From contig VGJY01000006.1 in NCBI GenBank assembly GCA_016867235.1, positions 1 to 56,222 of the forward strand: a DNA stretch of 56,222 bases. Direction: 5' to 3'. The notes under the pieces are model-generated. The model was not told the DNA's origin. It was given only the letters and a program-made list of their open reading frames with translations, and did no database searches. Of the stretch, positions 1 through 56,222 are shown in pieces. The position numbers were made by a program, and so were the translations under genes. Positions within the stretch are counted from its first letter, which is position 1, and each line of letters begins with the position of its first letter. This stretch comes from Candidatus Tanganyikabacteria bacterium (GTDB taxonomy: Bacteria; Cyanobacteriota; Sericytochromatia; S15B-MN24; VGJW01).

Positions 1-19
1 GGCCCGCCGCAGCGGTACG

Positions 20-367
20 TCAGGGGCGCGGCACGGTGTCCGCGGCCCAACGAAGCATCGCCACGAGATCGGTGGGCCGAGAACATGCTTCTGGCCGCGC
101 GATCGGCATAGATTGCCGAATTGGCTCTGACCATAGGGGAAGGTACAAGAACAAGTAGGACGTGAGCCCCCCAACCATCGCGATGATCACTAGCAGAACG
201 TAGCTTCTGACGCCTAGGTTGTACGCCAGCTGCCCAAAGGCCCAAATCCCACCGACTGCGAAGGCCGTGGCTAGATAGGACCAACACATATAGAGGAAGT
301 TGCGTCCAAAGTCCTTCAGCGCTTCCACCAGCTTCCGCCGCAATTCGGTCCAGAAATCCCCCGTCAT
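20..367 (-). CDS. Small two-pass membrane protein of unknown function
   Basis: This 115-residue protein has a charged amphipathic start (about residues 5-24) and two hydrophobic segments at about 26-50 and 54-76, joined by a short loop. The C-terminal 40 residues are hydrophilic, with several prolines and arginines. GGAG stands 4 bases ahead of the ATG, which supports the start. I do not recognise a family. It is the leftmost visible gene of the integrated element and is divergent from the XRE regulator at 497. The 129 bases between them must hold both promoters. Small membrane proteins in satellites often act in exclusion or toxicity, but nothing here shows that. Confidence 0.5.
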   Translation of the reverse strand: MTGDFWTELRRKLVEALKDFGRNFLYMCWSYLATAFAVGGIWAFGQLAYNLGVRSYVLLVIIAMVGGLTSYLFLYLPLWSEPIRQSMPIARPEACSRPTDLVAMLRWAADTVPRP

Positions 368-496
368 TCGGCTCCACTCCTTCGGACTTGGCTATTACTC
401 GCTTCCATTCCTTGCCATATGGCCAAGCAAGCATCTCTAGTTTAGTCGGCATACCGAACAACACAAGGGCCAGTCCACGCCTACCGTCGGGAGGCA

Positions 497-703
497 ATGG
501 ACGAGGTACACGAGCGGCTGGTCCGGCATATCAAGGAGCTGGCCGGCGCCCGCAAGATGCCGCTCTCTCACATCCCAGATCGCGCAGGCGTAGGCCGGAC
601 GCACTTCTGGGCCGTCTTGAGTGGCAAGAGCACGCCGACTCTTGCCTGGATGGTCAAGGTATCAGCGGCGCTTGAGGTTGAACCGGCTGAGCTACTACGC
701 TAA
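497..703 (+). CDS. XRE-family helix-turn-helix regulator (Cro/CI type)
   Basis: This 68-residue protein is essentially one helix-turn-helix domain. The pattern of an LxxxIKELAGARKMPLSHIP first half, a GVGRTHFWAVLSGKSTPTL recognition region and an LxVxPAELLR end is the usual XRE (Cro/C1) layout. A GGGAGG sequence lies just 2 bases before the ATG, closer than ideal. It would act as the element's repressor or switch protein. It converges on the ribbon-helix-helix gene and overlaps its end by 4 bases. It is likely autoregulated through the 368-496 interval, but I cannot point to an operator. Confidence 0.8.
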   Translation: MDEVHERLVRHIKELAGARKMPLSHIPDRAGVGRTHFWAVLSGKSTPTLAWMVKVSAALEVEPAELLR

Positions 704-912
704 TCCATCGCCAGCGCGTCGCGGAGCAGGGCTTCGACCATTCCCGACACGCTAACCCGAGCGCGGGCTGCGCGGTGCTGGACCCGTTGCCAGAGCCCAT
801 CAGACAGCCGAACTCCCCGCGCAGAAGCCGGGGCGCCTGGCGGCCGTCCCCGCTTGGCGGCAACGTCCTGTCGGACCTGGGCAAGATAGGCGGGAGAGTT
901 AAAGCTGAGCAT
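700..912 (-). CDS. Small ribbon-helix-helix (CopG/Arc-like) protein
   Basis: The protein has 70 residues. Its C-terminal half, from about residue 33, reads as a beta strand (GVRLSDGLW) followed by two helices (QRVQHRAARARVSV, SGMVEALLRDAL), the ribbon-helix-helix fold. The N-terminal part is basic and proline-rich. Such proteins repress element promoters or act as antitoxins, but no partner toxin overlaps it here. The ATG at 912 faces the iteron region. Only a weak GAG precedes it, so the exact start is uncertain. It converges with the XRE gene, overlapping by 4 bases. Confidence 0.6.
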   Translation of the reverse strand: MLSFNSPAYLAQVRQDVAAKRGRPPGAPASARGVRLSDGLWQRVQHRAARARVSVSGMVEALLRDALAMD

Positions 913-1036
913 GACTTACTCAAATGTACCCCGCCCGTGCACGCGCTTGCCGCGCCGAATGGGCGCCCGATTTGGGGGAGAATTCGAGTATGGGCGATAT
1001 GACCCGGACGACCGGTCTAGTCGCTCGCTCGGCCGA

Positions 1037-1260
1037 GAATTGCAGGATTTGCAGGATTTCGACCCTTTGGCCGGAAGCGTGTTCGGACCACGCTTTGAAG
1101 TTGAATTGCAGGATTTGCAGGATTTGATTTCCTCCGTTCGCGGGCGAGAAGTTGGGAGAGTCAAAAAGCGAGAGGGGGGACAAGGCCGGAAACAAATCCT
1201 GCAAATCCTGCAAGCTTCGAGAGATCCGCTTGAACAGAGAGCTTCAGGTGCAGGATTTGG
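1037..1260. repeat. Iteron-like direct and inverted repeats, candidate replication origin
   Basis: The stretch 913-1277 has no credible gene. It holds the 20-mer TTGCAGGATTTGCAGGATTT exactly at 1040-1059 and 1106-1125, each preceded by GAA and spaced 66 bases apart. The exact reverse complement lies at 1194-1213, and a single unit TGCAGGATTTG at 1249-1259. Each 20-mer is itself two tandem 9-base TTGCAGGAT units. The array stops about 20 bases before the end of the primase-helicase gene. In P4-like satellites the Rep/alpha protein binds iterons close to its own gene, so this is the best candidate for the element's origin. Confidence 0.6.
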
Positions 1261-1277
1261 CCGAGATCCCGTAACTG

Positions 1278-3809
1278 CTATATTTCGCTGATCAGGATGG
1301 GCTCTGCAAGCCGAATCATGCGCCAGGTCCCCGCTCTCGTCCGATCGGGATCGCCAGCTTCCAGCCTGAGTCCTCCGATCGGCCTGTTCTTGTAGGGCGC
1401 GATGCGGCGGCCGAGGCCTTTGGTGCTCACCCCCCCGTGGTTGTCGCCTGCGAAGGCGTCGAGCGCGTCCCTGAGCGCGAGCATCGCACTTGTCGAGGCG
1501 TCCCGGATCTCACGTACCAGCTCGGCGAGAGTGACGAACCGCTCCCCGATTGCGGCATGCCACGCCTGCGAGACTGCCGAGAAGGCCATCAGGTCGGGAT
1601 CGGCGGTTGCCCGGACCTCTTGCCGGCCGGCTGCCGGATCCGGCAAACCAAGCCACACGAGGGCGTTGCGTGCGACGCGACTCCAGCCCTCGAAGCCCCC
1701 AATTGGTGCAAGACCCTGCGGCGGCAGCCCCTCGGCAAAGTAGGCCCTGGCGATCGTCAGGACAGCGGCGACCAGCGCTGGCCGATGCTCCCTCACCCAG
1801 GCCATCAGATCCGGGTGCCGGAACTCCGTCTCCGGCCGTTCATCGGGCCGTTCGAGGGCCGTCCGCAGTTCGATCGGGATGGCGCGGCGCGTGAAGTCGC
1901 CCCGAAATCGGAGGTTGTTGCCCGTGACGTACCAGACTGCCCGCAGCGGGCCGCTCCACTCACGATTGGCCCCCAGGACGCGCCCGCGCCAGGATTCGGC
2001 GGTGAGCGCCGCGTCCAGGACGGAGCCCCCGAGCGGCTCGGTGAGGTTATCGAGGACAACAAGGGGACTCCCCGCCATCGCTATCGTGGTGATCTGCTTG
2101 CGCTGCTCGTCGGCGTCCCGTGTCGGCGGCATCACGGCCGGCGAGCGCCCTAGCGCGATCGAGCCGCTGAGTCCCGCAAGTAAGCCCTTTCCGGTGCCCG
2201 GCGAGTTGGCACTAATGCAAAAGGCCGGACAGGGGCCAGGGATCGCGGTTCGCAGGATTGGTGTCAGGATGCCGGCGAGCGCCGCCGCGCGATGGTGCTC
2301 GGCGACAAACGGAAAGTCGCAGATCGCCTCCTGGAGTAAATCCAGGGCGGCAAGAGCGTCACTCCTCGATGGATGGTCAGGCATGCGGGGGAACACGACG
2401 CCGGCCGGCGGCTCGAACCAGATCCCCGTCTGGCAGTCCCAGCCGGGCGTGGTCACGAGCGATCCGTCCGGCCGTAGATAGGGCGCCTCGACGATCGCCT
2501 CCAGCGGCCGGAGGCGCCAAGTTGCCCGGGCGTGAAGAGTCCGGACTACTTGGTCGGGGACTCTGGCCGGATTCCAAGTAACCTCGCCTGTGTTCTTGTC
2601 CGTCTTCGCTGTGAGCCAGCAGGCGACGCGATCCAGCTCCTCTCGGAGGCTTGCTTCGGAAAGCGGGACGATCGCCGGCTCGCCCGGTGCACGCGTGAGG
2701 CTCGCCAGTTCGCGAGCGCCGTCACGGCGAATCGTGACGAGCATCCCCCCACGCTGGAAGACGGGCCGCTCGCACGCCAGGAGAGCAGATTCGCCATCGT
2801 CGGCCATCCGCGCCAGTTCCCCTTGCCCCACGCCGATCCGAATCTCTGCCGCACCGGTGCCCGACCCTGCGTCCCGCGGGGCATGGCTCGCGCCGTTCCG
2901 GCTGTCTGGCCGGAGACTCTCGATCGCCCTTGCGATCGTGCGCTCGCGGTAGCCGTCGCGATCCCACTTTTCGCGCATCAGGCCGGACTGGCGAAACAGG
3001 CGGTCGATCCGGTCGGCGTCACCGTCCGTCCAGTACGCGAGGTGGTTGCAGAGGGCAAGATCGGCGGCGCTGTCGTCGCTACCATGCGACGAGGTGTCGC
3101 CGTTCCAGAGCGCCGAGAAGGCCCCGCCATTGCGGGCGTTCCGGGCGCGTTCGATCAACTCGTCGTCGGTACTAGGCCGCCAGCGCGGCATCAGCGGACG
3201 CCCGGGCCGGCCGGAGCTTGCTGATGCACCCGCATGGTCGCCAGACGATCGCCCGCGCGGAGTCCCCAGAAGCTCGCGATACAGCGCCTCTAGCTCGGTC
3301 TGCCGCGCCTCGATCGTCGTCGGCGTGCCGGGCAGGTGCCTCCCCGTCACTGTGAAGTACCGGGAGCGATCGTAAATCTCGATCGCGCCGATCCCGGGCG
3401 CGGGAGCAGTCTTTTTCGCCCGCGTGCCGGGCTTGGTTGCCCGCAGGAATAGTTTCACACCCTCCCCGCTCGGCGAGACCTCGCAATAAGAGTTGCAGCG
3501 ACGGACGATCTCCATCGCCTCGGGAGCCAGCGTGCCGGTGGCTGGATCGCGGCAATCGTCGAGGTCCACGCCAGCCCAGCCGTCGCCTAGCACGAAGCCG
3601 ATGCCGTCGAGCCGGTCATCCCGATCAGCCTCGTCGACCACTTCCTCGAACGAGCGCCAGTTGCCGGCGTCGGTCACGCTCGCCATGTGGCCGTCACGGT
3701 TGAGGGGCACCTTTGTCCTCTTTCCCTGGCGCTGCTCCACCCGCCAGGTGACCCAGCGGCTCTCGGCCCGTAGCTGCGCGGGGATGGCGCCGATCGGAGG
3801 GGCGCTCAT
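1278..3809 (-). CDS. Primase-polymerase/helicase replication protein (NrS-1 polymerase-like)
   Basis: This is a large 843-residue phage/plasmid replication protein. Residues 1-180 resemble the archaeo-eukaryotic-type primase domain of NrS-1-like proteins: a WVTWR start, GIGFVLGDGWAGVDLDDC with acidic residues for metal binding, and SPSGEGVKLFLRA. About 215-300 matches the NrS-1 helix-bundle domain (WNGDTS, ALCNHLAYWTDGD, SGLMREKWD). The C-terminal half holds a P-loop helicase domain with Walker A NSPGTGKG and Walker B LVVLDNL. Its ATG overlaps the stop of the upstream small gene as ATGA, so it is translationally coupled. It should start replication of the excised element, probably at the iterons just beyond its 3' end. 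Confidence 0.88.
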   Translation of the reverse strand: MSAPPIGAIPAQLRAESRWVTWRVEQRQGKRTKVPLNRDGHMASVTDAGNWRSFEEVVDEADRDDRLDGIGFVLGDGWAGVDLDDCRDPATGTLAPEAMEIVRRCNSYCEVSPSGEGVKLFLRATKPGTRAKKTAPAPGIGAIEIYDRSRYFTVTGRHLPGTPTTIEARQTELEALYRELLGTPRGRSSGDHAGASASSGRPGRPLMPRWRPSTDDELIERARNARNGGAFSALWNGDTSSHGSDDSAADLALCNHLAYWTDGDADRIDRLFRQSGLMREKWDRDGYRERTIARAIESLRPDSRNGASHAPRDAGSGTGAAEIRIGVGQGELARMADDGESALLACERPVFQRGGMLVTIRRDGARELASLTRAPGEPAIVPLSEASLREELDRVACWLTAKTDKNTGEVTWNPARVPDQVVRTLHARATWRLRPLEAIVEAPYLRPDGSLVTTPGWDCQTGIWFEPPAGVVFPRMPDHPSRSDALAALDLLQEAICDFPFVAEHHRAAALAGILTPILRTAIPGPCPAFCISANSPGTGKGLLAGLSGSIALGRSPAVMPPTRDADEQRKQITTIAMAGSPLVVLDNLTEPLGGSVLDAALTAESWRGRVLGANREWSGPLRAVWYVTGNNLRFRGDFTRRAIPIELRTALERPDERPETEFRHPDLMAWVREHRPALVAAVLTIARAYFAEGLPPQGLAPIGGFEGWSRVARNALVWLGLPDPAAGRQEVRATADPDLMAFSAVSQAWHAAIGERFVTLAELVREIRDASTSAMLALRDALDAFAGDNHGGVSTKGLGRRIAPYKNRPIGGLRLEAGDPDRTRAGTWRMIRLAEPILISEI

Positions 3810-4153
3810 GACCGGCCATCCCGCCGTGTCCGGAGGAGGCGGTCGATCATCCTGGCAGCGTCAGCCATGTCCCACGGAATCTCTCGCTCGGCGACGCCGA
3901 GGCGCTGGAGGAAGTCGGCCTGGCGGCCCGTCGTGTCACGGCCAGCCATCGCAGCCAGCAGGGCCTTCTGGCGCCGCCGCTCGCGCTCCTCGGCCGTGCC
4001 CTGGGGGAGCCAGCGGAGGTGTCGCTCGCATGTAGGGCACCAGGCGCCGACATGTGGCTCGCGGCGCCGGATGATCGGCGTGACTGGCCCATAGTCCGAG
4101 CAGTCGAGTTTCGAGATTGCCGCGCCGGGCGCCGGCGCGCTAGGATAGTCCAT
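3806..4153 (-). CDS. Small protein with a CxxC motif, unknown
   Basis: This 115-residue protein contains a single CPTC pair at about 39-42, within a stretch reading GAWCPTCERHLRWLPQG. That suggests a half zinc knuckle or a zinc-mediated dimer. A basic helix (ERERRRQKALLAAM) and a second helical part follow. AGGAG lies 9 bases before the ATG. It sits between alpA and the primase gene, and its stop overlaps the primase start (ATGA), so the two are co-translated. Small zinc proteins in this position in satellites may recruit replication factors; that role is only an inference. Confidence 0.65.
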   Translation of the reverse strand: MDYPSAPAPGAAISKLDCSDYGPVTPIIRRREPHVGAWCPTCERHLRWLPQGTAEERERRRQKALLAAMAGRDTTGRQADFLQRLGVAEREIPWDMADAARMIDRLLRTRRDGRS

Positions 4154-4182
4154 ATCAGCCTTCTCCTGGATCGCCGGCGGTG

Positions 4183-4386
4183 CTAGGCCATTCCGCGGCG
4201 GCGAGAAGCCACCCAGGCCAGCACCTCGGTCTCCAACCAGCCGCAGGACCCTGGCGTGAGGCGGATCCGCGCTGGGAAATCACCCGCTCTCTCGGCACGC
4301 CACACCGAGGTTCGGCTCAGGCCTGTGAGTTCCCGGACCTCCGGCCAGCGGATCACGCGGCTGGTTTGTGGCGCCGTCGTAGGCAT
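4183..4386 (-). CDS. alpA: AlpA-family element regulator (MerR-like winged helix)
   Basis: This 67-residue protein has the AlpA pattern: VIRWPEVRELTGLSRTSVWR helix-turn-helix, then RAGDFPARIRLTPGSCGW wing, then LETEVLAWVASRR. AlpA proteins act as excisionase-like regulators that control integrase or replication genes. I chose the ATG at 4386, because GGAGG lies 8 bases before it. An in-frame ATG 15 bases upstream (4401) has no ribosome site. It probably heads the alpA-CPTC protein-primase operon. A palindrome at 4543-4557 upstream is a possible operator. Confidence 0.85.
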   Translation of the reverse strand: MPTTAPQTSRVIRWPEVRELTGLSRTSVWRAERAGDFPARIRLTPGSCGWLETEVLAWVASRRRGMA

Positions 4387-4542
4387 GTCGATGACCTCCA
4401 TGGGGCTCGGACCACCATCCGGCGCGGTGCCGGGCGGTACGATCCAGTGCTCGCCTGCCCATGACGATACGGCGCCGCCGCGACGAGAACCAGCCGATGT
4501 TTCTCTCTCGGACGGCTATGATCCAATCAGGAAGCGCCAGAG

Positions 4543-4557
4543 AATAGGCGGCCTATT
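4543..4557. promoter_or_regulatory. Palindromic operator candidate upstream of alpA
   Basis: AATAGGCGGCCTATT is a perfect 7-base inverted repeat around one central G. Its right half continues as GGCCTATTTCCCTC (4550-4563), which recurs with one change as GGCCTATTCCCCTC at 4616-4629, 66 bases away, at the end of the neighbouring gene. A palindrome plus a repeated half-site in the only 230-base gap of this part of the element looks like a repressor-binding region for the alpA-primase operon. The binding protein is not known; the XRE or AlpA protein are candidates. Confidence 0.4.
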
Positions 4558-4618
4558 TCCCTCGATGTTTTAGGACTCAGGCTAGGATACGCACGGCGAG
4601 CGCAGGAAAATGGAGGGC

Positions 4619-5200
4619 CTATTCCCCTCTGCGTCGACGTCCTTTGGGCGCACCGTCCGGCCGGGTCAGGCTTGCAATTGCTTCCAAGCAAGTCTCTGTG
4701 TACCTGTTTCCGCCGTTCCCTTCCATCCACTCGATGAGGTCCTCGGCCTTGGGGAACCGCTCCCCACCCCTGCGGTTCGCAAGGTAGCATCTCACAGCAA
4801 GCTTGAGCTTGCCAGGGAGGTCGCCAAGCCGAATCTTGAAGTCGTCGTCATTCTCAGGGGAAAGGGGGACGCCCTCCCACGAGGGGCGCTTCAGGCTCCT
4901 CGGGATTGGTATCTCCAGCTCGCGAAGCACGGAGACGGCCTCCTCGCCGTTGAAAGCCGTTCCCATCCTCACAAGGGACCCAGCAACGACGTCAAAGGCC
5001 GAATCGTGCTTGCCCGGGATGTGGTGTCCGATGCCTATGCCCTCGGCCTTGCAGGTCGCGCAGTTAAAGGGATCCAAGCCACAGATGATATGCGTAGCTA
5101 CTCCTGGAGACATCCAGTGGTCAGAACGATTCCAGAACTCTTGAAGCCACTCTTTGGGAGCCTCCGTCGGCTGTCTGCCGGATGCCACGGTTTTTCTCAC
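4619..5200 (-). CDS. Unknown protein, last gene of the integrase/toxin-antitoxin chain
   Basis: This 193-residue protein starts at a GTG that overlaps the stop of the DUF2442 gene as GTGA, with GAGGGC a few bases upstream; that overlap decides the start. It has a helical N-terminal part (EWLQEFWNRS), a HIICGLDPFNCATCKAEG segment with two cysteine positions, a central acidic PENDDDFKIRLGDL, and a basic end. The phrase around ICGLDP resembles element-encoded accessory proteins of unknown role, but I cannot name a family. Its place as the fifth gene coupled to the integrase suggests it belongs to the element's stability or integration functions. Confidence 0.6.
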   Translation of the reverse strand: MRKTVASGRQPTEAPKEWLQEFWNRSDHWMSPGVATHIICGLDPFNCATCKAEGIGIGHHIPGKHDSAFDVVAGSLVRMGTAFNGEEAVSVLRELEIPIPRSLKRPSWEGVPLSPENDDDFKIRLGDLPGKLKLAVRCYLANRRGGERFPKAEDLIEWMEGNGGNRYTETCLEAIASLTRPDGAPKGRRRRGE

Positions 5201-5448
5201 GCGGCGCCCTCGCCCTTGCGCCTGAGCGCCAGGTAGGCGGCATCGGGCGCATAGTCCGCACCGTTGGGCCAGCACGGAGCCCCGAAGTCATCTAGCGTCA
5301 CCTTGGCGAACTCCGCAGGATCGCGCAGTGGCTCGAAAACCGGTCCCCAGAGTTCGTCCTTCAGCTCCACTTCGCCCGTGATGCCATCCGCAAACTCCAG
5401 GTAGAGCCGAAAACCATCCCGGGGTTCTATCTTTAGCAACCTTGGCAT
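5197..5448 (-). CDS. DUF2442 domain protein
   Basis: The 83-residue protein has the DUF2442 pattern: MPRLLKIEPRDGFRLYLEFADG, then TGEVELKDELWGPVFEPLRD, then FAKVTLDDFGAPCWPNGADYAPDAAY. DUF2442 genes are very often found next to RelE/ParE or DUF4160 toxin modules, and many act as antitoxin-like partners. The ATG overlaps the toxin stop as TGATG, so the ribosome can pass straight on. Whether it is a second antitoxin for the RelE-like toxin or a regulator of the operon cannot be seen from sequence. Confidence 0.85.
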   Translation of the reverse strand: MPRLLKIEPRDGFRLYLEFADGITGEVELKDELWGPVFEPLRDPAEFAKVTLDDFGAPCWPNGADYAPDAAYLALRRKGEGAA

Positions 5449-5705
5449 CACTCGCGGTAAGCCTCTCTGCGATGAAGCACGTGCAGGATCCGGATCTTTT
5501 TCGCAGCGTCGTCCCGCTCGAACCGGACGCGCCAGTCTCCGACGCGAAGCCGGCGCTCGCCTCCGCTTCCCTTCAATTGCTTGATGTCGCCGTGGCCGAT
5601 CTGCGCCAGGCGCTCGACCGCTTCCTTGACCCGTTGCGCGATCGGCCGATCCAGGCGCCGAAAGTCTTGCGCCGCCGGCTTGGTCCACTCGATTTCAAGG
5701 CTCAC
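5448..5705 (-). CDS. RelE/ParE-family toxin
   Basis: This 85-residue protein has the RelE/ParE core: EIEWTKPAAQDFRRLDRPIAQRVKEAVERLA (two helices), QLKGSGGERRLRVGDWRVRFERDD (the beta sheet with the arginine-rich catalytic or binding face), and IRILHVLHRREAY at the C-terminus. RelE toxins cut mRNA on the ribosome; ParE toxins poison gyrase. The pattern LRVGDWRVRF followed by VLHRREAY is closer to RelE. The GTG start overlaps the antitoxin stop as GTGA. Length is normal and no residue looks missing, so the toxin should be intact. Confidence 0.88.
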   Translation of the reverse strand: MSLEIEWTKPAAQDFRRLDRPIAQRVKEAVERLAQIGHGDIKQLKGSGGERRLRVGDWRVRFERDDAAKKIRILHVLHRREAYRE

Positions 5706-5965
5706 AGGCCCATTTCTCGCATGAGGTCCGCGTGGGAGATCACCTCCCCGCGAGCGACAGCTTCCCGCGCCTCGGCTACTGCGGCGGCCTCCTCCGGCGT
5801 CTCTTCCTCGTCGTCCTCGGGGGCGCCATCGAGGATCCGGCAGAGTTCCGCCCACGTGATCTTTCGGGCCGACATGATCAGCGCCTCGGTGATGCGCTCC
5901 AGCGCCGCCACGTCGTCATCGGCCACCTGATCCACCAGGCGGTGGAGGTTCTCTCGCGGAGTCAC
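5702..5965 (-). CDS. Antitoxin of the RelE/ParE module
   Basis: The 87-residue acidic protein is helical throughout (LHRLVDQVADDDVAALERITEALI), with an acidic central stretch (APEDDEEETPEEAAAV) and the ending GEVISHADLMREMGL. That tail (EVISH..LM..G) is typical of antitoxins partnered with RelE/ParE toxins. The GTG start overlaps the integrase stop as GTGA, and AGGAG lies upstream inside the integrase 3' end. Antitoxin precedes toxin in the usual order. Coupling to the integrase means that whenever integrase is made, the addiction module is made too. Confidence 0.8.
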   Translation of the reverse strand: MTPRENLHRLVDQVADDDVAALERITEALIMSARKITWAELCRILDGAPEDDEEETPEEAAAVAEAREAVARGEVISHADLMREMGL

Positions 5966-7206
5966 CTAGCAGCTCCTTTCCTTGCGGCCTTCCGAGCCGC
6001 AGCCACGGGCGCAAGCTCCCGGATCTTGCCGGGCTTGCCGGCCAGGATCTCCTCCAGGCGATCGGCCCAGCGATCGAGAGCGTCCCGCTTCTCGGCGTCG
6101 TAGCTGTGCCGGTCGTAGACTCGCGTGACGCCAGCCTCGGCGTGGTTCAGTACCTTGGAAACGACCAACCTGGGCACGCCGCAATCCCCGGTCATGCGCG
6201 TGGCGGCCGTCCTGCGCAAGTCATGAGGCACGAAGTCCAAGCCGTTCTCAACCGCGATCCGGTGTGCGACCTTCTCGAGGGTGCTCTTGCTTGCGTGCTG
6301 CGTCTTGCGGGTGCGCGCCCTGAATACCCAGCCTTTGCGATCGTCTGGCGCTGCCAGGGACACCAGCAAGGCGAGAGCATGGCTGGAGAGCGAAACGCGG
6401 TGCGAGTGGCCGTTCTTGGCTCGCTCGGCAGGGATCGTCCACCAGCCGGATTCTAGATCCACGTCCCCCCATTCCATCGCTACAATCTCCCCACCCCGCT
6501 GGGCCGTCAGGATGCGGAGCTTGAAAAAGGCGCATTCGACCGGATCCAGCGTCCCGAGCGCGCCCCATAAGGTGCGGATCTCGGCGTCGGAGAGGACGCG
6601 ATCCCGCTGATTCTCGGGAGCGACCCGCTTGATCTGCGCGCAAGGGTTGAGATCGACCAAATCCCGCTCTATGCCGAAGTTGTAAACCTTGCGGCAGAGC
6701 GCCAGAGTCCGATTGGCCGCGATCGGCGCCCCCCGGTCCTTGATCTTGTCGAGCAAGGCGATCACGTCGCGCCTGCGAATGGCTGCCGCCTTGAGACGCC
6801 CGAAGGCCGGTAGCAGGTCTTTCTCCAGCATCCTGGCGTCCTCCGCGTGGGAGCGCTTGTTTACCGCGTGGCGTCTCAGGTACTCCTCGGCGAGATACGC
6901 GAACGTCGGCGCCTTGCGCTCCTCTTGCTTCTCGGCGGCGGGATCCAGCCCGCGATCGGCCGCAAGGAGTACCTCCTGGGCCCGCTCTCGGGCATCCGCC
7001 AAGCTCATGGCGGGGTAGCTACCCAGCGTGAGGCGCTTCAGCTTCGGATCGCCCTTGGTGCGAAACAGCACGTACCAGGTCTTGCGGCCTGACGAAGATA
7101 CCCGCAACCCTAATCCCGTCAGGTGGCGATCGAGGTATTCTGCTCGCCCCACCTTTGGAACCTCCACCCGTTCCACCCAGCGCGCCTGCATGTCGATCGT
7201 CGCCAT
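5962..7206 (-). CDS. int: Tyrosine recombinase/integrase, P4 type
   Basis: This 414-residue integrase has an N-terminal DUF4102 arm-binding domain (about 10-95: GLGLRVSSSGRKTWYVLFR, LGSYPAMSLADARERA), a SAM-like core-binding domain (100-185), and a catalytic domain. The catalytic residues are visible: Arg237 (TAQRGGE), His328 and Arg331 (HDLRR), His355 (LNHAEAG) and the nucleophile Tyr364 (VYDRHSY). I start it at the ATG at 7206 with GAGAGGGG upstream. The frame is open another 58 codons, but that stretch only reads through repeated DNA. It would integrate into tRNA-Leu(CAA), whose 3' half lies 165 bases upstream. Its stop overlaps the antitoxin start. Confidence 0.93.
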   Translation of the reverse strand: MATIDMQARWVERVEVPKVGRAEYLDRHLTGLGLRVSSSGRKTWYVLFRTKGDPKLKRLTLGSYPAMSLADARERAQEVLLAADRGLDPAAEKQEERKAPTFAYLAEEYLRRHAVNKRSHAEDARMLEKDLLPAFGRLKAAAIRRRDVIALLDKIKDRGAPIAANRTLALCRKVYNFGIERDLVDLNPCAQIKRVAPENQRDRVLSDAEIRTLWGALGTLDPVECAFFKLRILTAQRGGEIVAMEWGDVDLESGWWTIPAERAKNGHSHRVSLSSHALALLVSLAAPDDRKGWVFRARTRKTQHASKSTLEKVAHRIAVENGLDFVPHDLRRTAATRMTGDCGVPRLVVSKVLNHAEAGVTRVYDRHSYDAEKRDALDRWADRLEEILAGKPGKIRELAPVAAARKAARKGAAR

Positions 7207-7220
7207 CGGTCGGCCCCTCT

Positions 7221-7290
7221 CTGGGTAACACCCTGGGTAACAAACTGGGTAACAAACTGCCAGTGACAAGGTGAAACACCCTGGGTAACA
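7221..7290. repeat. Phased CTGGGTAACA direct repeats between integrase and attachment site
   Basis: Four exact copies of CTGGGTAACA start at 7221, 7233, 7245 and 7281, so spacings are 12, 12 and 36 bases, all multiples of 12. They lie between the integrase start and the tRNA fragment, in the place where arm-type sites for integrase or binding sites for an excisionase are found. They also cover the integrase promoter region, so binding there could regulate int. Confidence 0.6.
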
Positions 7291-7370
7291 GCGAAGCACA
7301 AATCTTCGGCAATTGCAAGCGTTTGCGCGTTTCGCGTTTGACCGCCTTGTTTCAGGTGTGCTCAAATGTG

Positions 7371-7425
7371 GCCGACTCAAAATCAGGCGCCGCGAGGCGT
7401 GAGGGTTCGAGTCCCTCTTCCCCCA
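7371..7425 (+). other. 3' half of tRNA-Leu(CAA): attachment site (attR) of the element
   Basis: The sequence holds an anticodon loop CTCAAAA (7376-7382; anticodon CAA), the 3' anticodon strand TCAGG, a long variable arm CGCC-GCGA-GGCG (class II tRNA, hence Leu), a perfect T-arm GAGGG-TTCGAGT-CCCTC (7401-7417), the acceptor 3' strand TTCCCCC and discriminator A; CCA is not encoded. There is no D-arm, no GGGGGAA acceptor partner and no paired 5' anticodon strand upstream, so it is not a full gene. It is what remains when an element integrates at the anticodon loop of a tRNA gene. The identity block probably starts at about 7375. Confidence 0.85.
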
Positions 7426-7467
7426 CTAAACACACTCCACACGGGGCTCCAAGGCCCATTCAATTTG

Positions 7468-7745
7468 CTACGGGGCGGTTGCTCGCCTCGCGCTGACGAG
7501 TGCCTGAACCGCCCTGGCGGCCTCGTCGGCGGCCTCATGCTCCCAGACGCGGAGCACGGCCCATCCGGCTTCGCCAAGGCGGGCGTTGGTGTCGATATCC
7601 CGCCGTATGTTCACCTCGATCTTTTCGCGCCAGAACTGCTCGTTCGACTTCGGCCAGGTTCCGTGATCCGGGCAGCCGTGCCAGAAACACCCGTCAACGT
7701 ACACGGCCACCCGCTCGCTTTCGGAAACGATGTCGGCTAGCCTCC
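7468..7745 (-). pseudogene. vsr: Vsr very-short-patch repair endonuclease, N-terminally truncated remnant
   Basis: The last 90 or so codons are clear Vsr: RRLADIVSESERVAVYVDGCFWHGCPDHG, with the catalytic Asp (VDG), the FWHGC zinc/active-site region and the following His. Next come PKSNEQFWREKIEVNIRRD and GWAVLRVWEHE. About 50-60 N-terminal residues are missing, including the region that holds the conserved Glu and the MxxIR.KDT.PE start. Upstream the frame is only the methyltransferase tail in another phase. Vsr nicks T:G mismatches that arise from 5-methylcytosine deamination, so it usually accompanies a Dcm-type enzyme, also broken here. Confidence 0.82.
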
Positions 7746-8571
7746 GGCCAGGGTGAGGAGGCCGCCTTGTATGCCTTCCCGTTCTTGCCCCATGCCGCCG
7801 TGGGCCAGGCCGCACCGACCGGGAGCAGTTGATCCTGATTGCCGTCATACGTGACCGGATGGCAGAGCCGATCCCCGAGCCAGTCCGCGACCGGGACGCA
7901 GACCGCATTGCCCACCAGCTTCCAGCGGGAGCCCTCCTTCGCCTCCGGCTGGAAGAGCGCCGGTTCGGTCCAGCCCGCCGGGAACCCCTGGAGGCGTTCG
8001 GCATCCCGAACGTCCGGCGTCACCAGGGAACCGTCAGGCAACCAGATGGCGGGTGGTGATGGTATGCCGATGGTCGATCCGCCCTTCAAGGTGGGCACCG
8101 CGTCAATCGCCCACCCGAGCCCCGTGTAGCCTTCGGTCCAGTAGAACCCACAGGCGATACCGGGCTCCATGCGCCAGTCAGGCTCCATTTCGTTGCCGAC
8201 GAAGAGGACCTCTCTGGGGTCCTCGGTACGAGAAGCCAGGACGATTACCCGCTGTCGTCGCCGGGGAACCCCGAACGCCCTCGTGTCGATGTTCTGGCCG
8301 CCGATTCCGTGGGTGAGACCGAGAGATCGGCCCTCGGGAGCGCCCGTAACTGGCGAACATCACCCACGATCTCCGTGCCGGGAAACCGATGCCGCAATAC
8401 GGCTTGTGCCCGAGGTTCGATCTCGCATAGCAGCGCTGACTGGTGCCCGTGCGATTCCAACCCTAGCTCGATACCGCCGATGCCGGCAAAGAGCCCGACC
8501 ACGGACAATCCGTTCAGGGTGATGGTCGGTGTCGGTCCCGGTGCCTGGTCGCTACGATTCGCTTTCGGCAT
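7694..8571 (-). pseudogene. C5-cytosine DNA methyltransferase, internally deleted remnant
   Basis: The first part (from an ATG at 8571 with GAGGG upstream) carries motif I, LSVVGLFAGIGGIELGLES, and motif II/III up to GDVRQLRALP. It then breaks phase. The second part resumes at about 8330 in another frame with NIDTRAFGVPRRRQRVIVLASR (motif VIII), a target-recognition part, and LVGNAVCVPVADWLGDRL (motifs IX-X). The central 100 or so residues, including the catalytic PCQ motif IV and the ENV motif VI, are gone. It cannot be active. Its 3' end overlaps the Vsr remnant, so one deletion probably removed the methyltransferase tail and the Vsr start. Confidence 0.85.
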
Positions 8572-8870
8572 GGAAATTGCCCTCGATGGCGGGATGAGCG
8601 AGACGGAAGGCATGCCGCCATTCTCCATGCTTGCAAGGAGAAACTCGGCTTGCCGAAAGCATTCTACCACGAAAATCGAAAAATTGTTCTCTTCGGCGTT
8701 CCGGGCTGCCTTCCCCGCGTCCAGGCGCTTGGGCTGCTCCGGTCGGGGCGAATCCCCTTCGCGCCAGGCCGGTGACGAAGGCTTTCGGCGACTCGCGCCG
8801 CAGATGACATTCCAAGCCGGCACTACCATCTGGCCGCGCCGACCGGATTTGGCAAGCGGAGGAGGGCGGA
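8572..8870. other. Intergenic stretch between the methyltransferase remnant and a lipoprotein gene
   Basis: These 299 bases hold no convincing gene. A locally A/T-rich patch at about 8661-8690 includes, on the minus strand, TAGAAT (8661-8666), a possible -10 box of the old methyltransferase. The last bases (GGAGGAGGG before 8871) are the ribosome site of the lipoprotein gene. Open frames that cross it on both strands have no recognisable protein content. Confidence 0.4.
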
Positions 8871-9806
8871 ATGAGGGATTCGCGGCGAAGCGCGCGCCTG
8901 GCGGCGGTCGCGGCCGTCGTCGGCCTGGTGGCCTGTGGCAGCCCCACTCCCCAGGAAGCAAGGCCGGTCGCGCAGGCGACCGACAAGGTCAAGCTGGGTC
9001 GGCCCGGCGACCGGTTCTGGGGCCGGTTCGCCCGGCCGGGGAGGACACTGGGGAAAGGCAAGATCGGCCAGCGGCCGACGGAGGCGAGCCGGCCGGCCGG
9101 CCTGTCGCCCGGCCGACACACGCTCATCCTGACCGTCTCACGGTGGCTATCGAAGAAGGGCACGAGGGTCTTCCCGCCCAGGTGCACCCTGGCTCCGCCA
9201 GGCCAGGAGGAGGCCAGGGACGGCTTCGTGGTGGGCTGGGAGCAGATCGAGGTCAGCGGCGACCCGTGCTACGCGGGGGTCAGCCAGGTGGCGGTTCGCT
9301 TCGACGACGCGCCGCTGCGGCGCGTGCCTAACATGGTCATTGATCGGGTCGTGCTGACATACTCGGAGGAGCCCGGGCGATTCTGCGCCACGAAGGGCAA
9401 CTACTGCTGGACGGGAGGGGCCGGGACTCCGGAGCCCAAGCCGGAAGGCTGCGTGGAGGTCAAGATCCCGACGGTGGACTGGGCAGCCAGCGAGCCCCAG
9501 GGCATGATCCCGTTCGCGACCGGCCCGGATCCCTTGGCCCCCTTCGAGGGGCCTTCCCGGTATCCGTCCGTGAAGCGACTGGGCCCACGCGAATGGGACG
9601 TGACTCAGGCCTTTGCCTGGCAATTCAGTCCGGGGGCCGCGCCCCTGGGTGCCAGCCCGGGCTTCGGCTTCCTGCTCACCGGGTGGCCCACCCTCCGGGA
9701 GCTCACGGCGGAGGACAACATGGCGTGCGGATCGATCGTCAAGGACGTCAAGCTCGCCGCGACCATTACGGTCTACAAGGATCAGCCGCTCCAGATGCCC
9801 AGGTGA
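8871..9806 (+). CDS. Predicted lipoprotein, unknown function
   Basis: The 311-residue protein starts with a lipoprotein signal: basic MRDSRRSARL, a hydrophobic AAVAAVVGLV stretch and the lipobox VAC at about residue 22. A strong GGAGGAGGG site precedes the ATG. The mature part is beta-rich, with four cysteines in two pairs (PRCTL and DPCYAG; RFCATKGNYCW), an acidic strand pattern typical of carbohydrate- or protein-binding jelly-rolls, and the closing FGFLLTGWPTL. I do not recognise a family. It should sit in the outer or cytoplasmic membrane facing the periplasm or outside. It is followed closely by adenosine deaminase, though nothing links their jobs. Confidence 0.75.
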   Translation: MRDSRRSARLAAVAAVVGLVACGSPTPQEARPVAQATDKVKLGRPGDRFWGRFARPGRTLGKGKIGQRPTEASRPAGLSPGRHTLILTVSRWLSKKGTRVFPPRCTLAPPGQEEARDGFVVGWEQIEVSGDPCYAGVSQVAVRFDDAPLRRVPNMVIDRVVLTYSEEPGRFCATKGNYCWTGGAGTPEPKPEGCVEVKIPTVDWAASEPQGMIPFATGPDPLAPFEGPSRYPSVKRLGPREWDVTQAFAWQFSPGAAPLGASPGFGFLLTGWPTLRELTAEDNMACGSIVKDVKLAATITVYKDQPLQMPR

Positions 9807-9836
9807 TCGGACCGGAACGCGCATGTAAGGGCACAG

Positions 9837-10910
9837 GTGCCGCGCCATGCGGCGGCAGGCACTACAATCCTGAGCACCTTGCCCGATCCGTCGCTCATTG
9901 CCCGCATTCCCAAGGTGGAGCTGCACCTCCACCTCGAGGGGGCCATTCCGCCCGCGACCCTGCTCCGCATCATCAATCGCAAGGAGCGAATGTCGGCCGA
10001 GGAACTCGCGGCGCGCCTGGCTTACACCGACTTCGCGGACTTCATCGCGACCTGGAGCTGGAAGAACGGCTTCATCGACCGGGCCGCGGACTTCGAGGAG
10101 ATCGCCTTCGCCGTCCTGGCCGACCTGCACGGCCACAATGTCCTGCACGTCGAGGCGTTCTACTCGCCCGGCGACTTCGCCCGGCACGGCCTCGCCACGG
10201 AGGCGATCACCGAGAGCCTGCTGCAAGGTTGCCGCCGCGCACATGACGCATTCGGCATCCGCTGCGACCTGATCGTCGACCTCGTGCGCGATCACGGGCC
10301 GGAGGTCGGCCGGCGGCGCCTCGACGAGGTCACGCCCTACCTGGGCGAGGGGCTGATCGGCATCGGCCTGGGCGGCAGCGAGCAGTACTTTCCGGCCGAT
10401 CCGTACGCCAGCGTCTTCCGGGAAGCGGCCGCGAGGGGCTTCCGGTTGACCGCTCACGCCGGGGAGGTCGCGGGGGCCGCTTCCGTGCGCGCCGCCGTGG
10501 AACTCCTGGGCGCCGAGCGCATCGGCCACGGCCTGCGGGCGTTCGAGGATCCCGGCCTGGTGCGCTTGCTCGCCGAGCGGCGCATCCCGCTGGAAATCTG
10601 CCCCGTGAGCAACCTCCGGACCGGCGCCTGGCCCGATCTGGCCTCTCATCCCATCCGCGGCTACCGCGAAGCGGGCGTGCCGGTGGCGCTGTGCACGGAC
10701 GATCCGGCGATGTTCGGCACGTCGCCGAGCCACGAGTACGCGGTGCTTCTCGAACACCTCGGCTTCGACCTGGCCGATCTGGAAGCCGTCAGCCTCGGCG
10801 GCGTGGACGCGAGCTTCCTGCCCGAGCCGGAGAAGGCCAGGCTGCGAAACCGGTTTGCGTCTGCGTGGGCAGCGCTGCGGGACGAGTTCTCCTTGACGAG
10901 CTTAAATTAG
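9837..10910 (+). CDS. add: Adenosine deaminase family enzyme
   Basis: This is a 357-residue TIM-barrel deaminase. The zinc site and active site are all visible: KVELHLHLEGAI (first His pair), GFRLTAHAGE (third His and catalytic Glu), RIGHGLRA (His) and VALCTDDPAMFGTS (Asp). It hydrolyses adenosine or a related adenine compound to the hypoxanthine form plus ammonia, a purine salvage step in the cytosol. Some close relatives act on adenine or futalosine-type substrates, so the exact substrate is open. The start is uncertain. I give the GTG at 9837, but a TTG at 9879, just after a TACAAT box, is possible. Its stop lies inside the operator of the next gene. Confidence 0.88.
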   Translation: MPRHAAAGTTILSTLPDPSLIARIPKVELHLHLEGAIPPATLLRIINRKERMSAEELAARLAYTDFADFIATWSWKNGFIDRAADFEEIAFAVLADLHGHNVLHVEAFYSPGDFARHGLATEAITESLLQGCRRAHDAFGIRCDLIVDLVRDHGPEVGRRRLDEVTPYLGEGLIGIGLGGSEQYFPADPYASVFREAAARGFRLTAHAGEVAGAASVRAAVELLGAERIGHGLRAFEDPGLVRLLAERRIPLEICPVSNLRTGAWPDLASHPIRGYREAGVPVALCTDDPAMFGTSPSHEYAVLLEHLGFDLADLEAVSLGGVDASFLPEPEKARLRNRFASAWAALRDEFSLTSLN

Positions 10911-10937
10911 ATTGCTATCTAAATAGATGTGCGTCTA
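10893..10937 (+). promoter_or_regulatory. Promoter and tandem operator of the ArsR-DUF2087 gene
   Basis: TTGACG (10893-10898), 17 bases, then TATCTA (10916-10921) form a good sigma-70 promoter. The perfect inverted repeat TTAGAT-TGCT-ATCTAA (10907-10922) covers the -10. A second, weaker TAGA-TGTGCG-TCTA (10924-10937) covers the start point. Both have the TAGAT/ATCTA look of ArsR-family operators, so the downstream regulator very likely represses itself. The -35 lies inside the end of the deaminase gene, and the first operator overlaps its stop codon. Confidence 0.75.
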
Positions 10938-10953
10938 AGGAGGGTTGCCCGCC

Positions 10954-11511
10954 ATGTCCGAGCAGGACTTCCAGCGCCTGTTGCGTTTCTTCAAGGTCGT
11001 GGGCGACGAGAGCCGCCTGCGCCTCGTCGGCCTGCTCGCCACCCGCGAGCACTCGGTGGACGAGCTGGCGGCGATCCTGCAGATCAAGGCCCCCACGGTG
11101 TCGCACCACCTGGCCAGGCTGCGGGAGCTCGATCTGGTGGCCATGCGCGCCGAGGGCAACGTCCACCTCTACTCTCTCAAGGGCGAGACCCTGACCGACC
11201 TGAGCCGGGATCTGCTCACGCGAGAGCGGATGGCGTCGCTGGTCGACGAAGTCGACGGCGACCAGTGGGAACGCAAGGTGTTGCGCGACTTCCTGGTGGA
11301 CGACCGCCTCAAGGAGATCCCCGCCGGCCGCAAGAAGCGCGTGGTCGTCCTGGGCTGGCTGGCCGCGAAGTTCGACCGCGATCGCCCCTACCCCGAGCGG
11401 GAGGTCAATTCGGTCATCTCGCGCCACCACCCCGACTTCGCGACCCTGCGCCGCGAACTGATCGGCCACGGCCTGCTCACGCGCGAGCGTGGCGTCTACC
11501 GCCGCGTCTAG
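10954..11511 (+). CDS. ArsR-family HTH regulator with C-terminal DUF2087
   Basis: The 185-residue protein has an ArsR winged helix at about 3-85 (LLRFFKVVGDESRLRLVGLLA, HSVDELAAILQIKAPTVSHHLARL, then the wing) joined to a DUF2087 domain (about 110-185: LKEIPAGRKKRVVVLGWLA, YPEREVNSVISRHHPDFATLRREL, LLTRERGVYRR). The ArsR metal-binding CxC motif is absent, so it is not a metal sensor. ArsR-DUF2087 proteins are known as regulators with an unknown signal. I start at the ATG at 10954, 9 bases after AAGGAGGG; an in-frame TTG at 10945 abuts that site and is unlikely. It probably autoregulates through 10907-10937. Confidence 0.88.
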   Translation: MSEQDFQRLLRFFKVVGDESRLRLVGLLATREHSVDELAAILQIKAPTVSHHLARLRELDLVAMRAEGNVHLYSLKGETLTDLSRDLLTRERMASLVDEVDGDQWERKVLRDFLVDDRLKEIPAGRKKRVVVLGWLAAKFDRDRPYPEREVNSVISRHHPDFATLRRELIGHGLLTRERGVYRRV

Positions 11512-11583
11512 CGCGTCGAAACGCCACGCAACCCACACCTAGCCTGCCATAACCCGCCCGCATCCCGGGGTACGATACGCGGG

Positions 11584-12204
11584 ATGCAGGGCGCGGCAGG
11601 CAGGAATGCCCGTGCCGGCGGGAACCTGGCCGACTATCTCGTCGAGCAAGGCCTCATCACGCCGGCCGACGTGGGGCGCGCGCTCGAGATCCAGCGCCAG
11701 CACCACAACAAGCGCTTCGTCGACATCCTGGTCGAGGCGGGCCTCGTCGCGCCCGAGGTGCTGCTCGAGGCCTTTCCCAAGCTGGGCGTCTTCAATGCGC
11801 CGTTCGATCCGGCTGCCTCGCGCTTCGCGGACAGCTATGTCCACGAACGCTTCGAGGAGGGCGAATCGATCTTCAAGGAAGGCGAACTCGGGCTCAAGGC
11901 CTACGTCCTGGTCTCGGGGAGCGTCCGGATCCTGCACTCCGCCGCGGACTCCTACCTGCTGGCCGTGGTGAGCCCCGGCGAGATCTTCGGCGAGATGGCC
12001 CTGCTGGACGGCGGCCACCGCAGCGCCACGGCCGAGGCGGCCGAACCTTCCGAGGTCATGGTTCTGAATCGCGGCGAGTTCCTGGCGCAATTGCGGGCCA
12101 AGCCGGACATCGCCCTGGAGGTGATCAACCTGCTCGCCAGGCGCCTGCGATCAGCCGACGACCTGATCGCGCTGCTTTCCGACCCCGTTCCCGACCTGTC
12201 CTAG
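11584..12204 (+). CDS. Cyclic-nucleotide-binding domain protein with an MshEN-like N-terminus
   Basis: This 206-residue protein has an N-terminal 60-residue helical part (LADYLVEQGLITPADVGRAL, then VDILVEAGLVAPEVLLEAF), which resembles the MshEN/GspE N-terminal domain. Some members of that family bind cyclic di-GMP. A cNMP-binding beta barrel follows (FKEGELGLKAYVLVSGSVRI; phosphate cassette GEIFGEMALLDGGHRSATA). There is no DNA-binding or kinase domain, so it is a stand-alone sensor that probably acts on a partner. TACGAT lies 8 bases before the ATG with no ribosome site, so the mRNA may be leaderless. Its 3' end overlaps the convergent histidine kinase by 54 bases. Confidence 0.83.
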   Translation: MQGAAGRNARAGGNLADYLVEQGLITPADVGRALEIQRQHHNKRFVDILVEAGLVAPEVLLEAFPKLGVFNAPFDPAASRFADSYVHERFEEGESIFKEGELGLKAYVLVSGSVRILHSAADSYLLAVVSPGEIFGEMALLDGGHRSATAEAAEPSEVMVLNRGEFLAQLRAKPDIALEVINLLARRLRSADDLIALLSDPVPDLS

Positions 12205-13665
12205 AGCGGCGGTACCGGGCCGCGCGGGCAAGGAGAACCAGAAGCAAGTCCCCTTGCCGACCTCGCTGGTGAAGCCGACCTGCCCGCCGTGGGCCTCGAC
12301 GAGGGCTCGCACGATACTGAGACCGAGCCCGGTTCCCGAATAGGCCTGCGACGGCGCCGAGTTCACCTGCACGAAGGGGCGGAAGAGCTTTTCCTGGAAC
12401 TCGCGCGGGATGCCGATGTCGGTGTCCTCCACCTCGAAGCGGAGCGCGCCGTCCTCGCGCCGGGCGCGGATCCAGATCGTGCCGCCGTCGCCGGTGAACT
12501 TCACGGCGTTGCCGAGCAAGTTGACAAGGACCTGCCGCAAACGCTGCCAGTCGGCCAGGATCTCGGGCAGGTCGGGCGCCACCTCCTCGACGAGCATCTG
12601 GTGCTTGGCTTCCCAGAGTGCCGCCAGTTGCGAGACGACGTCGCGCAACAGGGGCCCGACCGCGACGGGCGCAAGCACCAGCGAGAACTGCCCCGCCTGG
12701 ATGCGACTCAGATCCAGGAGATCGTCCACCAGGGAAAGAAGGGTCTGCGCGCCGCCCAAGATCTTGGACACGTAGGTCCGCTGCAGCGGCGTCAGGTCGC
12801 CGGCCACTCCGTCCTCCAGGATGGACCCGAAGCCGGTGATGGCGTTGATCGGCGTGCGCAGCTCGTGCGAGAGCAGGCTCAGGAACGTGTCCTTCAGGGC
12901 CTCCTGCTCGCGATGCAGCGCCTCCTTGTACGAACTCAAGAGCGCCATCGAGAAGACTAGCACCGTCCCGAGGACGATGGCGGCGGCCCCGAGCGCCGTC
13001 GGCCGGATGAGCAGGGGACCGGAAGGGGCGGGAATCGCCGGAGCGTGCGTGAAGATTGCCGCCGCCATGCCGGTGTAGTGCATGCCGAAGATGGCGAGGC
13101 CCATGATGAACGCCGCTCCGAGCTTGCGCCCGCTCCAGGGCGCGCGCGGCTCGTCGCGCAAGGCCAGGGCGAGCCAGAGGGCCGCCGTGGACGCTCCCAC
13201 GGCGATCAGGAGCGATGCGAGCACCAGCTCCGGCGAGTACGTGAGCGTCGCCGGCATCCGCATGGCAGCCATGCCGGTGTAGTGCATCGCCGCTATCCCG
13301 AGCCCCATCACGGTGCCGCCGACCGCCAGGCGGCCGCGATCGCCGGGAAATGGCGCGAAGGTCAGCGCGAAGAGGCCCGCTCCCGACGCGACGATCGCCA
13401 CGAGCATCGAGAGCAGCGTGACCGGGACGTCGTAGGCCATCGGCATGTCCATCTGGAACGCGAACATGCCGGTGAAGTGCATCGACCAGATGGCCATCCC
13501 CATCGCGGCCGCCGCCCAGAGGAGCCAGAGGGCGCGGCTCCGGCCGCGGGCCGCCAGGACCTGGCCGGCGAGATCGAGCGCCGTGTACGAGGCGCCGACC
13601 GCGATCAGGTACGAGAGCGCGACGAGCAGCGGATCGTAAGATGCCGCCATGACCGGATGCGGCAT
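12151..13665 (-). CDS. MHYT-sensor membrane histidine kinase
   Basis: The 504-residue protein begins with seven predicted membrane spans carrying the MHYT repeats (SMHFTGM, AMHYTGM, GMHYTGM). Their His and Met residues are proposed copper ligands for sensing O2, CO or NO. A histidine-kinase core follows: H-box SHELRTPINA, N-box NLLGNAVKFT, G1 DTDIGIP, and G2 GTGLGLSIV. In G1 the usual DTGIGI has Asp in place of Gly, which is tolerated in some kinases. No response regulator is adjacent, so it is an orphan kinase. It overlaps the cyclic-nucleotide protein tail to tail, and antisense interference between them is possible. Confidence 0.9.
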   Translation of the reverse strand: MPHPVMAASYDPLLVALSYLIAVGASYTALDLAGQVLAARGRSRALWLLWAAAAMGMAIWSMHFTGMFAFQMDMPMAYDVPVTLLSMLVAIVASGAGLFALTFAPFPGDRGRLAVGGTVMGLGIAAMHYTGMAAMRMPATLTYSPELVLASLLIAVGASTAALWLALALRDEPRAPWSGRKLGAAFIMGLAIFGMHYTGMAAAIFTHAPAIPAPSGPLLIRPTALGAAAIVLGTVLVFSMALLSSYKEALHREQEALKDTFLSLLSHELRTPINAITGFGSILEDGVAGDLTPLQRTYVSKILGGAQTLLSLVDDLLDLSRIQAGQFSLVLAPVAVGPLLRDVVSQLAALWEAKHQMLVEEVAPDLPEILADWQRLRQVLVNLLGNAVKFTGDGGTIWIRARREDGALRFEVEDTDIGIPREFQEKLFRPFVQVNSAPSQAYSGTGLGLSIVRALVEAHGGQVGFTSEVGKGTCFWFSLPARPGTAALGQVGNGVGKQRDQVVG

Positions 13666-13791
13666 GAGGGCACTGTAGCAAGAAAGTGGCGCCGCGAAAG
13701 ACTCGCCCGCCCGGGATGAGGGTTGCTCGGCGACCGGGTAGACTGGAGCAAGCAGCGTTTTCGCACCCGTTCACACTACGGAGGTACCACC

Positions 13792-14292
13792 GTGCCCTTC
13801 ATCCTCGCAGACGCCTCCACCGCGCCGCCGCCCCCGCCGCCGCCGGCCGTCGTCGCCGAGCAACCGGCCGCGGAGACCCTCTATCCCCCCGATGCCATCG
13901 GCCTGGCCGTCAGCTGGGTATCCGGCTCGGGGCTGATGTACCGCCACTTCTTCGACGACTGGGGCATCCAGGTTTGCGGCGTCCCGTACGTCACGGGCAA
14001 CGTCGCCTTCCTCAACTTCGGCGGGCAGGTGATGTACCGCGTGATCAAGCGGTACCCGTTCCAGTTCTCGCCCCTGCTGGGGGTGGGTTACGCGTTCAAC
14101 AAGAACACGTTCCTCTCGGCCTCCGAAAAGGCCGACATGGGCATCGCGCCGGGAGTGCAGCTAGACTACGCGTTCAACCGCAACCTCTGGGCCTTCGCCC
14201 ACATCGGCTACACGTTCGGCGCGCAGGTCACCACCAGCATGACGGCGGACTTCAAACCGGGCGGGGGCCTGGGAGCCTACTTCGCGTTTTAG
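13792..14292 (+). CDS. Small predicted outer-membrane barrel protein lacking an obvious signal peptide
   Basis: This 166-residue protein has a proline run (APPPPPPPAV) and then alternating strands ending in aromatic residues: GLAVSWVSGSGLMYRHFF, FQFSPLLGVGYAFN, LWAFAHIGYTFGAQV, and a final GGGLGAYFAF. This is the pattern of small OmpA/OmpX-like barrels with a C-terminal Phe. GGAGGT 6 bases before the GTG at 13792 sets the start. Upstream in-frame codons exist but have no ribosome site and add no signal peptide. The missing signal sequence is odd for a barrel and leaves either an N-terminal loss or a different cell location. Confidence 0.6.
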   Translation: MPFILADASTAPPPPPPPAVVAEQPAAETLYPPDAIGLAVSWVSGSGLMYRHFFDDWGIQVCGVPYVTGNVAFLNFGGQVMYRVIKRYPFQFSPLLGVGYAFNKNTFLSASEKADMGIAPGVQLDYAFNRNLWAFAHIGYTFGAQVTTSMTADFKPGGGLGAYFAF

Positions 14293-14298
14293 GCGATG

Positions 14299-14323
14299 GG
14301 CCGCCATGCTTCGCACGGCGGCC
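14299..14323 (+). terminator. Strong hairpin after the barrel gene, candidate terminator
   Basis: GGCCGCC-A-TGC-TTC-GCA-C-GGCGGCC folds into a 7 bp stem, one mismatch, three more pairs and a TTC loop, 6 bases after the stop codon. There is no U-run, so it may be a Rho-type or strong-stem terminator. A second hairpin, TCGCGAC (14373-14379) with GTCGCGA (14393-14399), and a third, GTCCG/CGGAC (14337-14354), lie in the same gap before the next operon. Confidence 0.45.
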
Positions 14324-14482
14324 ATCTTCGGCATGCGTCCGACATCCTGCGGACGTCGGGCGATGCTCGGTGTCGCGACATCGCTTCGCGACGTCGCGAA
14401 CCGGGCCTCCGAGCCGCCTTGCTTCGCCGGCGGCCGTCCTCGCTACCTGCGAAGGCTCGGTTGGAGTATAGTTAGTCCCGCC

Positions 14483-14893
14483 GTGATTCTAGTAATCGGG
14501 TGCGGGCGACTTGGCAGCAACTTCGCGATGCGCATGGCCGAGGCCGGGCATGACGTGACGGTCCTGGACTGGGACCGCGGAAACTTCGCGTCGTACCTGC
14601 CCAAGGAATTCCCGGGACGGTCTTTCGTCGGGATGGAAATCGACGCCGAGATCCTGCGCCGCGCCGGCATCGAGGAGTCCTCCGTCGTGGTGATCGTCTC
14701 GCGCGACGAGGCGACCAACATGATGGTGGCCGATCTGGCGCGGGAGGTCTTCGCCATCGAGCGCATCATCGTGCGCATCGACCAGCCACGCCTGCGGACG
14801 CTTTACGAGGAAGCCGGCTACGAGGTGCTCTCGCCGGTGCTCGAGGCGGCCCTGTCGCTGGAACGCCGCGTGGAGGCGATGGGGAGCCGCTAG
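14483..14893 (+). CDS. TrkA-N (RCK) protein, NAD-binding domain only
   Basis: The 136-residue protein starts at GTG with VILVIGCGRLGSNFAMRMAEAGHDVTVLDWD, the Rossmann fold GxGxxG with the ribose-binding Asp of RCK (TrkA-N) domains. There is no RCK-C part. RCK domains bind NAD(H) or ATP/ADP and gate potassium transporters. The GTG is chosen because the fold begins there; the upstream frame has no protein-like content. A TATAGT box ends 10 bases before it, so the message may have almost no leader. The next trkA gene starts on the base after its stop codon, so the two are surely co-expressed and may pair. Confidence 0.85.
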   Translation: MILVIGCGRLGSNFAMRMAEAGHDVTVLDWDRGNFASYLPKEFPGRSFVGMEIDAEILRRAGIEESSVVVIVSRDEATNMMVADLAREVFAIERIIVRIDQPRLRTLYEEAGYEVLSPVLEAALSLERRVEAMGSR

Positions 14894-15550
14894 ATGTACG
14901 TCCTGGTGGCCGGCGGCGGCAAGATCGGCATGCACCTCATCCGCACGCTCCTCGGGCAGGGGCACGAGATAGCCCTCGTGGAGCAGGATCGCCGCGTCTG
15001 CACCCAGGTGGTGGAAGAGCTCAACGAGGTCATCGTCATCCATGGCGACGCGACCAACCCCGACAACCTCAGCCGGGCGGGGGCCGGGCGGGCGGACGTG
15101 ATCGTCGCGGCGGCGGGCCGCGACCAGGACAACTACATCATCTGCAAGATGGCCAAGCGGCTCTTCAACGTCAAGCGGGCCGTCGCCCGGGTCAACGACC
15201 CTCGCAACGAAGACCTGTTCCGCATCTCCGGCGTGGACTACCTGATCAGCGTGACGTCGATGGTATCCCAGGCGATCGAGCATGAAATCGTGCCCCATGC
15301 GATCATGACGCTCTTCACCTGGCATGAGCGCATGTCCATGCTCGAGATAGATCTGCAAATCGCCTCACCGGTCGTCGGCTTGCCCATCCGCAAGCTGGAT
15401 TTCCCGCCCGGTTCGATCCTGGCGGCCATCTGGCGGGCCGGCGAGCCCATCATTCCGGACGGCAACACGGTCCTGCAGGCCGGCGACGAGATCTTCGCGA
15501 TCACCGTCAAGGGTAGCGAGGACCTGCTGAAGAAGGCGTTGCTGGGATAA
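14894..15550 (+). CDS. TrkA family protein (RCK-N plus RCK-C)
   Basis: The 218-residue protein begins MYVLVAGGGKIGMHLIRTLL (Rossmann GxGxxG), has the acidic ribose-binding position in ALVEQD, the middle GDATNPDNLSRAG and DQDNYIICKMAKRLF typical of TrkA-N, and a TrkA-C domain from about residue 145 (VGLPIRKLDFPPGSILAAI, GDEIFAITVKG). It is the full-length partner of the gene in front of it. No TrkH/KtrB channel subunit follows. An APC-type permease does, 10 bases on, which suggests that permease is what they control. Confidence 0.88.
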   Translation: MYVLVAGGGKIGMHLIRTLLGQGHEIALVEQDRRVCTQVVEELNEVIVIHGDATNPDNLSRAGAGRADVIVAAAGRDQDNYIICKMAKRLFNVKRAVARVNDPRNEDLFRISGVDYLISVTSMVSQAIEHEIVPHAIMTLFTWHERMSMLEIDLQIASPVVGLPIRKLDFPPGSILAAIWRAGEPIIPDGNTVLQAGDEIFAITVKGSEDLLKKALLG

Positions 15551-15560
15551 GAGTCTAGCC

Positions 15561-17492
15561 TTGGGGGTTAATCCGGCCACTTCGCAGCGCGGCCCGCACA
15601 CCGCGCTTCCCTGGTACCTGGCCGCCGGCCTGGTCGGCGCCGATATCGGCACGTCGGTCTTCTACAGCACGGGAGTGCTTCTGCCGCACGTGGGCTACGC
15701 CGCGCCGTTCTTCGTGCTGGCCGTCGTGGTGACGATGTGGCTTTTCAAGACCACGTACCAGGAGGGCTGCTCGGTCAATCCGGTCAACGGCGGCGCCTAC
15801 GCGATGATGCTGAACACCGTGGGCCGTCGCTCCGGTCTGGTGGTCGGCTCGCTGACCATCCTGTCCTACCTCGCGACGGCAGTGGTGAGCGCGCTCGCCG
15901 GCGCCCACTACCTGTCGTCGCTGTGGGGCGGACACTGGCCGCTCTGGGGCATCTTCGCGGTGGCGGCCATCCCGGTGATGGCCTTCGCGGTGCTCAACCT
16001 GTTCGGACTCAAGGAGTCGACCCGCGTGGTCTTCGTGATCGCGGTCTTCCACTTCGCGATGCTCATCGTGATGGACGTCTGGGGCCTCTGGATCGCGCTG
16101 ACCCAGGGCGCCCACTGGGAACGCCTCACCCAGGGCTTCGGGCAACTCACCGCCTACGGAGTGCTGCTGGGCTTCGCGTCGGCCTTCCTGGGCATCACCG
16201 GCTTCGAGTCGGCCGCGCAGATCGTCGAGGAGATCGAACGCCCCATCACCCGGTCGGTGCGGTGGATCTACACGACCATCGTGGCCCTGGTGAGCTTCAC
16301 GTCGCCGCTTTCGTCCCTGCTGATCATCGTGTTGCTGCCCGAGCCGATGATCGAGGGCTACCGCAACAACCTGATGTCCGGCCTCGCCCTGGTCGAGGGC
16401 GGCAACCCGTGGCTGGTCGCCCTGGTGCTCAACGCGATGCTCACCCTCTTCGCGGCGGTCAACACGGCCTATGCCGGCGCCACCGGCTTGATGACCACGA
16501 TGGGCCAGCAGGGCAACCTCCCGGCGTTCGTGCTCGCCCGCTGGTCCGCCCGCATTCCCGCGTTCAAGGGTTATCCCTTCGTCGCGCTGCCATTCATGGC
16601 GGCCAGCCTGGTCATGATGGCCGTGTTCCCCGGCAACGTCGATCAACTGGGCGCCATCTACGGCATGGCGTTCCTGGGCGTGATGATCTCGTACTGCGCG
16701 GGCGTCGTCCTGACGCGCCTGTACCATCCGGGGAAGGTCAGCCGCGCCGACTTCCTCACGCGCTGGACCTTCCGCTGGAGCAACCGCGATATCCCGGTCC
16801 CGCCGCTGCTGGGCGCCGGCTTGCTGCTCGTCGCAGAGGTGACGCTGATCCTCACCGACCACGAGGCCCGCAATCTCGGCCTGCAGCTCTTCCTGGGCGT
16901 TCTCCTGGTGATGGGGATGTACCGCCTGGGCATCGTGGAAGGGCGCATGGTCAAGATCCCCGACCTGCGGCTCGGGATGGGCCGCCTGCGCGGGCGGCGC
17001 AACCTGCCCGAGGAACTGCCGCGCCTGGCGGTGTGCGTCAAGGAGTTCGAACCGGACCGAGTCGTCAACGTCCTGGCCTACGTCCTCAAGAAGCACGCGG
17101 CCGCCGGCCCGCTCGAGGTCGTGATCTTCCACGCGCAGGATGCCGGCGAGTCGGTGGCCGAACTCGAGAAGCTCTCGCGGGTGATCTCGCAACAGCTCGA
17201 GGAGTTCGAGTTCTTCGAGACCAAGGACTTCATCCTCACGGTGAAGGTCCTGCCGGGAAACCTCGACGAGGTGCTGCCCGAGTACTTCCGCGCCAATCCC
17301 GTGACGATGGTCTACATCGGCACCGGCCCCGACGCCGCGGCCTCCGAGCGCCTGCGGGAGCACCTCTCGAACGAACTGGAGCTCAACGTCAACCGCATCG
17401 ACGAGGAATCGTTGCCCAAGGGGCCGGGCATCTGGTTCCAGCAGTGGCTGGCCGAGCGCGCCAGCGGCGCGGGGGGGCAACTGGAAGTCTGA
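15561..17492 (+). CDS. APC-superfamily permease with a C-terminal cytosolic domain, probable potassium or amino-acid transporter
   Basis: This 643-residue protein has twelve or so membrane spans over residues 15-455. An unwound helix 1 shows as GLVGADIGTSVFYSTG, and CSVNPVNGGAYAMMLNTVGR is the typical APC helix-3 region. A 170-residue soluble tail follows (LPRLAVCVKEFEPDRVVNVLAYVLKKHA) with a USP-like fold. The layout matches KimA-type K+ importers and related amino-acid permeases. It starts at TTG 10 bases after trkA, and no better start is visible. Operon with two RCK proteins favours K+. Its TGA stop is also the left target repeat of a MITE copy. Confidence 0.8.
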   Translation: MGVNPATSQRGPHTALPWYLAAGLVGADIGTSVFYSTGVLLPHVGYAAPFFVLAVVVTMWLFKTTYQEGCSVNPVNGGAYAMMLNTVGRRSGLVVGSLTILSYLATAVVSALAGAHYLSSLWGGHWPLWGIFAVAAIPVMAFAVLNLFGLKESTRVVFVIAVFHFAMLIVMDVWGLWIALTQGAHWERLTQGFGQLTAYGVLLGFASAFLGITGFESAAQIVEEIERPITRSVRWIYTTIVALVSFTSPLSSLLIIVLLPEPMIEGYRNNLMSGLALVEGGNPWLVALVLNAMLTLFAAVNTAYAGATGLMTTMGQQGNLPAFVLARWSARIPAFKGYPFVALPFMAASLVMMAVFPGNVDQLGAIYGMAFLGVMISYCAGVVLTRLYHPGKVSRADFLTRWTFRWSNRDIPVPPLLGAGLLLVAEVTLILTDHEARNLGLQLFLGVLLVMGMYRLGIVEGRMVKIPDLRLGMGRLRGRRNLPEELPRLAVCVKEFEPDRVVNVLAYVLKKHAAAGPLEVVIFHAQDAGESVAELEKLSRVISQQLEEFEFFETKDFILTVKVLPGNLDEVLPEYFRANPVTMVYIGTGPDAAASERLREHLSNELELNVNRIDEESLPKGPGIWFQQWLAERASGAGGQLEV

Positions 17493-17620
17493 GCGCGCCG
17501 CTCAAATGGCCCAGCGGCACTCGGCCGCAGGCACGGAGGCCTGCGCCACCGATGCAGCGGGTGGGGCCGGCCTCTGTGCCCGCCGCGATGCCGGGCGAAG
17601 TCAAGCGAGCCGCGCTATGA
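17490..17620 (+). mobile_element. MITE-like element, copy A
   Basis: This 131-base repeat is flanked by TGA on both sides (17490-17492, which is the stop of the permease gene, and 17618-17620). The body matches copy B at about 85% by eye. It contains two internal hairpins: GCAGGC/GCCTGC around the ACGGAG core, and a decayed GGCCGGC/GCCGGCC. Terminal inverted repeats are worn (left GCGCGCCGCTCAAATG, right inverse TAGCGCGGCTCGCTTG). It encodes no protein, so it would need a transposase from elsewhere. Confidence 0.75.
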
Positions 17621-17665
17621 GCGCGCCGCGGTCGCCTGCTCGCGTCAGGGGCAGCTTCGACCGGT

Positions 17666-18487
17666 CTACCGCGGCTGCCGGTCGATGAGGCGGACGAAGC
17701 CGCCGGCATCCGGCTGGAACCGGCCCGCGAAGTCGCGCTCCGCGACCGATCCGTCCTTCAGGACGAACCGGGCCCGGTAGGCCAGGCCGCCCTCGGAGGG
17801 CGTGGTCGCGACCACCGCGGGATCCTTGTCGCCCAGCTCCAGTCCGGTCGCGGCGGCATCTTCCCTGAGCTGATCGGGACCCAGCACGTAACTCGCGAAG
17901 TGCCCGGCGTCGTGCAACTGGAACACCAACTGGTCGTCGGGGCGGCCTTCATGCGCCACGAGGGCGCCGCCCACGAAGTAGGCGTCGAGATACAGGTCGC
18001 CGCGCCTGGAACCCGCCTGCCAGGTCGTCTCCTTGCCCGTCTGCTCGTCGCGGGCCAGGAGCAGGTTCGCGCCGGGATAGCCGGCCTCGCAGACCCTGGC
18101 CGTGAAGCGCCCGTCGGCCGACGTGGCGACCTTCTTGACGACCGGTGCGACGAAGTCGTGCTTGGCGAAGAGTTCGCCCGCGTAGAGAATCTTGCCCTTG
18201 TCGTCCTGGATGGTGCCCTTCGCGCCCGGGGCGGCGCCCGCAAGGCCCGCGTTGGCACCGATCGACTTGCCGCTCCAGGCGTACACCCGGCCGTTGAGCG
18301 TGCCGTCGGGCCCCTTGCCCTGGAGGACGACGTAGTCCATGTAACCGTAGCGGCGGCGAAACTCGTCGAGGTAGCCCGCGGCGTCGCTCCCCGAGTACAT
18401 GGCCACGACCTTCACGGGGGCCTGCTGCACGCCGGATCCCTGGATCTTCAGGAACCTCGGGGGCTCGCCGCTGACCTTCTTTGGCAT
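17666..18487 (-). CDS. Unknown soluble protein
   Basis: The 273-residue protein starts at the ATG at 18487, where GGAGG lies 5 bases upstream; the frame is open further back but without a ribosome site. It begins MPKKVSGEPPRFLKIQGSGV, has no signal peptide or membrane span, and looks beta-rich with repeated Gly-Asp turns (YVVLQGKGPDGTLNGRVYAWSGK, KGTIQDDKGKILYAGELF, VHEGRPDDQLVFQLHDAGH). One part (FTARVCEAGYPGANLLLARDEQTG) resembles a carboxypeptidase-regulatory-like or invasin-type fold, but this is weak. No neighbour gives a clue: it is divergent from the AttH-like lipoprotein gene. Confidence 0.65.
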   Translation of the reverse strand: MPKKVSGEPPRFLKIQGSGVQQAPVKVVAMYSGSDAAGYLDEFRRRYGYMDYVVLQGKGPDGTLNGRVYAWSGKSIGANAGLAGAAPGAKGTIQDDKGKILYAGELFAKHDFVAPVVKKVATSADGRFTARVCEAGYPGANLLLARDEQTGKETTWQAGSRRGDLYLDAYFVGGALVAHEGRPDDQLVFQLHDAGHFASYVLGPDQLREDAAATGLELGDKDPAVVATTPSEGGLAYRARFVLKDGSVAERDFAGRFQPDAGGFVRLIDRQPR

Positions 18488-18557
18488 CTTCTCCTCCGTT
18501 TCGGGAGTTATCGGCCGCGGCATCCGGGCGCGCTGTCGGGAAATCTTAAACGGAGGG

Positions 18558-18593
18558 TTAACGCTCGGTAAAAGATGTGCTAAAACAGACATG
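18558..18593 (+). promoter_or_regulatory. Promoter of the AttH-like lipoprotein gene, leaderless start
   Basis: TTAACG (18558-18563), 17 bases, TAAAAC (18581-18586) give a usable sigma-70 promoter whose expected start is at the GTG at 18593, so the mRNA would have no leader. There is no ribosome site in front of that GTG. The motif TAAACGGAGGGTTAA (18547-18561) overlaps the -35 and resembles a motif at 39976-39990. Confidence 0.45.
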
Positions 18594-19939
18594 TGCGGAA
18601 CTTCTGGGCGATCTCGCTGGCGCTGCTCGCGACGGCTTGCGGCGGGCCGGCACTCGTAGCTGATCTCGGCGGAGATGCGGCGCCGGCGGGATCCGCTGCG
18701 CCGCGGACCTATGCGGCCGATCCGCGCGGCTGGTCGCGTGCCGAGATCCTCGCCCGCAGCGCCGAGGTCCTGGCCGAGGCGGCCGGCGACGGCAGCACGG
18801 TCGACCGGTTCACCGCATTCGCCGCGGGACCGGACCCGGATCCGGCCGGCACCCGGGAGATCGCCCGGCAGGCGCTAGGCCGCCTTGTCAAGCGCGATCC
18901 GGAGCGCCGCGGCGCGGGCCAGGGAGCCGCCCTGGCCGCCGACCGGGCGAAGGTGGAGGCCATCGCCTCCGGCCGCGTGGCGCCGGCAACGGCGCCCGCC
19001 CGGGAGCCGATCGCCTTCCCCCGCGACGAGGGGGCCCACTGGGACGCCCTGACCGAATGGTGGTACCTCAACGGCCATCTGGCCGGCGGCGCCGAGCGTT
19101 TCGGCTTCGAGTTCACGCTGTTCCGGGTGGGGCCGTTGCTGTATTTCGCGCACGTCGCCCTCACCGACGAGACGGGCAAGCGCTTCCACTACGTCCGCGA
19201 GTGGTACACGCCGGGCAAGACCGCCTCCGCCGACAAGGCCCTGGACGTGCGCTACGGCCCGCATCGCATCCACGCGACCGCGCCCGGCGCCTACGCCATG
19301 ACGGGCGTCGCCGGCAAGGGCACCGGCTTCGACCTGCAACTGGCGAGCCGCAAGCAGCCCATGCTCATAAACGGCGACGGCAACATCGACATGCCCGAGG
19401 GCAAGGACTCGCGTTACTACTCGCTCACCCGCATGGACGCGGGCGGCACCGTCACGGTCGGCGGGCGGCGCCTGGCGGTGACCGGCCTGGTCTGGCTGGA
19501 TCACCAGTGGGGGCCCTTCTACGTGTCGGGCTTCAAGGAGCGCTGGGACTGGTTCTCCGTGCAACTCGACGACGGCACCGACTACAACCTCTTCGCGTTC
19601 CGCGCCGCGGACGGCACGCCCCTGGCGCGGCACGTCAACAAGCTGGACGCCCGGGGCGCCTACCGCGGCGGCGGCCGGCTCGAACTGGGCCGCGACACCT
19701 GGTGGCAGAGCCCCCGCACGGGCCTGCGCTACACCACCCGCTGGACGCTGGACCTGCCCGACGCCGGCGAGCGCATCGCCGTGGAGACGGTGCTGCCGGA
19801 GCAAGAAGTGGCGCGATACTTCGCGTTCCCCATCGATCCGCTCCCGCAGTACTGGGAGGGCCGCATGCGCGCGACCAAGACGCGCGCCGACGCTTCCCGC
19901 AGCGGCGGCGTGGCCTACTGCGAGACCTTCGGCTTCTAG
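18593..19939 (+). CDS. AttH/CrtC-like lipocalin-fold lipoprotein
   Basis: This 448-residue protein has an N-terminal lipoprotein signal (MRNFWAISLALLATACGG, lipid Cys at 16) and a 100-residue helical linker. From about 135 comes the AttH/CrtC domain: HWDALTEWWYLNGHLAGG, FGFEFTLFRVG, a middle SRYYSLTRMDAGGTVTVGG, LVWLDHQWGPF, RWDWFSVQLDDGTDYNLFAFR and a final PQYWEGRM. AttH-like proteins have two lipocalin barrels; the family includes carotenoid 1,2-hydratases. No carotenoid gene is nearby and it is lipid-anchored outside, so a lipid-handling role is more likely than carotenoid work. That is inference. Confidence 0.82.
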   Translation: MRNFWAISLALLATACGGPALVADLGGDAAPAGSAAPRTYAADPRGWSRAEILARSAEVLAEAAGDGSTVDRFTAFAAGPDPDPAGTREIARQALGRLVKRDPERRGAGQGAALAADRAKVEAIASGRVAPATAPAREPIAFPRDEGAHWDALTEWWYLNGHLAGGAERFGFEFTLFRVGPLLYFAHVALTDETGKRFHYVREWYTPGKTASADKALDVRYGPHRIHATAPGAYAMTGVAGKGTGFDLQLASRKQPMLINGDGNIDMPEGKDSRYYSLTRMDAGGTVTVGGRRLAVTGLVWLDHQWGPFYVSGFKERWDWFSVQLDDGTDYNLFAFRAADGTPLARHVNKLDARGAYRGGGRLELGRDTWWQSPRTGLRYTTRWTLDLPDAGERIAVETVLPEQEVARYFAFPIDPLPQYWEGRMRATKTRADASRSGGVAYCETFGF

Positions 19940-19964
19940 CCGGCCGACCCCCCGGCGCGGCAAA

Positions 19965-20525
19965 TCACGTCGTGCCGCCGATGACGGCGAACCCCTCCTT
20001 GCGCGCCGCAGAGCCGAGCCGGTCGTCAAGGCACACGAAGGGAACCTTCGGTGCGGCCGGGGGAGCGAGCATCAGGGCCGCGGCAAGGTGCAGGGCGTCC
20101 GCGGCGCGCAGCGGGTGCGTACGGAGGAGGCGGCGGGCCGTGATCCGGACGCCGTTGGTCGGCAAGACCTCGGACCAGGCGCCGGCGAGGCTGTCGAGCT
20201 TGCCCAGCGCCGCTTCCGCCTCGGATTCGGTGATGTCCTTGTCGCGCTCGAGCCGGGCGATCGCGCTGGCGCACTCGACCGGAGCCGCCCACCAGACAAC
20301 CAGCTCCGGGTCGGCCCGGAACAGGCGCGTGATAGCGGCGCTCAAATGACCTGGCGCCTATCGGACGCAGGCACGGAGGCCTGCGCCACCGATGCAACGG
20401 GTGGGGCCGGCCTCCGTGCCGGCCGCGATGCCGGAGCGAAGTCATCAGAGCCGCGCTATGAGACCCTCCGAGTACTCCTGCTCTACCAGGAGCGGCACGA
20501 GCGCAGAGGCGTCCCAGAACCTCAT
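19965..20525 (-). pseudogene. vapC: VapC PIN-domain toxin split by a MITE
   Basis: The gene starts at ATG 20525 with MRFWDASALVPLLVEQ, which has the PIN Asp in WDAS, and reads EYSEGL before running into the element and a TGA. Beyond the element it resumes TRLFRADPELVVWW, PVECASAIARLERD (Glu), PLRAADALHLAAALM (Asp) and FVCLDDRLGSAA. Removing the element with one copy of its 3-base target joins GGT CTC ACG CGC in frame and rebuilds a normal 143-residue VapC. The toxin is therefore inactive, though an internal ATG could make the C-terminal 126 residues, which lack the first catalytic Asp. The ATG overlaps the antitoxin stop. Confidence 0.9.
20330..20461 (+). mobile_element. MITE-like element, copy B, inserted in vapC
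   Basis: A 126-base body lies between two TGA trinucleotides (20330-20332 and 20459-20461), which are TCA in the orientation of vapC. The ends are inverted repeats: left TAGCGGCGCTCAAATGAC, right inverse TAGCGCGGCTCTGATGAC, with 14 of 18 positions identical. Internal palindromes are GCAGGC/GCCTGC and GGCCGGC/GCCGGCC. Removing it with one TGA restores vapC exactly, which fixes the boundaries and shows that it moved. Confidence 0.88.
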
Positions 20526-20884
20526 CTCCAGTCCTCGCGACGCTCGGCCAGGAGCGCGCCCAGGATGTCGGCACCGGAGGCGCTCCTGACAGGCTCCCAT
20601 GCCCCGGCCAGGGCTAGCGGGCTTGCCGCCGCGCGTCTGACCAGTCCGGAGCGTTCCAGCGCCGGGAGACCCTCGGTCAAGTCATCGTCCGCCCACGCTA
20701 TCGGAACCAGGCGAGCGACCGGTCTGTCCCGGTCGACGATGGTGATGGACTCCCCGTTTCGGACGCGATCCAGCAGGGCGCTCAGGTTGTTCTTGGTCTG
20801 GGAAATCGTCGCGCGCGGCGCGGCAGGATCGGGGTGACGAGGAGTGCTCGCCCCAGGCTTCTGGGCTCTGTTGCCCTGTTTCAT
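20522..20884 (-). CDS. vapB: Phd/YefM-type antitoxin (VapB partner of the split VapC)
   Basis: The 120-residue protein has a basic, proline-rich start of about 23 residues and then the Phd/YefM DNA-binding fold: RATISQTKNNLSALLDRVRNGESITIVDRDRPVARLVP. The C-terminal part (about 65-120) should wrap the toxin. The ATG stands with no ribosome site directly at the predicted transcription start, so it is probably leaderless. The stop overlaps the toxin start as ATGA, the usual coupling. With the toxin broken, it may now act only as a repressor or neutralise related toxins. Confidence 0.88.
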   Translation of the reverse strand: MKQGNRAQKPGASTPRHPDPAAPRATISQTKNNLSALLDRVRNGESITIVDRDRPVARLVPIAWADDDLTEGLPALERSGLVRRAAASPLALAGAWEPVRSASGADILGALLAERREDWR

Positions 20885-20886
20885 GA

Positions 20887-20919
20887 GGCTATAATAGCCA
20901 TTTCATGCTCGCGAGGCAA
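20887..20919 (-). promoter_or_regulatory. vapBC promoter with overlapping operator
   Basis: On the minus strand TTGCCT (20914-20919), 17 bases, and TATTAT (20891-20896) form a promoter whose start falls at about 20884, the first base of the vapB ATG. The inverted repeat GGCTAT-T-ATAGCC (20887-20899) sits across the -10 box, where antitoxins of this family bind to repress their own operon. Confidence 0.7.
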
Positions 20920-20977
20920 CGCTGCGGGCGCGCGGCGCGACTCCGATCCGCGACGCCGCGCCGTTTCCCCGGCGACG

Positions 20978-23182
20978 CTACTTCGCCGGCCCGGTGTCCG
21001 GGTTGGCGAGCCAGCCGTCGACGATGGAGCGCGGGTCCTGGAACGCACCGTCGTTGGTGAATGAGAGCGTCTTCTTCTTCTCTTCGTCCTTGAGCGTGAT
21101 CTCGCCTATCTTGAAGCCGTCGCGGCCGGCGATTCGGGCGTACATGGCGAACTCGCGGATGGCGTCCACGCCCAGGTTGCCGCTCTCGTCCTTGAGCAGG
21201 CGCGCCCGATCGGCCGGGGTGGGGGCCCGCCGGAGCTTGCCGACCAGGTCCACGAGGCGCCTGGATTCGTCGTACGCCGCCGCGTCTTCCCAGAGGGTAC
21301 GACCGGTCAACCAGTAGTACTCCTGGTCCCGGGTCTGGCCGTGGTCGTTGCTGCGCGAGTGCTCCGGCCCCGCCTCGAGGAGGCGAATGACCGTGGCGTG
21401 CTCGGGGTGGTCCTTGGCGAGCCAAGGGGTGGTCCGCCAGGCCGTGTCGGTCTCGAACCAGAACAGGTGAGTCTGCTCCCAGGGCCGGTCGAGTTCTTCG
21501 TAGCCGGCGGCGAAGGCCTTGTGCAGGTCGTCGTCGGAGGCCGAAAGCAGCCGGTCGATGCCCTTGTCGTTGAGCGCGAAGTCCACGATGCGCTTGCTGC
21601 GGCCGTAGCTCGACAGGAACTTCTCGTCGGCGAGCAGCTTTTCCGGGTCGGGCGTGGTCACCCCGAGGGTCTTGGCAAGGGTGACGAAGCGGCGGATGTC
21701 GGCGGTGGGCGTCGACCAGTCCACCTTGGTCTCGTTGCGCATGCGCAGGTTGAGCCGCGTCGGGCCGTCGTTTGCCCGTTGCGCGATGAACTGGCGCTGC
21801 GTCTCGCGCTTGCCCTTCCACCACCGCGTGACGATGTCCTGGTAGGTGTTGTCGAGTTGGGCTCGGTCGTAGTGCAGGACGCCTTCCCGATTGAAGAGGC
21901 GGCCTTGCGCCACTTCGGCCCGCGATGTCGACTTGAGGAGGTCGATGCCGCCGAAGCGAGCCCGCAGTTCGTTGGCGGTGGCCTCGGAATGCTCGGTGAG
22001 CCACACCGCCTCGACGCCGCTGTCCGGGCCAAGCTTGTCCAGGGTGTCCGCCGGCCGGGTGTCGAGGGTCATCAGCGCCTCGTAGGCCCTGGCCGCCTCT
22101 GGCTTCGAAAGGTCCAGGACGTAGTTCTTGAGCTCCTTTTCGGCTTCCGAGGTGCTGAGCACGTCCCGCACCTCCAGGCTCAGCCACTTCTCTATTTCCC
22201 GGGTGATCTTCTTGGCGACGAAGTTCTTGCCCTTGTCGACGTACTTGTTGTCCGTGTCGGGCACGACGTCGTTCAGGTTGCCGTGGACGCCCGCCCGTGC
22301 GCCGACCGCGATGCCCTTGGCATCGGTGTCCACGCGGGCGATCGACACGAAGACCTTCTGGCCGTCCAGGCGCTTCACGCGCACCGACAGGTCGGCTTCC
22401 TTGGAGACGTACGCGTCGGTACCGAAGGACGTGCCGATGGACCACGGGCCGCGCAGCGGTACCCACGTGTCGCCCACCCGGGCGCCGGCGCCCACGGCCA
22501 GGCGGCCCACGCCGCGCAACGTGACTTCCGTGCCCTCGCCGAGATCCCTCGCGGTGTCGGCGTCGAAGGGCAGTTTCACCGACAGGTTCTTCGCGGCCTC
22601 GCCCACGTTGTGGACGTACGGCGACAGGACCGACAAGCCCAGGGAAGCGCTTGCCGAGAAGCCCACGCTCAGGTTGACCGGGCCCACGGGCGTCCAGAAC
22701 GGCACGCCGACCCACGGGTTGATCGCGCCGCGCAACTCGGCCCAGGTGACGCCCTTGCCGGATTGCTGGATGCGTTCGGTCATGCGCTGGCGGTTGGGGT
22801 CGTTCTTGATCAAGCCGTCGCTGTTCTTGATGGGCTTGACGCGCATGTCGAAGCCGACGCCGCCGAATTGCGAGAATTGCAGCGAGGGGGGCCGATAGCC
22901 GTAATCCTTGTAGAACGCGGTGTCGGCGAGTTTGTCGCCCACCTTGCCCATCAGCGAATCCCCGGTCTTGCCGGCCTTGGGCGCCGCGTCGGTGGGCGGG
23001 GCCTGGCGGCTCGGATCGGGCGTGTAACTGTCGTTGCCTAGCGGACTCGCGCCCTCGGGCGAGCCGTCGCGGCGCGGCAGTGGCTTCGCTTCGCTCGGGC
23101 GGGCAGAGACGCCCGCCTTACCGCTAGCGGGGCGAACCGGCGCCAACGGGGCGCGCGCCAATATCTCGAATGGCTTGACCAC
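20978..23182 (-). CDS. Large orphan protein, unknown function
   Basis: The 734-residue protein starts at a GTG at 23182, preceded by GGGAGAGG; the frame is open further but without protein-like content. Residues 1-75 are low-complexity and rich in Ala, Pro, Arg. About 80-330 is glycine-rich and strand-like (FSQFGGVGFDMRVKP, NPWVGVPFWTPVGPVNLSVG, RGVGRLAVGAGARVGDTWVP, VSIARVDTDAKGIAVGARAG), which looks like a barrel or beta-helix surface. About 340-734 is charged and helical, with many Asp, Lys and Arg. No signal peptide, catalytic motif or known domain is visible. It is isolated between vapB and a divergent reductase gene. Confidence 0.75.
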   Translation of the reverse strand: MVKPFEILARAPLAPVRPASGKAGVSARPSEAKPLPRRDGSPEGASPLGNDSYTPDPSRQAPPTDAAPKAGKTGDSLMGKVGDKLADTAFYKDYGYRPPSLQFSQFGGVGFDMRVKPIKNSDGLIKNDPNRQRMTERIQQSGKGVTWAELRGAINPWVGVPFWTPVGPVNLSVGFSASASLGLSVLSPYVHNVGEAAKNLSVKLPFDADTARDLGEGTEVTLRGVGRLAVGAGARVGDTWVPLRGPWSIGTSFGTDAYVSKEADLSVRVKRLDGQKVFVSIARVDTDAKGIAVGARAGVHGNLNDVVPDTDNKYVDKGKNFVAKKITREIEKWLSLEVRDVLSTSEAEKELKNYVLDLSKPEAARAYEALMTLDTRPADTLDKLGPDSGVEAVWLTEHSEATANELRARFGGIDLLKSTSRAEVAQGRLFNREGVLHYDRAQLDNTYQDIVTRWWKGKRETQRQFIAQRANDGPTRLNLRMRNETKVDWSTPTADIRRFVTLAKTLGVTTPDPEKLLADEKFLSSYGRSKRIVDFALNDKGIDRLLSASDDDLHKAFAAGYEELDRPWEQTHLFWFETDTAWRTTPWLAKDHPEHATVIRLLEAGPEHSRSNDHGQTRDQEYYWLTGRTLWEDAAAYDESRRLVDLVGKLRRAPTPADRARLLKDESGNLGVDAIREFAMYARIAGRDGFKIGEITLKDEEKKKTLSFTNDGAFQDPRSIVDGWLANPDTGPAK

Positions 23183-23288
23183 AGCACTACCTCTCCCTCT
23201 GGCGACGATCCCTCGCGTCGCTTGGTAATCGGAGTTGTCAGCCTCCCGTTGGCAGAAGTTGCCGGAATTTGGTAAGGGTAGGGCTAAG

Positions 23289-24311
23289 ATGACGGTAACA
23301 AATGTTGAAGGTGGCGCCCTGCCGACGTTTCGCGCCCTGCTCGCGACGCCCGCCGACGCCGGGTATCGGGTCGGGTTCCAGGAACTGTCCTTGGACGATC
23401 TCCCGGCGGGAGGAGAAGTGCTCGTGCGCGTGGCGTACTCGTCGCTCAACTACAAGGACGGATTGGCCGTCACGGCCCGCGGCAAGATCCTCCGGCAGTT
23501 GCCGATCGTGCCGGGAATCGACCTGGCGGGCACGGTGGTCGAGTCGCGGTCGGACCGCTTCGCGCCGGGCGACCGGGTCCTGGGCATCGGGCAGGGGCTG
23601 GGCGAACTGGAGTGGGGCGGCTACGCGCAGATGACTCGCGTCCGGGCGGACCTGCTGACCCGCGTCCCCGAAGCGTTCAGCCTGGAGCAGGCCATGGCGC
23701 TGGGCACCGCCGGCTTCACCGCGATGCTTTGCGTCATGGGACTCGAGCACATGGACGTGCGACCGGAGAGCGGACCGGTGGCCGTGACGGGCGCCGCCGG
23801 CGGAGTGGGGTCCATCGCCACGATGCTCCTGGCGCGCCTGGGCTACCGGGTGACGGCCGTGACCGGCCGGCCGGAAGCGCACGAGTATCTCCGGGGTCTG
23901 GGCGCCGCGGCATTCCTCGATCGGGCGGAACTCGCGGCGCCCGGCGCCGCCCTCCAGCCCCAGCGCTGGGCGGGCGCCGTCGACAACGTCGGCGGAGTCT
24001 ACCTCGCCAACCTGCTATCCCAGATCAGGTACGACGGCGCGGTGGCAGCCTGCGGCATGGCCGCCGACTCCGACCTGTCGGTCTCGGTCTTCCCCTTCAT
24101 CCTGCGCAACGTCTCGCTGCTGGGGATCAGTTCGACCAACACCCGCCAGCCCAAGCGGGACCGCTGCTGGGAACGCCTGGCGCGCGACGTCGATCCGGGC
24201 CTGCTAGCCAAGATCTACCGCGTCGAGCCGCTCTCCCGCTTGCCGGAGCTCGCCGCGGCCATCATGGCCGGCCGGATCCGCGGGCGGGTGGTAATGGACG
24301 CAAACGCCTGA
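23289..24311 (+). CDS. acuI: Acrylyl-CoA reductase-like MDR oxidoreductase (YhdH/AcuI)
   Basis: This 340-residue medium-chain reductase has the YhdH/AcuI pattern: VLVRVAYSSLNYKDGLAVTA, LPIVPGIDLAGTVVES, EWGGYAQMTRV, AMALGTAGFTAMLCV, the NADPH fold VTGAAGGVGSIATMLLARLGY with TGRPEAHEYLRGLGA, and a final LLGISSTNTRQPKRDRCWERLA. There are no zinc ligands, as expected. It reduces acrylyl-CoA to propionyl-CoA with NADPH and detoxifies acrylate-type thioesters in the cytosol. AGGG lies 5 bases before the ATG at 23289, which sets the start. It abuts the convergent oxidoreductase gene. Confidence 0.88.
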   Translation: MTVTNVEGGALPTFRALLATPADAGYRVGFQELSLDDLPAGGEVLVRVAYSSLNYKDGLAVTARGKILRQLPIVPGIDLAGTVVESRSDRFAPGDRVLGIGQGLGELEWGGYAQMTRVRADLLTRVPEAFSLEQAMALGTAGFTAMLCVMGLEHMDVRPESGPVAVTGAAGGVGSIATMLLARLGYRVTAVTGRPEAHEYLRGLGAAAFLDRAELAAPGAALQPQRWAGAVDNVGGVYLANLLSQIRYDGAVAACGMAADSDLSVSVFPFILRNVSLLGISSTNTRQPKRDRCWERLARDVDPGLLAKIYRVEPLSRLPELAAAIMAGRIRGRVVMDANA

Positions 24312-25499
24312 TCAGTGCGGCGCCTCGGCGGGGGCCAGATTCTCGTCGAGGAGCGCGAGCAACTGCTCGCGCTTGAGCTGATAACTCTGCGCGCTGGGCT
24401 CGGTGGGGACCATGCGCGGCGGTTCGTCGAAGAAGTAGCCCTGCCCCTTCAGCGCCAGGCCGTGCTGCACCTCGACGTAGCACTCGCCGTAGCCGTCGAA
24501 CGCGGCGTCGCTCGCGCCCCCGAGGATCTTGCTGGCGATGTGCTTGGCGACCACCCTGGCCTCGCTCTCGGCGAAGGTGCCCGCCTTGGGCAGGTTGAGA
24601 GGCACGTCCGGATTGTGCCGCCCCGGCAGGGCGATGCTCGTGACGTCGCCGATGGCGTAGACCCGGCCGTCCAGGCCCGGCACCTCGCAGGTGAAGCGAT
24701 CCACCGGGATCCAGGGCTTGGCGAGGCAGGCCTCGCGCACCACGCCCGGCGCCACGTGGGGCGGCACGGCGAGCAGCAGGTCGAAGTGCGCGCGGGAGCC
24801 GTCTTCGAACCGGATCTCCCGGCCGGCCGGATCGATCTCGGCGGCGGTCATGCCCGTGGCGAGCTTGATCCCGCGCATCGCGAGCATCTTCTTGAGGGCG
24901 TCGCCCATCACCGGGCCGCCGGTGCCCAGCGGTTGCGGCTCGGGCGTGTAGATCGCGAGCTTGGCCCGGGCGCGGATGCCCCGCCGCTCGAGCAGATCTC
25001 CCAGCATCATCGCGGCCTCGTACGGCGCCGGCGGGCACTTGTACGGCATCCGGGAGACGAGCGTGACCAGGTCGCCGCCCTCGAAGGCGCCGAGCCGATC
25101 CCGGCAGCGCGCCGCGCCTTCCGCGGTGTAATAGGTCTCGGCGGCCGCGGCGAGGCCGGGAATGAGGGTCATGTCGAGCTCCGCCCCCAGCGCGATCACC
25201 AGGAAATCGGCCGACAGGGCGCCGTGCGCCGCCGTCTCGACGCGCACCGCCGCCGGATCGATGGCGCGGATCTCGTCGGCCACCACGGCGACGCCCCTGG
25301 CCTCGAGGGCCGCGACGGGCCGCGGCCGCAACTGGCGCTGCGCGTCCCCGAGCATGATCCAGAGGTTGTTGGCCCCCGGCGCGAAGGCGGACTGGCGCTC
25401 GATCACCGTCACATGGTGCTCGGCGGGCAGCAGGGCCCGCAGGGCGTTGGCCGCGACGATGCCGCCGAAGCCTCCGCCCAGGATCAGGACCCTTGCCAT
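24312..25499 (-). CDS. sqr: Sulfide:quinone oxidoreductase-like flavoprotein
   Basis: The 395-residue protein opens with the FAD dinucleotide fold ARVLILGGGFGGIVAANAL and a Glu (VIERQ). The second strand motif is ADFLVIALGAELD. RMPYKCPPAPYEAAMML holds the active-site Cys of SQR/FCSD enzymes, and GRVYAIGDVTSIALPG is the ATG/GD FAD-binding part. The C-terminus (LKGQGYFFDEPPRMVPTEPS) fits the family's membrane-facing helices. It would oxidise sulfide at the membrane and pass electrons to quinone; some relatives are NADH dehydrogenases or lack sulfide activity. Only one clear active-site Cys is in plain view in the middle region, so the exact type is not certain. Confidence 0.8.
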   Translation of the reverse strand: MARVLILGGGFGGIVAANALRALLPAEHHVTVIERQSAFAPGANNLWIMLGDAQRQLRPRPVAALEARGVAVVADEIRAIDPAAVRVETAAHGALSADFLVIALGAELDMTLIPGLAAAAETYYTAEGAARCRDRLGAFEGGDLVTLVSRMPYKCPPAPYEAAMMLGDLLERRGIRARAKLAIYTPEPQPLGTGGPVMGDALKKMLAMRGIKLATGMTAAEIDPAGREIRFEDGSRAHFDLLLAVPPHVAPGVVREACLAKPWIPVDRFTCEVPGLDGRVYAIGDVTSIALPGRHNPDVPLNLPKAGTFAESEARVVAKHIASKILGGASDAAFDGYGECYVEVQHGLALKGQGYFFDEPPRMVPTEPSAQSYQLKREQLLALLDENLAPAEAPH

Positions 25500-25505
25500 G
25501 GACAG

Positions 25506-26288
25506 CTAGTCGTTGCTGAAGGAGTCGACCAGGCCGCCGAGCACGCTGCCCTGCTCCTTCTGGCCGCCGGCCGCCATCATCAGGCGGTTGGCCAGTCGGG
25601 AGAGCGGCATGGACTGCAGCCAGACCCGGCCGGGCCCGCGCAGCACGGCGTTGAACAGGCCCTCGCCCGAGAACAGCGCCGACTTGATGCCGCGCTGGAG
25701 CTGGATGTCGAAGTCGATGGACGGCTCGTAGGCCACGACGCAGCCGGTGTCGACCCGGAGGGTCTCGCCCGGGGCCAGGGTGCGCTCGGCCAGGGCGCCG
25801 CCGGCGTGCAGGAACACCAGGCCGTCGCCTTCCAGCTTCTGCATGATGAACCCCTCGCCGCCGAAGAAGCCGGCCCCCAGGCGCTTCTGGAGGGCGATGC
25901 CCACGCTCACGCCCTTGGCGCCGGCCAGGAAAGAGTCCTTCTGGGCGATCAGCGTGCCGCCGACATCGGAGAGCTTGACCGGGATGATGCGGCCCGGGTG
26001 CGGCGCGGCGAACGCCACGCGGCGCTTGCCGCGGCCCTGGTTCAGGAAGACGGTGATGAATAGCGACTCGCCCATCAGCAGGCGCTTGCCGGCGCCCAGC
26101 AGCGCGCCCATGAACCCGCTCTGCTGCGCGGAGCCGTCGCCGAAGATGGTCTCCATGACGATGCCGTCTTCCATGAACATCATCGCGCCGGCCTCGGAGA
26201 CGGCCGCCTCGCCCGGGTCGAGTTCTATCTCGACGAACTGGACGTCTTCTCCGCGGATCTCGAAATCCACCTCGTGCATCTGGGACAT
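25506..26288 (-). CDS. AIM24/TIGR00266 family protein
   Basis: This 260-residue protein has the AIM24 beta-helix pattern: FVEIELDPGEAAVSEAGAMM, the IVMETIFGDG linker, LLGAGKRLLMGESLFITVFLNQG, FAAPHPGRIIPVKL, QKLEGDGLVFLHAGGALAER and LRVDTGCVVAYEPSIDFDIQ. The family is widespread; the yeast member acts in mitochondria and the bacterial role is unknown. AAGGAGGG five bases before ATG 26288 gives a strong start. It may share a transcript with the MscS gene upstream, 62 bases away. The closing LGGLVDSFSND is a short acidic tail. Confidence 0.88.
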   Translation of the reverse strand: MSQMHEVDFEIRGEDVQFVEIELDPGEAAVSEAGAMMFMEDGIVMETIFGDGSAQQSGFMGALLGAGKRLLMGESLFITVFLNQGRGKRRVAFAAPHPGRIIPVKLSDVGGTLIAQKDSFLAGAKGVSVGIALQKRLGAGFFGGEGFIMQKLEGDGLVFLHAGGALAERTLAPGETLRVDTGCVVAYEPSIDFDIQLQRGIKSALFSGEGLFNAVLRGPGRVWLQSMPLSRLANRLMMAAGGQKEQGSVLGGLVDSFSND

Positions 26289-26350
26289 GGCTTCCCTCCT
26301 TGTCTGGGTCGCCATCTTGCCATGCGGCGGACTCGCCAGCCAGCCGTCGC

Positions 26351-28009
26351 CTACACGTGGCTCGGTTCGGCCACCAGGTGGACGGTGCGCGTCGGGAAGG
26401 CCAGGCTCGCGCCGGCGGACTCGACCACGTCGAGGAAGGCCAGCAGCACTTCCTGCCGGATGACCGTGAATTCCGGCCACTCCACCTCGAACCACGCCTG
26501 GATCTCGACGATCAGCGCCGACTCGCCCAGGGTCTTGAGGCGTACCTGCACGTCGTCCTGCCAGGTCCTCGGGTGAGCGCGCACGGCGGCTTCCAGGCCG
26601 TCGAGGACCGCCCGAACCTGCTCGGCGCTGGTGCCGTAGGCGAGTCCGAGCTGGCATTGCAGGTGGGCGCGGTCGCGGGCGGCCACGCTCTCGATGCGCA
26701 TCTCGGCCAGCTTGCCGTTCGGCAGGCTGATGACGGTGCGGTCGGGCGTGCGGATGCGCGTCGAGCGCAGCCCCACGACCTCCACGGTGCCCTCGATGCC
26801 GTCCACCTTGACGAAGTCGCCCACCCGGAAAGGCTGGTCGATGCCCAGCGATATGGCGCCGAACATGTGCTCCACGGTCTTCTGCGACGCCAGGGCCAGG
26901 GCGAGTCCGCCGATCCCCAGGCCGGCCACGAGGCTCGTGACCGGGTAGCCGAGAAACGACAGGATGGCGATGACCCCCATGGCGAGCACGCCGACCTTGG
27001 TGACGCGCACGCCCAGCAGGATGAGCGAGCGGCTCGACGGGTTCTGCTTGGCCCATGGCCAGGTCTCCACGACCTTGCCGGCGGTGTCGGCCGCGACCAG
27101 CAACGCCCAGAAGAAGGCCAGGAAGAAGCCGGTGGAGAGCAGGCGGTAGACGAAGGCCTCGGCCGGCTCGTAGAGCGCGAGGACGGGCACCAGCATGTAC
27201 GCCGCGCCCAGCGCCCAGGCGGCATTGATGGGCCCGGCCAGACGCTCCAGCGCCTGATCGTCCCAGGGCGTCTCGGTGCGGGCGGCAACGCGCTTGAGGA
27301 CCGATCGCGACACCAGGCCGATCACCCAGCCGATGACCCAGGCCAGCAGCGCCATGACGGGCAGGGCGATCCACTGCCACCAGAGGAGTTCGCGCGGTCC
27401 CGGCCGCAGCAGCGGTTCCGGGAGGTGCTCGAGCGCCCAGAGGTTCTCCAGGCCCTGGTACCAGCCGTCGATGCGGCGCACCGTGCCGCTCGAGAAGGCC
27501 CAGCCGGCCTCGCTGCCGTAGCGGCGCACGAGGAAGACGCTGTCCTCGCGGCCGCGCCTGCCCGGGACCCGGCCGACGCGCTCCAGGCCGGCATCCAGCC
27601 CGTCGGTTCGGTCGCCGCCCGCCGCACCGGAAAGGGCCTCGGGATCCAGCCAGTCGTGGCGGTCGAGGACGGCCTTGAGGCGGCGAGCCAGCTCCGGGCC
27701 GCGCTTGCGCTGCGACCACGGCACCAGCAGGTAGTTGGCGGCCTTGTCGAACTCGCCGGCCCGCGTGTGATCCTGGAACCGGGTCATCGCGGCACGCGGC
27801 GAGTCGGGGTCGACCGTGTCTTCGGGTTCGGCTGCCGAGCCCGGGGCCGCGCTTGCGCTTCCCGCGGCGCTCGCGGCGGTGGCCGGCTTCAGGCCCGGCA
27901 ACGCCACCTGGGCGCCGGCCGGACCGGCCAGCAGGCAGGAGCCCGGGCCGCCGAAGAGGCCGATCAGCAGGGCGAACAGCGCCAGGCGCCGGGGGATCGT
28001 CACTCGCAT
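26351..28009 (-). CDS. MscS-family mechanosensitive channel
   Basis: The 552-residue protein has a signal peptide (RRLALFALLIGLFGGPGSC), a 170-residue soluble N-terminal domain, several spans at about 210-375, and the MscS core: YPVTSLVAGLGIGGLALALASQ (pore-lining TM3), TVEHMFGAISLGIDQPFRVGDFV, GIEGTVEVVGLRSTRIRTPDRT and a C-terminal beta/alpha domain. MscS channels open under membrane tension and release solutes on osmotic downshock. The long periplasmic front is like that of the larger MscS relatives. The start at ATG 28009 is chosen because the signal peptide begins there; a longer frame is open. The last 60 residues should form the cytosolic vestibule. Confidence 0.87.
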   Translation of the reverse strand: MRVTIPRRLALFALLIGLFGGPGSCLLAGPAGAQVALPGLKPATAASAAGSASAAPGSAAEPEDTVDPDSPRAAMTRFQDHTRAGEFDKAANYLLVPWSQRKRGPELARRLKAVLDRHDWLDPEALSGAAGGDRTDGLDAGLERVGRVPGRRGREDSVFLVRRYGSEAGWAFSSGTVRRIDGWYQGLENLWALEHLPEPLLRPGPRELLWWQWIALPVMALLAWVIGWVIGLVSRSVLKRVAARTETPWDDQALERLAGPINAAWALGAAYMLVPVLALYEPAEAFVYRLLSTGFFLAFFWALLVAADTAGKVVETWPWAKQNPSSRSLILLGVRVTKVGVLAMGVIAILSFLGYPVTSLVAGLGIGGLALALASQKTVEHMFGAISLGIDQPFRVGDFVKVDGIEGTVEVVGLRSTRIRTPDRTVISLPNGKLAEMRIESVAARDRAHLQCQLGLAYGTSAEQVRAVLDGLEAAVRAHPRTWQDDVQVRLKTLGESALIVEIQAWFEVEWPEFTVIRQEVLLAFLDVVESAGASLAFPTRTVHLVAEPSHV

Positions 28010-28049
28010 GGCATCCCAATATGCCCCGGCACGGCTTATGCTCACAGTG

Positions 28050-28870
28050 ATGGCGCCACAAGTCTCGGTCGTGCTCCCGGCCTACGATGCGGCGGCGACC
28101 GTCGAGGCGGCGGTCCGGTCGGTCCTGGATCAATCGTGGCGAGACTTCGAGCTGATCTGCGTCGACGACGGGTCGCGGGACGGCACCGCCTGGGCGTGGC
28201 GTCATGCCTGGTGGAGCACCGGTCCGCACCGGCGGCGCTTGGCTACGATCTCTACGTCGCGTGGCTCAACGACCTGGTGACTCCCGAGGCGATCTCCCTG
28301 GCGCGGTTCGTGGAAGCGCCGCTCGCCCACCCCACGGTCATGTTTCGGCGGGAACTTCCCGAACGGCACGGCTCGTACCGGGACGGGCCGTTTCCCGAGG
28401 ATTTCGAACTCTGGCTGCGCTGGCTCGAGGCCGGCGTGCGCTTCGGGAAGGTGCCCGAGGTGCTGTACGTCTGGAACGATCCCCCGGAGCGCCTCTCGCG
28501 CACGGACCCCCGCTATGCCGTGGACGCGTTCCACCGGGTCAAGGCCGCGTACCTGGCGCGGTGGCTGGCCGCGCACAATCCCCACCATCCCGGGGTCGTC
28601 GTCTGGGGCGCCGGCAAGACCTCGCGGCGGCGCGCCGCGCACCTCGAGGCGCACGGTTGCCGCATCGACGCCTACCTCGACATCGACCCGCGCAAGGTGA
28701 ACCGCACGCTTTCGGGCCGGCCCGTCCGGCACGCCGAGACCCTCCCGCGCGCGGCGGGCGGCGAGTTCGTCCTGTCCTACGTGGGCACGCGGGGCGCCCG
28801 GCCCTTCATCCGATCAGTGCTGGAGGGGCGGGGCCGCGTCGAGGGCCGGGATTTCCTGTTCGCGTCCTGA
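28050..28870 (+). pseudogene. Family 2 glycosyltransferase, internally deleted and frameshifted
   Basis: The first part (from ATG 28050, phase 1) reads MAPQVSVVLPAYDAAATVEAAV, then LDQSWRDFELICVDDGSRDGTA, a normal GT2 start with the DDGS nucleotide-binding motif. At about 28190-28230 the phase changes. The second part reads VAWLNDLVTPEAISLARFVE, PTVMFRRE, YRDGPFPEDFELWLRWLEAG (EDFELW is the GT2 acceptor motif), ending with a second Rossmann-like GVVVWGAGKTSRRRA domain. About 70 residues between, with the second catalytic Asp motif (DADD), are missing. An inactive remnant is the likely reading; a sequencing or assembly error would not explain the lost domain. Confidence 0.78.
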
Positions 28871-29470
28871 ACTGCGGTGCAGCAAGGCCAGGCGCCGCGC
28901 GTCGGGCAATCCCTGCCAGTAGGCCTGGAAGTCGCGCAGGAACTCGAGCTTGGTGTCCTGGTAGCCGTCGTGGAAGCCGTAGTGCCGCATCTCCGCCACG
29001 GCGCGATCGAAGTCCCAGCCGTCGGCCGCGATGCGGTACACGGCGCCCATCGCGCCGGTGCGATCCGAGCCGTGGTAGCAGTGGAAGAAGACCGTGCCGC
29101 TGGCAGGATCCGTGGTGATGGCCAGGAATGCCAGTGCCTGGTCGCGGGTCGGCGGCCCCATCACCGAGAGGGGCACTTTGTGGTAGCGCATGCCGCAGCG
29201 TTCCACCACGGTGGCCTCCCAGTCGGACTCCGGGCGCAAGTTCACGACCGTGTCCACGCCCTGGCGCCTGAGGGTCGCAAAACCGCTCGGCGTGGGCTGC
29301 GCGCCGCGCAGCAAGCTATCTCCCAGGGAGCCGGTGTTGGCGACATGCGGCGTGTCGAGGCGCAACCGCGTGGCCACGTCGTAGACGCGGTGGGCGATCC
29401 TCCCGAAGCCGCGCACTTCCAGGATGCCGTGAAGGGCACCGGCGATCGCGTGCTTGAGCGGGTCAGGCAT
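28814..29470 (-). CDS. Dual-specificity/tyrosine phosphatase-like protein
   Basis: The 218-residue protein has the Cys phosphatase loop HCYHGSDRTG (HCx5R) at about 131-140. Before it come LLRGAQPTPSGFATLRRQGVDTVVNLR and LRPESDWE, the usual DSP front (RSAQP, general acid region). It removes phosphate from Tyr or Ser/Thr, or from small molecules, in the cytosol. The ATG at 29470 overlaps the end of the methyltransferase gene by 8 bases, and an open frame upstream has no better start. It converges on the broken glycosyltransferase and overlaps it by 57 bases. Confidence 0.83.
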   Translation of the reverse strand: MPDPLKHAIAGALHGILEVRGFGRIAHRVYDVATRLRLDTPHVANTGSLGDSLLRGAQPTPSGFATLRRQGVDTVVNLRPESDWEATVVERCGMRYHKVPLSVMGPPTRDQALAFLAITTDPASGTVFFHCYHGSDRTGAMGAVYRIAADGWDFDRAVAEMRHYGFHDGYQDTKLEFLRDFQAYWQGLPDARRLALLHRSSGREQEIPALDAAPPLQH

Positions 29471-30065
29471 CGGCGCCCACCCGCCTGACCGCCGCGTGCC
29501 AGGCCTCCACCCGGCCCGTCTCGGCAATCAGCACGTCGAAATGGGTACGTTCCAGCCTGTCCAAATGCCAGCCGGCGCCAAAAGCGGCGCGGATCTGGCG
29601 CTCGCCGAGTCGTCTGGGGCCCCAGTCCCCGGGCTCGCGGTCGGAGAAGACGACCATGTGGAAGGTCCCGCCGGGCTCCAGCACCTGCGCCAGGCTCGCC
29701 ACGTAGCGCGCCTGGTCGGCGTCGTCGAAGACGTGGAAGACGCCGCTGTCGATGACGGTCCGGTAGGGGCCTTCCAGGTCGGCGGGGAGACGGACGTCGC
29801 CGACGCGGAAGGTGGCCCGGAGCCCGCGTTCGGTCGCCTTGTCCCGCGCCCTGGCGATGGCGGTCGGGGAGATGTCCACGCCCGTGACGTCGAAGCCGCG
29901 GCCGGCCAGGAACAGCGCGTTCTCCCCCGTGCCGCAGCCGGCATCCAGGACATTCCCCGCGACCAAGTCGTCGTTGGCGAGCCGCACGATGACGGGTTGC
30001 GGCCGGCCGGTATCCCAGGGAGGCGTGCCCTCGCGGTAGAAGGCCTCGAAGCGTTCGAGCGCCAT
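29463..30065 (-). CDS. Class I SAM-dependent methyltransferase
   Basis: The 200-residue protein has the SAM-binding motif GNVLDAGCGTGENALFLAGRGFDVTGVDIS (motif I and the acidic end of strand 2), DVRLPADLEGPYRTVIDSGVFHVFDD (motif II/IV), and SLAQVLEPGGTFHMVVFSDREPGDWGP. The WDTGRPQP start and this spacing are like thiopurine- or TehB-type small-molecule methyltransferases. The substrate is not known. It lies 3 bases after the multicopper oxidase stop and overlaps the phosphatase start, so all three are likely one operon. Confidence 0.85.
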   Translation of the reverse strand: MALERFEAFYREGTPPWDTGRPQPVIVRLANDDLVAGNVLDAGCGTGENALFLAGRGFDVTGVDISPTAIARARDKATERGLRATFRVGDVRLPADLEGPYRTVIDSGVFHVFDDADQARYVASLAQVLEPGGTFHMVVFSDREPGDWGPRRLGERQIRAAFGAGWHLDRLERTHFDVLIAETGRVEAWHAAVRRVGADA

Positions 30066-30068
30066 CGC

Positions 30069-31466
30069 CTACCGATCCACCTGCAAGAGCGCCATCATGC
30101 CCTTGTCTTCGTGTTCGAGCACGTGGCAGTGGTAGACGCGGGGCCCCGCAAACGCCTCGAACTTGACCGCGAACCGCACGCTCTGGCCGCTGGGCACGAA
30201 CACCGTGTCCTTCCAGGCGCGGATGGGTTCGGTCGCGCCGTTGCGATCGAGGATCTGGAACTGGAAGCCGTGGAGGTGGAAGGGATGGTCCATGCGGCCG
30301 TCGTTTCTCACCGTCCAGACTTCCGTGTCGCCGAGTCGCGCACGGGCGTCGACGCGCGCCGGGTCGAAGACCTTGTCGTCGATGGCGAACTCCTTGAGGG
30401 CGATGGTGCGCGCCGTGGCGCCCTCGGTGCGGAGCGGCGGGACCGGCCGCAACACGCCGGGCACCGCCGGCGGCGTCACGGGCGCGCCGGGCCCGTAGCG
30501 GATCTCCACGAGGGGGCGGCCCGCGGCCTCGCTCATGGTGTGGCGCGCCACGATGTCCCCTGGCTGCGCCGGGCCGAAGGAATGGCCGAACGGCAGCGCC
30601 ACCATGGTCGTCCGGGTGCCGGGCGCGGCCGACATGCGCAGGAGGACGTCGGCGCGTTCGCCGGGGGCGAGGCGGACGTCCTGGCGTTCGACCGGCGAGC
30701 CGATGTAGCCGCCGTCGGTGCCGGCGAGCAGGAACGCGTGATCGGGCACCTGGATGCGCCAGGCCTGGGTGGTCGAGGCGTTGATCAACCTGAAGCGGCG
30801 CACCTCGCCGCTGCGCACCTCGACGCCGGGGAGGGCGCGGCCGTTGACGAGCGGTGCGTCGGGCTCGAAATCGCTGATGAAGACGATGTCGTCGCCGAAT
30901 GCGGCCGGCATGGGGTCGGCCGCGGCCCGCACGCGCAGCGCGCCGGCCAGGCCCATCGCGACCTGCTTGGTGGTGCTGCCGTGGGGGTGCGGGTGATACC
31001 AGTAGGTGCCGGCGGTGCCCCGCGGCACCGTGAACGCGTAAACGCGGCTGCCGCCCGGCGGCACGAGGTCCATGGGCATCCCGTCCTGGTCGGGCGGCAC
31101 CTGCAAGCCGTGCCAGTGGATGTTGGAGGCCTCGGGAAGGTTGTTGCGGAATTGGATGACGACGCGATCGCCCTCGACGACGTCCAGGGTGGGCCCGGGG
31201 ATCGTCCCGTTGTACGCCCAGACATCGGTGCGCTTGTCGCCGCCGAGCGGCAAGGTCGCCGGCGCGGCCGCCAGGGTGGCTTCGAAGGTGCGCTCGCCCC
31301 GCATGCCTGCCAGTACCGCGGGCTGGATCAACGGCGCGACGCCCGCCTGCGGGATGGCGCCGGAAGCGAGCAGGGCGTCGCAACCGGCGGCGAGGCACGC
31401 GCCAGCCAAAACCGCGGGAAGGAGCCTCCCTCGGGGGATGAATGCAGGCTGGCGGCGCACCGACAC
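30069..31466 (-). CDS. Multicopper oxidase lipoprotein
   Basis: This 465-residue three-domain cupredoxin oxidase has all four copper blocks: NIHWHGLQ, GTYWYHPHPHG, the HPFHLHGFQFQI pair and YHCHVLEHEDKGMMALLQ, which supplies the trinuclear ligands, the type-1 Cys/His and the axial Met. The N-terminus has a lipoprotein-like signal (LLPAVLAGACLAAGC). It should couple oxidation of phenols, Cu(I) or other metals to O2 reduction in the periplasm. I chose the GTG at 31466, with GGAGAG upstream. Its relatives include CotA and CueO types. A methionine-rich CueO segment is not obvious, so a general role is more likely. Confidence 0.9.
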   Translation of the reverse strand: MSVRRQPAFIPRGRLLPAVLAGACLAAGCDALLASGAIPQAGVAPLIQPAVLAGMRGERTFEATLAAAPATLPLGGDKRTDVWAYNGTIPGPTLDVVEGDRVVIQFRNNLPEASNIHWHGLQVPPDQDGMPMDLVPPGGSRVYAFTVPRGTAGTYWYHPHPHGSTTKQVAMGLAGALRVRAAADPMPAAFGDDIVFISDFEPDAPLVNGRALPGVEVRSGEVRRFRLINASTTQAWRIQVPDHAFLLAGTDGGYIGSPVERQDVRLAPGERADVLLRMSAAPGTRTTMVALPFGHSFGPAQPGDIVARHTMSEAAGRPLVEIRYGPGAPVTPPAVPGVLRPVPPLRTEGATARTIALKEFAIDDKVFDPARVDARARLGDTEVWTVRNDGRMDHPFHLHGFQFQILDRNGATEPIRAWKDTVFVPSGQSVRFAVKFEAFAGPRVYHCHVLEHEDKGMMALLQVDR

Positions 31467-31552
31467 ATGGTAGCTCGCTCTCCGGCCCGGCGCCAGGTGC
31501 GATCTGGACACGCGCCGGCACCTGGGCCAGGCCGCCGGCCGGGTACCTCCTT

Positions 31553-32875
31553 TTACTGCGGGCGGCTGCGCCGGGACGAGTACGTCTGGTAGCGCGCCTT
31601 CTTGCGGGCGCGATCGAAGGTTCCCTCGCCGAGATCTTGCTCCAGATCGCGCAGGCGGGCGACCTCCTCGTCGATCTCCGGCGAAGCCGGCGTCCCCGAC
31701 AGCAAGGAGCGGGCATCCGCCAGGACCTGGTTGGCGCGGCGGTAGTCGCCCCGGTCGAGGGACTCGACCGCCTCGGCGCGGGCGCGCGCGGCCAGCAGGA
31801 TGGCGACGCGAGCCTGGACCGCGGGATCGAACGGAAACTCGGCCAGCTGTGCGGGGGCGACCCTGGGCAAGGTGCACTCGGCGGCGAGCGTCGAGATGGC
31901 GGGTCCCACGGAACCGGAGCCCGGAGCTTCAGCGCCTGGAGCGCTCGGAGTTCCGCCGCCCGGAGCTTCCGAAGCTTCGGCGGCCGCGGCGCCAGCTTCC
32001 GCCGGCGTCCACGAAAGCGTGGCCCGCAGCAAGGGGCCGGCGCAGTCGGGGCCGACCTTGACGCGTACGGCCAGAACGATCGGGCTGCCGGCCACCAGGT
32101 TGGGAAGCCGGAACGCGCCGTCCGGGGCGCGATCCAGGTCGTTGAACACGTCCTGCAGCACAGCCCCGGGCCCGGCCGCCAGCGACAGCGTGACGCCGGT
32201 CCCGACGGTGGCGAGCAGGCCGTGCAACTCGACGCGGAAGATCTCGCCCAGTTGCTCGGGCGAGGCGATGTAGTAGTAGTTGCCATCGCCGCTGCGCGCC
32301 ATGGCTTCCAGCAGGTCTTCGTTGTAGTCGTCGCCCATGCCCATGGCGGTCGTCGCCACGCCTTGCTTGTGCAGAGCCGAGTGGACCGCGCTCGCGATGA
32401 CATCGGGGTTGGATTCGCCGACGTTGGCGATGCCGTCCGACAGGAGGACCACGCGGTTGATCCAGCCGTCCTCGCGATGGGCGGCAACCAGGCTCGCGGC
32501 TTGCCGCCAGCCGTCGTGCAGCGCCGTGGAGCCGCCGGGCCGGATGCCGTCGATGCGCCGCACGATGGCCTCCTTGTCCCTTGCCTCGATCGGGCCCTGC
32601 AGCACCGCGACGTGGTCGTCGAACAGGGTGATGCTGACGCGATCGGTCGCCAGCAACTGGCGCACGGCGAAGCGGGCCGCCTTGCGGGCGTACGACAGCT
32701 TCTCGCCCGACATGGAGCCCGACCGGTCGATGACCAGGCCGAGGTTGATGCGGCGGCGGTCCGGGAGGGCCGCGGGCGGCGGGGGATCTATGCGGATCAG
32801 GATGTCCTGGGTGCATTCCTGATTGGCCGGCAGTGCGGCGCGCAGGGGAACGAACGCGATCTTCGGCATGGGCAT
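31553..32875 (-). CDS. VWA-domain protein
   Basis: The 440-residue protein carries a von Willebrand A domain: INLGLVIDRSGSMSGEK gives the MIDAS DxSxS (Asp50, Ser52, Ser54), IRPGGSTALHDG the Thr, and VVLLSDGIANVGE the second Asp. After it come beta-rich parts, a low-complexity Ala/Glu/Gly linker (about 310-340) and a C-terminal helical coil ending in a basic tail. There is no signal peptide, so it acts inside. GGAGG 6 bases before the ATG at 32875 fixes the start. It is divergent from the degenerate RecQ-like gene across 77 bases, so the two may be controlled together. VWA proteins often serve as scaffolds. Confidence 0.85.
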   Translation of the reverse strand: MPMPKIAFVPLRAALPANQECTQDILIRIDPPPPAALPDRRRINLGLVIDRSGSMSGEKLSYARKAARFAVRQLLATDRVSITLFDDHVAVLQGPIEARDKEAIVRRIDGIRPGGSTALHDGWRQAASLVAAHREDGWINRVVLLSDGIANVGESNPDVIASAVHSALHKQGVATTAMGMGDDYNEDLLEAMARSGDGNYYYIASPEQLGEIFRVELHGLLATVGTGVTLSLAAGPGAVLQDVFNDLDRAPDGAFRLPNLVAGSPIVLAVRVKVGPDCAGPLLRATLSWTPAEAGAAAAEASEAPGGGTPSAPGAEAPGSGSVGPAISTLAAECTLPRVAPAQLAEFPFDPAVQARVAILLAARARAEAVESLDRGDYRRANQVLADARSLLSGTPASPEIDEEVARLRDLEQDLGEGTFDRARKKARYQTYSSRRSRPQ

Positions 32876-32952
32876 GGGCCACCTCCGAGATCTGCAACGA
32901 GCCGGCCGGCCGGATCATTTCACGCCGATCCGGGAAGAATTCATCCGCAGCC

Positions 32953-35718
32953 ATGTCCACGTCCCGCGACCTCCTGGCGAACGCCCTCTTCCCGGGCGGG
33001 GCGGAGCATCCGTCGCAACAGGTGCGCGGCGCCTGGTACGCGGCGCTTGCGGCGCGCGCCGACCTGCGCCCGCAGTTGCGGGTCGTCGCGGCCGGGGAGC
33101 ATCTGCTGCGCCTGATCCCGTCTGCCGGATCCTGGGACGCCGTGGCCGGTCTGCCCGCAGCCCTCCAGGAGTGGTGGCTCCGCGAGGCGGCCGCATGGCA
33201 GCGGAGGATCTTCGAACTGGGCGGAGAAGGGCTGCCCAGGCGCCTGCGGGTCTGGATCCCCGACGGGCGCGCCGGCGCTGCGACGGTGGCGCTCTTCGAC
33301 GTGCTCGAAGCGGCCTGGCGTGCCGCCTGCCTGGCGGGAACGCCCTGGCGGCTTGAGCGCGTGGACATCGCGGTACCGGAGGCCGAGAAGAACCTCGAAG
33401 CCGCCAGGGCGGTGATCAACGGGTTCTGGGAACGCGATCCCGATCTGGTCTGGGAAGGACCGCAGAGCTCGGAGCGTGTGCCCTTCGAGTGGACGTGTCG
33501 CCTCGATCATGCCGACCTCGGCGCGGACTGGGTCCTCGACTCGCCGATCCTGGCGGCCACCGCCGGCCCGCAACTGCCGTTCGGCAAGGCGGCCATCGAG
33601 GCGCCTCTTGGCCCGGCGGGGGAGGCAGCCGGCCGCTACTTCCTCGAGCGGTTCTTCGGCGACCCGCACTTCCGGCCCGGCCAGTGGGAGGCAATCCGCC
33701 ATGCGCTCGCCGGCCGGCCGGCGCTCGCAGCACTGCCCGCAGGCGGAAGCGGCCGCTGCTACGAGATTCCGGCCCTGCTACTCCGCGGCGTCGGCGTGGT
33801 CGCGGCCTCCCCGGCTACCGCCGCCCGCCGTCGGGCCGACTGTGAGCAACTCGGGCCGGATCTGGTCCTCATCGTCTATGCGGCCATGCCCGAAACCGAC
33901 CGGCAGGGCGTGCTCGATCGCCTCGAGGCCGGGCGCGCCAAGCTCCTGTTCGTCTCGCCCGACCTGCTGCAGGATCAGCGCAGCGTCCAGCGATTGCGCC
34001 ATGCCATCCGGAAGGCGCCAGGCGGGGTCTCTTGCTTCGCGGTCGAGGATGCGGACCGGTCGTCAGAGTGGTCGGACGCCTTTCACCCGGCGTGGGCCAA
34101 CCTCCCGGCGGCGTTCGCTGAGCTGGGCGATGCGCCCGTGATAGCCGTTGCGTCCGGGGCCGGGGAGACGCTCCTGGCCGATGTGCGCGCGCAGTTCCGC
34201 ATCCCGGAGGAGCAAGTCGTGGCCCCCGCTCCGGGCGGTGCCGGCCCGGTCGCCGATCCGCTGCCCGCGGGAGGCCGTGGGGACTACCCGGGCTACAAGT
34301 TCGAGATGAGCGACCATCGCGAGCAGTTCGGCTTGCTCGCCCGCCACCTGGAGCGGGGCGGCTTCGCAAGCATGCCCGGATTCATGCCGGACCTGCCGCG
34401 CTGGGACGCGCCGCCGGATCGCGCCGGGCGGATCCGTACCTGGCTGGTGCGGCTGCACGGTCTGGGCCACATTGCGGCCTTCGGCGAGAGCAAGACCGTC
34501 TTCTTCGTGAAGCATGAGGTTGTGCCCGAAGGCGATCGATCCGCCTATCTCGGCCGCTTGCGGGCGCGGGCCAGCGAGCTGCTGAAGGGCGATGTGCCGC
34601 CCGAATTCGCGAATGCAGACGCCGGCGACCTGTGCGAGGCCCTGGTCGGGCAGGTGCTGGGACTCTCCTGGTCGGAGGCCCGCGCGACGGCCTTGTTCTT
34701 CGACCGGTACATCGCGCCGCGCCTCCATGAGGCGCGACCGATCGAGGTTCCCAAGGCCGCGCCGGCTCCAGGCGTGCCGGGGCCGGAAACCGAGCGCCTG
34801 CTCTACCGGCTCAAGCGCCTGGGCATCGTACGCGAGTACTTCGCCGAGCCGCGGCCCGAGGGAGGCGACGAAGCCCTGCGGTGGGGCGTGGCCGTGCGGC
34901 GGTTCGATCGCGACGGCTTCGAACCCGGTTTGCGGGCGGCCCTGGGCGCGCTCTCGCTGGATGAGGGCACGGTCGCCGCGCTGCTCGAGGAGTTCCGCGC
35001 TGCCACCGGGCCGCCGGCGCCCCCGGCCGAAATCGTCTTGCAGGGGCTCGAGACCTACCTCAAGGCGTTCTACTCCGTCCACGTCAGGCGCTGGCGCGGT
35101 ACGGGGGAGATCGCCCGGCCCGGCGCCGGAGCGGTGCGCGCGGACCTGCTGGATCTGGATACGGCGGAGGAGTGGCATCAGGCCGCGCAGCGGCGGGAGC
35201 GGGATCGGCTCGCGCCGCTCTTCGAACGAGAGGTGATCGACCTGGCCGCGACGCCCGATCTCGCGGCAACGGTCGCCTGGTTTGCCGCTCGCGGCCGCCT
35301 CTGGAGCTTGCGCGACCTCGCGACCGAGCGCGCGGCGCAAGGATCGGCCCGGCCCGCGGCGCACCTGATTCGCTGCTGCGCGTTCCAGGAACTAGGTGGC
35401 GTGGCGGCGGCGGTAGAGGCCGCGCGGCAAGCCCTCGCCTTGCCCGGGCGGCCGGACGAAGCCGCGGTACGGGCGATCCTGGCGATCGCCTTCCCGGCGG
35501 TGCGCCTGGCGTTGCTGGACGGCGGCGATGTGGCCGAAACGCTGGGCCGCCGGGAGTGCCGGCGCTGGCGACATGGCGCGTTCCGCGCGCTGCGGCGCGA
35601 CGCCGCGGCCGCCATGGAGTTGCTTGCCGAGTTGCGGCCGCTCAGCGCGGCCTGGCGCGGGGCCGACGGGGAGCTGGCCGTCCTGGCGGCGCTGGCGAGA
35701 AGGCTGGCGGCCGTATGA
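32953..35718 (+). CDS. RecQ-like protein with degenerate helicase motifs
   Basis: The 921-residue protein has a 220-residue unique N-terminal domain and a RecQ-type region at about 235-430. Motif 0 is intact (HFRPGQWEAI), and motif Ib (LLFVSPDLLQ) is close to RecQ. But the P-loop reads LPAGGSGRCYE instead of LPTGGGKSLCYQ, so the ATP-binding Lys is gone. DEAH is EDAD (VEDADRSSEWSDAFHPAW) and motif III is AVASGA. It therefore cannot be a normal ATPase, yet the frame is intact, so it is probably kept as a non-catalytic DNA-binding or scaffold protein. The rest (about 450-921) is Arg-rich and helical. The start is the ATG at 32953. Confidence 0.75.
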   Translation: MSTSRDLLANALFPGGAEHPSQQVRGAWYAALAARADLRPQLRVVAAGEHLLRLIPSAGSWDAVAGLPAALQEWWLREAAAWQRRIFELGGEGLPRRLRVWIPDGRAGAATVALFDVLEAAWRAACLAGTPWRLERVDIAVPEAEKNLEAARAVINGFWERDPDLVWEGPQSSERVPFEWTCRLDHADLGADWVLDSPILAATAGPQLPFGKAAIEAPLGPAGEAAGRYFLERFFGDPHFRPGQWEAIRHALAGRPALAALPAGGSGRCYEIPALLLRGVGVVAASPATAARRRADCEQLGPDLVLIVYAAMPETDRQGVLDRLEAGRAKLLFVSPDLLQDQRSVQRLRHAIRKAPGGVSCFAVEDADRSSEWSDAFHPAWANLPAAFAELGDAPVIAVASGAGETLLADVRAQFRIPEEQVVAPAPGGAGPVADPLPAGGRGDYPGYKFEMSDHREQFGLLARHLERGGFASMPGFMPDLPRWDAPPDRAGRIRTWLVRLHGLGHIAAFGESKTVFFVKHEVVPEGDRSAYLGRLRARASELLKGDVPPEFANADAGDLCEALVGQVLGLSWSEARATALFFDRYIAPRLHEARPIEVPKAAPAPGVPGPETERLLYRLKRLGIVREYFAEPRPEGGDEALRWGVAVRRFDRDGFEPGLRAALGALSLDEGTVAALLEEFRAATGPPAPPAEIVLQGLETYLKAFYSVHVRRWRGTGEIARPGAGAVRADLLDLDTAEEWHQAAQRRERDRLAPLFEREVIDLAATPDLAATVAWFAARGRLWSLRDLATERAAQGSARPAAHLIRCCAFQELGGVAAAVEAARQALALPGRPDEAAVRAILAIAFPAVRLALLDGGDVAETLGRRECRRWRHGAFRALRRDAAAAMELLAELRPLSAAWRGADGELAVLAALARRLAAV

Positions 35719-35756
35719 GTTCGTCTCCGGCTGCCCCGTCACCTGTCAACGACGCC

Positions 35757-35845
35757 CACGCCGGGCAGGGATGCCCGGCGAGTCGTCAAGGATGGCACAG
35801 CGGGGGGGCTCGGGGGGGCGGCACCCCCCCGAGGAGGCTGTAATG
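35757..35845 (+). promoter_or_regulatory. Shared structured leader, copy 1
   Basis: Hairpin 1 is GCCGGGCA (35760-35767), GGGA, TGCCCGGC (35772-35779). Hairpin 2 is CTCGGGGGGG (35809-35818), CGGCA, CCCCCCCGAG (35824-35833). Its last bases begin the ribosome site GAGGAGG, followed 5 bases later by the ATG of the next gene. A nearly identical copy leads the unrelated gene at 43438. Pairing would hide part of the ribosome site. It may be a translation control element or a transposed leader. Confidence 0.6.
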
Positions 35846-36937
35846 AACCATGACGGCGAGCGCTTCGACGCCGAACTCGCGGCCTTCGCGGCGGATCGCG
35901 AGGCTTTCCGCGCCGCGGTGGACGGCCTGAATCGCCGCGGCGAAGCGGTGCTGGACCACTCGGAGCGCCTGACGGCGCGCTCGGACGCGATGCTGGCCGA
36001 ACTCGCGGGGCTCAAGGAGGACGTCGCGGCGCTGCGGCAAGACGTGAGCGCGCGCCTGGAGGCCTTGCTGGGCCAGATCGAAAGTCAGCGCGATGAGGCC
36101 GCGGCCGCCGTGGCCGCCGCGTCGGCCGCCGTGGCCGAACTCCGCGGCAAGGCGGAGGACGAGGTGGCGGCTCACGGCGAGCAATCCCGCGCCGCGGTCG
36201 ACGCCTTGCTCGCCGACGCCCAGGAGGCGCACGAGAAGGTCCTGACGCGGGCGCATGCGGACTACTCCTCCCTGATTCTCAGGACCCGCGACGAGCACGA
36301 GGCATTGCTCTCGCGTGCCAGCGGCGATCACGCGGCGCTGGTCGCGGAGACCCGGAGGACGTTCGAGGGGCTGCGCGACGCGGTGGCAGCGCTCGAGCGA
36401 GGTATCAACGATCGCATGGCGGCCATCGAGGGGCATTCGGAAGAACTGGGCGAGCGGATGGACGCCGCCAACGTGGGCTTGCTGCAGGCCAGTGCCGACC
36501 TGGCGGAGCTGCTGGACAGGTTCGACGAGTTGCAGCAGGTGGAGTCCGCGGTGCGGTCGCAGGTGGACAAGGGGGCCAGGGCCGTGGCGCGCGTCGCGGG
36601 CCGGACGCGCGCCCTCGACCAGTTGCGCTGGGCGGTGGGTTTGCTGGCCGCGGGCCTGGGGCTGGCGATGACGGCGCTCGGCGGCCTGCTCGGCACGTCG
36701 CTGGGCCAGGGCGCGGCCGGCTGGCTGGCCGGCGGCGTCGCGGGCGCGGGCTTTCTGGGCCTGGGGGGATGGGTGATGCTGTACGCGCGGGCGCCGCGGG
36801 GACCCCGTGGGCGCGCGGAAGCGGCAACCCTGCCGGGCGCGGCGCTGCCGGGTGGCGCCGCGCAGCCGCCGGCCGGCCAGCCGGAGTCGGAAGCCATGCT
36901 CGCCGAGGCGACGGCCCCGGAGCCGGAGGATCGTTAG
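35843..36937 (+). CDS. Coiled-coil protein with two C-terminal membrane spans
   Basis: The 364-residue protein is helical coiled coil from residue 5 to about 245, with heptads of Ala, Leu and Glu (QDVSARLEALLGQIESQRDE, AEDEVAAHGEQSRAAVDALL, SEELGERMDAANVGLLQASADL). Two membrane segments follow at about 258-280 and 285-310, and an Ala/Pro/Glu tail. It looks like an inner-membrane-anchored rod. No family is recognised; a role in envelope or division is a guess. GAGGAGG at the right distance marks the ATG at 35843. It overlaps the convergent serine hydrolase by 4 bases. Confidence 0.72.
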   Translation: MNHDGERFDAELAAFAADREAFRAAVDGLNRRGEAVLDHSERLTARSDAMLAELAGLKEDVAALRQDVSARLEALLGQIESQRDEAAAAVAAASAAVAELRGKAEDEVAAHGEQSRAAVDALLADAQEAHEKVLTRAHADYSSLILRTRDEHEALLSRASGDHAALVAETRRTFEGLRDAVAALERGINDRMAAIEGHSEELGERMDAANVGLLQASADLAELLDRFDELQQVESAVRSQVDKGARAVARVAGRTRALDQLRWAVGLLAAGLGLAMTALGGLLGTSLGQGAAGWLAGGVAGAGFLGLGGWVMLYARAPRGPRGRAEAATLPGAALPGGAAQPPAGQPESEAMLAEATAPEPEDR

Positions 36938-38679
36938 CGCCGGACCAGATCCAGCCCGCTGAAGCGGAGCCGGCCGTCACCGCTGCGCACCAGGGTGTCG
37001 CCGGTCAGATTGCCCAGGCCCGTCACCACGGCTTCCGTGTTGGACAGGATGCGCAGCGCCTTGTACTCGCGGAGGCCCCCGAAGACGTACCGGGCGTCTT
37101 CGTAGAGGAGCCCGCCGTCCATCCGCAACGCGAAAGATTCCATGATGGGGAAGTCGTCGCCGAGGTTGGTCACGACGTAGTCGCCGACCATCCGCTGCCA
37201 CGCCGGCCGGACGGGGGTGGGCACGATGCGATCGCCCATCCAGTAGAAGCCGTTACGGCGGATGGCGAGCCGATCCTGGCCATCGACCCGGGCCACCAGG
37301 GGCTCCATCGTGCGCACCGCGACCGGCGCCGGGAAGGGCAGGAAGCCGAGAAGCTTGCCCTGCAGGCCCAGCGTCGCGTCGGGTTTGCGGTAGGTCTCCC
37401 AGGTGGCTCCCCAGAAGTCGAAGGCGAGGTTGTCGCCGATCGCCCGCGTGACGAAGGTGCCGACCGGCGTGGCCCACGGGCCTTCCAGGGCGGCCAGCGA
37501 CGGGGCGGGCGGCAGCGGCCGGGGGGCGACGGGGCTCGCGCCGACGCCGGGCCTGGGCCCCTGGGCGGCGATCATCAGCTCCAGGGCCCGCCTGGCCGCG
37601 TCGTACACGAACTGCCCGCCCTCGGCGGTGTTGGTCACGACGGCGACCGCGAGATCGCGATCGGGCAGGACCTCGAGTTCGGCGCGGTAGCGACCGACGT
37701 TGCCGCTGTGGCGGGCCAGGAAGCCCGAATCGGCGATCGGTTCGGTACCCATCAACATCCAGCCCAGGCCGATGCGGAAGTCGAGATCGAGCGATACGTG
37801 CTCGTTCTGCGGCCGCCACATCTCGTTCCACCAGCGCTCGGAGAGCAGGCGCCTGCCCGGCGGATCGCCCGGCAAGGCGCCGCGCCGGAGAGCGACCTTG
37901 CCGAAGCGCGCCAGATCGTCGACATGCGCGATGAGGCCGCCCGCCGGCACGTCGCGCATGGGCCAGTCGGGCAGGCTCTGGCCACGCTCGTAGGAGCGGC
38001 CGAGGCGCTGCGGATCGAAATCGCTGCCGGCCATCCCGACGGGATCCAGCACGCGGTCGCGGACCACCTCCTCGAAGGAGCGCCCGGTCTGGCGTTCGAT
38101 CAGTACGCCCAGCAGGTCGTAGCCCAGGTTCGAGTAGCCGTAGATCGTGTCGGGTGGCGCCGTGGCGTAGACTTCCGCCAGGTCGCCCACGACGCTCGAG
38201 AAGTGCGGCGGGTTGGCGGCGAGCGCACCCTTGACCCGGTTCGTCGGAATGCCCGCGTGGTGGTCTAGGAGTTGCCTGACGGTCACGGGATGCGGCTTCC
38301 CGTCATGGGTCCGGATGGCGAACTCGGGCACGTAGGTGCGGTACGGGGCGTCCAGATCGATCTTGCCGGCCTCCGCCAGTTGCAGCACCACCGTGGCCGT
38401 GATGGGCTTGGTGACCGACCCGACGCGGAACGCCGTCTGGCTCGTGGCCTTTCGCCCGGCCTCCCGGTCGAAGTAGCCGAAGCCGGCCGAGCGCACCGTA
38501 TCGCCCTCGACGACCGCGACGGCCGCTCCCACGACGCCGCTGTCACGCATCTGCGCCTGCACGTAGGCTTCGAGTTCGCGCCACGCGCCCTCCCGATCGC
38601 CGATCTGCACCGCCCGCAGGGCGGGAGCGCACGCCGCGAGGGCGGCGACGAGGGCTAGCGGCAGGAGGGTCTGGCGCAT
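36934..38679 (-). CDS. Beta-lactamase-family serine hydrolase lipoprotein
   Basis: This 581-residue protein has a lipoprotein signal with lipobox LAAC (Cys17) and the class C / penicillin-binding fold: SVTKPI (Ser88-x-x-Lys91), YSNLGYDLLG (Tyr182-x-Asn184) and HSGNVG as the third motif. Such proteins hydrolyse peptides or esters, or act as carboxypeptidases; few are true beta-lactamases. The C-terminal 150 residues form an extra beta domain. The start at 38679 is ATG with the signal directly behind it. It follows the glucosaminidase gene after 9 bases and is probably cotranscribed with it. Confidence 0.88.
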   Translation of the reverse strand: MRQTLLPLALVAALAACAPALRAVQIGDREGAWRELEAYVQAQMRDSGVVGAAVAVVEGDTVRSAGFGYFDREAGRKATSQTAFRVGSVTKPITATVVLQLAEAGKIDLDAPYRTYVPEFAIRTHDGKPHPVTVRQLLDHHAGIPTNRVKGALAANPPHFSSVVGDLAEVYATAPPDTIYGYSNLGYDLLGVLIERQTGRSFEEVVRDRVLDPVGMAGSDFDPQRLGRSYERGQSLPDWPMRDVPAGGLIAHVDDLARFGKVALRRGALPGDPPGRRLLSERWWNEMWRPQNEHVSLDLDFRIGLGWMLMGTEPIADSGFLARHSGNVGRYRAELEVLPDRDLAVAVVTNTAEGGQFVYDAARRALELMIAAQGPRPGVGASPVAPRPLPPAPSLAALEGPWATPVGTFVTRAIGDNLAFDFWGATWETYRKPDATLGLQGKLLGFLPFPAPVAVRTMEPLVARVDGQDRLAIRRNGFYWMGDRIVPTPVRPAWQRMVGDYVVTNLGDDFPIMESFALRMDGGLLYEDARYVFGGLREYKALRILSNTEAVVTGLGNLTGDTLVRSGDGRLRFSGLDLVRR

Positions 38680-38688
38680 CCCATGATG

Positions 38689-39906
38689 CTAGATCAGATC
38701 GTACTGCTGCATGATGCGGATGAGGCTCTGCGCGTAGACCGGACTGGTCGCGTAGATGCCGTGGATGTTCTTGGCGAAGTTGACCGGCGAGCGGTCGCGC
38801 TTGAAGCCCGCGAGGGCCTTGTCGTAGTACCCGTTGTGGAACAACTTCCCGTGCAGGGAGACCGCCTCGTAGAAGTCGTGGTACCTGGCGAACTTCGCGG
38901 TGATCGTGATGTAGCGGCCATTGACGTACTCCTGGGTCTTGACCGCCACGCTGCCGGCCGGGCCCGTGCCCTTGATGCCGAAGATGTTGTAGCCGCCGAT
39001 GGCGTGCTTGCCCCAGCCGCTTTCCAGGGCCGCCTGGGCGAGCGTGATCTGCCAGGGCACGCCGTACTTCTGCTCGGCTTCGACGGCCGCGGGCTTCAGC
39101 GCGGCGAAGAAGCGGTCCTTGTCGGTGGCCCCCCATTGCGCCAGTTGCGCCGGAGTGACCTTCCGCAAGGCGTCGGGCGAGCCGAGGTCGGCGGGCGGCT
39201 TTGGCTTGGCGACCGTGATGCCCAGGTGGCTCCAGGTCTCGGGCCCCACGATGCCGTCCACCGAGATGCGCTCGGCGCGCTGGAATGCCTTCACGGCCTG
39301 CTGCGTCCTGGGGCCGAACTCGCCGTCGATGGGCCCGGGGTCGAAGCCGAGTTCCTCGAGGCGCCGCTGCAGGACCTTGACGGCCTCGCCGCTGGAGCCG
39401 CGGCGCAGCAGCGGTCCCGAGCCCTTGCGCGCTGCGGGTGGCGCCGGCTCGGGCTTCGGGCCTGGCTGCGGCTTCGGCTTGGGTCCCGGCTTGGGCTTCG
39501 GCTTGCCCCCGGGTTTGCTGCCACCCGGGGGCTGCGGGCCCGGTGGCGGGTTAGCCGGCCCCGGGAGCGGGCCGAGCGGCAGGTCCGTGGGCGGCGGGGC
39601 GCCCGGATAGGCTCCGGGTGGCGGTATCCCCGGGTCGGGCCCGGGCGCCGGGTTGCCCGGAGCGGGGTTCCAGAGGTTGCGCACGAACCGTGCCAGGCGG
39701 CTCAGGAGATCCCACAACGCCGAGCCGATAGCCCCCAGGAGGCCCGGATCCGGCGCCAGCGCCGTGGCGACGCCCGCGGGGCCGCCCCCGGCCACCCCGC
39801 CGGAACGCGTGCCTGACCTGCAAGCAAGCAATCCGCTCACCCCCGGCCCGAGCCGGCACGTGGAACTCGGCGCGCGCGCTGCCCGCGCGTCCACTCGTAG
39901 AGCCAT
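38689..39906 (-). CDS. Cell-wall glucosaminidase with peptidoglycan-binding domain
   Basis: The 405-residue protein has a long Pro/Gly/Lys-rich linker (about 60-160), a PG-binding-1 domain (VKVLQRRLEELGFDPGPIDGEFGPRTQQAV, then DGIVGPETWSHLGI), and a C-terminal FlgJ/endo-beta-N-acetylglucosaminidase domain: PWQITLAQAALESGWGKHAIGGYNIFGIKG (catalytic Glu in LESGWG), KFARYHDFYEAVSLHGKLF, YATSPVYAQSLIRIM. It cuts peptidoglycan glycan strands. Only a basic start, no classical signal peptide, is seen, so either the start is further upstream or export is unusual. ATG 39906 is the first in frame. It precedes the serine hydrolase in one operon. Confidence 0.88.
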   Translation of the reverse strand: MALRVDARAARAPSSTCRLGPGVSGLLACRSGTRSGGVAGGGPAGVATALAPDPGLLGAIGSALWDLLSRLARFVRNLWNPAPGNPAPGPDPGIPPPGAYPGAPPPTDLPLGPLPGPANPPPGPQPPGGSKPGGKPKPKPGPKPKPQPGPKPEPAPPAARKGSGPLLRRGSSGEAVKVLQRRLEELGFDPGPIDGEFGPRTQQAVKAFQRAERISVDGIVGPETWSHLGITVAKPKPPADLGSPDALRKVTPAQLAQWGATDKDRFFAALKPAAVEAEQKYGVPWQITLAQAALESGWGKHAIGGYNIFGIKGTGPAGSVAVKTQEYVNGRYITITAKFARYHDFYEAVSLHGKLFHNGYYDKALAGFKRDRSPVNFAKNIHGIYATSPVYAQSLIRIMQQYDLI

Positions 39907-40002
39907 GCTTTACCCCAACTGCCCCTGGAGCGTCTGTTTCCTCGCAGGTTATCGGCCGGAGCGCGCAAGAAACGGTAAACGGAGGGCTAAGATAACTTTC
40001 AG

Positions 40003-41544
40003 ATGCCGTTAAGGATCGGGACTCCCGAGGCGGGGCCGCCAAGGCCGGCCGCGCCGCCGCCGCCCGCCGGCACGCGGCCATTGCAGGCGCTGCGCGACGC
40101 GCTGCGGCTCGGCGGTTCGAAGATTTCCGCGGGCGAGGACATCGTTCCCGCGCAGCTCACGCCCGAGGAGACCGGCCTGGCGCTCGATGGCCTCCTCCCG
40201 CCCGAGTACGCCACGCTCAAGGCGATCCGCGAGGACCGGGGGCTGGCCGCCGCGAAGGAGGCCTACCGGGCCGGCAAGACCGGCCCCTTCGCCAACGACT
40301 ACGGCGATCCCGGCTCGATGCTCTGGGCGGCGCGCCAGGCCCGCAAGAACCCCGAATTGTACAGGCTCGTCAAGGCCATCCAGCCTGGCGACATCCTGGT
40401 CGATTCCTGGAACAACCCCGAGGGCGGCATCGAGAAGTTCACCAAGGGCCCGTTCTCGCACGCGGTGATCTGCACGTCGGCCGGGCCTCCCCCGGAGTTC
40501 ATCGAGGCGGTGGGCCTCACGGGCGATTCTCGCGACCCGTCGAGCAACCGGGTGCGCCGCATCGGCCTGTCGCACCAGTGCTACGACAGCCTGACGGTGC
40601 GCATCGTGCGGCCCACGGAGGGATTGCCGGAGCCGGCCCGGCAGCAGGCCAGCGCGCGGGCGATCGCCTACGTCGAGAAGCAACTGGGCAAGCCGTACGA
40701 CTTCGCGCTGACCAGCCGCAACATCAACCAGGCGTTCTACTGCAGCAGCCTGGCCTACGCGGCCTACGCCGATCCGGCGGGCGCCGGCATGAAGCTGCCC
40801 ATCGACAAGTCGGTGGACCGAGACGCCTTCCTGGTCTCGCTGGATGCCGTCGTGGCAGGCCTCGACCCGGTCGACCGCGACGCCCTGACGGCCATCGTGG
40901 TGGCCCGCCTCGCGGGAAACAGCTACCAGGATCCCGGGGCGATCGTGGACGTGATCGTCGACGAGGTGCTCCCGCGCTCGCGCACGACGCAGCGCCTGGC
41001 GGACTCGCCCGAGGAGCGCGCCCGGCTAAAGGCGGGCATCCTCGAAGTGGTGCACGGCGGGGGCTTCGAGCGCGTGCAGGCCGCGGTGGCTGATCTGGCG
41101 GCCCGGGAGGCGGCCGGCAAGTTCAAGACGCCCGTGCTCGGGTTCTTCCGGCGCCTGCTGGCGAACCTCGCCGTCGGCCGGGCGGTGGAAGCCGACGTGC
41201 ATGCCCTGCTGGAGCGGAGCGGACTGGCGCGGCCCGAGGCCCTGCCGGCCGCCCTCAAGCTGCTCTCGGCCGTCCTCCCGCACGGCGAGACCCTGGCGGC
41301 CGCGATGTTCGGAGTGAAGGACGGGCGCACGCAGCAGATTCGCGGCTTCATGGACAAAGTGGACTGGGTCAACGCGCACGTGTTGTCGAACTGGGTGCTC
41401 CAGAAGCTTGGGTTCAAGCTGCTGCCCGGGCGGGCGCAGCCCGGGGTCAAGACCGATTTCGTGAGCCCGTCGGATCTGGCCTGGGCCGCCCTGCCCCACT
41501 ACGACTTCAACGTGAAGCCAGGCTTCCCGCTGGATCGCCAGTAG
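40003..41544 (+). CDS. Permuted NlpC/P60 (YiiX/YebB-like) family protein
   Basis: This 513-residue protein has a proline-rich start and a middle domain with the YiiX pattern: IQPGDILVDSWN, GPFSHAVICTSAG (His), FIEAVGLTGDS, QLGKPYDFAL and QAFYCSSLAYAAYAD (Cys). In this circularly permuted papain-like fold Cys and His swap order. Such enzymes cleave amide bonds in peptidoglycan or lipids. The C-terminal 200 residues are helical and unassigned. The N-terminus has no signal peptide, so it may act inside. The ATG at 40003 follows the motif GGAGGGCTAAGAT. Confidence 0.8.
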   Translation: MPLRIGTPEAGPPRPAAPPPPAGTRPLQALRDALRLGGSKISAGEDIVPAQLTPEETGLALDGLLPPEYATLKAIREDRGLAAAKEAYRAGKTGPFANDYGDPGSMLWAARQARKNPELYRLVKAIQPGDILVDSWNNPEGGIEKFTKGPFSHAVICTSAGPPPEFIEAVGLTGDSRDPSSNRVRRIGLSHQCYDSLTVRIVRPTEGLPEPARQQASARAIAYVEKQLGKPYDFALTSRNINQAFYCSSLAYAAYADPAGAGMKLPIDKSVDRDAFLVSLDAVVAGLDPVDRDALTAIVVARLAGNSYQDPGAIVDVIVDEVLPRSRTTQRLADSPEERARLKAGILEVVHGGGFERVQAAVADLAAREAAGKFKTPVLGFFRRLLANLAVGRAVEADVHALLERSGLARPEALPAALKLLSAVLPHGETLAAAMFGVKDGRTQQIRGFMDKVDWVNAHVLSNWVLQKLGFKLLPGRAQPGVKTDFVSPSDLAWAALPHYDFNVKPGFPLDRQ

Positions 41545-43291
41545 GGCCGGCTGGCGCGCCGGCCCCTGCCGGCTGCCGCAGCACGATCAGCGTCTCGTAG
41601 TAGTCGTCGAGCGAGCGCGGCCGGGCGTTCTTGTTGGCCTTGGCCAGGGGGACGTCGATGAGGCTCTCGCGCTCGAGTCCGGCTCGCTCCGCCGCTTCGG
41701 CGAGCAGGCGGGCCGTCGGCGCCACGTAGAGCGGCTCGCGGGTGGCGAACTGATAGAACGTGCTCTGCCTGCCGCTCACCACGACGGCCACGCCGCCGGG
41801 TGCGAGGATGCGCCGCATCTGTTGGAAGCAGGCGCGCATGTCCTCGAAGTAGCGCGCGGTGGGCACGGCCTTGATCGCACGCAGTTGGTCGGCGGCGAGC
41901 CAGTCCACCAGGGCCTGCTCCTCGGGCGGCAACTCGCCCGATAGGCTGCCAGCGTCCATCGAGCCGACGGCCGAGTCCACCAGGTCGTCGATCCGATCGC
42001 GTTCGAGCACGCCCAGGGCCAGGAAGGACAGAACGCGGGCCTTGGCGTAGGTCTCCCGACCGCTGGAGGCCGGCAGGTAGGGCGGAGACGTCACGAGCAG
42101 GTCGAAGGGACCGGTGGCGGCCGGCAGCGCCCGGGCATCGCCCTGGTGCACCATGGCCGGCGCCAGGCGCAGGGGCAGGTTGTCGGCCAGCCAGCGGGTC
42201 GCCGCCGCGATCCGCGGTACGCGCGCCAGGTTCTTCTCGGCCAGCTGCGCCAGCGTGGCTTTCGAGAACGCGAGCGAGAATCGGCCCACCCCCGTGCCGA
42301 GCAGGCGCATGCGGATGCGCCGGCTGATGGCGTCGGAGACGATCACCCGGTACAACGGCAGGCATTCGGGGGGAGCGTCCGCCAGCAGGCGGCGCACGTC
42401 GTGGATCTCGCGTTCGAGTTGCCTCCTGACGTCCGGGGTGAACCGCCGGTTCTTGACCAGCCAGGCCGGGAACGCGATCGGCGCGCCGGCGACCCCGCCC
42501 TCCGGTCGAGACGAAAGCTCCGAACCCGGGAGCGCAGGCGGCCCGCCGGCCCCGCGCCCGTGCAGGGCATCCACCTTGGCGCCCGCGATCAGCACCGCCA
42601 GGGGATCCAGGTCGTAGCCGTCTCCGGGCATCCCGAGCAGCGACGCCTCGAGCAGCGTCGTCCCGCTCCCGGCGAAGGGATCGACCACGCGCGGCGTCGC
42701 GAGGCCGAGCGCGCGAGCCCCGACGTTGAGGGTGCTGCGCACCATGCGCGGGAAGAACTTGGCCTTGTAGTAATGCAGGTCGTGGAAGAGGTGCGAGGTC
42801 GTCTGCGCGGCACCCAGGGCCGAGAGGTCGCCGTGGCCGGTCTCGAGGGCCTCGCGCAGGGCGGCCAAGGCGCCCGGGACCTCCGCGGCCGACCGGGCGC
42901 GGCGTACGACCACGTCCGAGAGCTCGCAGAGGAGGTAGTGGGGCGCGACGTCCGCGACGGTGCCGGCCTCGCGGCTGATGGCGTAGATGCGGGACACGAA
43001 CGAGACCCGGGCGGCCAGTTCGGGAAGGAGGGAGAGCGGGGCCGTGGCGCGATAGCCCTGGATGCCGGCGGGCCGGCAATCGGCGCCGGGCGCCCGCACG
43101 CCGGGCAGGTTGCCCAGTTCCGGGAAGTCCCGCACGACGCCGGCCAGGTCGGCCACGGGCGCGACGCCGCCAGGCAGGAAAGCCCGCAGTTCGCGCTCGG
43201 CCAGCGCGAGATCGCCCTCGAGCGCGATGTTGCGCCGGAGCTTGAAGAAGAAGACAGCCGCGGGACCCGCCTGCACGATCCATTCAAGCAC
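41507..43291 (-). CDS. DNA methyltransferase, N4-cytosine/N6-adenine type (SPPY)
   Basis: The protein has about 594 residues. RVVDPFAGSGTTLLEASLLG is motif I (SAM binding) and FDLLVTSPPYLPASSGR motif IV, with SPPY pointing to amino-methylation of cytosine or adenine. KAKFFPRMVRSTLN before it is motif X. The N-terminal 140 residues are unique, and the C-terminal part has the helix FEDMRACFQQMRRILAPGG and a closing beta strand region. No restriction partner is adjacent, so it may be an orphan. The start is uncertain: I give GTG 43291 with GGAG upstream; GTG 43354 is also open, but lies in the shared leader repeat. It overlaps the NlpC gene by 38 bases. Confidence 0.82.
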   Translation of the reverse strand: MLEWIVQAGPAAVFFFKLRRNIALEGDLALAERELRAFLPGGVAPVADLAGVVRDFPELGNLPGVRAPGADCRPAGIQGYRATAPLSLLPELAARVSFVSRIYAISREAGTVADVAPHYLLCELSDVVVRRARSAAEVPGALAALREALETGHGDLSALGAAQTTSHLFHDLHYYKAKFFPRMVRSTLNVGARALGLATPRVVDPFAGSGTTLLEASLLGMPGDGYDLDPLAVLIAGAKVDALHGRGAGGPPALPGSELSSRPEGGVAGAPIAFPAWLVKNRRFTPDVRRQLEREIHDVRRLLADAPPECLPLYRVIVSDAISRRIRMRLLGTGVGRFSLAFSKATLAQLAEKNLARVPRIAAATRWLADNLPLRLAPAMVHQGDARALPAATGPFDLLVTSPPYLPASSGRETYAKARVLSFLALGVLERDRIDDLVDSAVGSMDAGSLSGELPPEEQALVDWLAADQLRAIKAVPTARYFEDMRACFQQMRRILAPGGVAVVVSGRQSTFYQFATREPLYVAPTARLLAEAAERAGLERESLIDVPLAKANKNARPRSLDDYYETLIVLRQPAGAGAPAGPTGDPAGSLASR

Positions 43292-43351
43292 GGGGTACAA
43301 GACTCCGGAATGAGTAGCCGACCGGCTGTCCCGGTACTCCTGAACGAGCTC

Positions 43352-43440
43352 CACGCCGGGCAGGGACGCCCGGCGCCCCGCCACGGATGGCACAGCGGGG
43401 GGGCTCGGGGGGGCGGCACCCCCCCGAGGAGGCTCTAATG
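43352..43440 (+). promoter_or_regulatory. Shared structured leader, copy 2
   Basis: Hairpin 1 is GCCGGGC (43355-43361), AGGGAC, GCCCGGC (43368-43374). Hairpin 2 is CTCGGGGGGG (43404-43413), CGGCA, CCCCCCCGAG (43419-43428), again leading into GAGGAGG and the ATG. Differences from copy 1 fall in the first loop and the link between hairpins, while both stems stay paired. Between the hairpins an in-frame ATG (ATGGCACAGCGG) occurs in both copies. Confidence 0.6.
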
Positions 43441-44565
43441 GCCGCGCTGGCTTGCCCCCTCTGCACGATGCAGGTGCCGCACACGAGCCCGGGGCCGGAC
43501 GCCTACGTGTCGACGGGGAGCGATACCGACGGCTGCCCGCGGTATCAGGGCGCCAATCCCCTGTATTACCAGGTCGCGGTCTGCCCGTACTGCCATTTCG
43601 CGGCGTATCACGACGACTTTGGCGCCATCGATCCCGCGCTGGCCGAGACGATCGCCAGGGAGCTCTCGGCCGACAAGCGGGCGCTTGCGGTCGATTTCAG
43701 CCAGACCGAGCGGTCGCTCTTCGCCGCCCTCCGCAGCTACGAGCTGGCGGCCAAGAGCTACGAATTGCGCCAGGCGAAGGCCGACGTGCTCGGCTCGCTC
43801 GCGCTGCGCTCGGCGTGGATCTGCCGGTACTCGGGGCAACTGTCCCGCGAGGTGGCGTTCATGACGCAGGCCGTCAACTTCTACCGGGAGGCGCTATTCG
43901 GCGGCATCCGCGCCGATCGCCGCCTGGACGGCCTGCCCGTCACCTACCTCATCGGGGAGCTCCAGCTCCGGTGCGGCTTCGTGGACGAGGCGATCGAGTA
44001 CTTCGAGCGGATGGGGCACACGGTCGATCCCGGCAGCGATCTGGGGAAGCTCACCGCGGCGCGCCTGGCCGAGGCGCGGCGCGCCCAGGCGGCCGTGTCC
44101 CTGCTCAGGGGGATACCGCTCTTCCAGCCCATGCCCGAGGGCAGCCTGGGCCTCCTGGGCGTCAACTCGCGCAACTGCTCGTTCTCGGACGGCCAGGCGC
44201 TTTGCCGCGTGGGCGAACCGGGCGACGCGATGTACGTGATCGCCGCCGGCCAGGCGGCCGTGGTCATCGGCGGGGCCACCGTGGCCGTGCTGGGGCCCGG
44301 GCAGGCGGTCGGCGAGATGGCCCTGCTGACGGGCGCCGTGCGGTCGGCCGACGTCCTGGCGCAGGCCGCCGCCGAGGTGCTGGAGATCTCGCTCACGGCC
44401 TTCCGCCACCTGCTCAAGGTTTGCCCGGAAGTCATGGATCAGCTGGCGAAAATGGTCGCGCAGCGCCAGGCCGAGAACGCCGCCCGCGCCGCCGGGGCCG
44501 GGCCGTCGCTGGCCGACGTGACGGCGAGCCTGCAGCAGCGCTTCGAGGTCGGGGCGGAAGCCTGA
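43438..44565 (+). CDS. DUF2225 protein with C-terminal cyclic-nucleotide-binding domain
   Basis: The 375-residue protein has an N-terminal DUF2225 domain with two Cys pairs (ACPLCTMQV, VCPYCHFAAY), a TPR-like helical middle (REVAFMTQAVNFYREALFGG, CGFVDEAIEYFERMG), and a cNMP-binding barrel (FSDGQALCRVGEPGDAMYVIAAGQAAV, phosphate cassette GEMALLTGAVRSADVL). DUF2225 is of unknown function; its fusion to a cyclic-nucleotide sensor suggests a signal-responsive zinc protein. The ATG follows the shared leader (GAGGAGG, 5 bases). Its TGA stop is the left target repeat of MITE copy C. Confidence 0.85.
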   Translation: MAALACPLCTMQVPHTSPGPDAYVSTGSDTDGCPRYQGANPLYYQVAVCPYCHFAAYHDDFGAIDPALAETIARELSADKRALAVDFSQTERSLFAALRSYELAAKSYELRQAKADVLGSLALRSAWICRYSGQLSREVAFMTQAVNFYREALFGGIRADRRLDGLPVTYLIGELQLRCGFVDEAIEYFERMGHTVDPGSDLGKLTAARLAEARRAQAAVSLLRGIPLFQPMPEGSLGLLGVNSRNCSFSDGQALCRVGEPGDAMYVIAAGQAAVVIGGATVAVLGPGQAVGEMALLTGAVRSADVLAQAAAEVLEISLTAFRHLLKVCPEVMDQLAKMVAQRQAENAARAAGAGPSLADVTASLQQRFEVGAEA

Positions 44566-44735
44566 GAGCGGCGCTCGAATGGTCTGGCGCCTCGCGGACG
44601 CAGGCACGGAGGCCTGCGCCACCCTTGCAGCGGGTGGGGCCGGCCTCCGTGCCGGCCGCGCCGGAGGCGCGGCGCCACCGTTGCAGCGGGTGGGGCCGGC
44701 CTCCGTGCCGGCCGCGCCGGAGGCGCGACGAAGCG
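44563..44735 (+). mobile_element. MITE-like element, copy C, with internal tandem duplication
   Basis: The left end TGAGAGCGGCGCTCGAATGG starts at the stop codon of the DUF2225 gene and matches copy B. After the GCAGGC/GCCTGC hairpin, a 56-base unit with CAGCGGGTGGGGCC and the GGCCGGC/GCCGGCC hairpin occurs twice in tandem (44616-44671 and 44672-44727). The right end with its inverted repeat and TGA is not recognisable, so it is truncated or worn. No protein is encoded. Confidence 0.7.
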
Positions 44736-44760
44736 TGCCCGAACCGCTACCATCACGATC

Positions 44761-45540
44761 GTGAATTCGTTCGAGGATGCCCTCCGAGCCGAACTCGCCG
44801 CCGCGCCGCCCGCGCCTGATGGCCCGGAGCCCGACCCGGCGCCCCTGATGGCTGCCCTCCGCGAGGTCGCGGTCGCCCTGCCCATGGTGGACAACCTCGG
44901 CCGGACCGGCGATGCGACCGACCTCTACCCCTGGCTGGATCGGCTGGCGGCCGGGGCCCGGACGCTATATCCCGAGATCCCCTGCGGCGCGGGCTGCAGC
45001 GCGTGCTGCCACTACCCGGTGTCGCTCTACACCATCGCCGAGGCCGAGTGGCGGCCGATGGCCGACCTGGTGGCGCGGAAATGGCCCCGCGAGCGGCTCG
45101 AGGCGTTCGTGAGGCGGTTCTGGGGTTCGCACGGCCCCTACCTCTGGCGCCTGCGCGTGCTGAACTTCCTGATGGAGATCCCCCTGCCGGTGGTGGCGCG
45201 GCGCGAAGCGATCCCCTTGGCCTGCCCGTTCCTCGAGGACGATAGGTGCGCGGTCTATGCGGCCCGGCCGGCCATCGCCCGGGCGTTCGGGCTGTTCTCG
45301 TTCAAGCATTTCTTCCTGCGCAAGCCGGTGCCGTACGGTTGCGACCTGACGCGGGAACGCCTGGATCCGGTGCTCGCGATCAAGGATCGGCCCGGCCTGC
45401 CGAGCTTCAACCCGTTCTTCGGGGTGCGCGGGGCCCTGGCCCGCGGCCCCCGGAGGTTCATCCCCCTGTGGGTCGCCCGCGAGTGGCCGCGTTCGTGGCT
45501 GCGCGAGGCGACTTCGGGACGCGACGGAATGTCCAGCTAG
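44761..45540 (+). CDS. YkgJ-family cysteine-cluster protein
   Basis: This 259-residue protein has a first cluster CGAGCSACC (about residues 75-83), then a second part, ACPFLEDDRCAVYAARPAIARAFGLFS, with two more Cys. This is the Cx2-3Cx2C...CPFL...C..Y..RP pattern of the YkgJ (PF03692) zinc- or iron-chelating family. The function is unknown; some members act with flagellin methylation or metal handling. The start is GTG at 44761, at the end of the repeat region; no ribosome site is clear, so the message may be leaderless. Its stop overlaps the convergent PIN toxin gene by 4 bases. Confidence 0.82.
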   Translation: MNSFEDALRAELAAAPPAPDGPEPDPAPLMAALREVAVALPMVDNLGRTGDATDLYPWLDRLAAGARTLYPEIPCGAGCSACCHYPVSLYTIAEAEWRPMADLVARKWPRERLEAFVRRFWGSHGPYLWRLRVLNFLMEIPLPVVARREAIPLACPFLEDDRCAVYAARPAIARAFGLFSFKHFFLRKPVPYGCDLTRERLDPVLAIKDRPGLPSFNPFFGVRGALARGPRRFIPLWVAREWPRSWLREATSGRDGMSS

Positions 45541-45941
45541 GCGCTCGGCGCTCCGAGGAATTCGGCGGGCGAAACGACGCGGATTCCGCAACGCTCCGAA
45601 TCGGGGAAGTGCTTGAGGTTCCCGGTGATCAGCGCTTCTGCCTGCGCTTCGGCGGCGACTTCCAGGAACATCCGGTCGGCTGGATCGGGCAACCGGCAGG
45701 CGAGCGCCGCAGCCAGGACCCGCACTCCCTCTGCTTCGAGGAAATCGAGTAGCTCTGCGATCGCGGCGGGATCGAAGCCGAAGCGCTCGCGCTTCGCGAC
45801 CTCGCGGTACTCGGCGAGGATGCGGTCGTCGTAGGCCGCCCGCAGGGAGCCGCGCACGAGCAGGTCGACGATGCGCCCGGGAGCGCCGTGGGGATTGAGC
45901 AGGCCGGAGATCAGGACATTCGTGTCGACGACGACGATCAT
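45537..45941 (-). CDS. PIN-domain toxin of a type II toxin-antitoxin pair
   Basis: This 134-residue protein has the PIN ribonuclease motifs: VVVDTNVLISGLL (Asp), EYREVAKRE (Glu), LPDPADRMFLEVA (Asp-x-x-Asp) and ALITGNLKHF (Asp/Asn position). The TNVLISG...H.APG start is the subfamily annotated as TA system toxin, PIN family. It probably cuts RNA. It follows the Phd-like antitoxin with a 46-base gap, so the pair are not overlapped as in vapBC. All key residues are present, so unlike the vapC at 19965 it looks intact. Confidence 0.88.
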   Translation of the reverse strand: MIVVVDTNVLISGLLNPHGAPGRIVDLLVRGSLRAAYDDRILAEYREVAKRERFGFDPAAIAELLDFLEAEGVRVLAAALACRLPDPADRMFLEVAAEAQAEALITGNLKHFPDSERCGIRVVSPAEFLGAPSA

Positions 45942-45987
45942 GAGTTGTGCGTCACTCCCGGACGACCGTCCTCGCCGAGCCCCGGGG

Positions 45988-46272
45988 TTACGTGCGCGCC
46001 CGCCGGGCCGAGCGGATCTCCGCCTCGATCGCCTCGTCGCCGAGGCGGTCGGCGCCGGACGCCTGGGCCGCCTTCCGGATCTTCCCTAGCGCCACCTCGG
46101 CCCGGGTCTGCCGCAGCGCGCGCAGCGTGTCCTCCAGGTCGTCGGCCGACACGCCGGTCAGGATCGCGATGGGCTTCCCGTTGGACGTCACGACGACCTG
46201 GCCCTCTCGTTCGAGCAACTGCCAGATCTCCCCGGGCCGGATCCGGAACTCCCGCGCCGCGACGAACTTCAT
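45988..46272 (-). CDS. Phd/YefM-type antitoxin
   Basis: The 94-residue protein has a Phd-like fold: FVAAREFRIRPGEIWQLLEREGQVVVTSNGKPIAIL, followed by an acidic, helical C-terminal (SADDLEDTLRALRQTRAEVALGKI, DEAIEAEIRSAR) that should wrap the PIN toxin next to it. It binds DNA and represses the pair. No ribosome site precedes ATG 46272. Upstream on the minus strand two close sequences, GTAGACAAT and GTAGGACAAT, lie in tandem and may be its operator. Confidence 0.85.
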   Translation of the reverse strand: MKFVAAREFRIRPGEIWQLLEREGQVVVTSNGKPIAILTGVSADDLEDTLRALRQTRAEVALGKIRKAAQASGADRLGDEAIEAEIRSARRART

Positions 46273-46794
46273 GACCAGATGGTAACAAATTGTCCTACGG
46301 ATTGTCTACGGGAAGGCGTGGCGCGCTTGCCGGGCTTTGGCGGTCCGAGGTCAGGGGACCCCGGTGAGTCTCCTCACGGTTTCCCCGGTAGCGTCTCGAC
46401 GCTAGCGTGGCGGCGTGGCTACCGTCTACGACACGCTCCGTTTGCTTGCCGCTTGTGGGTGGAGAGGCTCTTTCCGCAGCGGCTCAAGGAGTACCTCGCG
46501 GTAGTCAAGGAGCAAGGCGGGCAAGTTCCAGAGCCGACCTCCGTCGTAGACGTCGTCGATCTGGGCGACGTCGCCTGAGCGCATCGCGCTTCAGCTTGGA
46601 TCCACCGAGTGCCGGCGCCGTGAATCGTGCGAGCCGATCAGGTGCGATCCCAGGGTAGGCAGGCGCTCGGCGGTCAAGGAATGAAGGTGATTCCTCGAAT
46701 GCCGGAGTTCCCGCCGCCGACGCCGGTTTCGGCGACGTAGATCGAGAGCCTATCCGACGCCCCGCATCGGGGAGGCCGGACCCGGGGGCGAGCG
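46273..46794. other. Intergenic stretch without a recognisable gene
   Basis: These roughly 520 bases lie between an antitoxin gene and a fragment of an ATP-binding protein. Open frames are short on both strands and show no protein-like content. The region is likely debris from a larger gene whose end remains at 46795-47100. It begins with the putative promoter of the antitoxin operon on the minus strand. Confidence 0.4.
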
Positions 46795-47100
46795 GTTCCT
46801 GGATAATCGCCGCGTCGAAGGCCCGCTTCCCCGCATCGTCATCGCGGAGCTGGCGGCCTTGCAGCGGAACATGAAGCGGCGATCCGTGATCCAGGGCTTT
46901 TTCCGACGAGATCTTTGGGAGTATCCCGAGATCGCTATCCGGGAAGCAGTCGTCAACGCGCTGGCTCACCGCGATCTTAGTGCCATGGCACGTGGAACGC
47001 CGGTGAAGGTCCAGTTGTTCCCCGACCGCCTTACGATCGTGAACCCATGAGGCTTGTTCGGGCCCGTGACACTGGATCGTCTGGGCGAGTCCGCTCCCGC
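46795..47100 (+). pseudogene. Fragment of a RecG-like/Schlafen-type ATP-binding protein
   Basis: The + strand reads RFLDNRRVEGPLPRIVIAEL, then RNMKRRSVIQG, YPEIAIREAVVNALAHRDLS, RGTPVKVQLFPDRLTIVNP, then a TGA, and GLFGPVTLDRLGE. REAVVNALAHRD and VQLFPDRLTIVNPG are the signature of the HATPase-like C-terminal part of AlbA_2/Schlafen-domain transcriptional regulators. The N-terminal half and the end are missing and an in-frame TGA interrupts it at about 47048. It is a decayed gene cut by the operon that follows. Confidence 0.72.
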
Positions 47101-47102
47101 CC

Positions 47103-48884
47103 TCAGTCCCGGGCCGGCTCGGGGAGCCGGTCGGGCACGACGGCCGGCCGCGCTAGGCGCACGACGCGGCATTGCAGGTCGGGATCGCCGTCCTCGGCGT
47201 AGATCGCCTCCACCAGCGGTCGCTGCAGTTCGGCCACGCGCGATCGCACGACCTTGAGCGAGGGCGTCAGTTCGCCGGCCTCGATGCTCAGCTCGTGCGG
47301 CACCACCGAGAAGGCGCGCACGCGCAGGTACCCGGGTTCTAGCGTGGCGTTGCGCTCGTCGACCTCGGTGGCGAACAGGCTGGCCACGGCCGGTTCGGCC
47401 AGGAGGTCGGCGAGGGGCAAGTCGGCAAGCCCGTGCTCGCGCGCCCAGGCGGTGAGGTTGCGGACGTTGGGGAAGACCAGCGCGCCCACGTAGTCGTGGC
47501 CGGCGCCCAGGACCACGGCCTGCTCGATGAAGCGGCTCGTGGCCGTCAACGCCGCCTCGACCTGCGCCGAGGGCACTTTCTCGCCGTTACTGAGCTTGAA
47601 CACGCCGTCCAGGCGGCAGATGATGCGCAAGCCGCCCTCGGTGACCTCGCCCAGATCGCCGGTGCGGAGCCAGCCGTCCTCGCCCAGGACGCGTGCCGTG
47701 CGCTCGGGATCGTGGAAGTAGCCGCGCATGACGTTGGGGCCGCGCACGTGGATCTCGCGTTCCTCGGCGATGCGCACCTCCACGCCCGGGAGCGGCATGC
47801 CCACGATGCCCGGGACGCGCACGCCGTCAGGCGACGTGAGGGTGACGCAGGGCGACGTCTCGGTCAGGCCCCAGCCCTCCAGCACGGGGATGCCCTTCCG
47901 GGCGAAGTAGTCCGAGCAGTCCTTTGGGAGGGGCGCGGCGGCCGTGAAGACGAACTTCAGGCCGGGATGGAAGACGGTCCCTTCCACCTCCGGATTCAGC
48001 CGGCACTCGGTGACCAGGGCCTGGTAGACCTTGGGCACGCTGAAGAAGTGCGTCGGCATGATCTCGCGCCAGTTGGCGACCAGGCGGGGGATGTCCCGGC
48101 CTTCGCTATCGTCCAGGGACAGCGTGGCGCCCTGCGCCAGGGCGGTGAACCGCTCGAACAGCCCGCCGAAGGAGTGGTGCCACGGCAGGTACGACAGGAA
48201 GACGTCGCCCGGCGCGATGCGCCACAGCGCCTCCAGGGCCTTCTGCTGCGAAAGGATGTTGCCGTGCACCAGGACCACCCCCTTGGGCTGGCCCGTGGTG
48301 CCGGAGGTGTACATCACCAGGCACGGTTCCTGGGGCCCCAGGCCGCGTACCGCTTCGTCGAACGCGGGGTCGACCGGATGCGCCAGCACCTCGTCGAACG
48401 TCAGGGCGCCGGTGCCGCCGGCATTCGCGCCGGCAGCCGGGCCCGAGAGCACGAGGGCGTCCAGTAACCGGGGGGCGCGCGCCTCGCGGGCGCGTTCTAG
48501 CTGCAACTCGTCGCCGACCAGGAGCATGCGGGCGCCCGAGTGTTCGAGCAGGTAGGCGATCTGATCGGGGCCGTAGCGGGCGAAGATCGGCACCGACAGG
48601 GCGCCGCAGGACATGATCGCCAGCTCCCAGACGAGCATGTCGGCCGAGTTGCGCGAGAGCGTGGCAACCCGGTCGCCCTTGCCCACGCCGGCGGAGAGCA
48701 GCCAGCTTCCCGCCCGCCGGATGCGGTCGTGCAGGTCAGGCCAGGCGAGCGGCACGAACGCCCCCGCGGCGCCACGCTCCTGGTAGGCCGTCCGGTCGGG
48801 CCAGCGCCGGGCGCGGTCGGCGAGCATGGCGCCGAGCGACGGTTCCATCGGTCCCAGCGGGAGGGGCGAGCGCAGGTGGGTCAT
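47103..48884 (-). CDS. AMP-forming acyl-CoA synthetase, sixth gene of the dehydratase operon
   Basis: The 593-residue protein is an adenylate-forming ligase of the long-chain type: CLVMYTSGTTGQPKGVVLVH (P-loop), HHSFGGLFERFTAL, LEGWGLTETSPC, GWLRTGDLGEV, and the FKLSNGEKVPSAQVEAAL hinge with a conserved Lys region. It converts a carboxylic acid plus ATP and CoA to the acyl-CoA. In this operon the substrate is probably a 2-hydroxy or related acid feeding the dehydratase. Its ATG overlaps the activator stop as ATGA, and GAGGG is upstream. Confidence 0.9.
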   Translation of the reverse strand: MTHLRSPLPLGPMEPSLGAMLADRARRWPDRTAYQERGAAGAFVPLAWPDLHDRIRRAGSWLLSAGVGKGDRVATLSRNSADMLVWELAIMSCGALSVPIFARYGPDQIAYLLEHSGARMLLVGDELQLERAREARAPRLLDALVLSGPAAGANAGGTGALTFDEVLAHPVDPAFDEAVRGLGPQEPCLVMYTSGTTGQPKGVVLVHGNILSQQKALEALWRIAPGDVFLSYLPWHHSFGGLFERFTALAQGATLSLDDSEGRDIPRLVANWREIMPTHFFSVPKVYQALVTECRLNPEVEGTVFHPGLKFVFTAAAPLPKDCSDYFARKGIPVLEGWGLTETSPCVTLTSPDGVRVPGIVGMPLPGVEVRIAEEREIHVRGPNVMRGYFHDPERTARVLGEDGWLRTGDLGEVTEGGLRIICRLDGVFKLSNGEKVPSAQVEAALTATSRFIEQAVVLGAGHDYVGALVFPNVRNLTAWAREHGLADLPLADLLAEPAVASLFATEVDERNATLEPGYLRVRAFSVVPHELSIEAGELTPSLKVVRSRVAELQRPLVEAIYAEDGDPDLQCRVVRLARPAVVPDRLPEPARD

Positions 48885-49654
48885 GGGGTTCCCTCTCGCG
48901 CCAGGAGCGCGGCTCCCAGGGCGCTGATGTGCTGCGTGTGGGGCAGAACCTGGACTTCCACGTGGAGCAGGCTCCGCACCGCGTCGACCAGGAGGGCGTG
49001 GTGGGCGACCACCCCGCCCGACAGGGCCAGCAGGGTGCCGCGGGCGCCGATGTCGGCGACCCGTTGCGCCACCGACTGGTAGACGCCGCGGGCGATTTCG
49101 GGCCCGCCGAAGCCCTTGCGCAGCAGGTCGAGGACCTCGGTCGCGGCGAAGACCGAGCAGAACGACGAGAGCGGCGCCGCGCGGTCGGCCTTCGCAGCCA
49201 GGGCGTTGAGATCGGCCACCGGCAGGCCCAGGCGGAGGCACACCATCTCGATGAACGCGCCGGTGCCCGCGGCGCACTTGCGGTTGAGCCGGTAGTCCAC
49301 GCGGCGCCCGGCTTCGTCCAGGATGACGACCTTGCTGTCCTGCCCGCCGATGTCCACGACCGTCATGGCCCGGGGCAGCAGGGCGTGCGCGCCGCGCGCC
49401 AGGCACATGATCTCGCTGCGGGTCAGGCCGTGGCCGGGCACGTCGTCTCGCCCGTAGCCCGTGCTCGCCATGCGGGAGACGTCGGTCATGCGGACGCCGG
49501 CCTCGGCGCAGGCGGCTTGCAGCGCCCGGATGCCGGCACCGGCGAGATCAAGCCCGGTGGGCTCCAGGCCCAGGCCCAGCGGCGCGTCGCCGTGCCCGAC
49601 CACGACGGCCTTGGCCCAGGTGCTGCCGACGTCGACCCCCGCGTACACCACCAA
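48881..49654 (-). CDS. ATP-dependent activator of 2-hydroxyacyl-CoA dehydratase (BcrA/HgdC family)
   Basis: The 257-residue ASKHA-fold protein begins MVVYAGVDVGSTWAKAVVV (phosphate 1), has VVDIGGQDSKVVILDE (phosphate 2), and the two single cysteines that bind the shared [4Fe-4S] cluster of a homodimer, Cys127 (RKCAAGTGAFIE) and Cys166 (SSFCSVFAATEV), then LSGGVVAHHALL. It uses ATP to transfer one low-potential electron to the dehydratase, starting ketyl-radical chemistry. It lies 3 bases after the dehydratase subunit and overlaps the ligase gene. An O2-sensitive enzyme in the middle of an otherwise aerobic-looking gene set is unusual. Confidence 0.93.
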   Translation of the reverse strand: MVVYAGVDVGSTWAKAVVVGHGDAPLGLGLEPTGLDLAGAGIRALQAACAEAGVRMTDVSRMASTGYGRDDVPGHGLTRSEIMCLARGAHALLPRAMTVVDIGGQDSKVVILDEAGRRVDYRLNRKCAAGTGAFIEMVCLRLGLPVADLNALAAKADRAAPLSSFCSVFAATEVLDLLRKGFGGPEIARGVYQSVAQRVADIGARGTLLALSGGVVAHHALLVDAVRSLLHVEVQVLPHTQHISALGAALLAREGTP

Positions 49655-49657
49655 GGG

Positions 49658-50908
49658 TCAGTTCCGTAACGAGGTCACGCCCGGGTCGAGCCCGGGGTTT
49701 GCGCCGACCCGATCTTCGAGTTGCTCGAGGAAGACCTCGATGCGGGTGCGCGACTCTTCGAGCGAGAAGCAGCGCAGGTCGTTGAGGTCGCCCTCCAGGA
49801 TGAGCGCGGGCAAATCCTGGTGCTCCGCCAGGCGGCGCGGCAGGCCGAAGCGGGTGTTGGTGTTGTGCGGGCAGGTGCGCGAATCGTGGAAGATGACGCC
49901 GTCGGCGCCGAACTCCCGGCAAAGGCGGCTGATGTAGCCCTCCTTGAAGCGTTCGGACCGGCAGATGAAGATCTCGAGGTAGGTGCGGGCCATCGCCTCC
50001 CACGGATCGACGGCGGTGTCGAACTCGAGGATCCAGGAGTTGCAGTAGGTCGAGACGACCAGGGCCGTGCCGAGGCCGGCAAACAGGTCCGACAGCGCCC
50101 GCAGCCGCCCCCAGATGGGCATGCCTTCCCAGTAGACGCGGAAGCGCTCCTTCGGCAGGGCGCCGGCGCGACGCTGGGCCAGGTCGGTGAGTTCGGCCAG
50201 CAGCAGGCGGTAGTACGCCACCGCGTCCTCGGTGCCGCGTTGCACCACGATCGGCCCCATGTGCACCACGTGGTCGAAGAAGGTCCAGGGCGTCGGGCGG
50301 GCGGCGGCCTGCCGCAGGCACTCCCGCCACAGAAGCGACGCCTCGCGGGTCAGGGCGATGCGCCGCGCCAGCTCGTCCAGATCCAGGCCGCGGGGCGCCA
50401 GGGGCGCGAGATCGGCCGCCAGTTGCCGCAATTGCGCGGCCACGCCGCCCACGACCGCCGGGTGCAGCGCTTCGAGTTCGGTCGGGGAGTGGATCCCGAA
50501 GACCGGCACGCCAAGCTCTCGTCCGTACCACTCGAACCAGGCCTTGACCTCGCGGCACTGGTTGGTGTTGTAGACGAGCACGGCCGGGGGCGGCACCTTC
50601 TCGAGGCCGTAGGCCCTGGTCAGCGGCGTCACGCCCTCGAGGAACGCGCCGATGTCGCTGGTCAGGTACGAGCAGATGTCCGGCGAGTATCCCCGGGCGT
50701 GGGCCAGCGGCATCGTGGCCCCGGCCATCCGCGACGTGCCCAGGATCGCGCCGTGGTTCTCCGGGAAATAGACCCTGAAACCCAGCGCCAGCAGCAGTTC
50801 GGCCGGCCCCACGCTGGTGCACCAGGCCACGGGCGCGCCCGACTCGGCCAGATCGCGGAAGTACCGCGTCATGCTCGCCTTGAGGGGTTCGGCCGCGGCA
50901 AGGGTCAT
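49658..50908 (-). CDS. 2-hydroxyacyl-CoA dehydratase/benzoyl-CoA reductase subunit (HgdB/BcrC family)
   Basis: This 416-residue HgdB-family subunit has several cysteines suited to an iron-sulfur cluster: PVAWCTSVGPAELLLALGF, VYNTNQCREVKAWFEW, ALVVSTYCNSWILEFD and DSRTCPHNTNTRF. The family splits water from 2-hydroxyacyl-CoA, or reduces benzoyl-CoA, after one-electron activation. Known enzymes need two such subunits, A and B. Only one is found here, so the second is elsewhere in the genome, or this forms a homodimer. It sits 3 bases from both neighbours. Confidence 0.88.
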   Translation of the reverse strand: MTLAAAEPLKASMTRYFRDLAESGAPVAWCTSVGPAELLLALGFRVYFPENHGAILGTSRMAGATMPLAHARGYSPDICSYLTSDIGAFLEGVTPLTRAYGLEKVPPPAVLVYNTNQCREVKAWFEWYGRELGVPVFGIHSPTELEALHPAVVGGVAAQLRQLAADLAPLAPRGLDLDELARRIALTREASLLWRECLRQAAARPTPWTFFDHVVHMGPIVVQRGTEDAVAYYRLLLAELTDLAQRRAGALPKERFRVYWEGMPIWGRLRALSDLFAGLGTALVVSTYCNSWILEFDTAVDPWEAMARTYLEIFICRSERFKEGYISRLCREFGADGVIFHDSRTCPHNTNTRFGLPRRLAEHQDLPALILEGDLNDLRCFSLEESRTRIEVFLEQLEDRVGANPGLDPGVTSLRN

Positions 50909-50911
50909 GCG

Positions 50912-52906
50912 CTAGTTCCCCTGGAACACCGGGCGTTCGCGGCCGACCGACTTGAGTCCCACCAGGGCGTCGTGGGTCGAGAAGATGCTCGTGACGCCCC
51001 GCAGTTCGTTGGCGTAGGCCTGCTCGTCGGGCAGCGAGGCGTTCTGCTCGACCAGGTCGGCGGCCACGCGCACCGCGATGGGCGCCTTCTTCCGCACCGC
51101 CGCCAGGAGAGACGCCGCCTCGGAACTGGGCGGCACGAAACCCTCCCGCAGGAGCGCGGGCGGGTTGCCGGCAAACAGTTCGCCGACCTGCTCGAACTCG
51201 GCCGCGGCGTGGCTGGCGGGCTGATTTGGCGTGGCCGCGACGCGCGCCAGGGTCGCCTCCAGGTCGAGCGGATCGACCAGGATGTCCACCAGGCCGAGAT
51301 CGTGGGCTTCCTCGGCCCTGAACACCTTGCCGGTCAGGAGCGCGTACTTGGCCAGCGCCGTGCCCATGCGGCGCGCCGTGCGGAAGGTGCCGCCCAGCGC
51401 GGGATAGATGCCGATGCCGGTCTCCGGGAAGCCGAAGGACGCCTTGGGCGTCGCGACGACGCGATGCGCGGTCAGGGCGAGTTCGGCGCCGCCTCCTAAC
51501 GCCAGGCCGTGGACGGCCGCGGTGACGGGCTTGGGGCTGCGGGCGATCGCCCCGAAGAACGCCTGGGCCTTGCCCGTGAAATCCTCGAGGTCGCTCAGCC
51601 TGCCCTGCTCGATGGCCTTGACGAAGAAGCGCACGTCCGCGCCCGCCACGAAAGCCTTGCCGGCGCCGCGGAGCACGATGCCCTTGACGGCGGGATCGGC
51701 CAGGGCGGCCTGGAAGGCGCTTTCCAGCTGCGTGAGCACCTCCGCGTCGAGGGCGTTGAGGGCTTCGGGCCGGTTGATGATCAGGTGCGCGATGCCGTCC
51801 CGCACCTCGGTGTCCACCAGGCGGAAGTCCCAGGGCTGGACGCGCGTGGCCAGCGCAAGCGGCATCGCGATCCGCCCGGAAAGCTTCCGGACGGCGTCGG
51901 CAGCCGGCAGCAGCTCGCGCCGGTTCATCAGCTCGAACGGTCCGAAACGCCAGCGCAAGCCGATCTTGGCGCCACGGTCGGTGTCCTCCAGCGTTGCTAC
52001 CTGCTCGTCGAGGATCTGCCCCGCCACGGCCCAGACCACCCCCAGGAGCCGATCGGCGATGACGGTGGCATCCCCTGCCGGCTCGCCCCCGAGTTCCCAG
52101 AGGGCGCCGGCCTTGAACTGGCGTTCCAGCGCGGCGGTCGGCAGGTAGAACTCCCCGAGCCGCTCACCGAGGCTCGCGGCGGCGTGGTAGGCGATGGGCA
52201 CTCCCGTGACGTTCATCAGCTCGAACGGGCCCATGCCGATGGCGACCGCCTCCCTGGCGGCCTTCTCGATGGCCGGAATGTTGCCCAGTCCTTCCTCGAG
52301 CAGGCGCGTGGCCTCGTTGAGCCACGGCACGAAGAAGCGGTTGACGCAGAAGCCGGGGGCGTCCTTGCAGTTGATGGGCGTCTTGCCGCTTGCGGCCATG
52401 AGCTCCCAGGCGGCGCGGACCTTCGCCGGGTCGGACTCCGGGCCCGCGATCACCTCCACGAGGCGGTTCTTCACGGGGTGGAAGAAGAAGTGCAGGCCGA
52501 CGACGCGGTCGCGGTGCGCCAGAGGCGCGGCCACATCGGCCACCAGGAACGACGAGGTATTGGTGGCCAGGATGGTGTCGCGGGCGCAAAGGCCTTCGAG
52601 GCGCGCGAAGAGGTCGCGCTTGACTTGCAGGTCCTCGAAAACCGCCTCGACGACCAGGTTGCAGCCGGCCAGGCCAGCCAGGTCGGTGGTGGGGGTGAGG
52701 CGATCCAGCGTGGCGGCGCGGGCCTCGGGCGTGACGGCCTTGCGGGCCACGCCTTCGTCGAGCATGTCGCGGATGCGCTGCATCCCGCGCTGCAACGGCT
52801 CGTCGGCAAGATCGGCCAGGACCACCGGGTAACCTTCCATGGCGAACTTCTGCGCGATGCCGCTACCCATGGTCCCCGCCCCGACGATGCCTATTTGCCA
52901 AGCCAC
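50912..52906 (-). CDS. 3-hydroxyacyl-CoA dehydrogenase/enoyl-CoA hydratase fusion
   Basis: This 664-residue enzyme has its two activities in the order dehydrogenase then hydratase, the reverse of FadB/FadJ. Residues 1-300 hold the NAD fold GIVGAGTMGSG, the catalytic HFFFHPVKNRLVEVI and the RFFVPWLNEA dimer part, and a second 3HCDH C-domain follows. From about 390 comes crotonase: AFVAGADVRF, ALGGGAELALTAHR and FPETGIGIYPALGGTF, with both hydratase Glu residues. It would add water to an enoyl-CoA and oxidise it to 3-oxoacyl-CoA, the middle of beta-oxidation. It fits between dehydratase and thiolase. Confidence 0.92.
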   Translation of the reverse strand: MAWQIGIVGAGTMGSGIAQKFAMEGYPVVLADLADEPLQRGMQRIRDMLDEGVARKAVTPEARAATLDRLTPTTDLAGLAGCNLVVEAVFEDLQVKRDLFARLEGLCARDTILATNTSSFLVADVAAPLAHRDRVVGLHFFFHPVKNRLVEVIAGPESDPAKVRAAWELMAASGKTPINCKDAPGFCVNRFFVPWLNEATRLLEEGLGNIPAIEKAAREAVAIGMGPFELMNVTGVPIAYHAAASLGERLGEFYLPTAALERQFKAGALWELGGEPAGDATVIADRLLGVVWAVAGQILDEQVATLEDTDRGAKIGLRWRFGPFELMNRRELLPAADAVRKLSGRIAMPLALATRVQPWDFRLVDTEVRDGIAHLIINRPEALNALDAEVLTQLESAFQAALADPAVKGIVLRGAGKAFVAGADVRFFVKAIEQGRLSDLEDFTGKAQAFFGAIARSPKPVTAAVHGLALGGGAELALTAHRVVATPKASFGFPETGIGIYPALGGTFRTARRMGTALAKYALLTGKVFRAEEAHDLGLVDILVDPLDLEATLARVAATPNQPASHAAAEFEQVGELFAGNPPALLREGFVPPSSEAASLLAAVRKKAPIAVRVAADLVEQNASLPDEQAYANELRGVTSIFSTHDALVGLKSVGRERPVFQGN

Positions 52907-52910
52907 TTGT

Positions 52911-54179
52911 CTAATCCCTCTCTAGAAGCAGTGCGATGCCCTGCCCGCCGCCGATGCAGGCGGACGCGACGGCGCGCCGCTTGCCGCGGCGGGCCAGTTC
53001 GAGCAGGGCGGTGACGGCCAGGCGCGTACCGGTCGCCGCCAGGGGATGGCCCAGGGCGATGGCGCCGCCGTTGACGTTGAGGACTTCCGGGTCGAGGTCG
53101 AGTTCGCGCGTCACGGCCAGCGCCTGAGCGCCGAAGGCTTCGTTGATCTCGAAGAGGTCCACGTCGTCCAGCCCGAGCCCGGTCTCGGCCAGCAGGGCCC
53201 GGATGGCCGGCGCGGGGCCGATGCCCATGACATCGGGGTCCACGCCCACCGTGCAGGAGGCGCTGAGGCGGCCGAGCCCGGCGATGCCGCGCTCCTGGGC
53301 ATAGGCCGCGTCGCACAGGACGGCGGCGGCCGCCCCGTCCACGATGCCGCTCGAGTTTCCCGCCGTCTGCACCCCGTCGAAGACCGGCGGCAGCTTCGCC
53401 AGGCCGGCGGCGTCGGTCGGCCGCAGGTGCTCGTCGCGGTCGAAGCGATCGACCTTGCGCGGAAGCGCCACCTTGCGCGGTTGCAGCCCGCCGCCGTTGC
53501 AGGCGCCGGCCACCACCGGAGCGATTTCGTCGGCGATGCGACCCGCCTCCCACGCGTCCCAGCCACGCTGATGGCTGCGGAAGGCGAACGCGTCCACGTC
53601 CTCGCGCCCGAGGCCGTAGCGCTTCGCGAGATTCTCGGCCGTCTGGCCCATGCTGGCGCCGCAGGCGGGATCCAGCAATTCGGCCGTGAGCGTGTCCACG
53701 AAGTCCACCCGGCCCATCTCGACGCCGAGGCGGGCGCCGTAGGAGGCGATGGGGTTGCGGGTCATGCTCTCGGTGCCGCCGCACAGCGCGACCCGGGCTT
53801 TCCCCAGCGCCAGTTGCTCGGCGCCGTAGGCCAGCACTTCCAGGCCGCTGCCGCAGAGGCGGTTGACCAGGACCGCGGGCACCTCGCGGGGCACGCCGGC
53901 ATAGAGCGCCACGTGGCGCGGCAGGTAGAAGGCGTCCGGCCCGCTCTGGGCCACGTTGGCGAAGACGACCTGGTCCACGTCGGGGCCCGCCAGGCCCGCG
54001 GCATCCAGCGCCGCTCTGGCCGCCACGATCCCCAGATCGGTGGGCGACACCCGGGCGAGGGTCCCCATGAACTTGCCGAAGGCCGTGCGCTTGCCGGCGG
54101 CCACGACGACGCCCTCGTAGCGGGCGCCGAACCCCCCGCCCGGCAGGCGGAACCCCTTGACGGTCGCGGATGGCGCCAT
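52911..54179 (-). CDS. Thiolase (acetyl-CoA C-acetyltransferase family)
   Basis: This 422-residue thiolase has an intact active site: PAVLVNRLCGSGLEVLAYG (nucleophile Cys109), EINEAFGAQALA (NEAF), GGAIALGHPLAATGTR (catalytic His), ASACIGGGQGIALLLE (second Cys). It has an extra 20-residue N-terminus before VVVAAGKRTAFGKF. It cleaves a 3-oxoacyl-CoA with CoA to acetyl-CoA, or condenses in reverse. It lies 4 bases before the dehydrogenase fusion in the operon and would be the last step of the proposed route. Confidence 0.93.
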   Translation of the reverse strand: MAPSATVKGFRLPGGGFGARYEGVVVAAGKRTAFGKFMGTLARVSPTDLGIVAARAALDAAGLAGPDVDQVVFANVAQSGPDAFYLPRHVALYAGVPREVPAVLVNRLCGSGLEVLAYGAEQLALGKARVALCGGTESMTRNPIASYGARLGVEMGRVDFVDTLTAELLDPACGASMGQTAENLAKRYGLGREDVDAFAFRSHQRGWDAWEAGRIADEIAPVVAGACNGGGLQPRKVALPRKVDRFDRDEHLRPTDAAGLAKLPPVFDGVQTAGNSSGIVDGAAAAVLCDAAYAQERGIAGLGRLSASCTVGVDPDVMGIGPAPAIRALLAETGLGLDDVDLFEINEAFGAQALAVTRELDLDPEVLNVNGGAIALGHPLAATGTRLAVTALLELARRGKRRAVASACIGGGQGIALLLERD

Positions 54180-54198
54180 TGCGAGACTCTCCCCTGGT

Positions 54199-55146
54199 TT
54201 ACGCGACGCCGGCCTTGGCCGGCAGGTAACGGTGCTCGAGGGTGCGCACCAGCCGCGTGAACATGTCGTTCATCGGGGTGGCGACGCCCACCAGGTCGCC
54301 GTAGTAGGCGATGCGGCCGTTGAGGAAGGCGATTTCGGTCTCGCGCCGCGCCTCGACGTCCATCAGCATGCTGGGCTTGTGCGGCCCGCCTCGCTCCAGG
54401 TACGAGATGCAGTACTCGAAGAAGCCGGGGCCGAAGTCGTAGCCCACGCGGGCGGCGACCTTGATGGATTCCGAGAGCAGCGAATCGACGATGCTGCGCG
54501 TGTCGGGCGTCTCCATGACCTCGCGCATGGTGAGGCCCGTGATGGCCGAGACCGGGCTCAACGAGGAGTTGAGGATGGTCTTTTCCCAGACGTAGCGCTT
54601 GACGTCGCGCTGCGACGTGGTCTGCAGGCCTCCGCCATTGAGCATGCCGGCCAGTTCCTGCGCGTCCTCGCAATCCTCCTTGCGGCAGGCGCATCCGATG
54701 TGGTTTGGCGGGTGGAAGAAGCTGGCGTACGCCCGGCCGGGCTCCAGGACCTTGCCCGCGAAGTTGACCACGAAGCGCAGGATCTTGTTGTGGTTGAACG
54801 CGTGCGAGAGGATCTCCTCGGTGTCCAGGCCGTTTTGCATGCTTACCAGGACCGTCCGGGGCGTCACCACCTTGGCGAGTTCGGGCAGCATCGACCGCAG
54901 CATGCACGCCTTGACGGAGAGGATCAGGTATTCCGGCTCGACGGCGGCCAGGTCGGACGCCCGGGGGAAGCCGCCGTGCACCTGCTCGTCGGCCTGCAGC
55001 GCGCCCTCGACATGGACGCCGCCTTCGGTCAGCGCGCGCAACTGCTCCTGCCAGATGTCGGCCAGATAGACTTCCTGGCCTGCCCTGGCAAGGTGCGCCG
55101 CAGCAATGGAGCCCACCGGGCCGGCACCCACGATTCCAATGCGCAT
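54199..55146 (-). CDS. Ketopantoate reductase-family enzyme (PanE/ApbA-like), first gene of the operon
   Basis: The 315-residue protein has RIGIVGAGPVGSIAAAHL (NADPH fold GxGxxG), LILSVKAC (a conserved Lys), SMQNGLDTEEIL, and YVWEKTILNSSLSPVSAITGL (catalytic Lys and Asn of ketopantoate reductases). The ATG at 55146 is preceded by GAGG at 5 bases. True PanE makes pantoate for CoA, but here it heads a dehydratase operon, so a 2-oxo acid to 2-hydroxy acid reductase is more likely. The cysteine-rich GCACRKEDCED in the middle is unusual for PanE. Confidence 0.85.
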   Translation of the reverse strand: MRIGIVGAGPVGSIAAAHLARAGQEVYLADIWQEQLRALTEGGVHVEGALQADEQVHGGFPRASDLAAVEPEYLILSVKACMLRSMLPELAKVVTPRTVLVSMQNGLDTEEILSHAFNHNKILRFVVNFAGKVLEPGRAYASFFHPPNHIGCACRKEDCEDAQELAGMLNGGGLQTTSQRDVKRYVWEKTILNSSLSPVSAITGLTMREVMETPDTRSIVDSLLSESIKVAARVGYDFGPGFFEYCISYLERGGPHKPSMLMDVEARRETEIAFLNGRIAYYGDLVGVATPMNDMFTRLVRTLEHRYLPAKAGVA

Positions 55147-55198
55147 CGAGGCCTCGCTTTCAACCGCTTTCACAGGTTACCGGCGCAGGCGAGCTGGC

Positions 55199-55227
55199 TC
55201 TATGCGAGGATTCTACGGAGTTGTCAG
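55199..55227 (-). promoter_or_regulatory. Candidate promoter of the dehydratase operon
   Basis: On the minus strand CTGACA (55222-55227), 17 bases, CATAGA (55199-55204) form a weak sigma-70 promoter about 50 bases ahead of the ATG at 55146. The gap to the HNH gene is only 91 bases, so few other positions are possible. Confidence 0.4.
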
Positions 55228-55237
55228 GAGTTCATAC

Positions 55238-56222
55238 CTAAACATACGCAGCTTGTCCAAGCCGCGCAGCCGCCGGCTCCGCCGCCTGGGCCTTCGCGGC
55301 CCGGATGGCCTCGTCCACCCGGCTCATGCCGACTGGATCGGTGGTGTCGATAGGCCTCCAGCGGCGCGGATCGTCGTGGTCGGGAATGAGCACGCCGCCG
55401 TGGTACCCGTCGTGGCACTCCTTGCAGATGGCCAGCATGCGGTCGGGATCATGGGTGTGATGCTCGCTGTAGGGATCGACGTGATGGAAGTGAGCCGCCT
55501 GGCTGCCGCAGCCGACGCGCTCGCACAGGCCGCCCGATCGGGCCACGAGATAAATCTCGATGGCCGCCGGGATGTGGCGGCCGTCGTCAGCCTCGAGGGG
55601 GGGCCCTGCCTTGCGCCGTGCCCGTAGATTAGCCGCGTGCCTGAGCTTGGCGGCGAGCGCCCGGGCCCGCAACTCGGCAAACATGGCCGCCGGCGCGGCC
55701 GCCAGGCGATCTCGCTCGGCCGGCGGGACGTGCGCCAGCGGAATCGGGCCCGCTTGGCCGGGCAGCCAGGCCGCTCCCGTCTCGACGTCGCGGTACAGCA
55801 CCTGCAACATCCGGCGCGGCGGCAGCATGAGCCGATCCTTTCCTGCCGGGCCTTCGGGCGGCAGTCCGGCGGGCACTGCTGCGAGGGAGCAGGCGGCAGT
55901 TTCGGCAGAAGTTTCGCGAGGCAGGGATGCGGCCGCCTTCTGCAGGCTGGCCCGATCGGCCATGGCGGCCTCCTGGGCCGGCCGGCGAGCCGGCACCGAG
56001 CCTCTCCCGAGCGCCTCGACGACAAGGCGGCCCAACAGGTCGCCGATGGCCGTGGGGCCCTCTGCCGCTTCGACGAGGGCATGCAACTCGCGCAACGCCC
56101 TGGCGCAGTACGGGCTCATGTGCAACCGGAAGATCACCGCGCTTGTCGCCCTGCCTTCCCCGCCGCCAGGCCCGTCCGTGCCGCCAGGCCCGTCCGTGCC
56201 GCCAGGCCCGTCCGTGCCGCCA
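55238..56222 (-). CDS. HNH endonuclease-domain protein, truncated by window end
   Basis: The visible 327 codons end in an HNH nuclease: LCERVGCGSQAAHFHHVDPYSEHHTHDPDRMLAICKECHDGYHGG, with zinc Cys pairs and the HH/N/H residues. Before it lie an Ala/Arg-rich part and VIFRLHMSPYCARALRELHALVE. The frame stays open to the window edge through an 18-bp tandem repeat that reads as repeated GGTDGP. Possible internal starts are GTG 56137 and ATG 56119. HNH proteins of this kind are often mobile or defence-related; nothing shows what it cuts. Confidence 0.75.
   Translation of the reverse strand, partial: GGTDGPGGTDGPGGTDGPGGGEGRATSAVIFRLHMSPYCARALRELHALVEAAEGPTAIGDLLGRLVVEALGRGSVPARRPAQEAAMADRASLQKAAASLPRETSAETAACSLAAVPAGLPPEGPAGKDRLMLPPRRMLQVLYRDVETGAAWLPGQAGPIPLAHVPPAERDRLAAAPAAMFAELRARALAAKLRHAANLRARRKAGPPLEADDGRHIPAAIEIYLVARSGGLCERVGCGSQAAHFHHVDPYSEHHTHDPDRMLAICKECHDGYHGGVLIPDHDDPRRWRPIDTTDPVGMSRVDEAIRAAKAQAAEPAAARLGQAAYV
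56163..56222. repeat. 18-bp tandem repeat at the window edge
   Basis: CCGCCAGGCCCGTCCGTG is repeated exactly three times (56163-56216) plus six bases, and continues past the edge. On the minus strand it encodes GGTDGP repeats in the HNH frame. The unit is a multiple of three, so copy changes keep the frame. Confidence 0.85.

Follow-up and report, generated by a model that had tools for sequence, protein, structure and literature searches.

Two genes that share no sequence are each preceded, in the window analysed here (a 56,222-nucleotide stretch of a Candidatus Tanganyikabacteria contig), by what looks like the same 89-base leader with two hairpins and a start codon at its end. A sequence-only reading of the window had left two proposals, namely a structured RNA that controls translation or a mobile leader that brings its own start signal, and the question is which of these accounts for the repeat. 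The two copies (35757-35845 and 43352-43440) are 92% identical over 89 bases and share the terminus GAGGAGGCT(G/C)TAATG, as that reading had described, and their mismatches fall where it had placed them, in loop 1 and the linker, and additionally at the base preceding TAATG. The genes behind them are indeed unrelated, since only that of copy 2 contains recognisable Pfam domains (DUF2225 and cyclic nucleotide-binding).

Extent and distribution of the repeat

A blastn search of the surrounding genome (G000; 6.12 Mb in 514 contigs) returned 43 matches (E<=1e-3), representing about 40 places, and the core GGGGGGCGGCACCCCCCCGAGGAGG gave 38 pattern matches compared with 0 for a reversed control, so the repeat is not due to chance and the further copies before other genes that the sequence-only reading had named as support exist. 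Alignment of about 37 copies revealed that homology extends some 42 bases further 5', up to RTGAGT, so that the 89 bases are the 3' portion of an element of 131 bases with the consensus RTGAGTTGCCCACCGGCTGCNCCGACACCNGTGCACGAGCCC followed by the 89-base part (Table 1). The repeat first described is therefore genuine, but its 5' edge, its tie to an upstream stop codon and the open frame that bridges it had been missed. The 5' module was found at 25 places in this genome, which also contains a second, rarer element family with a different filling. No match to the element was found in plasmid and phage collections. Integron attC sites were dismissed as a candidate identity as the copies are dispersed and form no cassette arrays, and an intrinsic terminator was dismissed as no U tract follows hairpin 2.

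Table 1. Coordinates of the element copies, their parts and associated genes
Feature	Position	Strand	Basis
Element copy 1, full length, RTGAGT ... GAGGAGGCTGTAATG, 131 bases	35715..35845	+	homology of about 37 copies, RTGAGT to RTG
Element copy 2, full length, 131 bases	43310..43440	+	homology of about 37 copies, RTGAGT to RTG
5' module (IS110-like left end), copy 1	35715..35756	+	matches left end of IS110-family IS in L179 and CCTCATGG junctions in Bradyrhizobium
5' module, copy 2	43310..43351	+	homology of copies
Hairpin 1, copy 1 (GCCGGGC/GCCCGGC)	35760..35779	+	2 pairs with compensatory changes, 35 copies
Hairpin 1, copy 2	43355..43374	+	same alignment
Hairpin 2, copy 1 (CTCGGGGGGG/CCCCCCCGAG)	35809..35833	+	conserved, no compensatory change
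Hairpin 2, copy 2	43404..43428	+	same alignment
3' module, copy 1: ribosome site GAGGAGG and new ATG (35843-35845)	35831..35845	+	resembles GGAGTTTCTGATG of other element families
3' module, copy 2: GAGGAGG and ATG (43438-43440)	43426..43440	+	sequence
Bridging open frame, copy 1, 42 codons, MSSSPAAPSPVNDAHAGQGCPASRQGWHSGGARGGGTPPRRL then stop, which overlaps next ATG (TAATG)	35715..35843	+	open frame in sequence
Bridging open frame, copy 2, 42 codons	43310..43438	+	open frame in sequence
Gene upstream of copy 1, stop within 5' junction of element	32833..35718	+	coding score 0.37 per codon
Gene started by copy 1, 364 aa, coiled-coil-like	35843..36937	+	coding score 0.62; no significant Pfam domain
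Gene started by copy 2, 375 aa, DUF2225 and cNMP_binding	43438..44565	+	coding score, Pfam
Y1 (RAYT/IS200-like) transposase genes	G000:C417:725-1081; G004:C70:3180-3533; G001:C155:45260-45613; G003:C123:1525-1878

Related elements are most abundant in a genome of the same family, G004 (JAJYIO01, 'bacterium isolate DBS2-1.bin124'), which contains 132 copies of the 5' module. Its elements are filled differently and end 3' in GGGGAGTTTCTNRTGAG, have lengths of 143-159 bases, and join at RTGAG where they stand in tandem (period 143 bases). The 5' module is present at two places in G003 and one in G001, an element-poor relative also of this family, and across 292 genomes of the phylum every other match is a single one with three mismatches. 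The elements of G004 and of the second family are filled by a palindrome that is also present alone; blastn matches of the G004 element in G001 proved to be such free-standing palindromes without the 5' module and were discarded as element copies. Many free-standing palindromes of the form CGCAGCAGCTTGCCCGCAGCGGGGCGAG..GAGAGGGGCTGCGGCCCCTCTC, the same that fills the G004 elements, are found at G001 loci L148, L156, L158 and L160-L164.

Several irregular arrangements were encountered in the genome itself. A copy without the 5' module (L041, about 2700-2910; G000:C10) has hairpin 1 repeated in tandem in front of it (54-57 bases per repeat; TGTCCCGTCTCACTGGCTCGGCACTGAYGCCGGGCAAGGATGCCCGGCGGAGGC), two loci (L039, 2990-3029, and L040, 3443-3476) carry the 3' half alone (GGGCTCGGGGGGGCGGCACCCCCCCGAGGAGGCTCTAATG) behind a different 5' half with AGTGAGAGG or TATGAGAGG, and at L039 the element is interrupted by another palindrome.

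Start codons, stop codons and empty sites

Coding calls at the element edges were made with a codon-usage score trained on the genome itself. By this score 33 of 37 copies terminate precisely on the start codon of a coding gene in frame with it; 18 copies begin exactly on the TGA at which an upstream gene on the same strand stops, and 17 have both edges so placed. Copy 1 lies between the stop of the gene at 32833-35718, whose TGA (35716-35718) is completed by the first A of the 5' module, and the start of that at 35843-36937; copy 2 is located at the start of the DUF2225/cNMP-binding gene, and the gene upstream of it is divergent. When the flanks were joined by script and the restored RTGA was classified against all 475 RTGA sites of the window, restored sites were start codons in 32/37 copies (73/475 in the window; Fisher p 3e-19) and start and stop overlaps in 17/37 (5/475; Fisher p 1e-17). 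Starts outnumber intergenic positions by 32 to 2 at element sites, compared with 73 to 132 in the background, a figure of 132 that is inflated by unscored parts of genes. This would suggest that start codons are favoured here beyond neutral retention at any non-coding RTGA, either because recognition of the target takes in a wider context or because insertions at starts are preferentially retained. The target is RTGA in this genome and RTGAG in the sister lineage, with no consensus outside these bases across insertion sites; of the 17 sites in G004 that could be resolved, 11 are intergenic and 5 fall on start codons.

Where relatives lack the element, the site reads as a stop/start overlap of 4 bases (ATGA or GTGA) or as an ordinary start, ATGAG. 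In G001, four pairs of genes that are separated by a copy here adjoin without an element. For example, the NuoF-like pair, whose genes are 70-73% identical, meets at CAGTGACC (CCCCAGTGACCAAG), and the others at CGATGACG (CCCGATGACGAG), CCATGAGC (CCCATGAGCC) and, in one case, TGATG, although the weaker pairs (28-41% identity) could be paralogues. Comparison of G004 with G001, within genus g2, provides firmer cases than this genome does, with gene identities of 84-94%. Thus G001 has the empty site AAAGGAGCTGCCCCCATGAGCCTGCTG where G004 has three copies in tandem between AAAGGAGCTGCCC-ATGAG and GTGAGCCTGCTG (gene 94% identical), and GGTTGCCATGAGC (CCCCGGTTGCCATGAGC), in which the stop of the first gene and the start of the second overlap as ATGA, where G004 carries a single copy (genes 84-85% identical). 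A further G001 start without the element is ATGAGCCAG (93.5% identity), and a more diverged pair, CTGCGACGATGAGCC, is also ATGA (66-72% identity). As the empty sites contain a single RTGA(G), insertion occurs after RTG, which afterwards stands at both edges; the core dinucleotide TG at both edges and the restored target are as expected of a non-autonomous element derived from the IS110 family.

On this basis the element would enter after RTG and repeat the core TG at both of its edges. As can be read from the sequence itself, its first base, A, completes the TG of an upstream gene ending in RTGA, which thereby keeps its TGA stop, and its 3' end (GGAGG-N5-ATG) leaves the downstream gene a start codon and supplies it with a new ribosome site. 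With stop and start both rebuilt, the element appears to harm either gene little. At 4-base overlaps the old RTG opens a 42-codon frame that ends at a stop overlapping the new ATG, and ribosomes could in principle pass from the first gene through the element to the second.

The bridging frame and the conserved stems

The 42-codon frame shares 4 bases with the upstream stop, and in 23 of the 29 copies that could be scored here its own stop overlaps the start codon downstream by 1 or 4 bases. The in-frame ATG from which the sequence-only reading had derived a 17-residue leader peptide is found in 11 of 37 copies and is absent from the rest, and so is incidental. In G004 the frame is open in all 39 distinct units, 34 of which have the same phase, with a length of 2 mod 3 (143, 146, 149, 152, 155, 158). 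End overlaps and open frames of this kind are what a family of real small genes would show, encoding 42-49-residue peptides and translationally coupled to their neighbours, but just the first ~13 residues are common to the frames of the two families, and that of the second family stops before the ribosome site. There is also no Pfam match and no clear constraint at the protein level: pN/pS is 0.81 in frame 0 compared with 0.98 and 1.14 in the other frames here, in G004 frame 2 is lower, and codon-level selection on the mini-frame is not demonstrated by this measure in either genome. Genuine small genes are therefore, in our judgement, very improbable.

In G004 the reading frame of the 5' module has taken the place of the original leader peptide of a prepilin, to which it is joined in frame (MSPPPAAPTALHETPPAERG followed by FTLLE; G004:C325:94; L237 from 93 onward, also L075). 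The G001 orthologue (L284, about 15905, minus strand) is 88% identical in the mature part and has an unrelated leader starting ATGAG. Judged from these sequences, the fusion can be taken as an indirect sign that the frame is translatable. Spacers of ~20 bases almost abolish coupling or reinitiation at stop/start overlaps (PMC10666635), and the 42-codon frame could therefore keep coupling alive, although related copies have the frame in common by descent and in the second family it ends short of the ribosome site. We tentatively suggest that the elements may be nearly invisible to translation, rebuilding both stop and start while a mini-frame kept in phase hands ribosomes across and preserves operon coupling.

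The conserved stems bear on the other proposal, a structured regulatory RNA (riboswitch, thermometer or protein-binding leader) that would act over a regulon of ~40 genes, with hairpin 2 sequestering the ribosome site. The strength of the stems agrees with such a role, as does the start codon behind 33/37 copies, copies without one having been named by the sequence-only reading as evidence against it. Paired changes in stems, which it had named as support, are present in hairpin 1, where covariation is modest (2 pairs, 5 cells, 35 copies), but no compensatory change was found in hairpin 2 among the 35 copies. Moreover, the two outer pairs of hairpin 2, by which the first bases of the ribosome site are covered, break without compensation (C108-G136 of the alignment in 6/35 copies and U109-A135 in 5/35), as that reading had said would speak against its hypothesis. 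A riboswitch-like alternative 5' pairing between the two G runs (CGAGCCCC/GGGGCTCG) is striking by eye and was rejected for its zero covariation, and a linker hairpin was rejected for want of covariation support. Rfam contains nothing that matches at the gathering threshold, and relaxed thresholds give sub-threshold matches at chance level, none of them credible. The sister genome has a different filling between like ends, so that no fold is conserved, and the genes downstream of the copies share no pathway (NuoF-like, uridine kinase-like, shikimate dehydrogenase-like, LysR-type, ABC ATPase, prepilin and others, identified by reading their sequences, the Pfam scan having covered the window genes alone). 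We consider translational control by a structured RNA to be quite unlikely; the conserved stems may equally be explained by the needs of mobility at the DNA level or by recent spread.

IS110-like ends and comparison with known systems

A scan of the 5' module against 84,980 species genomes located it four times in Bradyrhizobium sp. clean1649 (junction CCTCATGG/TGAGTTGCC) and in the Gemmatimonadetes MAG AVDCRST_MAG68, where it forms the left end of an element of 1.49 kb (L179) that encodes a 407-aa IS110-family transposase (PF01548, 103.5 bits; PF02371, 75.5; NF033542, 280.9 against a cut-off of 140). The right end of L179 is GTTTTGTTTCTTATCAGG, and a short copy in the same MAG (L169) has the left and right ends without the transposase. 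The right ends (GTTTCTTATCA compared with GTTTCTGATGA in the element here) match over a short length. The elements thus have both ends in common with an IS110-family IS and look like short non-autonomous IS110 derivatives; they are not themselves autonomous, being 131-158 bases long with a 42-49-codon frame alone and no Pfam match. This genome contains a C-terminal transposase remnant (C254:6294-6437, 44% identity to residues 360-407) followed by GCAGTTTCTAATG, and no intact cognate transposase was found in it or in 18 genomes of the class. On the same contig (L238) an intact 407-aa IS110-family transposase of another subgroup adjoins the L179-type remnant, apparently having inserted nearby.

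In such IS the non-coding region upstream contains a loop that, compared by eye, repeats the left junction (Bradyrhizobium, GATGGTGAGTTTGAC; L179, GTGTGTGAGTCGG; Variovorax, CGTATCTCAGTGGGA against the junction CGATCTCAGTGGTC), as expected of bridge RNAs (PMC11208160). Junction-like loops occur in the IS of relatives, and no cognate bridge RNA was found in this genome. Bridge RNAs of the IS621 type read ~11 bases (PMC11208160), whereas the conserved target here is just RTGA(G).

The multi-copy state, edges, target, empty sites and ends in common with an IS110 element are established as far as comparison of sequences reaches, and the repeat is probably a short non-autonomous mobile element, composed from the two ends of an IS110-family IS, that integrates directly after RTG. 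Copy number, empty sites in relatives and IS110-type ends accordingly favour the mobile leader with its own start signal over the regulatory RNA. An IS110 recombinase might mobilise the element in trans; against this, Y1 transposases, an alternative mobiliser, occur in these genomes. The repeat could then be a REP/RAYT-like element, with hairpin repeats moved by a single-copy Y1 (IS200/IS605-type) transposase. Y1 transposases use 4-5 base sites, and the target RTGA(G) is very short; Y1_Tnp genes are present in all four family genomes (G000, G001, G003 and G004), and some of the internal palindromes also stand alone in the genome. However, an IS110 element in another phylum and the short derivative of it have matching left and right ends, the junctions repeat TG in the manner of IS110 cores, and no element copy is among the matches listed on the Y1 gene contigs seen, so we regard a REP/RAYT-like origin as unlikely.

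Bacterial operons offer little room for insertions, and stop/start overlaps keep neighbouring genes coupled. An IS110-derived element that lands on such overlaps and rebuilds both codons would represent a route by which selfish DNA spreads in compact genomes, and with it the question whether coupling across >100 bases can be restored by a mini-frame becomes directly testable. Should a recombinase of the IS110 type with a target of 4-5 bases prove responsible, the known range of bridge-RNA targeting would be widened. For annotation, mobile DNA would have to be recognised at ~40 start codons here and at >100 loci in the sister genome.

No precedent for IS110-derived elements at start codons was found in the open-access literature, but partial likenesses to several systems are apparent. 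Like IS110-family IS (NF033542; bridge-RNA-guided recombinases such as IS621), the element has a left end TGAGT..CCACCGGCTGCGCCGAC..GAAAC and a right end GTTTCTNATNA, repeats TG at both edges and inserts in one orientation at a defined site; unlike them it lacks a recombinase, is 131-158 bases long, and has a target of 4-5 bases at start codons, where theirs has ~11 bases and frequently lies in REP palindromes. Bacterial MITEs and other non-autonomous IS derivatives (e.g. MITECca01, PMC9769881) are similarly short, multi-copy, gene-less, derived from a parental IS and confined to one lineage, whereas the element has no terminal inverted repeats and sits on start codons, rebuilding stop, ribosome site and start. 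REP/REPIN sequences with RAYT transposases are likewise palindromic and extragenic, with tens to >100 copies and tandem arrays, but the ends here are IS110-like and the edge falls on a start codon, not in open intergenic DNA. The TAACTGA direct repeats of Beggiatoaceae (PMC4679880) also lie just upstream of the start codons of unrelated genes, although these are heptamer arrays without a ribosome site of their own, hairpins or empty-site evidence. Finally, the ATGA and TGATG overlaps at which termination-reinitiation takes place (PMC10666635) correspond to the insertion site and are recreated at both edges of the element, the difference being that here a mobile element sits between two overlaps.

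Follow-up and report, generated by a model that had tools for sequence, protein, structure and literature searches.

A six-gene operon with a putative single-subunit 2-hydroxyacyl-CoA dehydratase in a Candidatus Tanganyikabacteria bacterium: a possible route from aromatic 2-oxo acids to benzoyl-CoA

Introduction

Which metabolic route is encoded by an operon that places a ketopantoate-reductase-like protein and a 2-hydroxyacyl-CoA dehydratase-like protein beside enzymes of beta-oxidation, and is the dehydratase complete? The question is raised by positions 47103-55146 of contig VGJY01000006.1 (assembly GCA_016867235.1, Candidatus Tanganyikabacteria bacterium); the whole stretch analysed, here called the window, comprises 56,222 nt. 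An earlier note had described six genes in a fixed order on the minus strand, and all of them were found:

54199..55146, minus strand: PanE/ApbA-family reductase (P0001, 315 aa; TIGR00745), proposed to convert a 2-oxo acid to an (R)-2-hydroxy acid
52911..54179, minus strand: thiolase, BktB-like (P0002, 422 aa; TIGR01930)
50912..52906, minus strand: 3-hydroxyacyl-CoA dehydrogenase/enoyl-CoA hydratase fusion with the dehydrogenase part N-terminal (P0003, 664 aa; GTG start)
49658..50908, minus strand: single-subunit HGD-D protein (P0004, 416 aa; PF06050), proposed 2-hydroxyacyl-CoA dehydratase
48881..49654, minus strand: ATP-dependent activator (P0005, 257 aa; TTG start; TIGR00241)
47103..48884, minus strand: AMP-forming acyl-CoA ligase (P0006, 593 aa; PF00501)

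The spacing is operon-like, with gaps of 19, 4, 3 and 3 bases and one overlap of 4 bases. We regard it as probable, if by no means secure, that these genes form a peripheral anaerobic route by which a 2-oxo acid is fed into beta-oxidation via a one-subunit dehydratase and delivered to the benzoyl-CoA pathway; phenylpyruvate and 4-hydroxyphenylpyruvate, both derived from aromatic amino acids, are the likeliest substrates.

The operon and its recurrence in relatives

Among the 80 loci fetched around relatives of the dehydratase gene, the identical six-gene order and strand is present in two (L022 and L023), both Acidobacteriota metagenome-assembled genomes with gene-by-gene identities to the operon of 59-72%; this restriction of the full order to 2/80 relatives counts against the route proposed here. 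Assembly contamination was considered as an origin of the operon and rejected, as the tetranucleotide composition of the operon correlates with the rest of the contig at 0.983 and with the contig carrying the bzd genes at 0.987, while the values for the Acidobacteriota relatives are lower (0.868 and 0.925); the correlation for genome G013 was derived from a 3.8-kb stretch of very different composition and is uninformative on contamination. The window also encodes an AIM24-domain protein that shows 60% identity across the domain to the copy in a genome of the same class.

The reductase P0001 scores 174.2 bits against TIGR00745 (cut-off 141.4) and misses every PanE equivalog cut-off. In the PanE copies adjoining members of the dehydratase family, the residues that we take to be catalytic in PanE/ApbA enzymes are largely retained (Lys189 in 26/26, Asn193 in 24/26, Ser259 in 24/26 and Glu271 in 25/26). 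At the position of Ser197, where ketopantoate reductases proper carry another Asn, 17 of the 26 copies have Ser and 8 have Asn. The thiolase P0002 matches TIGR01930 with 387.7 bits (cut-off 240.6), and its top match is BktB (PRK09051), yet below the cut-off of that model. The fusion protein P0003 contains 3HCDH_N, 3HCDH and ECH domains, all above the Pfam cut-offs. The activator P0005 reaches 183.2 bits against TIGR00241 (cut-off 125.4), and its nearest solved structures are the activators of HGD, HAD and BCR. The ligase P0006 scores 258 bits against PF00501 (cut-off 29.9) and has copies with 59-60% identity in L022 and L023 only, among the 80 loci.

The HGD-D protein and its cysteines

P0004 matches PF06050 with 197.5 bits (cut-off 28.4) and belongs to a family that spans bacteria and archaea. 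Its predicted model (pLDDT 86.6, pTM 0.88) has the fold of the alpha-subunit type, the closest solved structure being HadB (3o3m_A); Foldseek returned chains C and A of 3o3m as top matches, with TM scores of 0.89 by query and 0.92 by target. The earlier note likened the operon to clostridial 2-hydroxyisocaproate steps; the genomic context suggests aromatic substrates and a link to the benzoyl-CoA pathway rather than leucine fermentation.

Cys30, Cys79, Cys118, Cys289 and Cys346, together with Ser32 and Glu50, are invariant in 81/81 family members, so that the family has five invariant cysteines compared to three kept in HadB. Cys79, Cys118 and Cys346 align with HadB Cys84, Cys117 and Cys346, the cysteines of the active-site [4Fe-4S] cluster, and the aligned cysteines of BzdO are given as cluster ligands in PMC11971306. 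The conserved serine and glutamate correspond to BzdO Ser44 and Glu65. Compared with the six-cysteine ligand set of an [8Fe-9S] cluster, the alignment of P0004 offers the five invariant cysteines, with a gap at the third distal column; Cys30 sits three alignment columns off register, and Cys289 aligns with a cysteine of BzdN. We do not assign a double cubane on this sequence evidence.

It had been supposed that a gene for a second dehydratase subunit was missing. A paired beta-subunit gene was looked for beside the P0004 relatives and was absent in 78/80 loci, and in 6 of 43 whole genomes the P0004-family gene is the one HGD-D gene in total. A partner encoded elsewhere in the own genome was also rejected, because the family is single-gene and the other HGD-D genes of this genome are BzdN and BzdO only. 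No subunit is therefore missing.

Conservation of the gene neighbourhood

For the enrichment comparison, 34 loci with 8 kb on each side were set against 40 matched control stretches from six single-contig genomes. The activator gene was found near the dehydratase gene in 29/34 loci and PanE in 15/34, vs 0/40 controls each; ligase B (19/34), thiolase B (15/34), the hydratase/dehydrogenase (14/34) and an ADP-forming acyl-CoA synthetase (14/34) each had a count of 1/40 in the controls. IorA was present in 6/34 loci and genes resembling Oah, Had or Hcr (at least 40% identity) in 12/34, both vs 0/40. In the full set, a same-strand PanE adjoins the dehydratase gene in 25/80 loci. These counts lend comparative-genomic support to the chain from a 2-oxo acid to beta-oxidation that had been suggested from the window, its missing subunit apart. 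They also bear on the possibility that the operon serves ordinary beta-oxidation of phenylpropanoids or fatty acids, with PanE being a genuine ketopantoate reductase and the HGD-D protein playing no part in it: the ligase, the hydratase/dehydrogenase and the thiolase would be enough for substrates of the cinnamate or coumarate type, but the linkage of PanE, activator and HGD-D protein is kept across phyla and missing in the controls, and we give this explanation very little credence.

A GlcD-type flavoprotein replaces PanE in 17/80 loci and the two occur together on the HGD-D strand in 0/80, which fits two kinds of enzyme acting on 2-hydroxy/2-oxo acids. The hypergeometric value for the exclusion, 6.7e-4, takes no account of relatedness among the loci, and 4 label changes on the tree suffice to explain the pattern; it therefore amounts to a few events and was dropped as strong statistics. 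The flavoprotein count is higher in the control comparison (12/34 vs 2/40) because fewer models competed there and both strands were counted. Against the proposed route stand the 38/81 family members with neither PanE nor flavoprotein on the HGD-D strand of the fetched stretch. The same flavoproteins, together with the ADP-forming acyl-CoA synthetase (34/80 loci) and IorAB close by at some loci, are what would be expected if the dehydratase worked in the hydration direction, from enoyl-CoA via 2-hydroxyacyl-CoA and 2-hydroxy acid to a 2-oxo acid, as an alpha-oxidation feeding IorAB. The operon of the window, however, contains a hydratase/dehydrogenase and a thiolase, and a search of the own genome gave no IOR-alpha above cut-off (the best match reached 71 of 650.9 bits), which makes this direction highly improbable; the lack of the latter also counts against the route proposed here. 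In favour of the proposed route, relatives carry IorA (indolepyruvate oxidoreductase, above cut-off) and PaaK-like genes.

Association with the benzoyl-CoA pathway

On the Acidobacteriota contig of L022/L117, the genes downstream of the operon and in its orientation resemble Oah, Had and Hcr (4-hydroxybenzoyl-CoA reductase) or encode the benzoyl-CoA reductase proteins BcrC and BcrB, both above cut-off, and a BcrA-like protein. In the own genome BzdN, BzdO and BzdQ are above cut-off, the bzd reductase cluster shares its contig with a gene resembling Hcr-alpha, and the operon lies on a different contig. This separation, and the Had-, Oah- and Hcr-like proteins of the genome all scoring below their equivalog cut-offs, count against the proposed route.

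The association allows an explanation without a dehydratase, namely that the HGD-D protein and its activator form a single-subunit ring reductase resembling benzoyl-CoA reductase and acting on benzoyl-CoA or a related aryl-CoA. The tree does not separate the family from BcrB or from the HAD alpha subunits, and the family profile scores BcrB of L117 (213.6 bits) close to HadB (242.2 bits); both results count against our preferred reading. So do several Aminicenantes loci, in which dehydratase and activator stand beside ring-degradation genes and neither PanE nor the AMP ligase occurs; an ADP-forming synthetase is encoded there, as are a symporter and proteins resembling Had and hydratases. Benzoyl-CoA-pathway genes are close by in several phyla, and in G392, a genome on a single contig, a Had gene above cut-off lies about 40 kb from the one HGD-D gene. 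A ring reductase would, however, leave PanE and the flavoprotein without explanation, and both the own genome and that of L022 already encode a canonical class I reductase. The equivalog cut-offs are missed by far (BcrB 90.3 of 486.6 bits, BzdO 42.4 of 448.6 bits), and the column of BzdO His131 is Val in 81/81 family members, although MbdO likewise has no His there. G392 moreover encodes AFOR-family proteins, which may be a class II reductase or have another role; in this and the other single-HGD-D genomes the NCBIfam match is to one general AFOR model, below cut-off, and that model does not distinguish class II benzoyl-CoA reductase from other AFOR proteins. Taken together, we consider a ring reductase unlikely.

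The same chain could also act on branched-chain or other aliphatic 2-oxo acids, e.g., 2-oxoisocaproate, and end in isobutyryl-CoA and acetyl-CoA. HadB as closest structure and a LivG/LivH-like ABC transporter at L097 point this way, as does a Lactococcus PanE-family enzyme which, by the title of a work cited in PMC7583248, alone reduces branched-chain 2-keto acids. With benzoyl-CoA genes near 12/34 loci and the operon physically continuous with Hcr and Bcr genes in L022/L117, aliphatic substrates appear quite unlikely.

In the aromatic route that we favour, PanE would reduce the 2-oxo acid (an arylpyruvate) to the (R)-2-hydroxy acid (an aryllactate), and the ligase would form its CoA ester, aryllactyl-CoA. 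The one-subunit, activator-driven iron-sulphur dehydratase, possibly a homodimer, would then eliminate water to give cinnamoyl- or 4-coumaroyl-CoA. The fusion protein and the thiolase would convert this 2-enoyl-CoA to acetyl-CoA and (4-hydroxy)benzoyl-CoA, which may enter the benzoyl-CoA pathway encoded elsewhere in the genome. We infer each of these reactions, their substrates and direction, and the homodimer, from the gene content and its conservation.

Comparison with known systems

P0004 resembles the clostridial HadBC with HadI in its alpha-subunit fold, the three cluster cysteines, the Ser/Glu pair and the single activator gene. Unlike HadBC and FldBC, the operon has no beta subunit, P0004 has two extra invariant cysteines, an AMP ligase takes the place of the CoA-transferase, and a PanE-type reductase and beta-oxidation genes stand alongside; the NCBIfam HadB equivalog cut-off is not reached (160.3 of 750 bits). 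For FldBC with FldI, the phenyllactyl-CoA dehydratase of Clostridia, the features compared are those we presume it to have, the direct comparison having been made with HadB. With the double-cubane protein DCCP (6eno) P0004 shares the single gene with one activator and, at Cys289, the alignment with a cysteine of BzdN, but it is distant (35.2 bits, TM 0.76; NCBIfam 42.4 of 350, below cut-off) and lacks one of the distal ligand columns. The class I benzoyl-CoA reductases BcrCBAD and BzdNOPQ share the superfamily, the ATP-driven activator and the genomic neighbours, and differ in having two HGD-D and two ATPase genes compared to one each in the operon, and in the equivalog cut-offs missed by P0004.

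A literature search returned no description of the P0004 family or of the six-gene operon, nothing linking 2-hydroxyacyl-CoA dehydratase with Lokiarchaeota and nothing pairing it with indolepyruvate ferredoxin oxidoreductase. The earlier note knew of no described pathway with this gene set; the phenylpyruvate chain itself is in print as a hypothesis. For the benzene degrader BzS1, a sequence from phenylpyruvate to benzoyl-CoA was postulated in 2026, with no gene assigned to the dehydratase in the available part of the article (PMC13416013). The chain proposed here is chemically near-identical; the BzS1 proposal uses a different flavoprotein cluster (PMC13416013), while the operon is a conserved gene set with a candidate dehydratase.

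Significance

In a wider and more tentative proposal, on balance doubtful, the family would comprise one-subunit 2-hydroxyacyl-CoA dehydratases of both domains, whose site with five cysteines may bind an iron-sulphur cluster of unusual type. These enzymes would open an anaerobic pathway, not described so far, that leads aromatic 2-oxo acids via aryllactyl-CoA and cinnamoyl-/coumaroyl-CoA to benzoyl-CoA. The pathway would be used by sulphate reducers, Aminicenantes, Chloroflexi, Zixibacteria and Lokiarchaeota, and by one of the Cyanobacteriota that does not photosynthesise; in evolution, the family would stand as an intermediate form between the double-cubane proteins and the heterodimeric dehydratases. 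If this is true, the P0004 family is a candidate for the dehydratase step left without a gene in the 2026 benzene-degradation proposal (PMC13416013). It would also be a simpler, single-gene radical dehydratase, in which one subunit type does both electron injection and catalysis, and it would explain how the skeletons of aromatic amino acids are oxidised via benzoyl-CoA in many uncultured anaerobes, including archaea.

Gene order and recurrence of the operon

The 6.12-Mb genome of this Candidatus Tanganyikabacteria bacterium lies on 514 contigs, and the window is one of these in its entirety (C6, 56,222 bases). The features considered are:

47103-55146, minus strand: operon in the order PanE/ApbA, thiolase, 3-hydroxyacyl-CoA dehydrogenase/enoyl-CoA hydratase fusion, HGD-D protein, activator, AMP ligase
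45537-46272, minus strand: gene for a PIN-domain protein (PF13470) and a small gene upstream of it, directly downstream of the operon
25506-28229, minus strand: protein 907 aa long, with an AIM24 domain at its C-terminal end
1278-3809, minus strand: protein 843 aa long, containing an NrS-1 polymerase HBD domain (PF22763)
56150-56222: short tandem repeat at the contig end, with a repeating peptide in its open frames

The small gene upstream of the PIN-domain gene resembles a Phd-type antitoxin by eye and has no Pfam match. The AIM24 domain is 60% identical in a genome of the same class, the 843-aa protein is perhaps of phage or plasmid origin and the tandem repeat likely caused the assembly break at the contig end.

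The six-gene minus-strand order claimed in the earlier note was confirmed in the sequence and all six families were borne out by Pfam and NCBIfam. The genes are spaced by 19, 4, 3 and 3 bases, with the last pair overlapping by 4 bases, and the fusion protein carries the dehydrogenase part first and the hydratase part second, which inverts the domain order of FadB. The HGD-D protein was scanned against 84,980 species genomes, which gave at least 501 relatives among the 591 candidate stretches listed. The best 80 of these at least 501 relatives (49-68% identical) are found in Acidobacteriota, Desulfobacterales and other deltaproteobacteria, Aminicenantes, Chloroflexi, Zixibacteria, Planctomycetota, Lokiarchaeota, Thermoplasmatota and others. 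Comparison among these relatives showed all six genes with order and strand kept in two of the 80 loci, L022 and L023, both Acidobacteriota MAGs with operon genes 59-72% identical to those of the window, and in the tree the three HGD-D proteins form one clade (support 100/99).

Gene company among the relatives

The locus lengths are uneven, with at least 8 kb on both flanks in 34 of 80; these 34 loci were compared, counting both strands, with 40 matched control stretches of 19.2 kb, drawn from six genomes of the set that consist of a single contig.

Gene families accompanying the HGD-D gene (family; same strand, of 80 loci; either strand, of 34 loci; of 40 controls)
Activator; 62; 29; 0
PanE; 25; 15; 0
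Ligase B; 34; 19; 1
ADP-forming acyl-CoA synthetase; 34; 14; 1
Thiolase B; 27; 15; 1
Hydratase/dehydrogenase; 18; 14; 1
AFOR; 11; 9; 0
IorA; 9; 6; 0
IorB; 7; 5; 1
GlcD-type flavoprotein with cysteine-rich domains; 17; 12; 2

Thiolase A (2 of 34 loci versus 0 of 40 controls) and ligase A (1 versus 2) did not differ significantly. PanE and the GlcD-type flavoprotein occur together on the HGD-D strand in none of the 80 loci and, as both are plausible 2-hydroxy/2-oxo acid enzymes, they look like mutual replacements, with few events behind the pattern according to the tree. A Lactococcus PanE reduces branched-chain 2-keto acids, by the title of a work cited in PMC7583248.

A putative dehydratase without a partner-subunit gene

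The earlier note expected a missing dehydratase subunit gene, which did not hold among the relatives. An HGD-D profile search detected a second HGD-D ORF in only two of the 80 loci, each time on the opposite strand (two further genes in L048, a partial ORF at the edge of L061), and whole-genome searches, covering 43 of the 80 loci, gave exactly one HGD-D match in six genomes, including the single-contig 4.1-Mb genome G392. Because the gene is single there, the family functions without a heterologous partner subunit in at least those six genomes. The genome containing the window has two more HGD-D genes, those of BzdN and BzdO, both located on contig C21. On plasmids from Sphingopyxis, Rhodococcus ruber and Azoarcus, HGD-D genes come as two-subunit pairs accompanied by an activator and adjoin CoA-metabolism genes; two of these three genera are aerobic.

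The predicted model of the HGD-D protein (pLDDT 86.6, pTM 0.88) matches HadB of 2-hydroxyisocaproyl-CoA dehydratase best (TM 0.89 by query, 0.92 by target), followed by MbdO, BzdO and DCCP, with beta subunits ranking last. The family profile scores HadB with 242.2, MbdO with 162.5, BzdO with 112.8 and DCCP with 35.2 bits, and reaches 213.6 bits for BcrB of L117, the continuation of L022. Cys30, 79, 118, 289 and 346 are invariant in the window protein and its relatives (81/81), and Cys380 is present in 74 of 81. Cys79, 118 and 346 align with HadB Cys84, 117 and 346 and with BzdO Cys95, 128 and 380, which PMC11971306 describes as cluster ligands, with Glu65 and Ser44 as acid/base surroundings. 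The latter two correspond to the invariant Glu50 and Ser32, and the position of BzdO His131 is Val121 in all 81 proteins. Cys289 shares an alignment column with a distal double-cubane ligand of the genome's own BzdN, Cys30 lies three columns off another and the third distal column is a gap; a double cubane is not claimed.

Proposed pathway and link to benzoyl-CoA metabolism

Removal of the 2-hydroxyl group by an iron-sulfur cluster is established chemistry of the HAD family. On the directly established gene content, order, conservation, domains, predicted fold and lack of a partner-subunit gene, PanE would reduce a 2-oxo acid to the (R)-2-hydroxy acid, the AMP ligase would form its CoA ester, the activator would inject one electron using ATP and the HGD-D cluster would remove the 2-hydroxyl group, after which the fusion protein would hydrate and oxidize and the thiolase would cleave the product. 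That the HGD-D protein and its activator form a ring reductase instead is compatible with the tree, but we consider it unlikely, mainly as PanE and beta-oxidation would then be left unconnected without a dehydratase.

As one hypothesis for benzene degradation, PMC13416013 (July 2026) describes conversion of 2-oxo-3-phenylpropanoate via a 2-hydroxyacyl-CoA and cinnamoyl-CoA to benzoyl-CoA; there the dehydratase is unassigned and one single gene is named, BzS1_13720, with 30% identity to FldB. In L022/L117 the strand that carries the operon continues beyond it with genes for an Oah-like hydrolase, SDR, thiolase, hydratase, MobA-like protein, YqeB and Had-like dehydrogenase, next with flavin and Mo parts of a 4-hydroxybenzoyl-CoA-reductase (Hcr)-like enzyme (TIGR03194 979.5, cut-off 994.6), then with BcrC (462.9, cut-off 421.2), BcrB (651.8, cut-off 486.6) and a BcrA-like protein (485.8, cut-off 578). 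Oah-, Had- or Hcr-like genes (at least 40% identity) occur in 12 of the 34 loci versus 0 of 40 controls, with queries partly from L022 and L097, two of the 12 positive loci; in L097, Had exceeds its cut-off. Four Lokiarchaeota loci (L045, L049, L061, L081) carry Oah-like genes 57-61% identical to the copies of the window's genome, and L061 and L081 also Had-like genes (57%), all within a few kb of the HGD-D gene and on the opposite strand.

In the genome containing the window, C21 (L005 6623-17437; L193) carries a gene cluster for a class I benzoyl-CoA reductase of the bzd type together with Oah-, Had- and Hcr-like genes. BzdN (534.6, cut-off 453.8), BzdO (718.5, cut-off 448.6) and BzdQ (479.6, cut-off 380.2) exceed their cut-offs, the Oah- and Had-like proteins share 65% and 67% identity with their L117 counterparts and the Hcr-alpha-like protein scores 868.4 (cut-off 994.6; 47-50% identical to that of L117). 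Benzoyl-CoA or 4-hydroxybenzoyl-CoA as thiolysis products would fit this set, which points to phenylpyruvate or 4-hydroxyphenylpyruvate as the probable substrate of the operon. The IorA and PaaK-like ligase genes adjoining the HGD-D gene in L082 agree with this; no IOR-alpha over cut-off was found in the window's own genome.

Origin of the operon

Within the phylum, an HGD-D match was found in 1 of 386 genomes, the one containing the window, and BzdO likewise in 1 of 20 genomes, with 0 in the 19 relatives searched. The composition of the operon is now like that of its contig. Since 19 of the 59 sampled Cyanobacteriota genomes have psbA over its cut-off and none of the 18 of the class do, the window's own genome included, the class is non-photosynthetic, and the presence of the bzd cluster and the operon in a non-photosynthetic Cyanobacteriota genome suggests that both were acquired by transfer.
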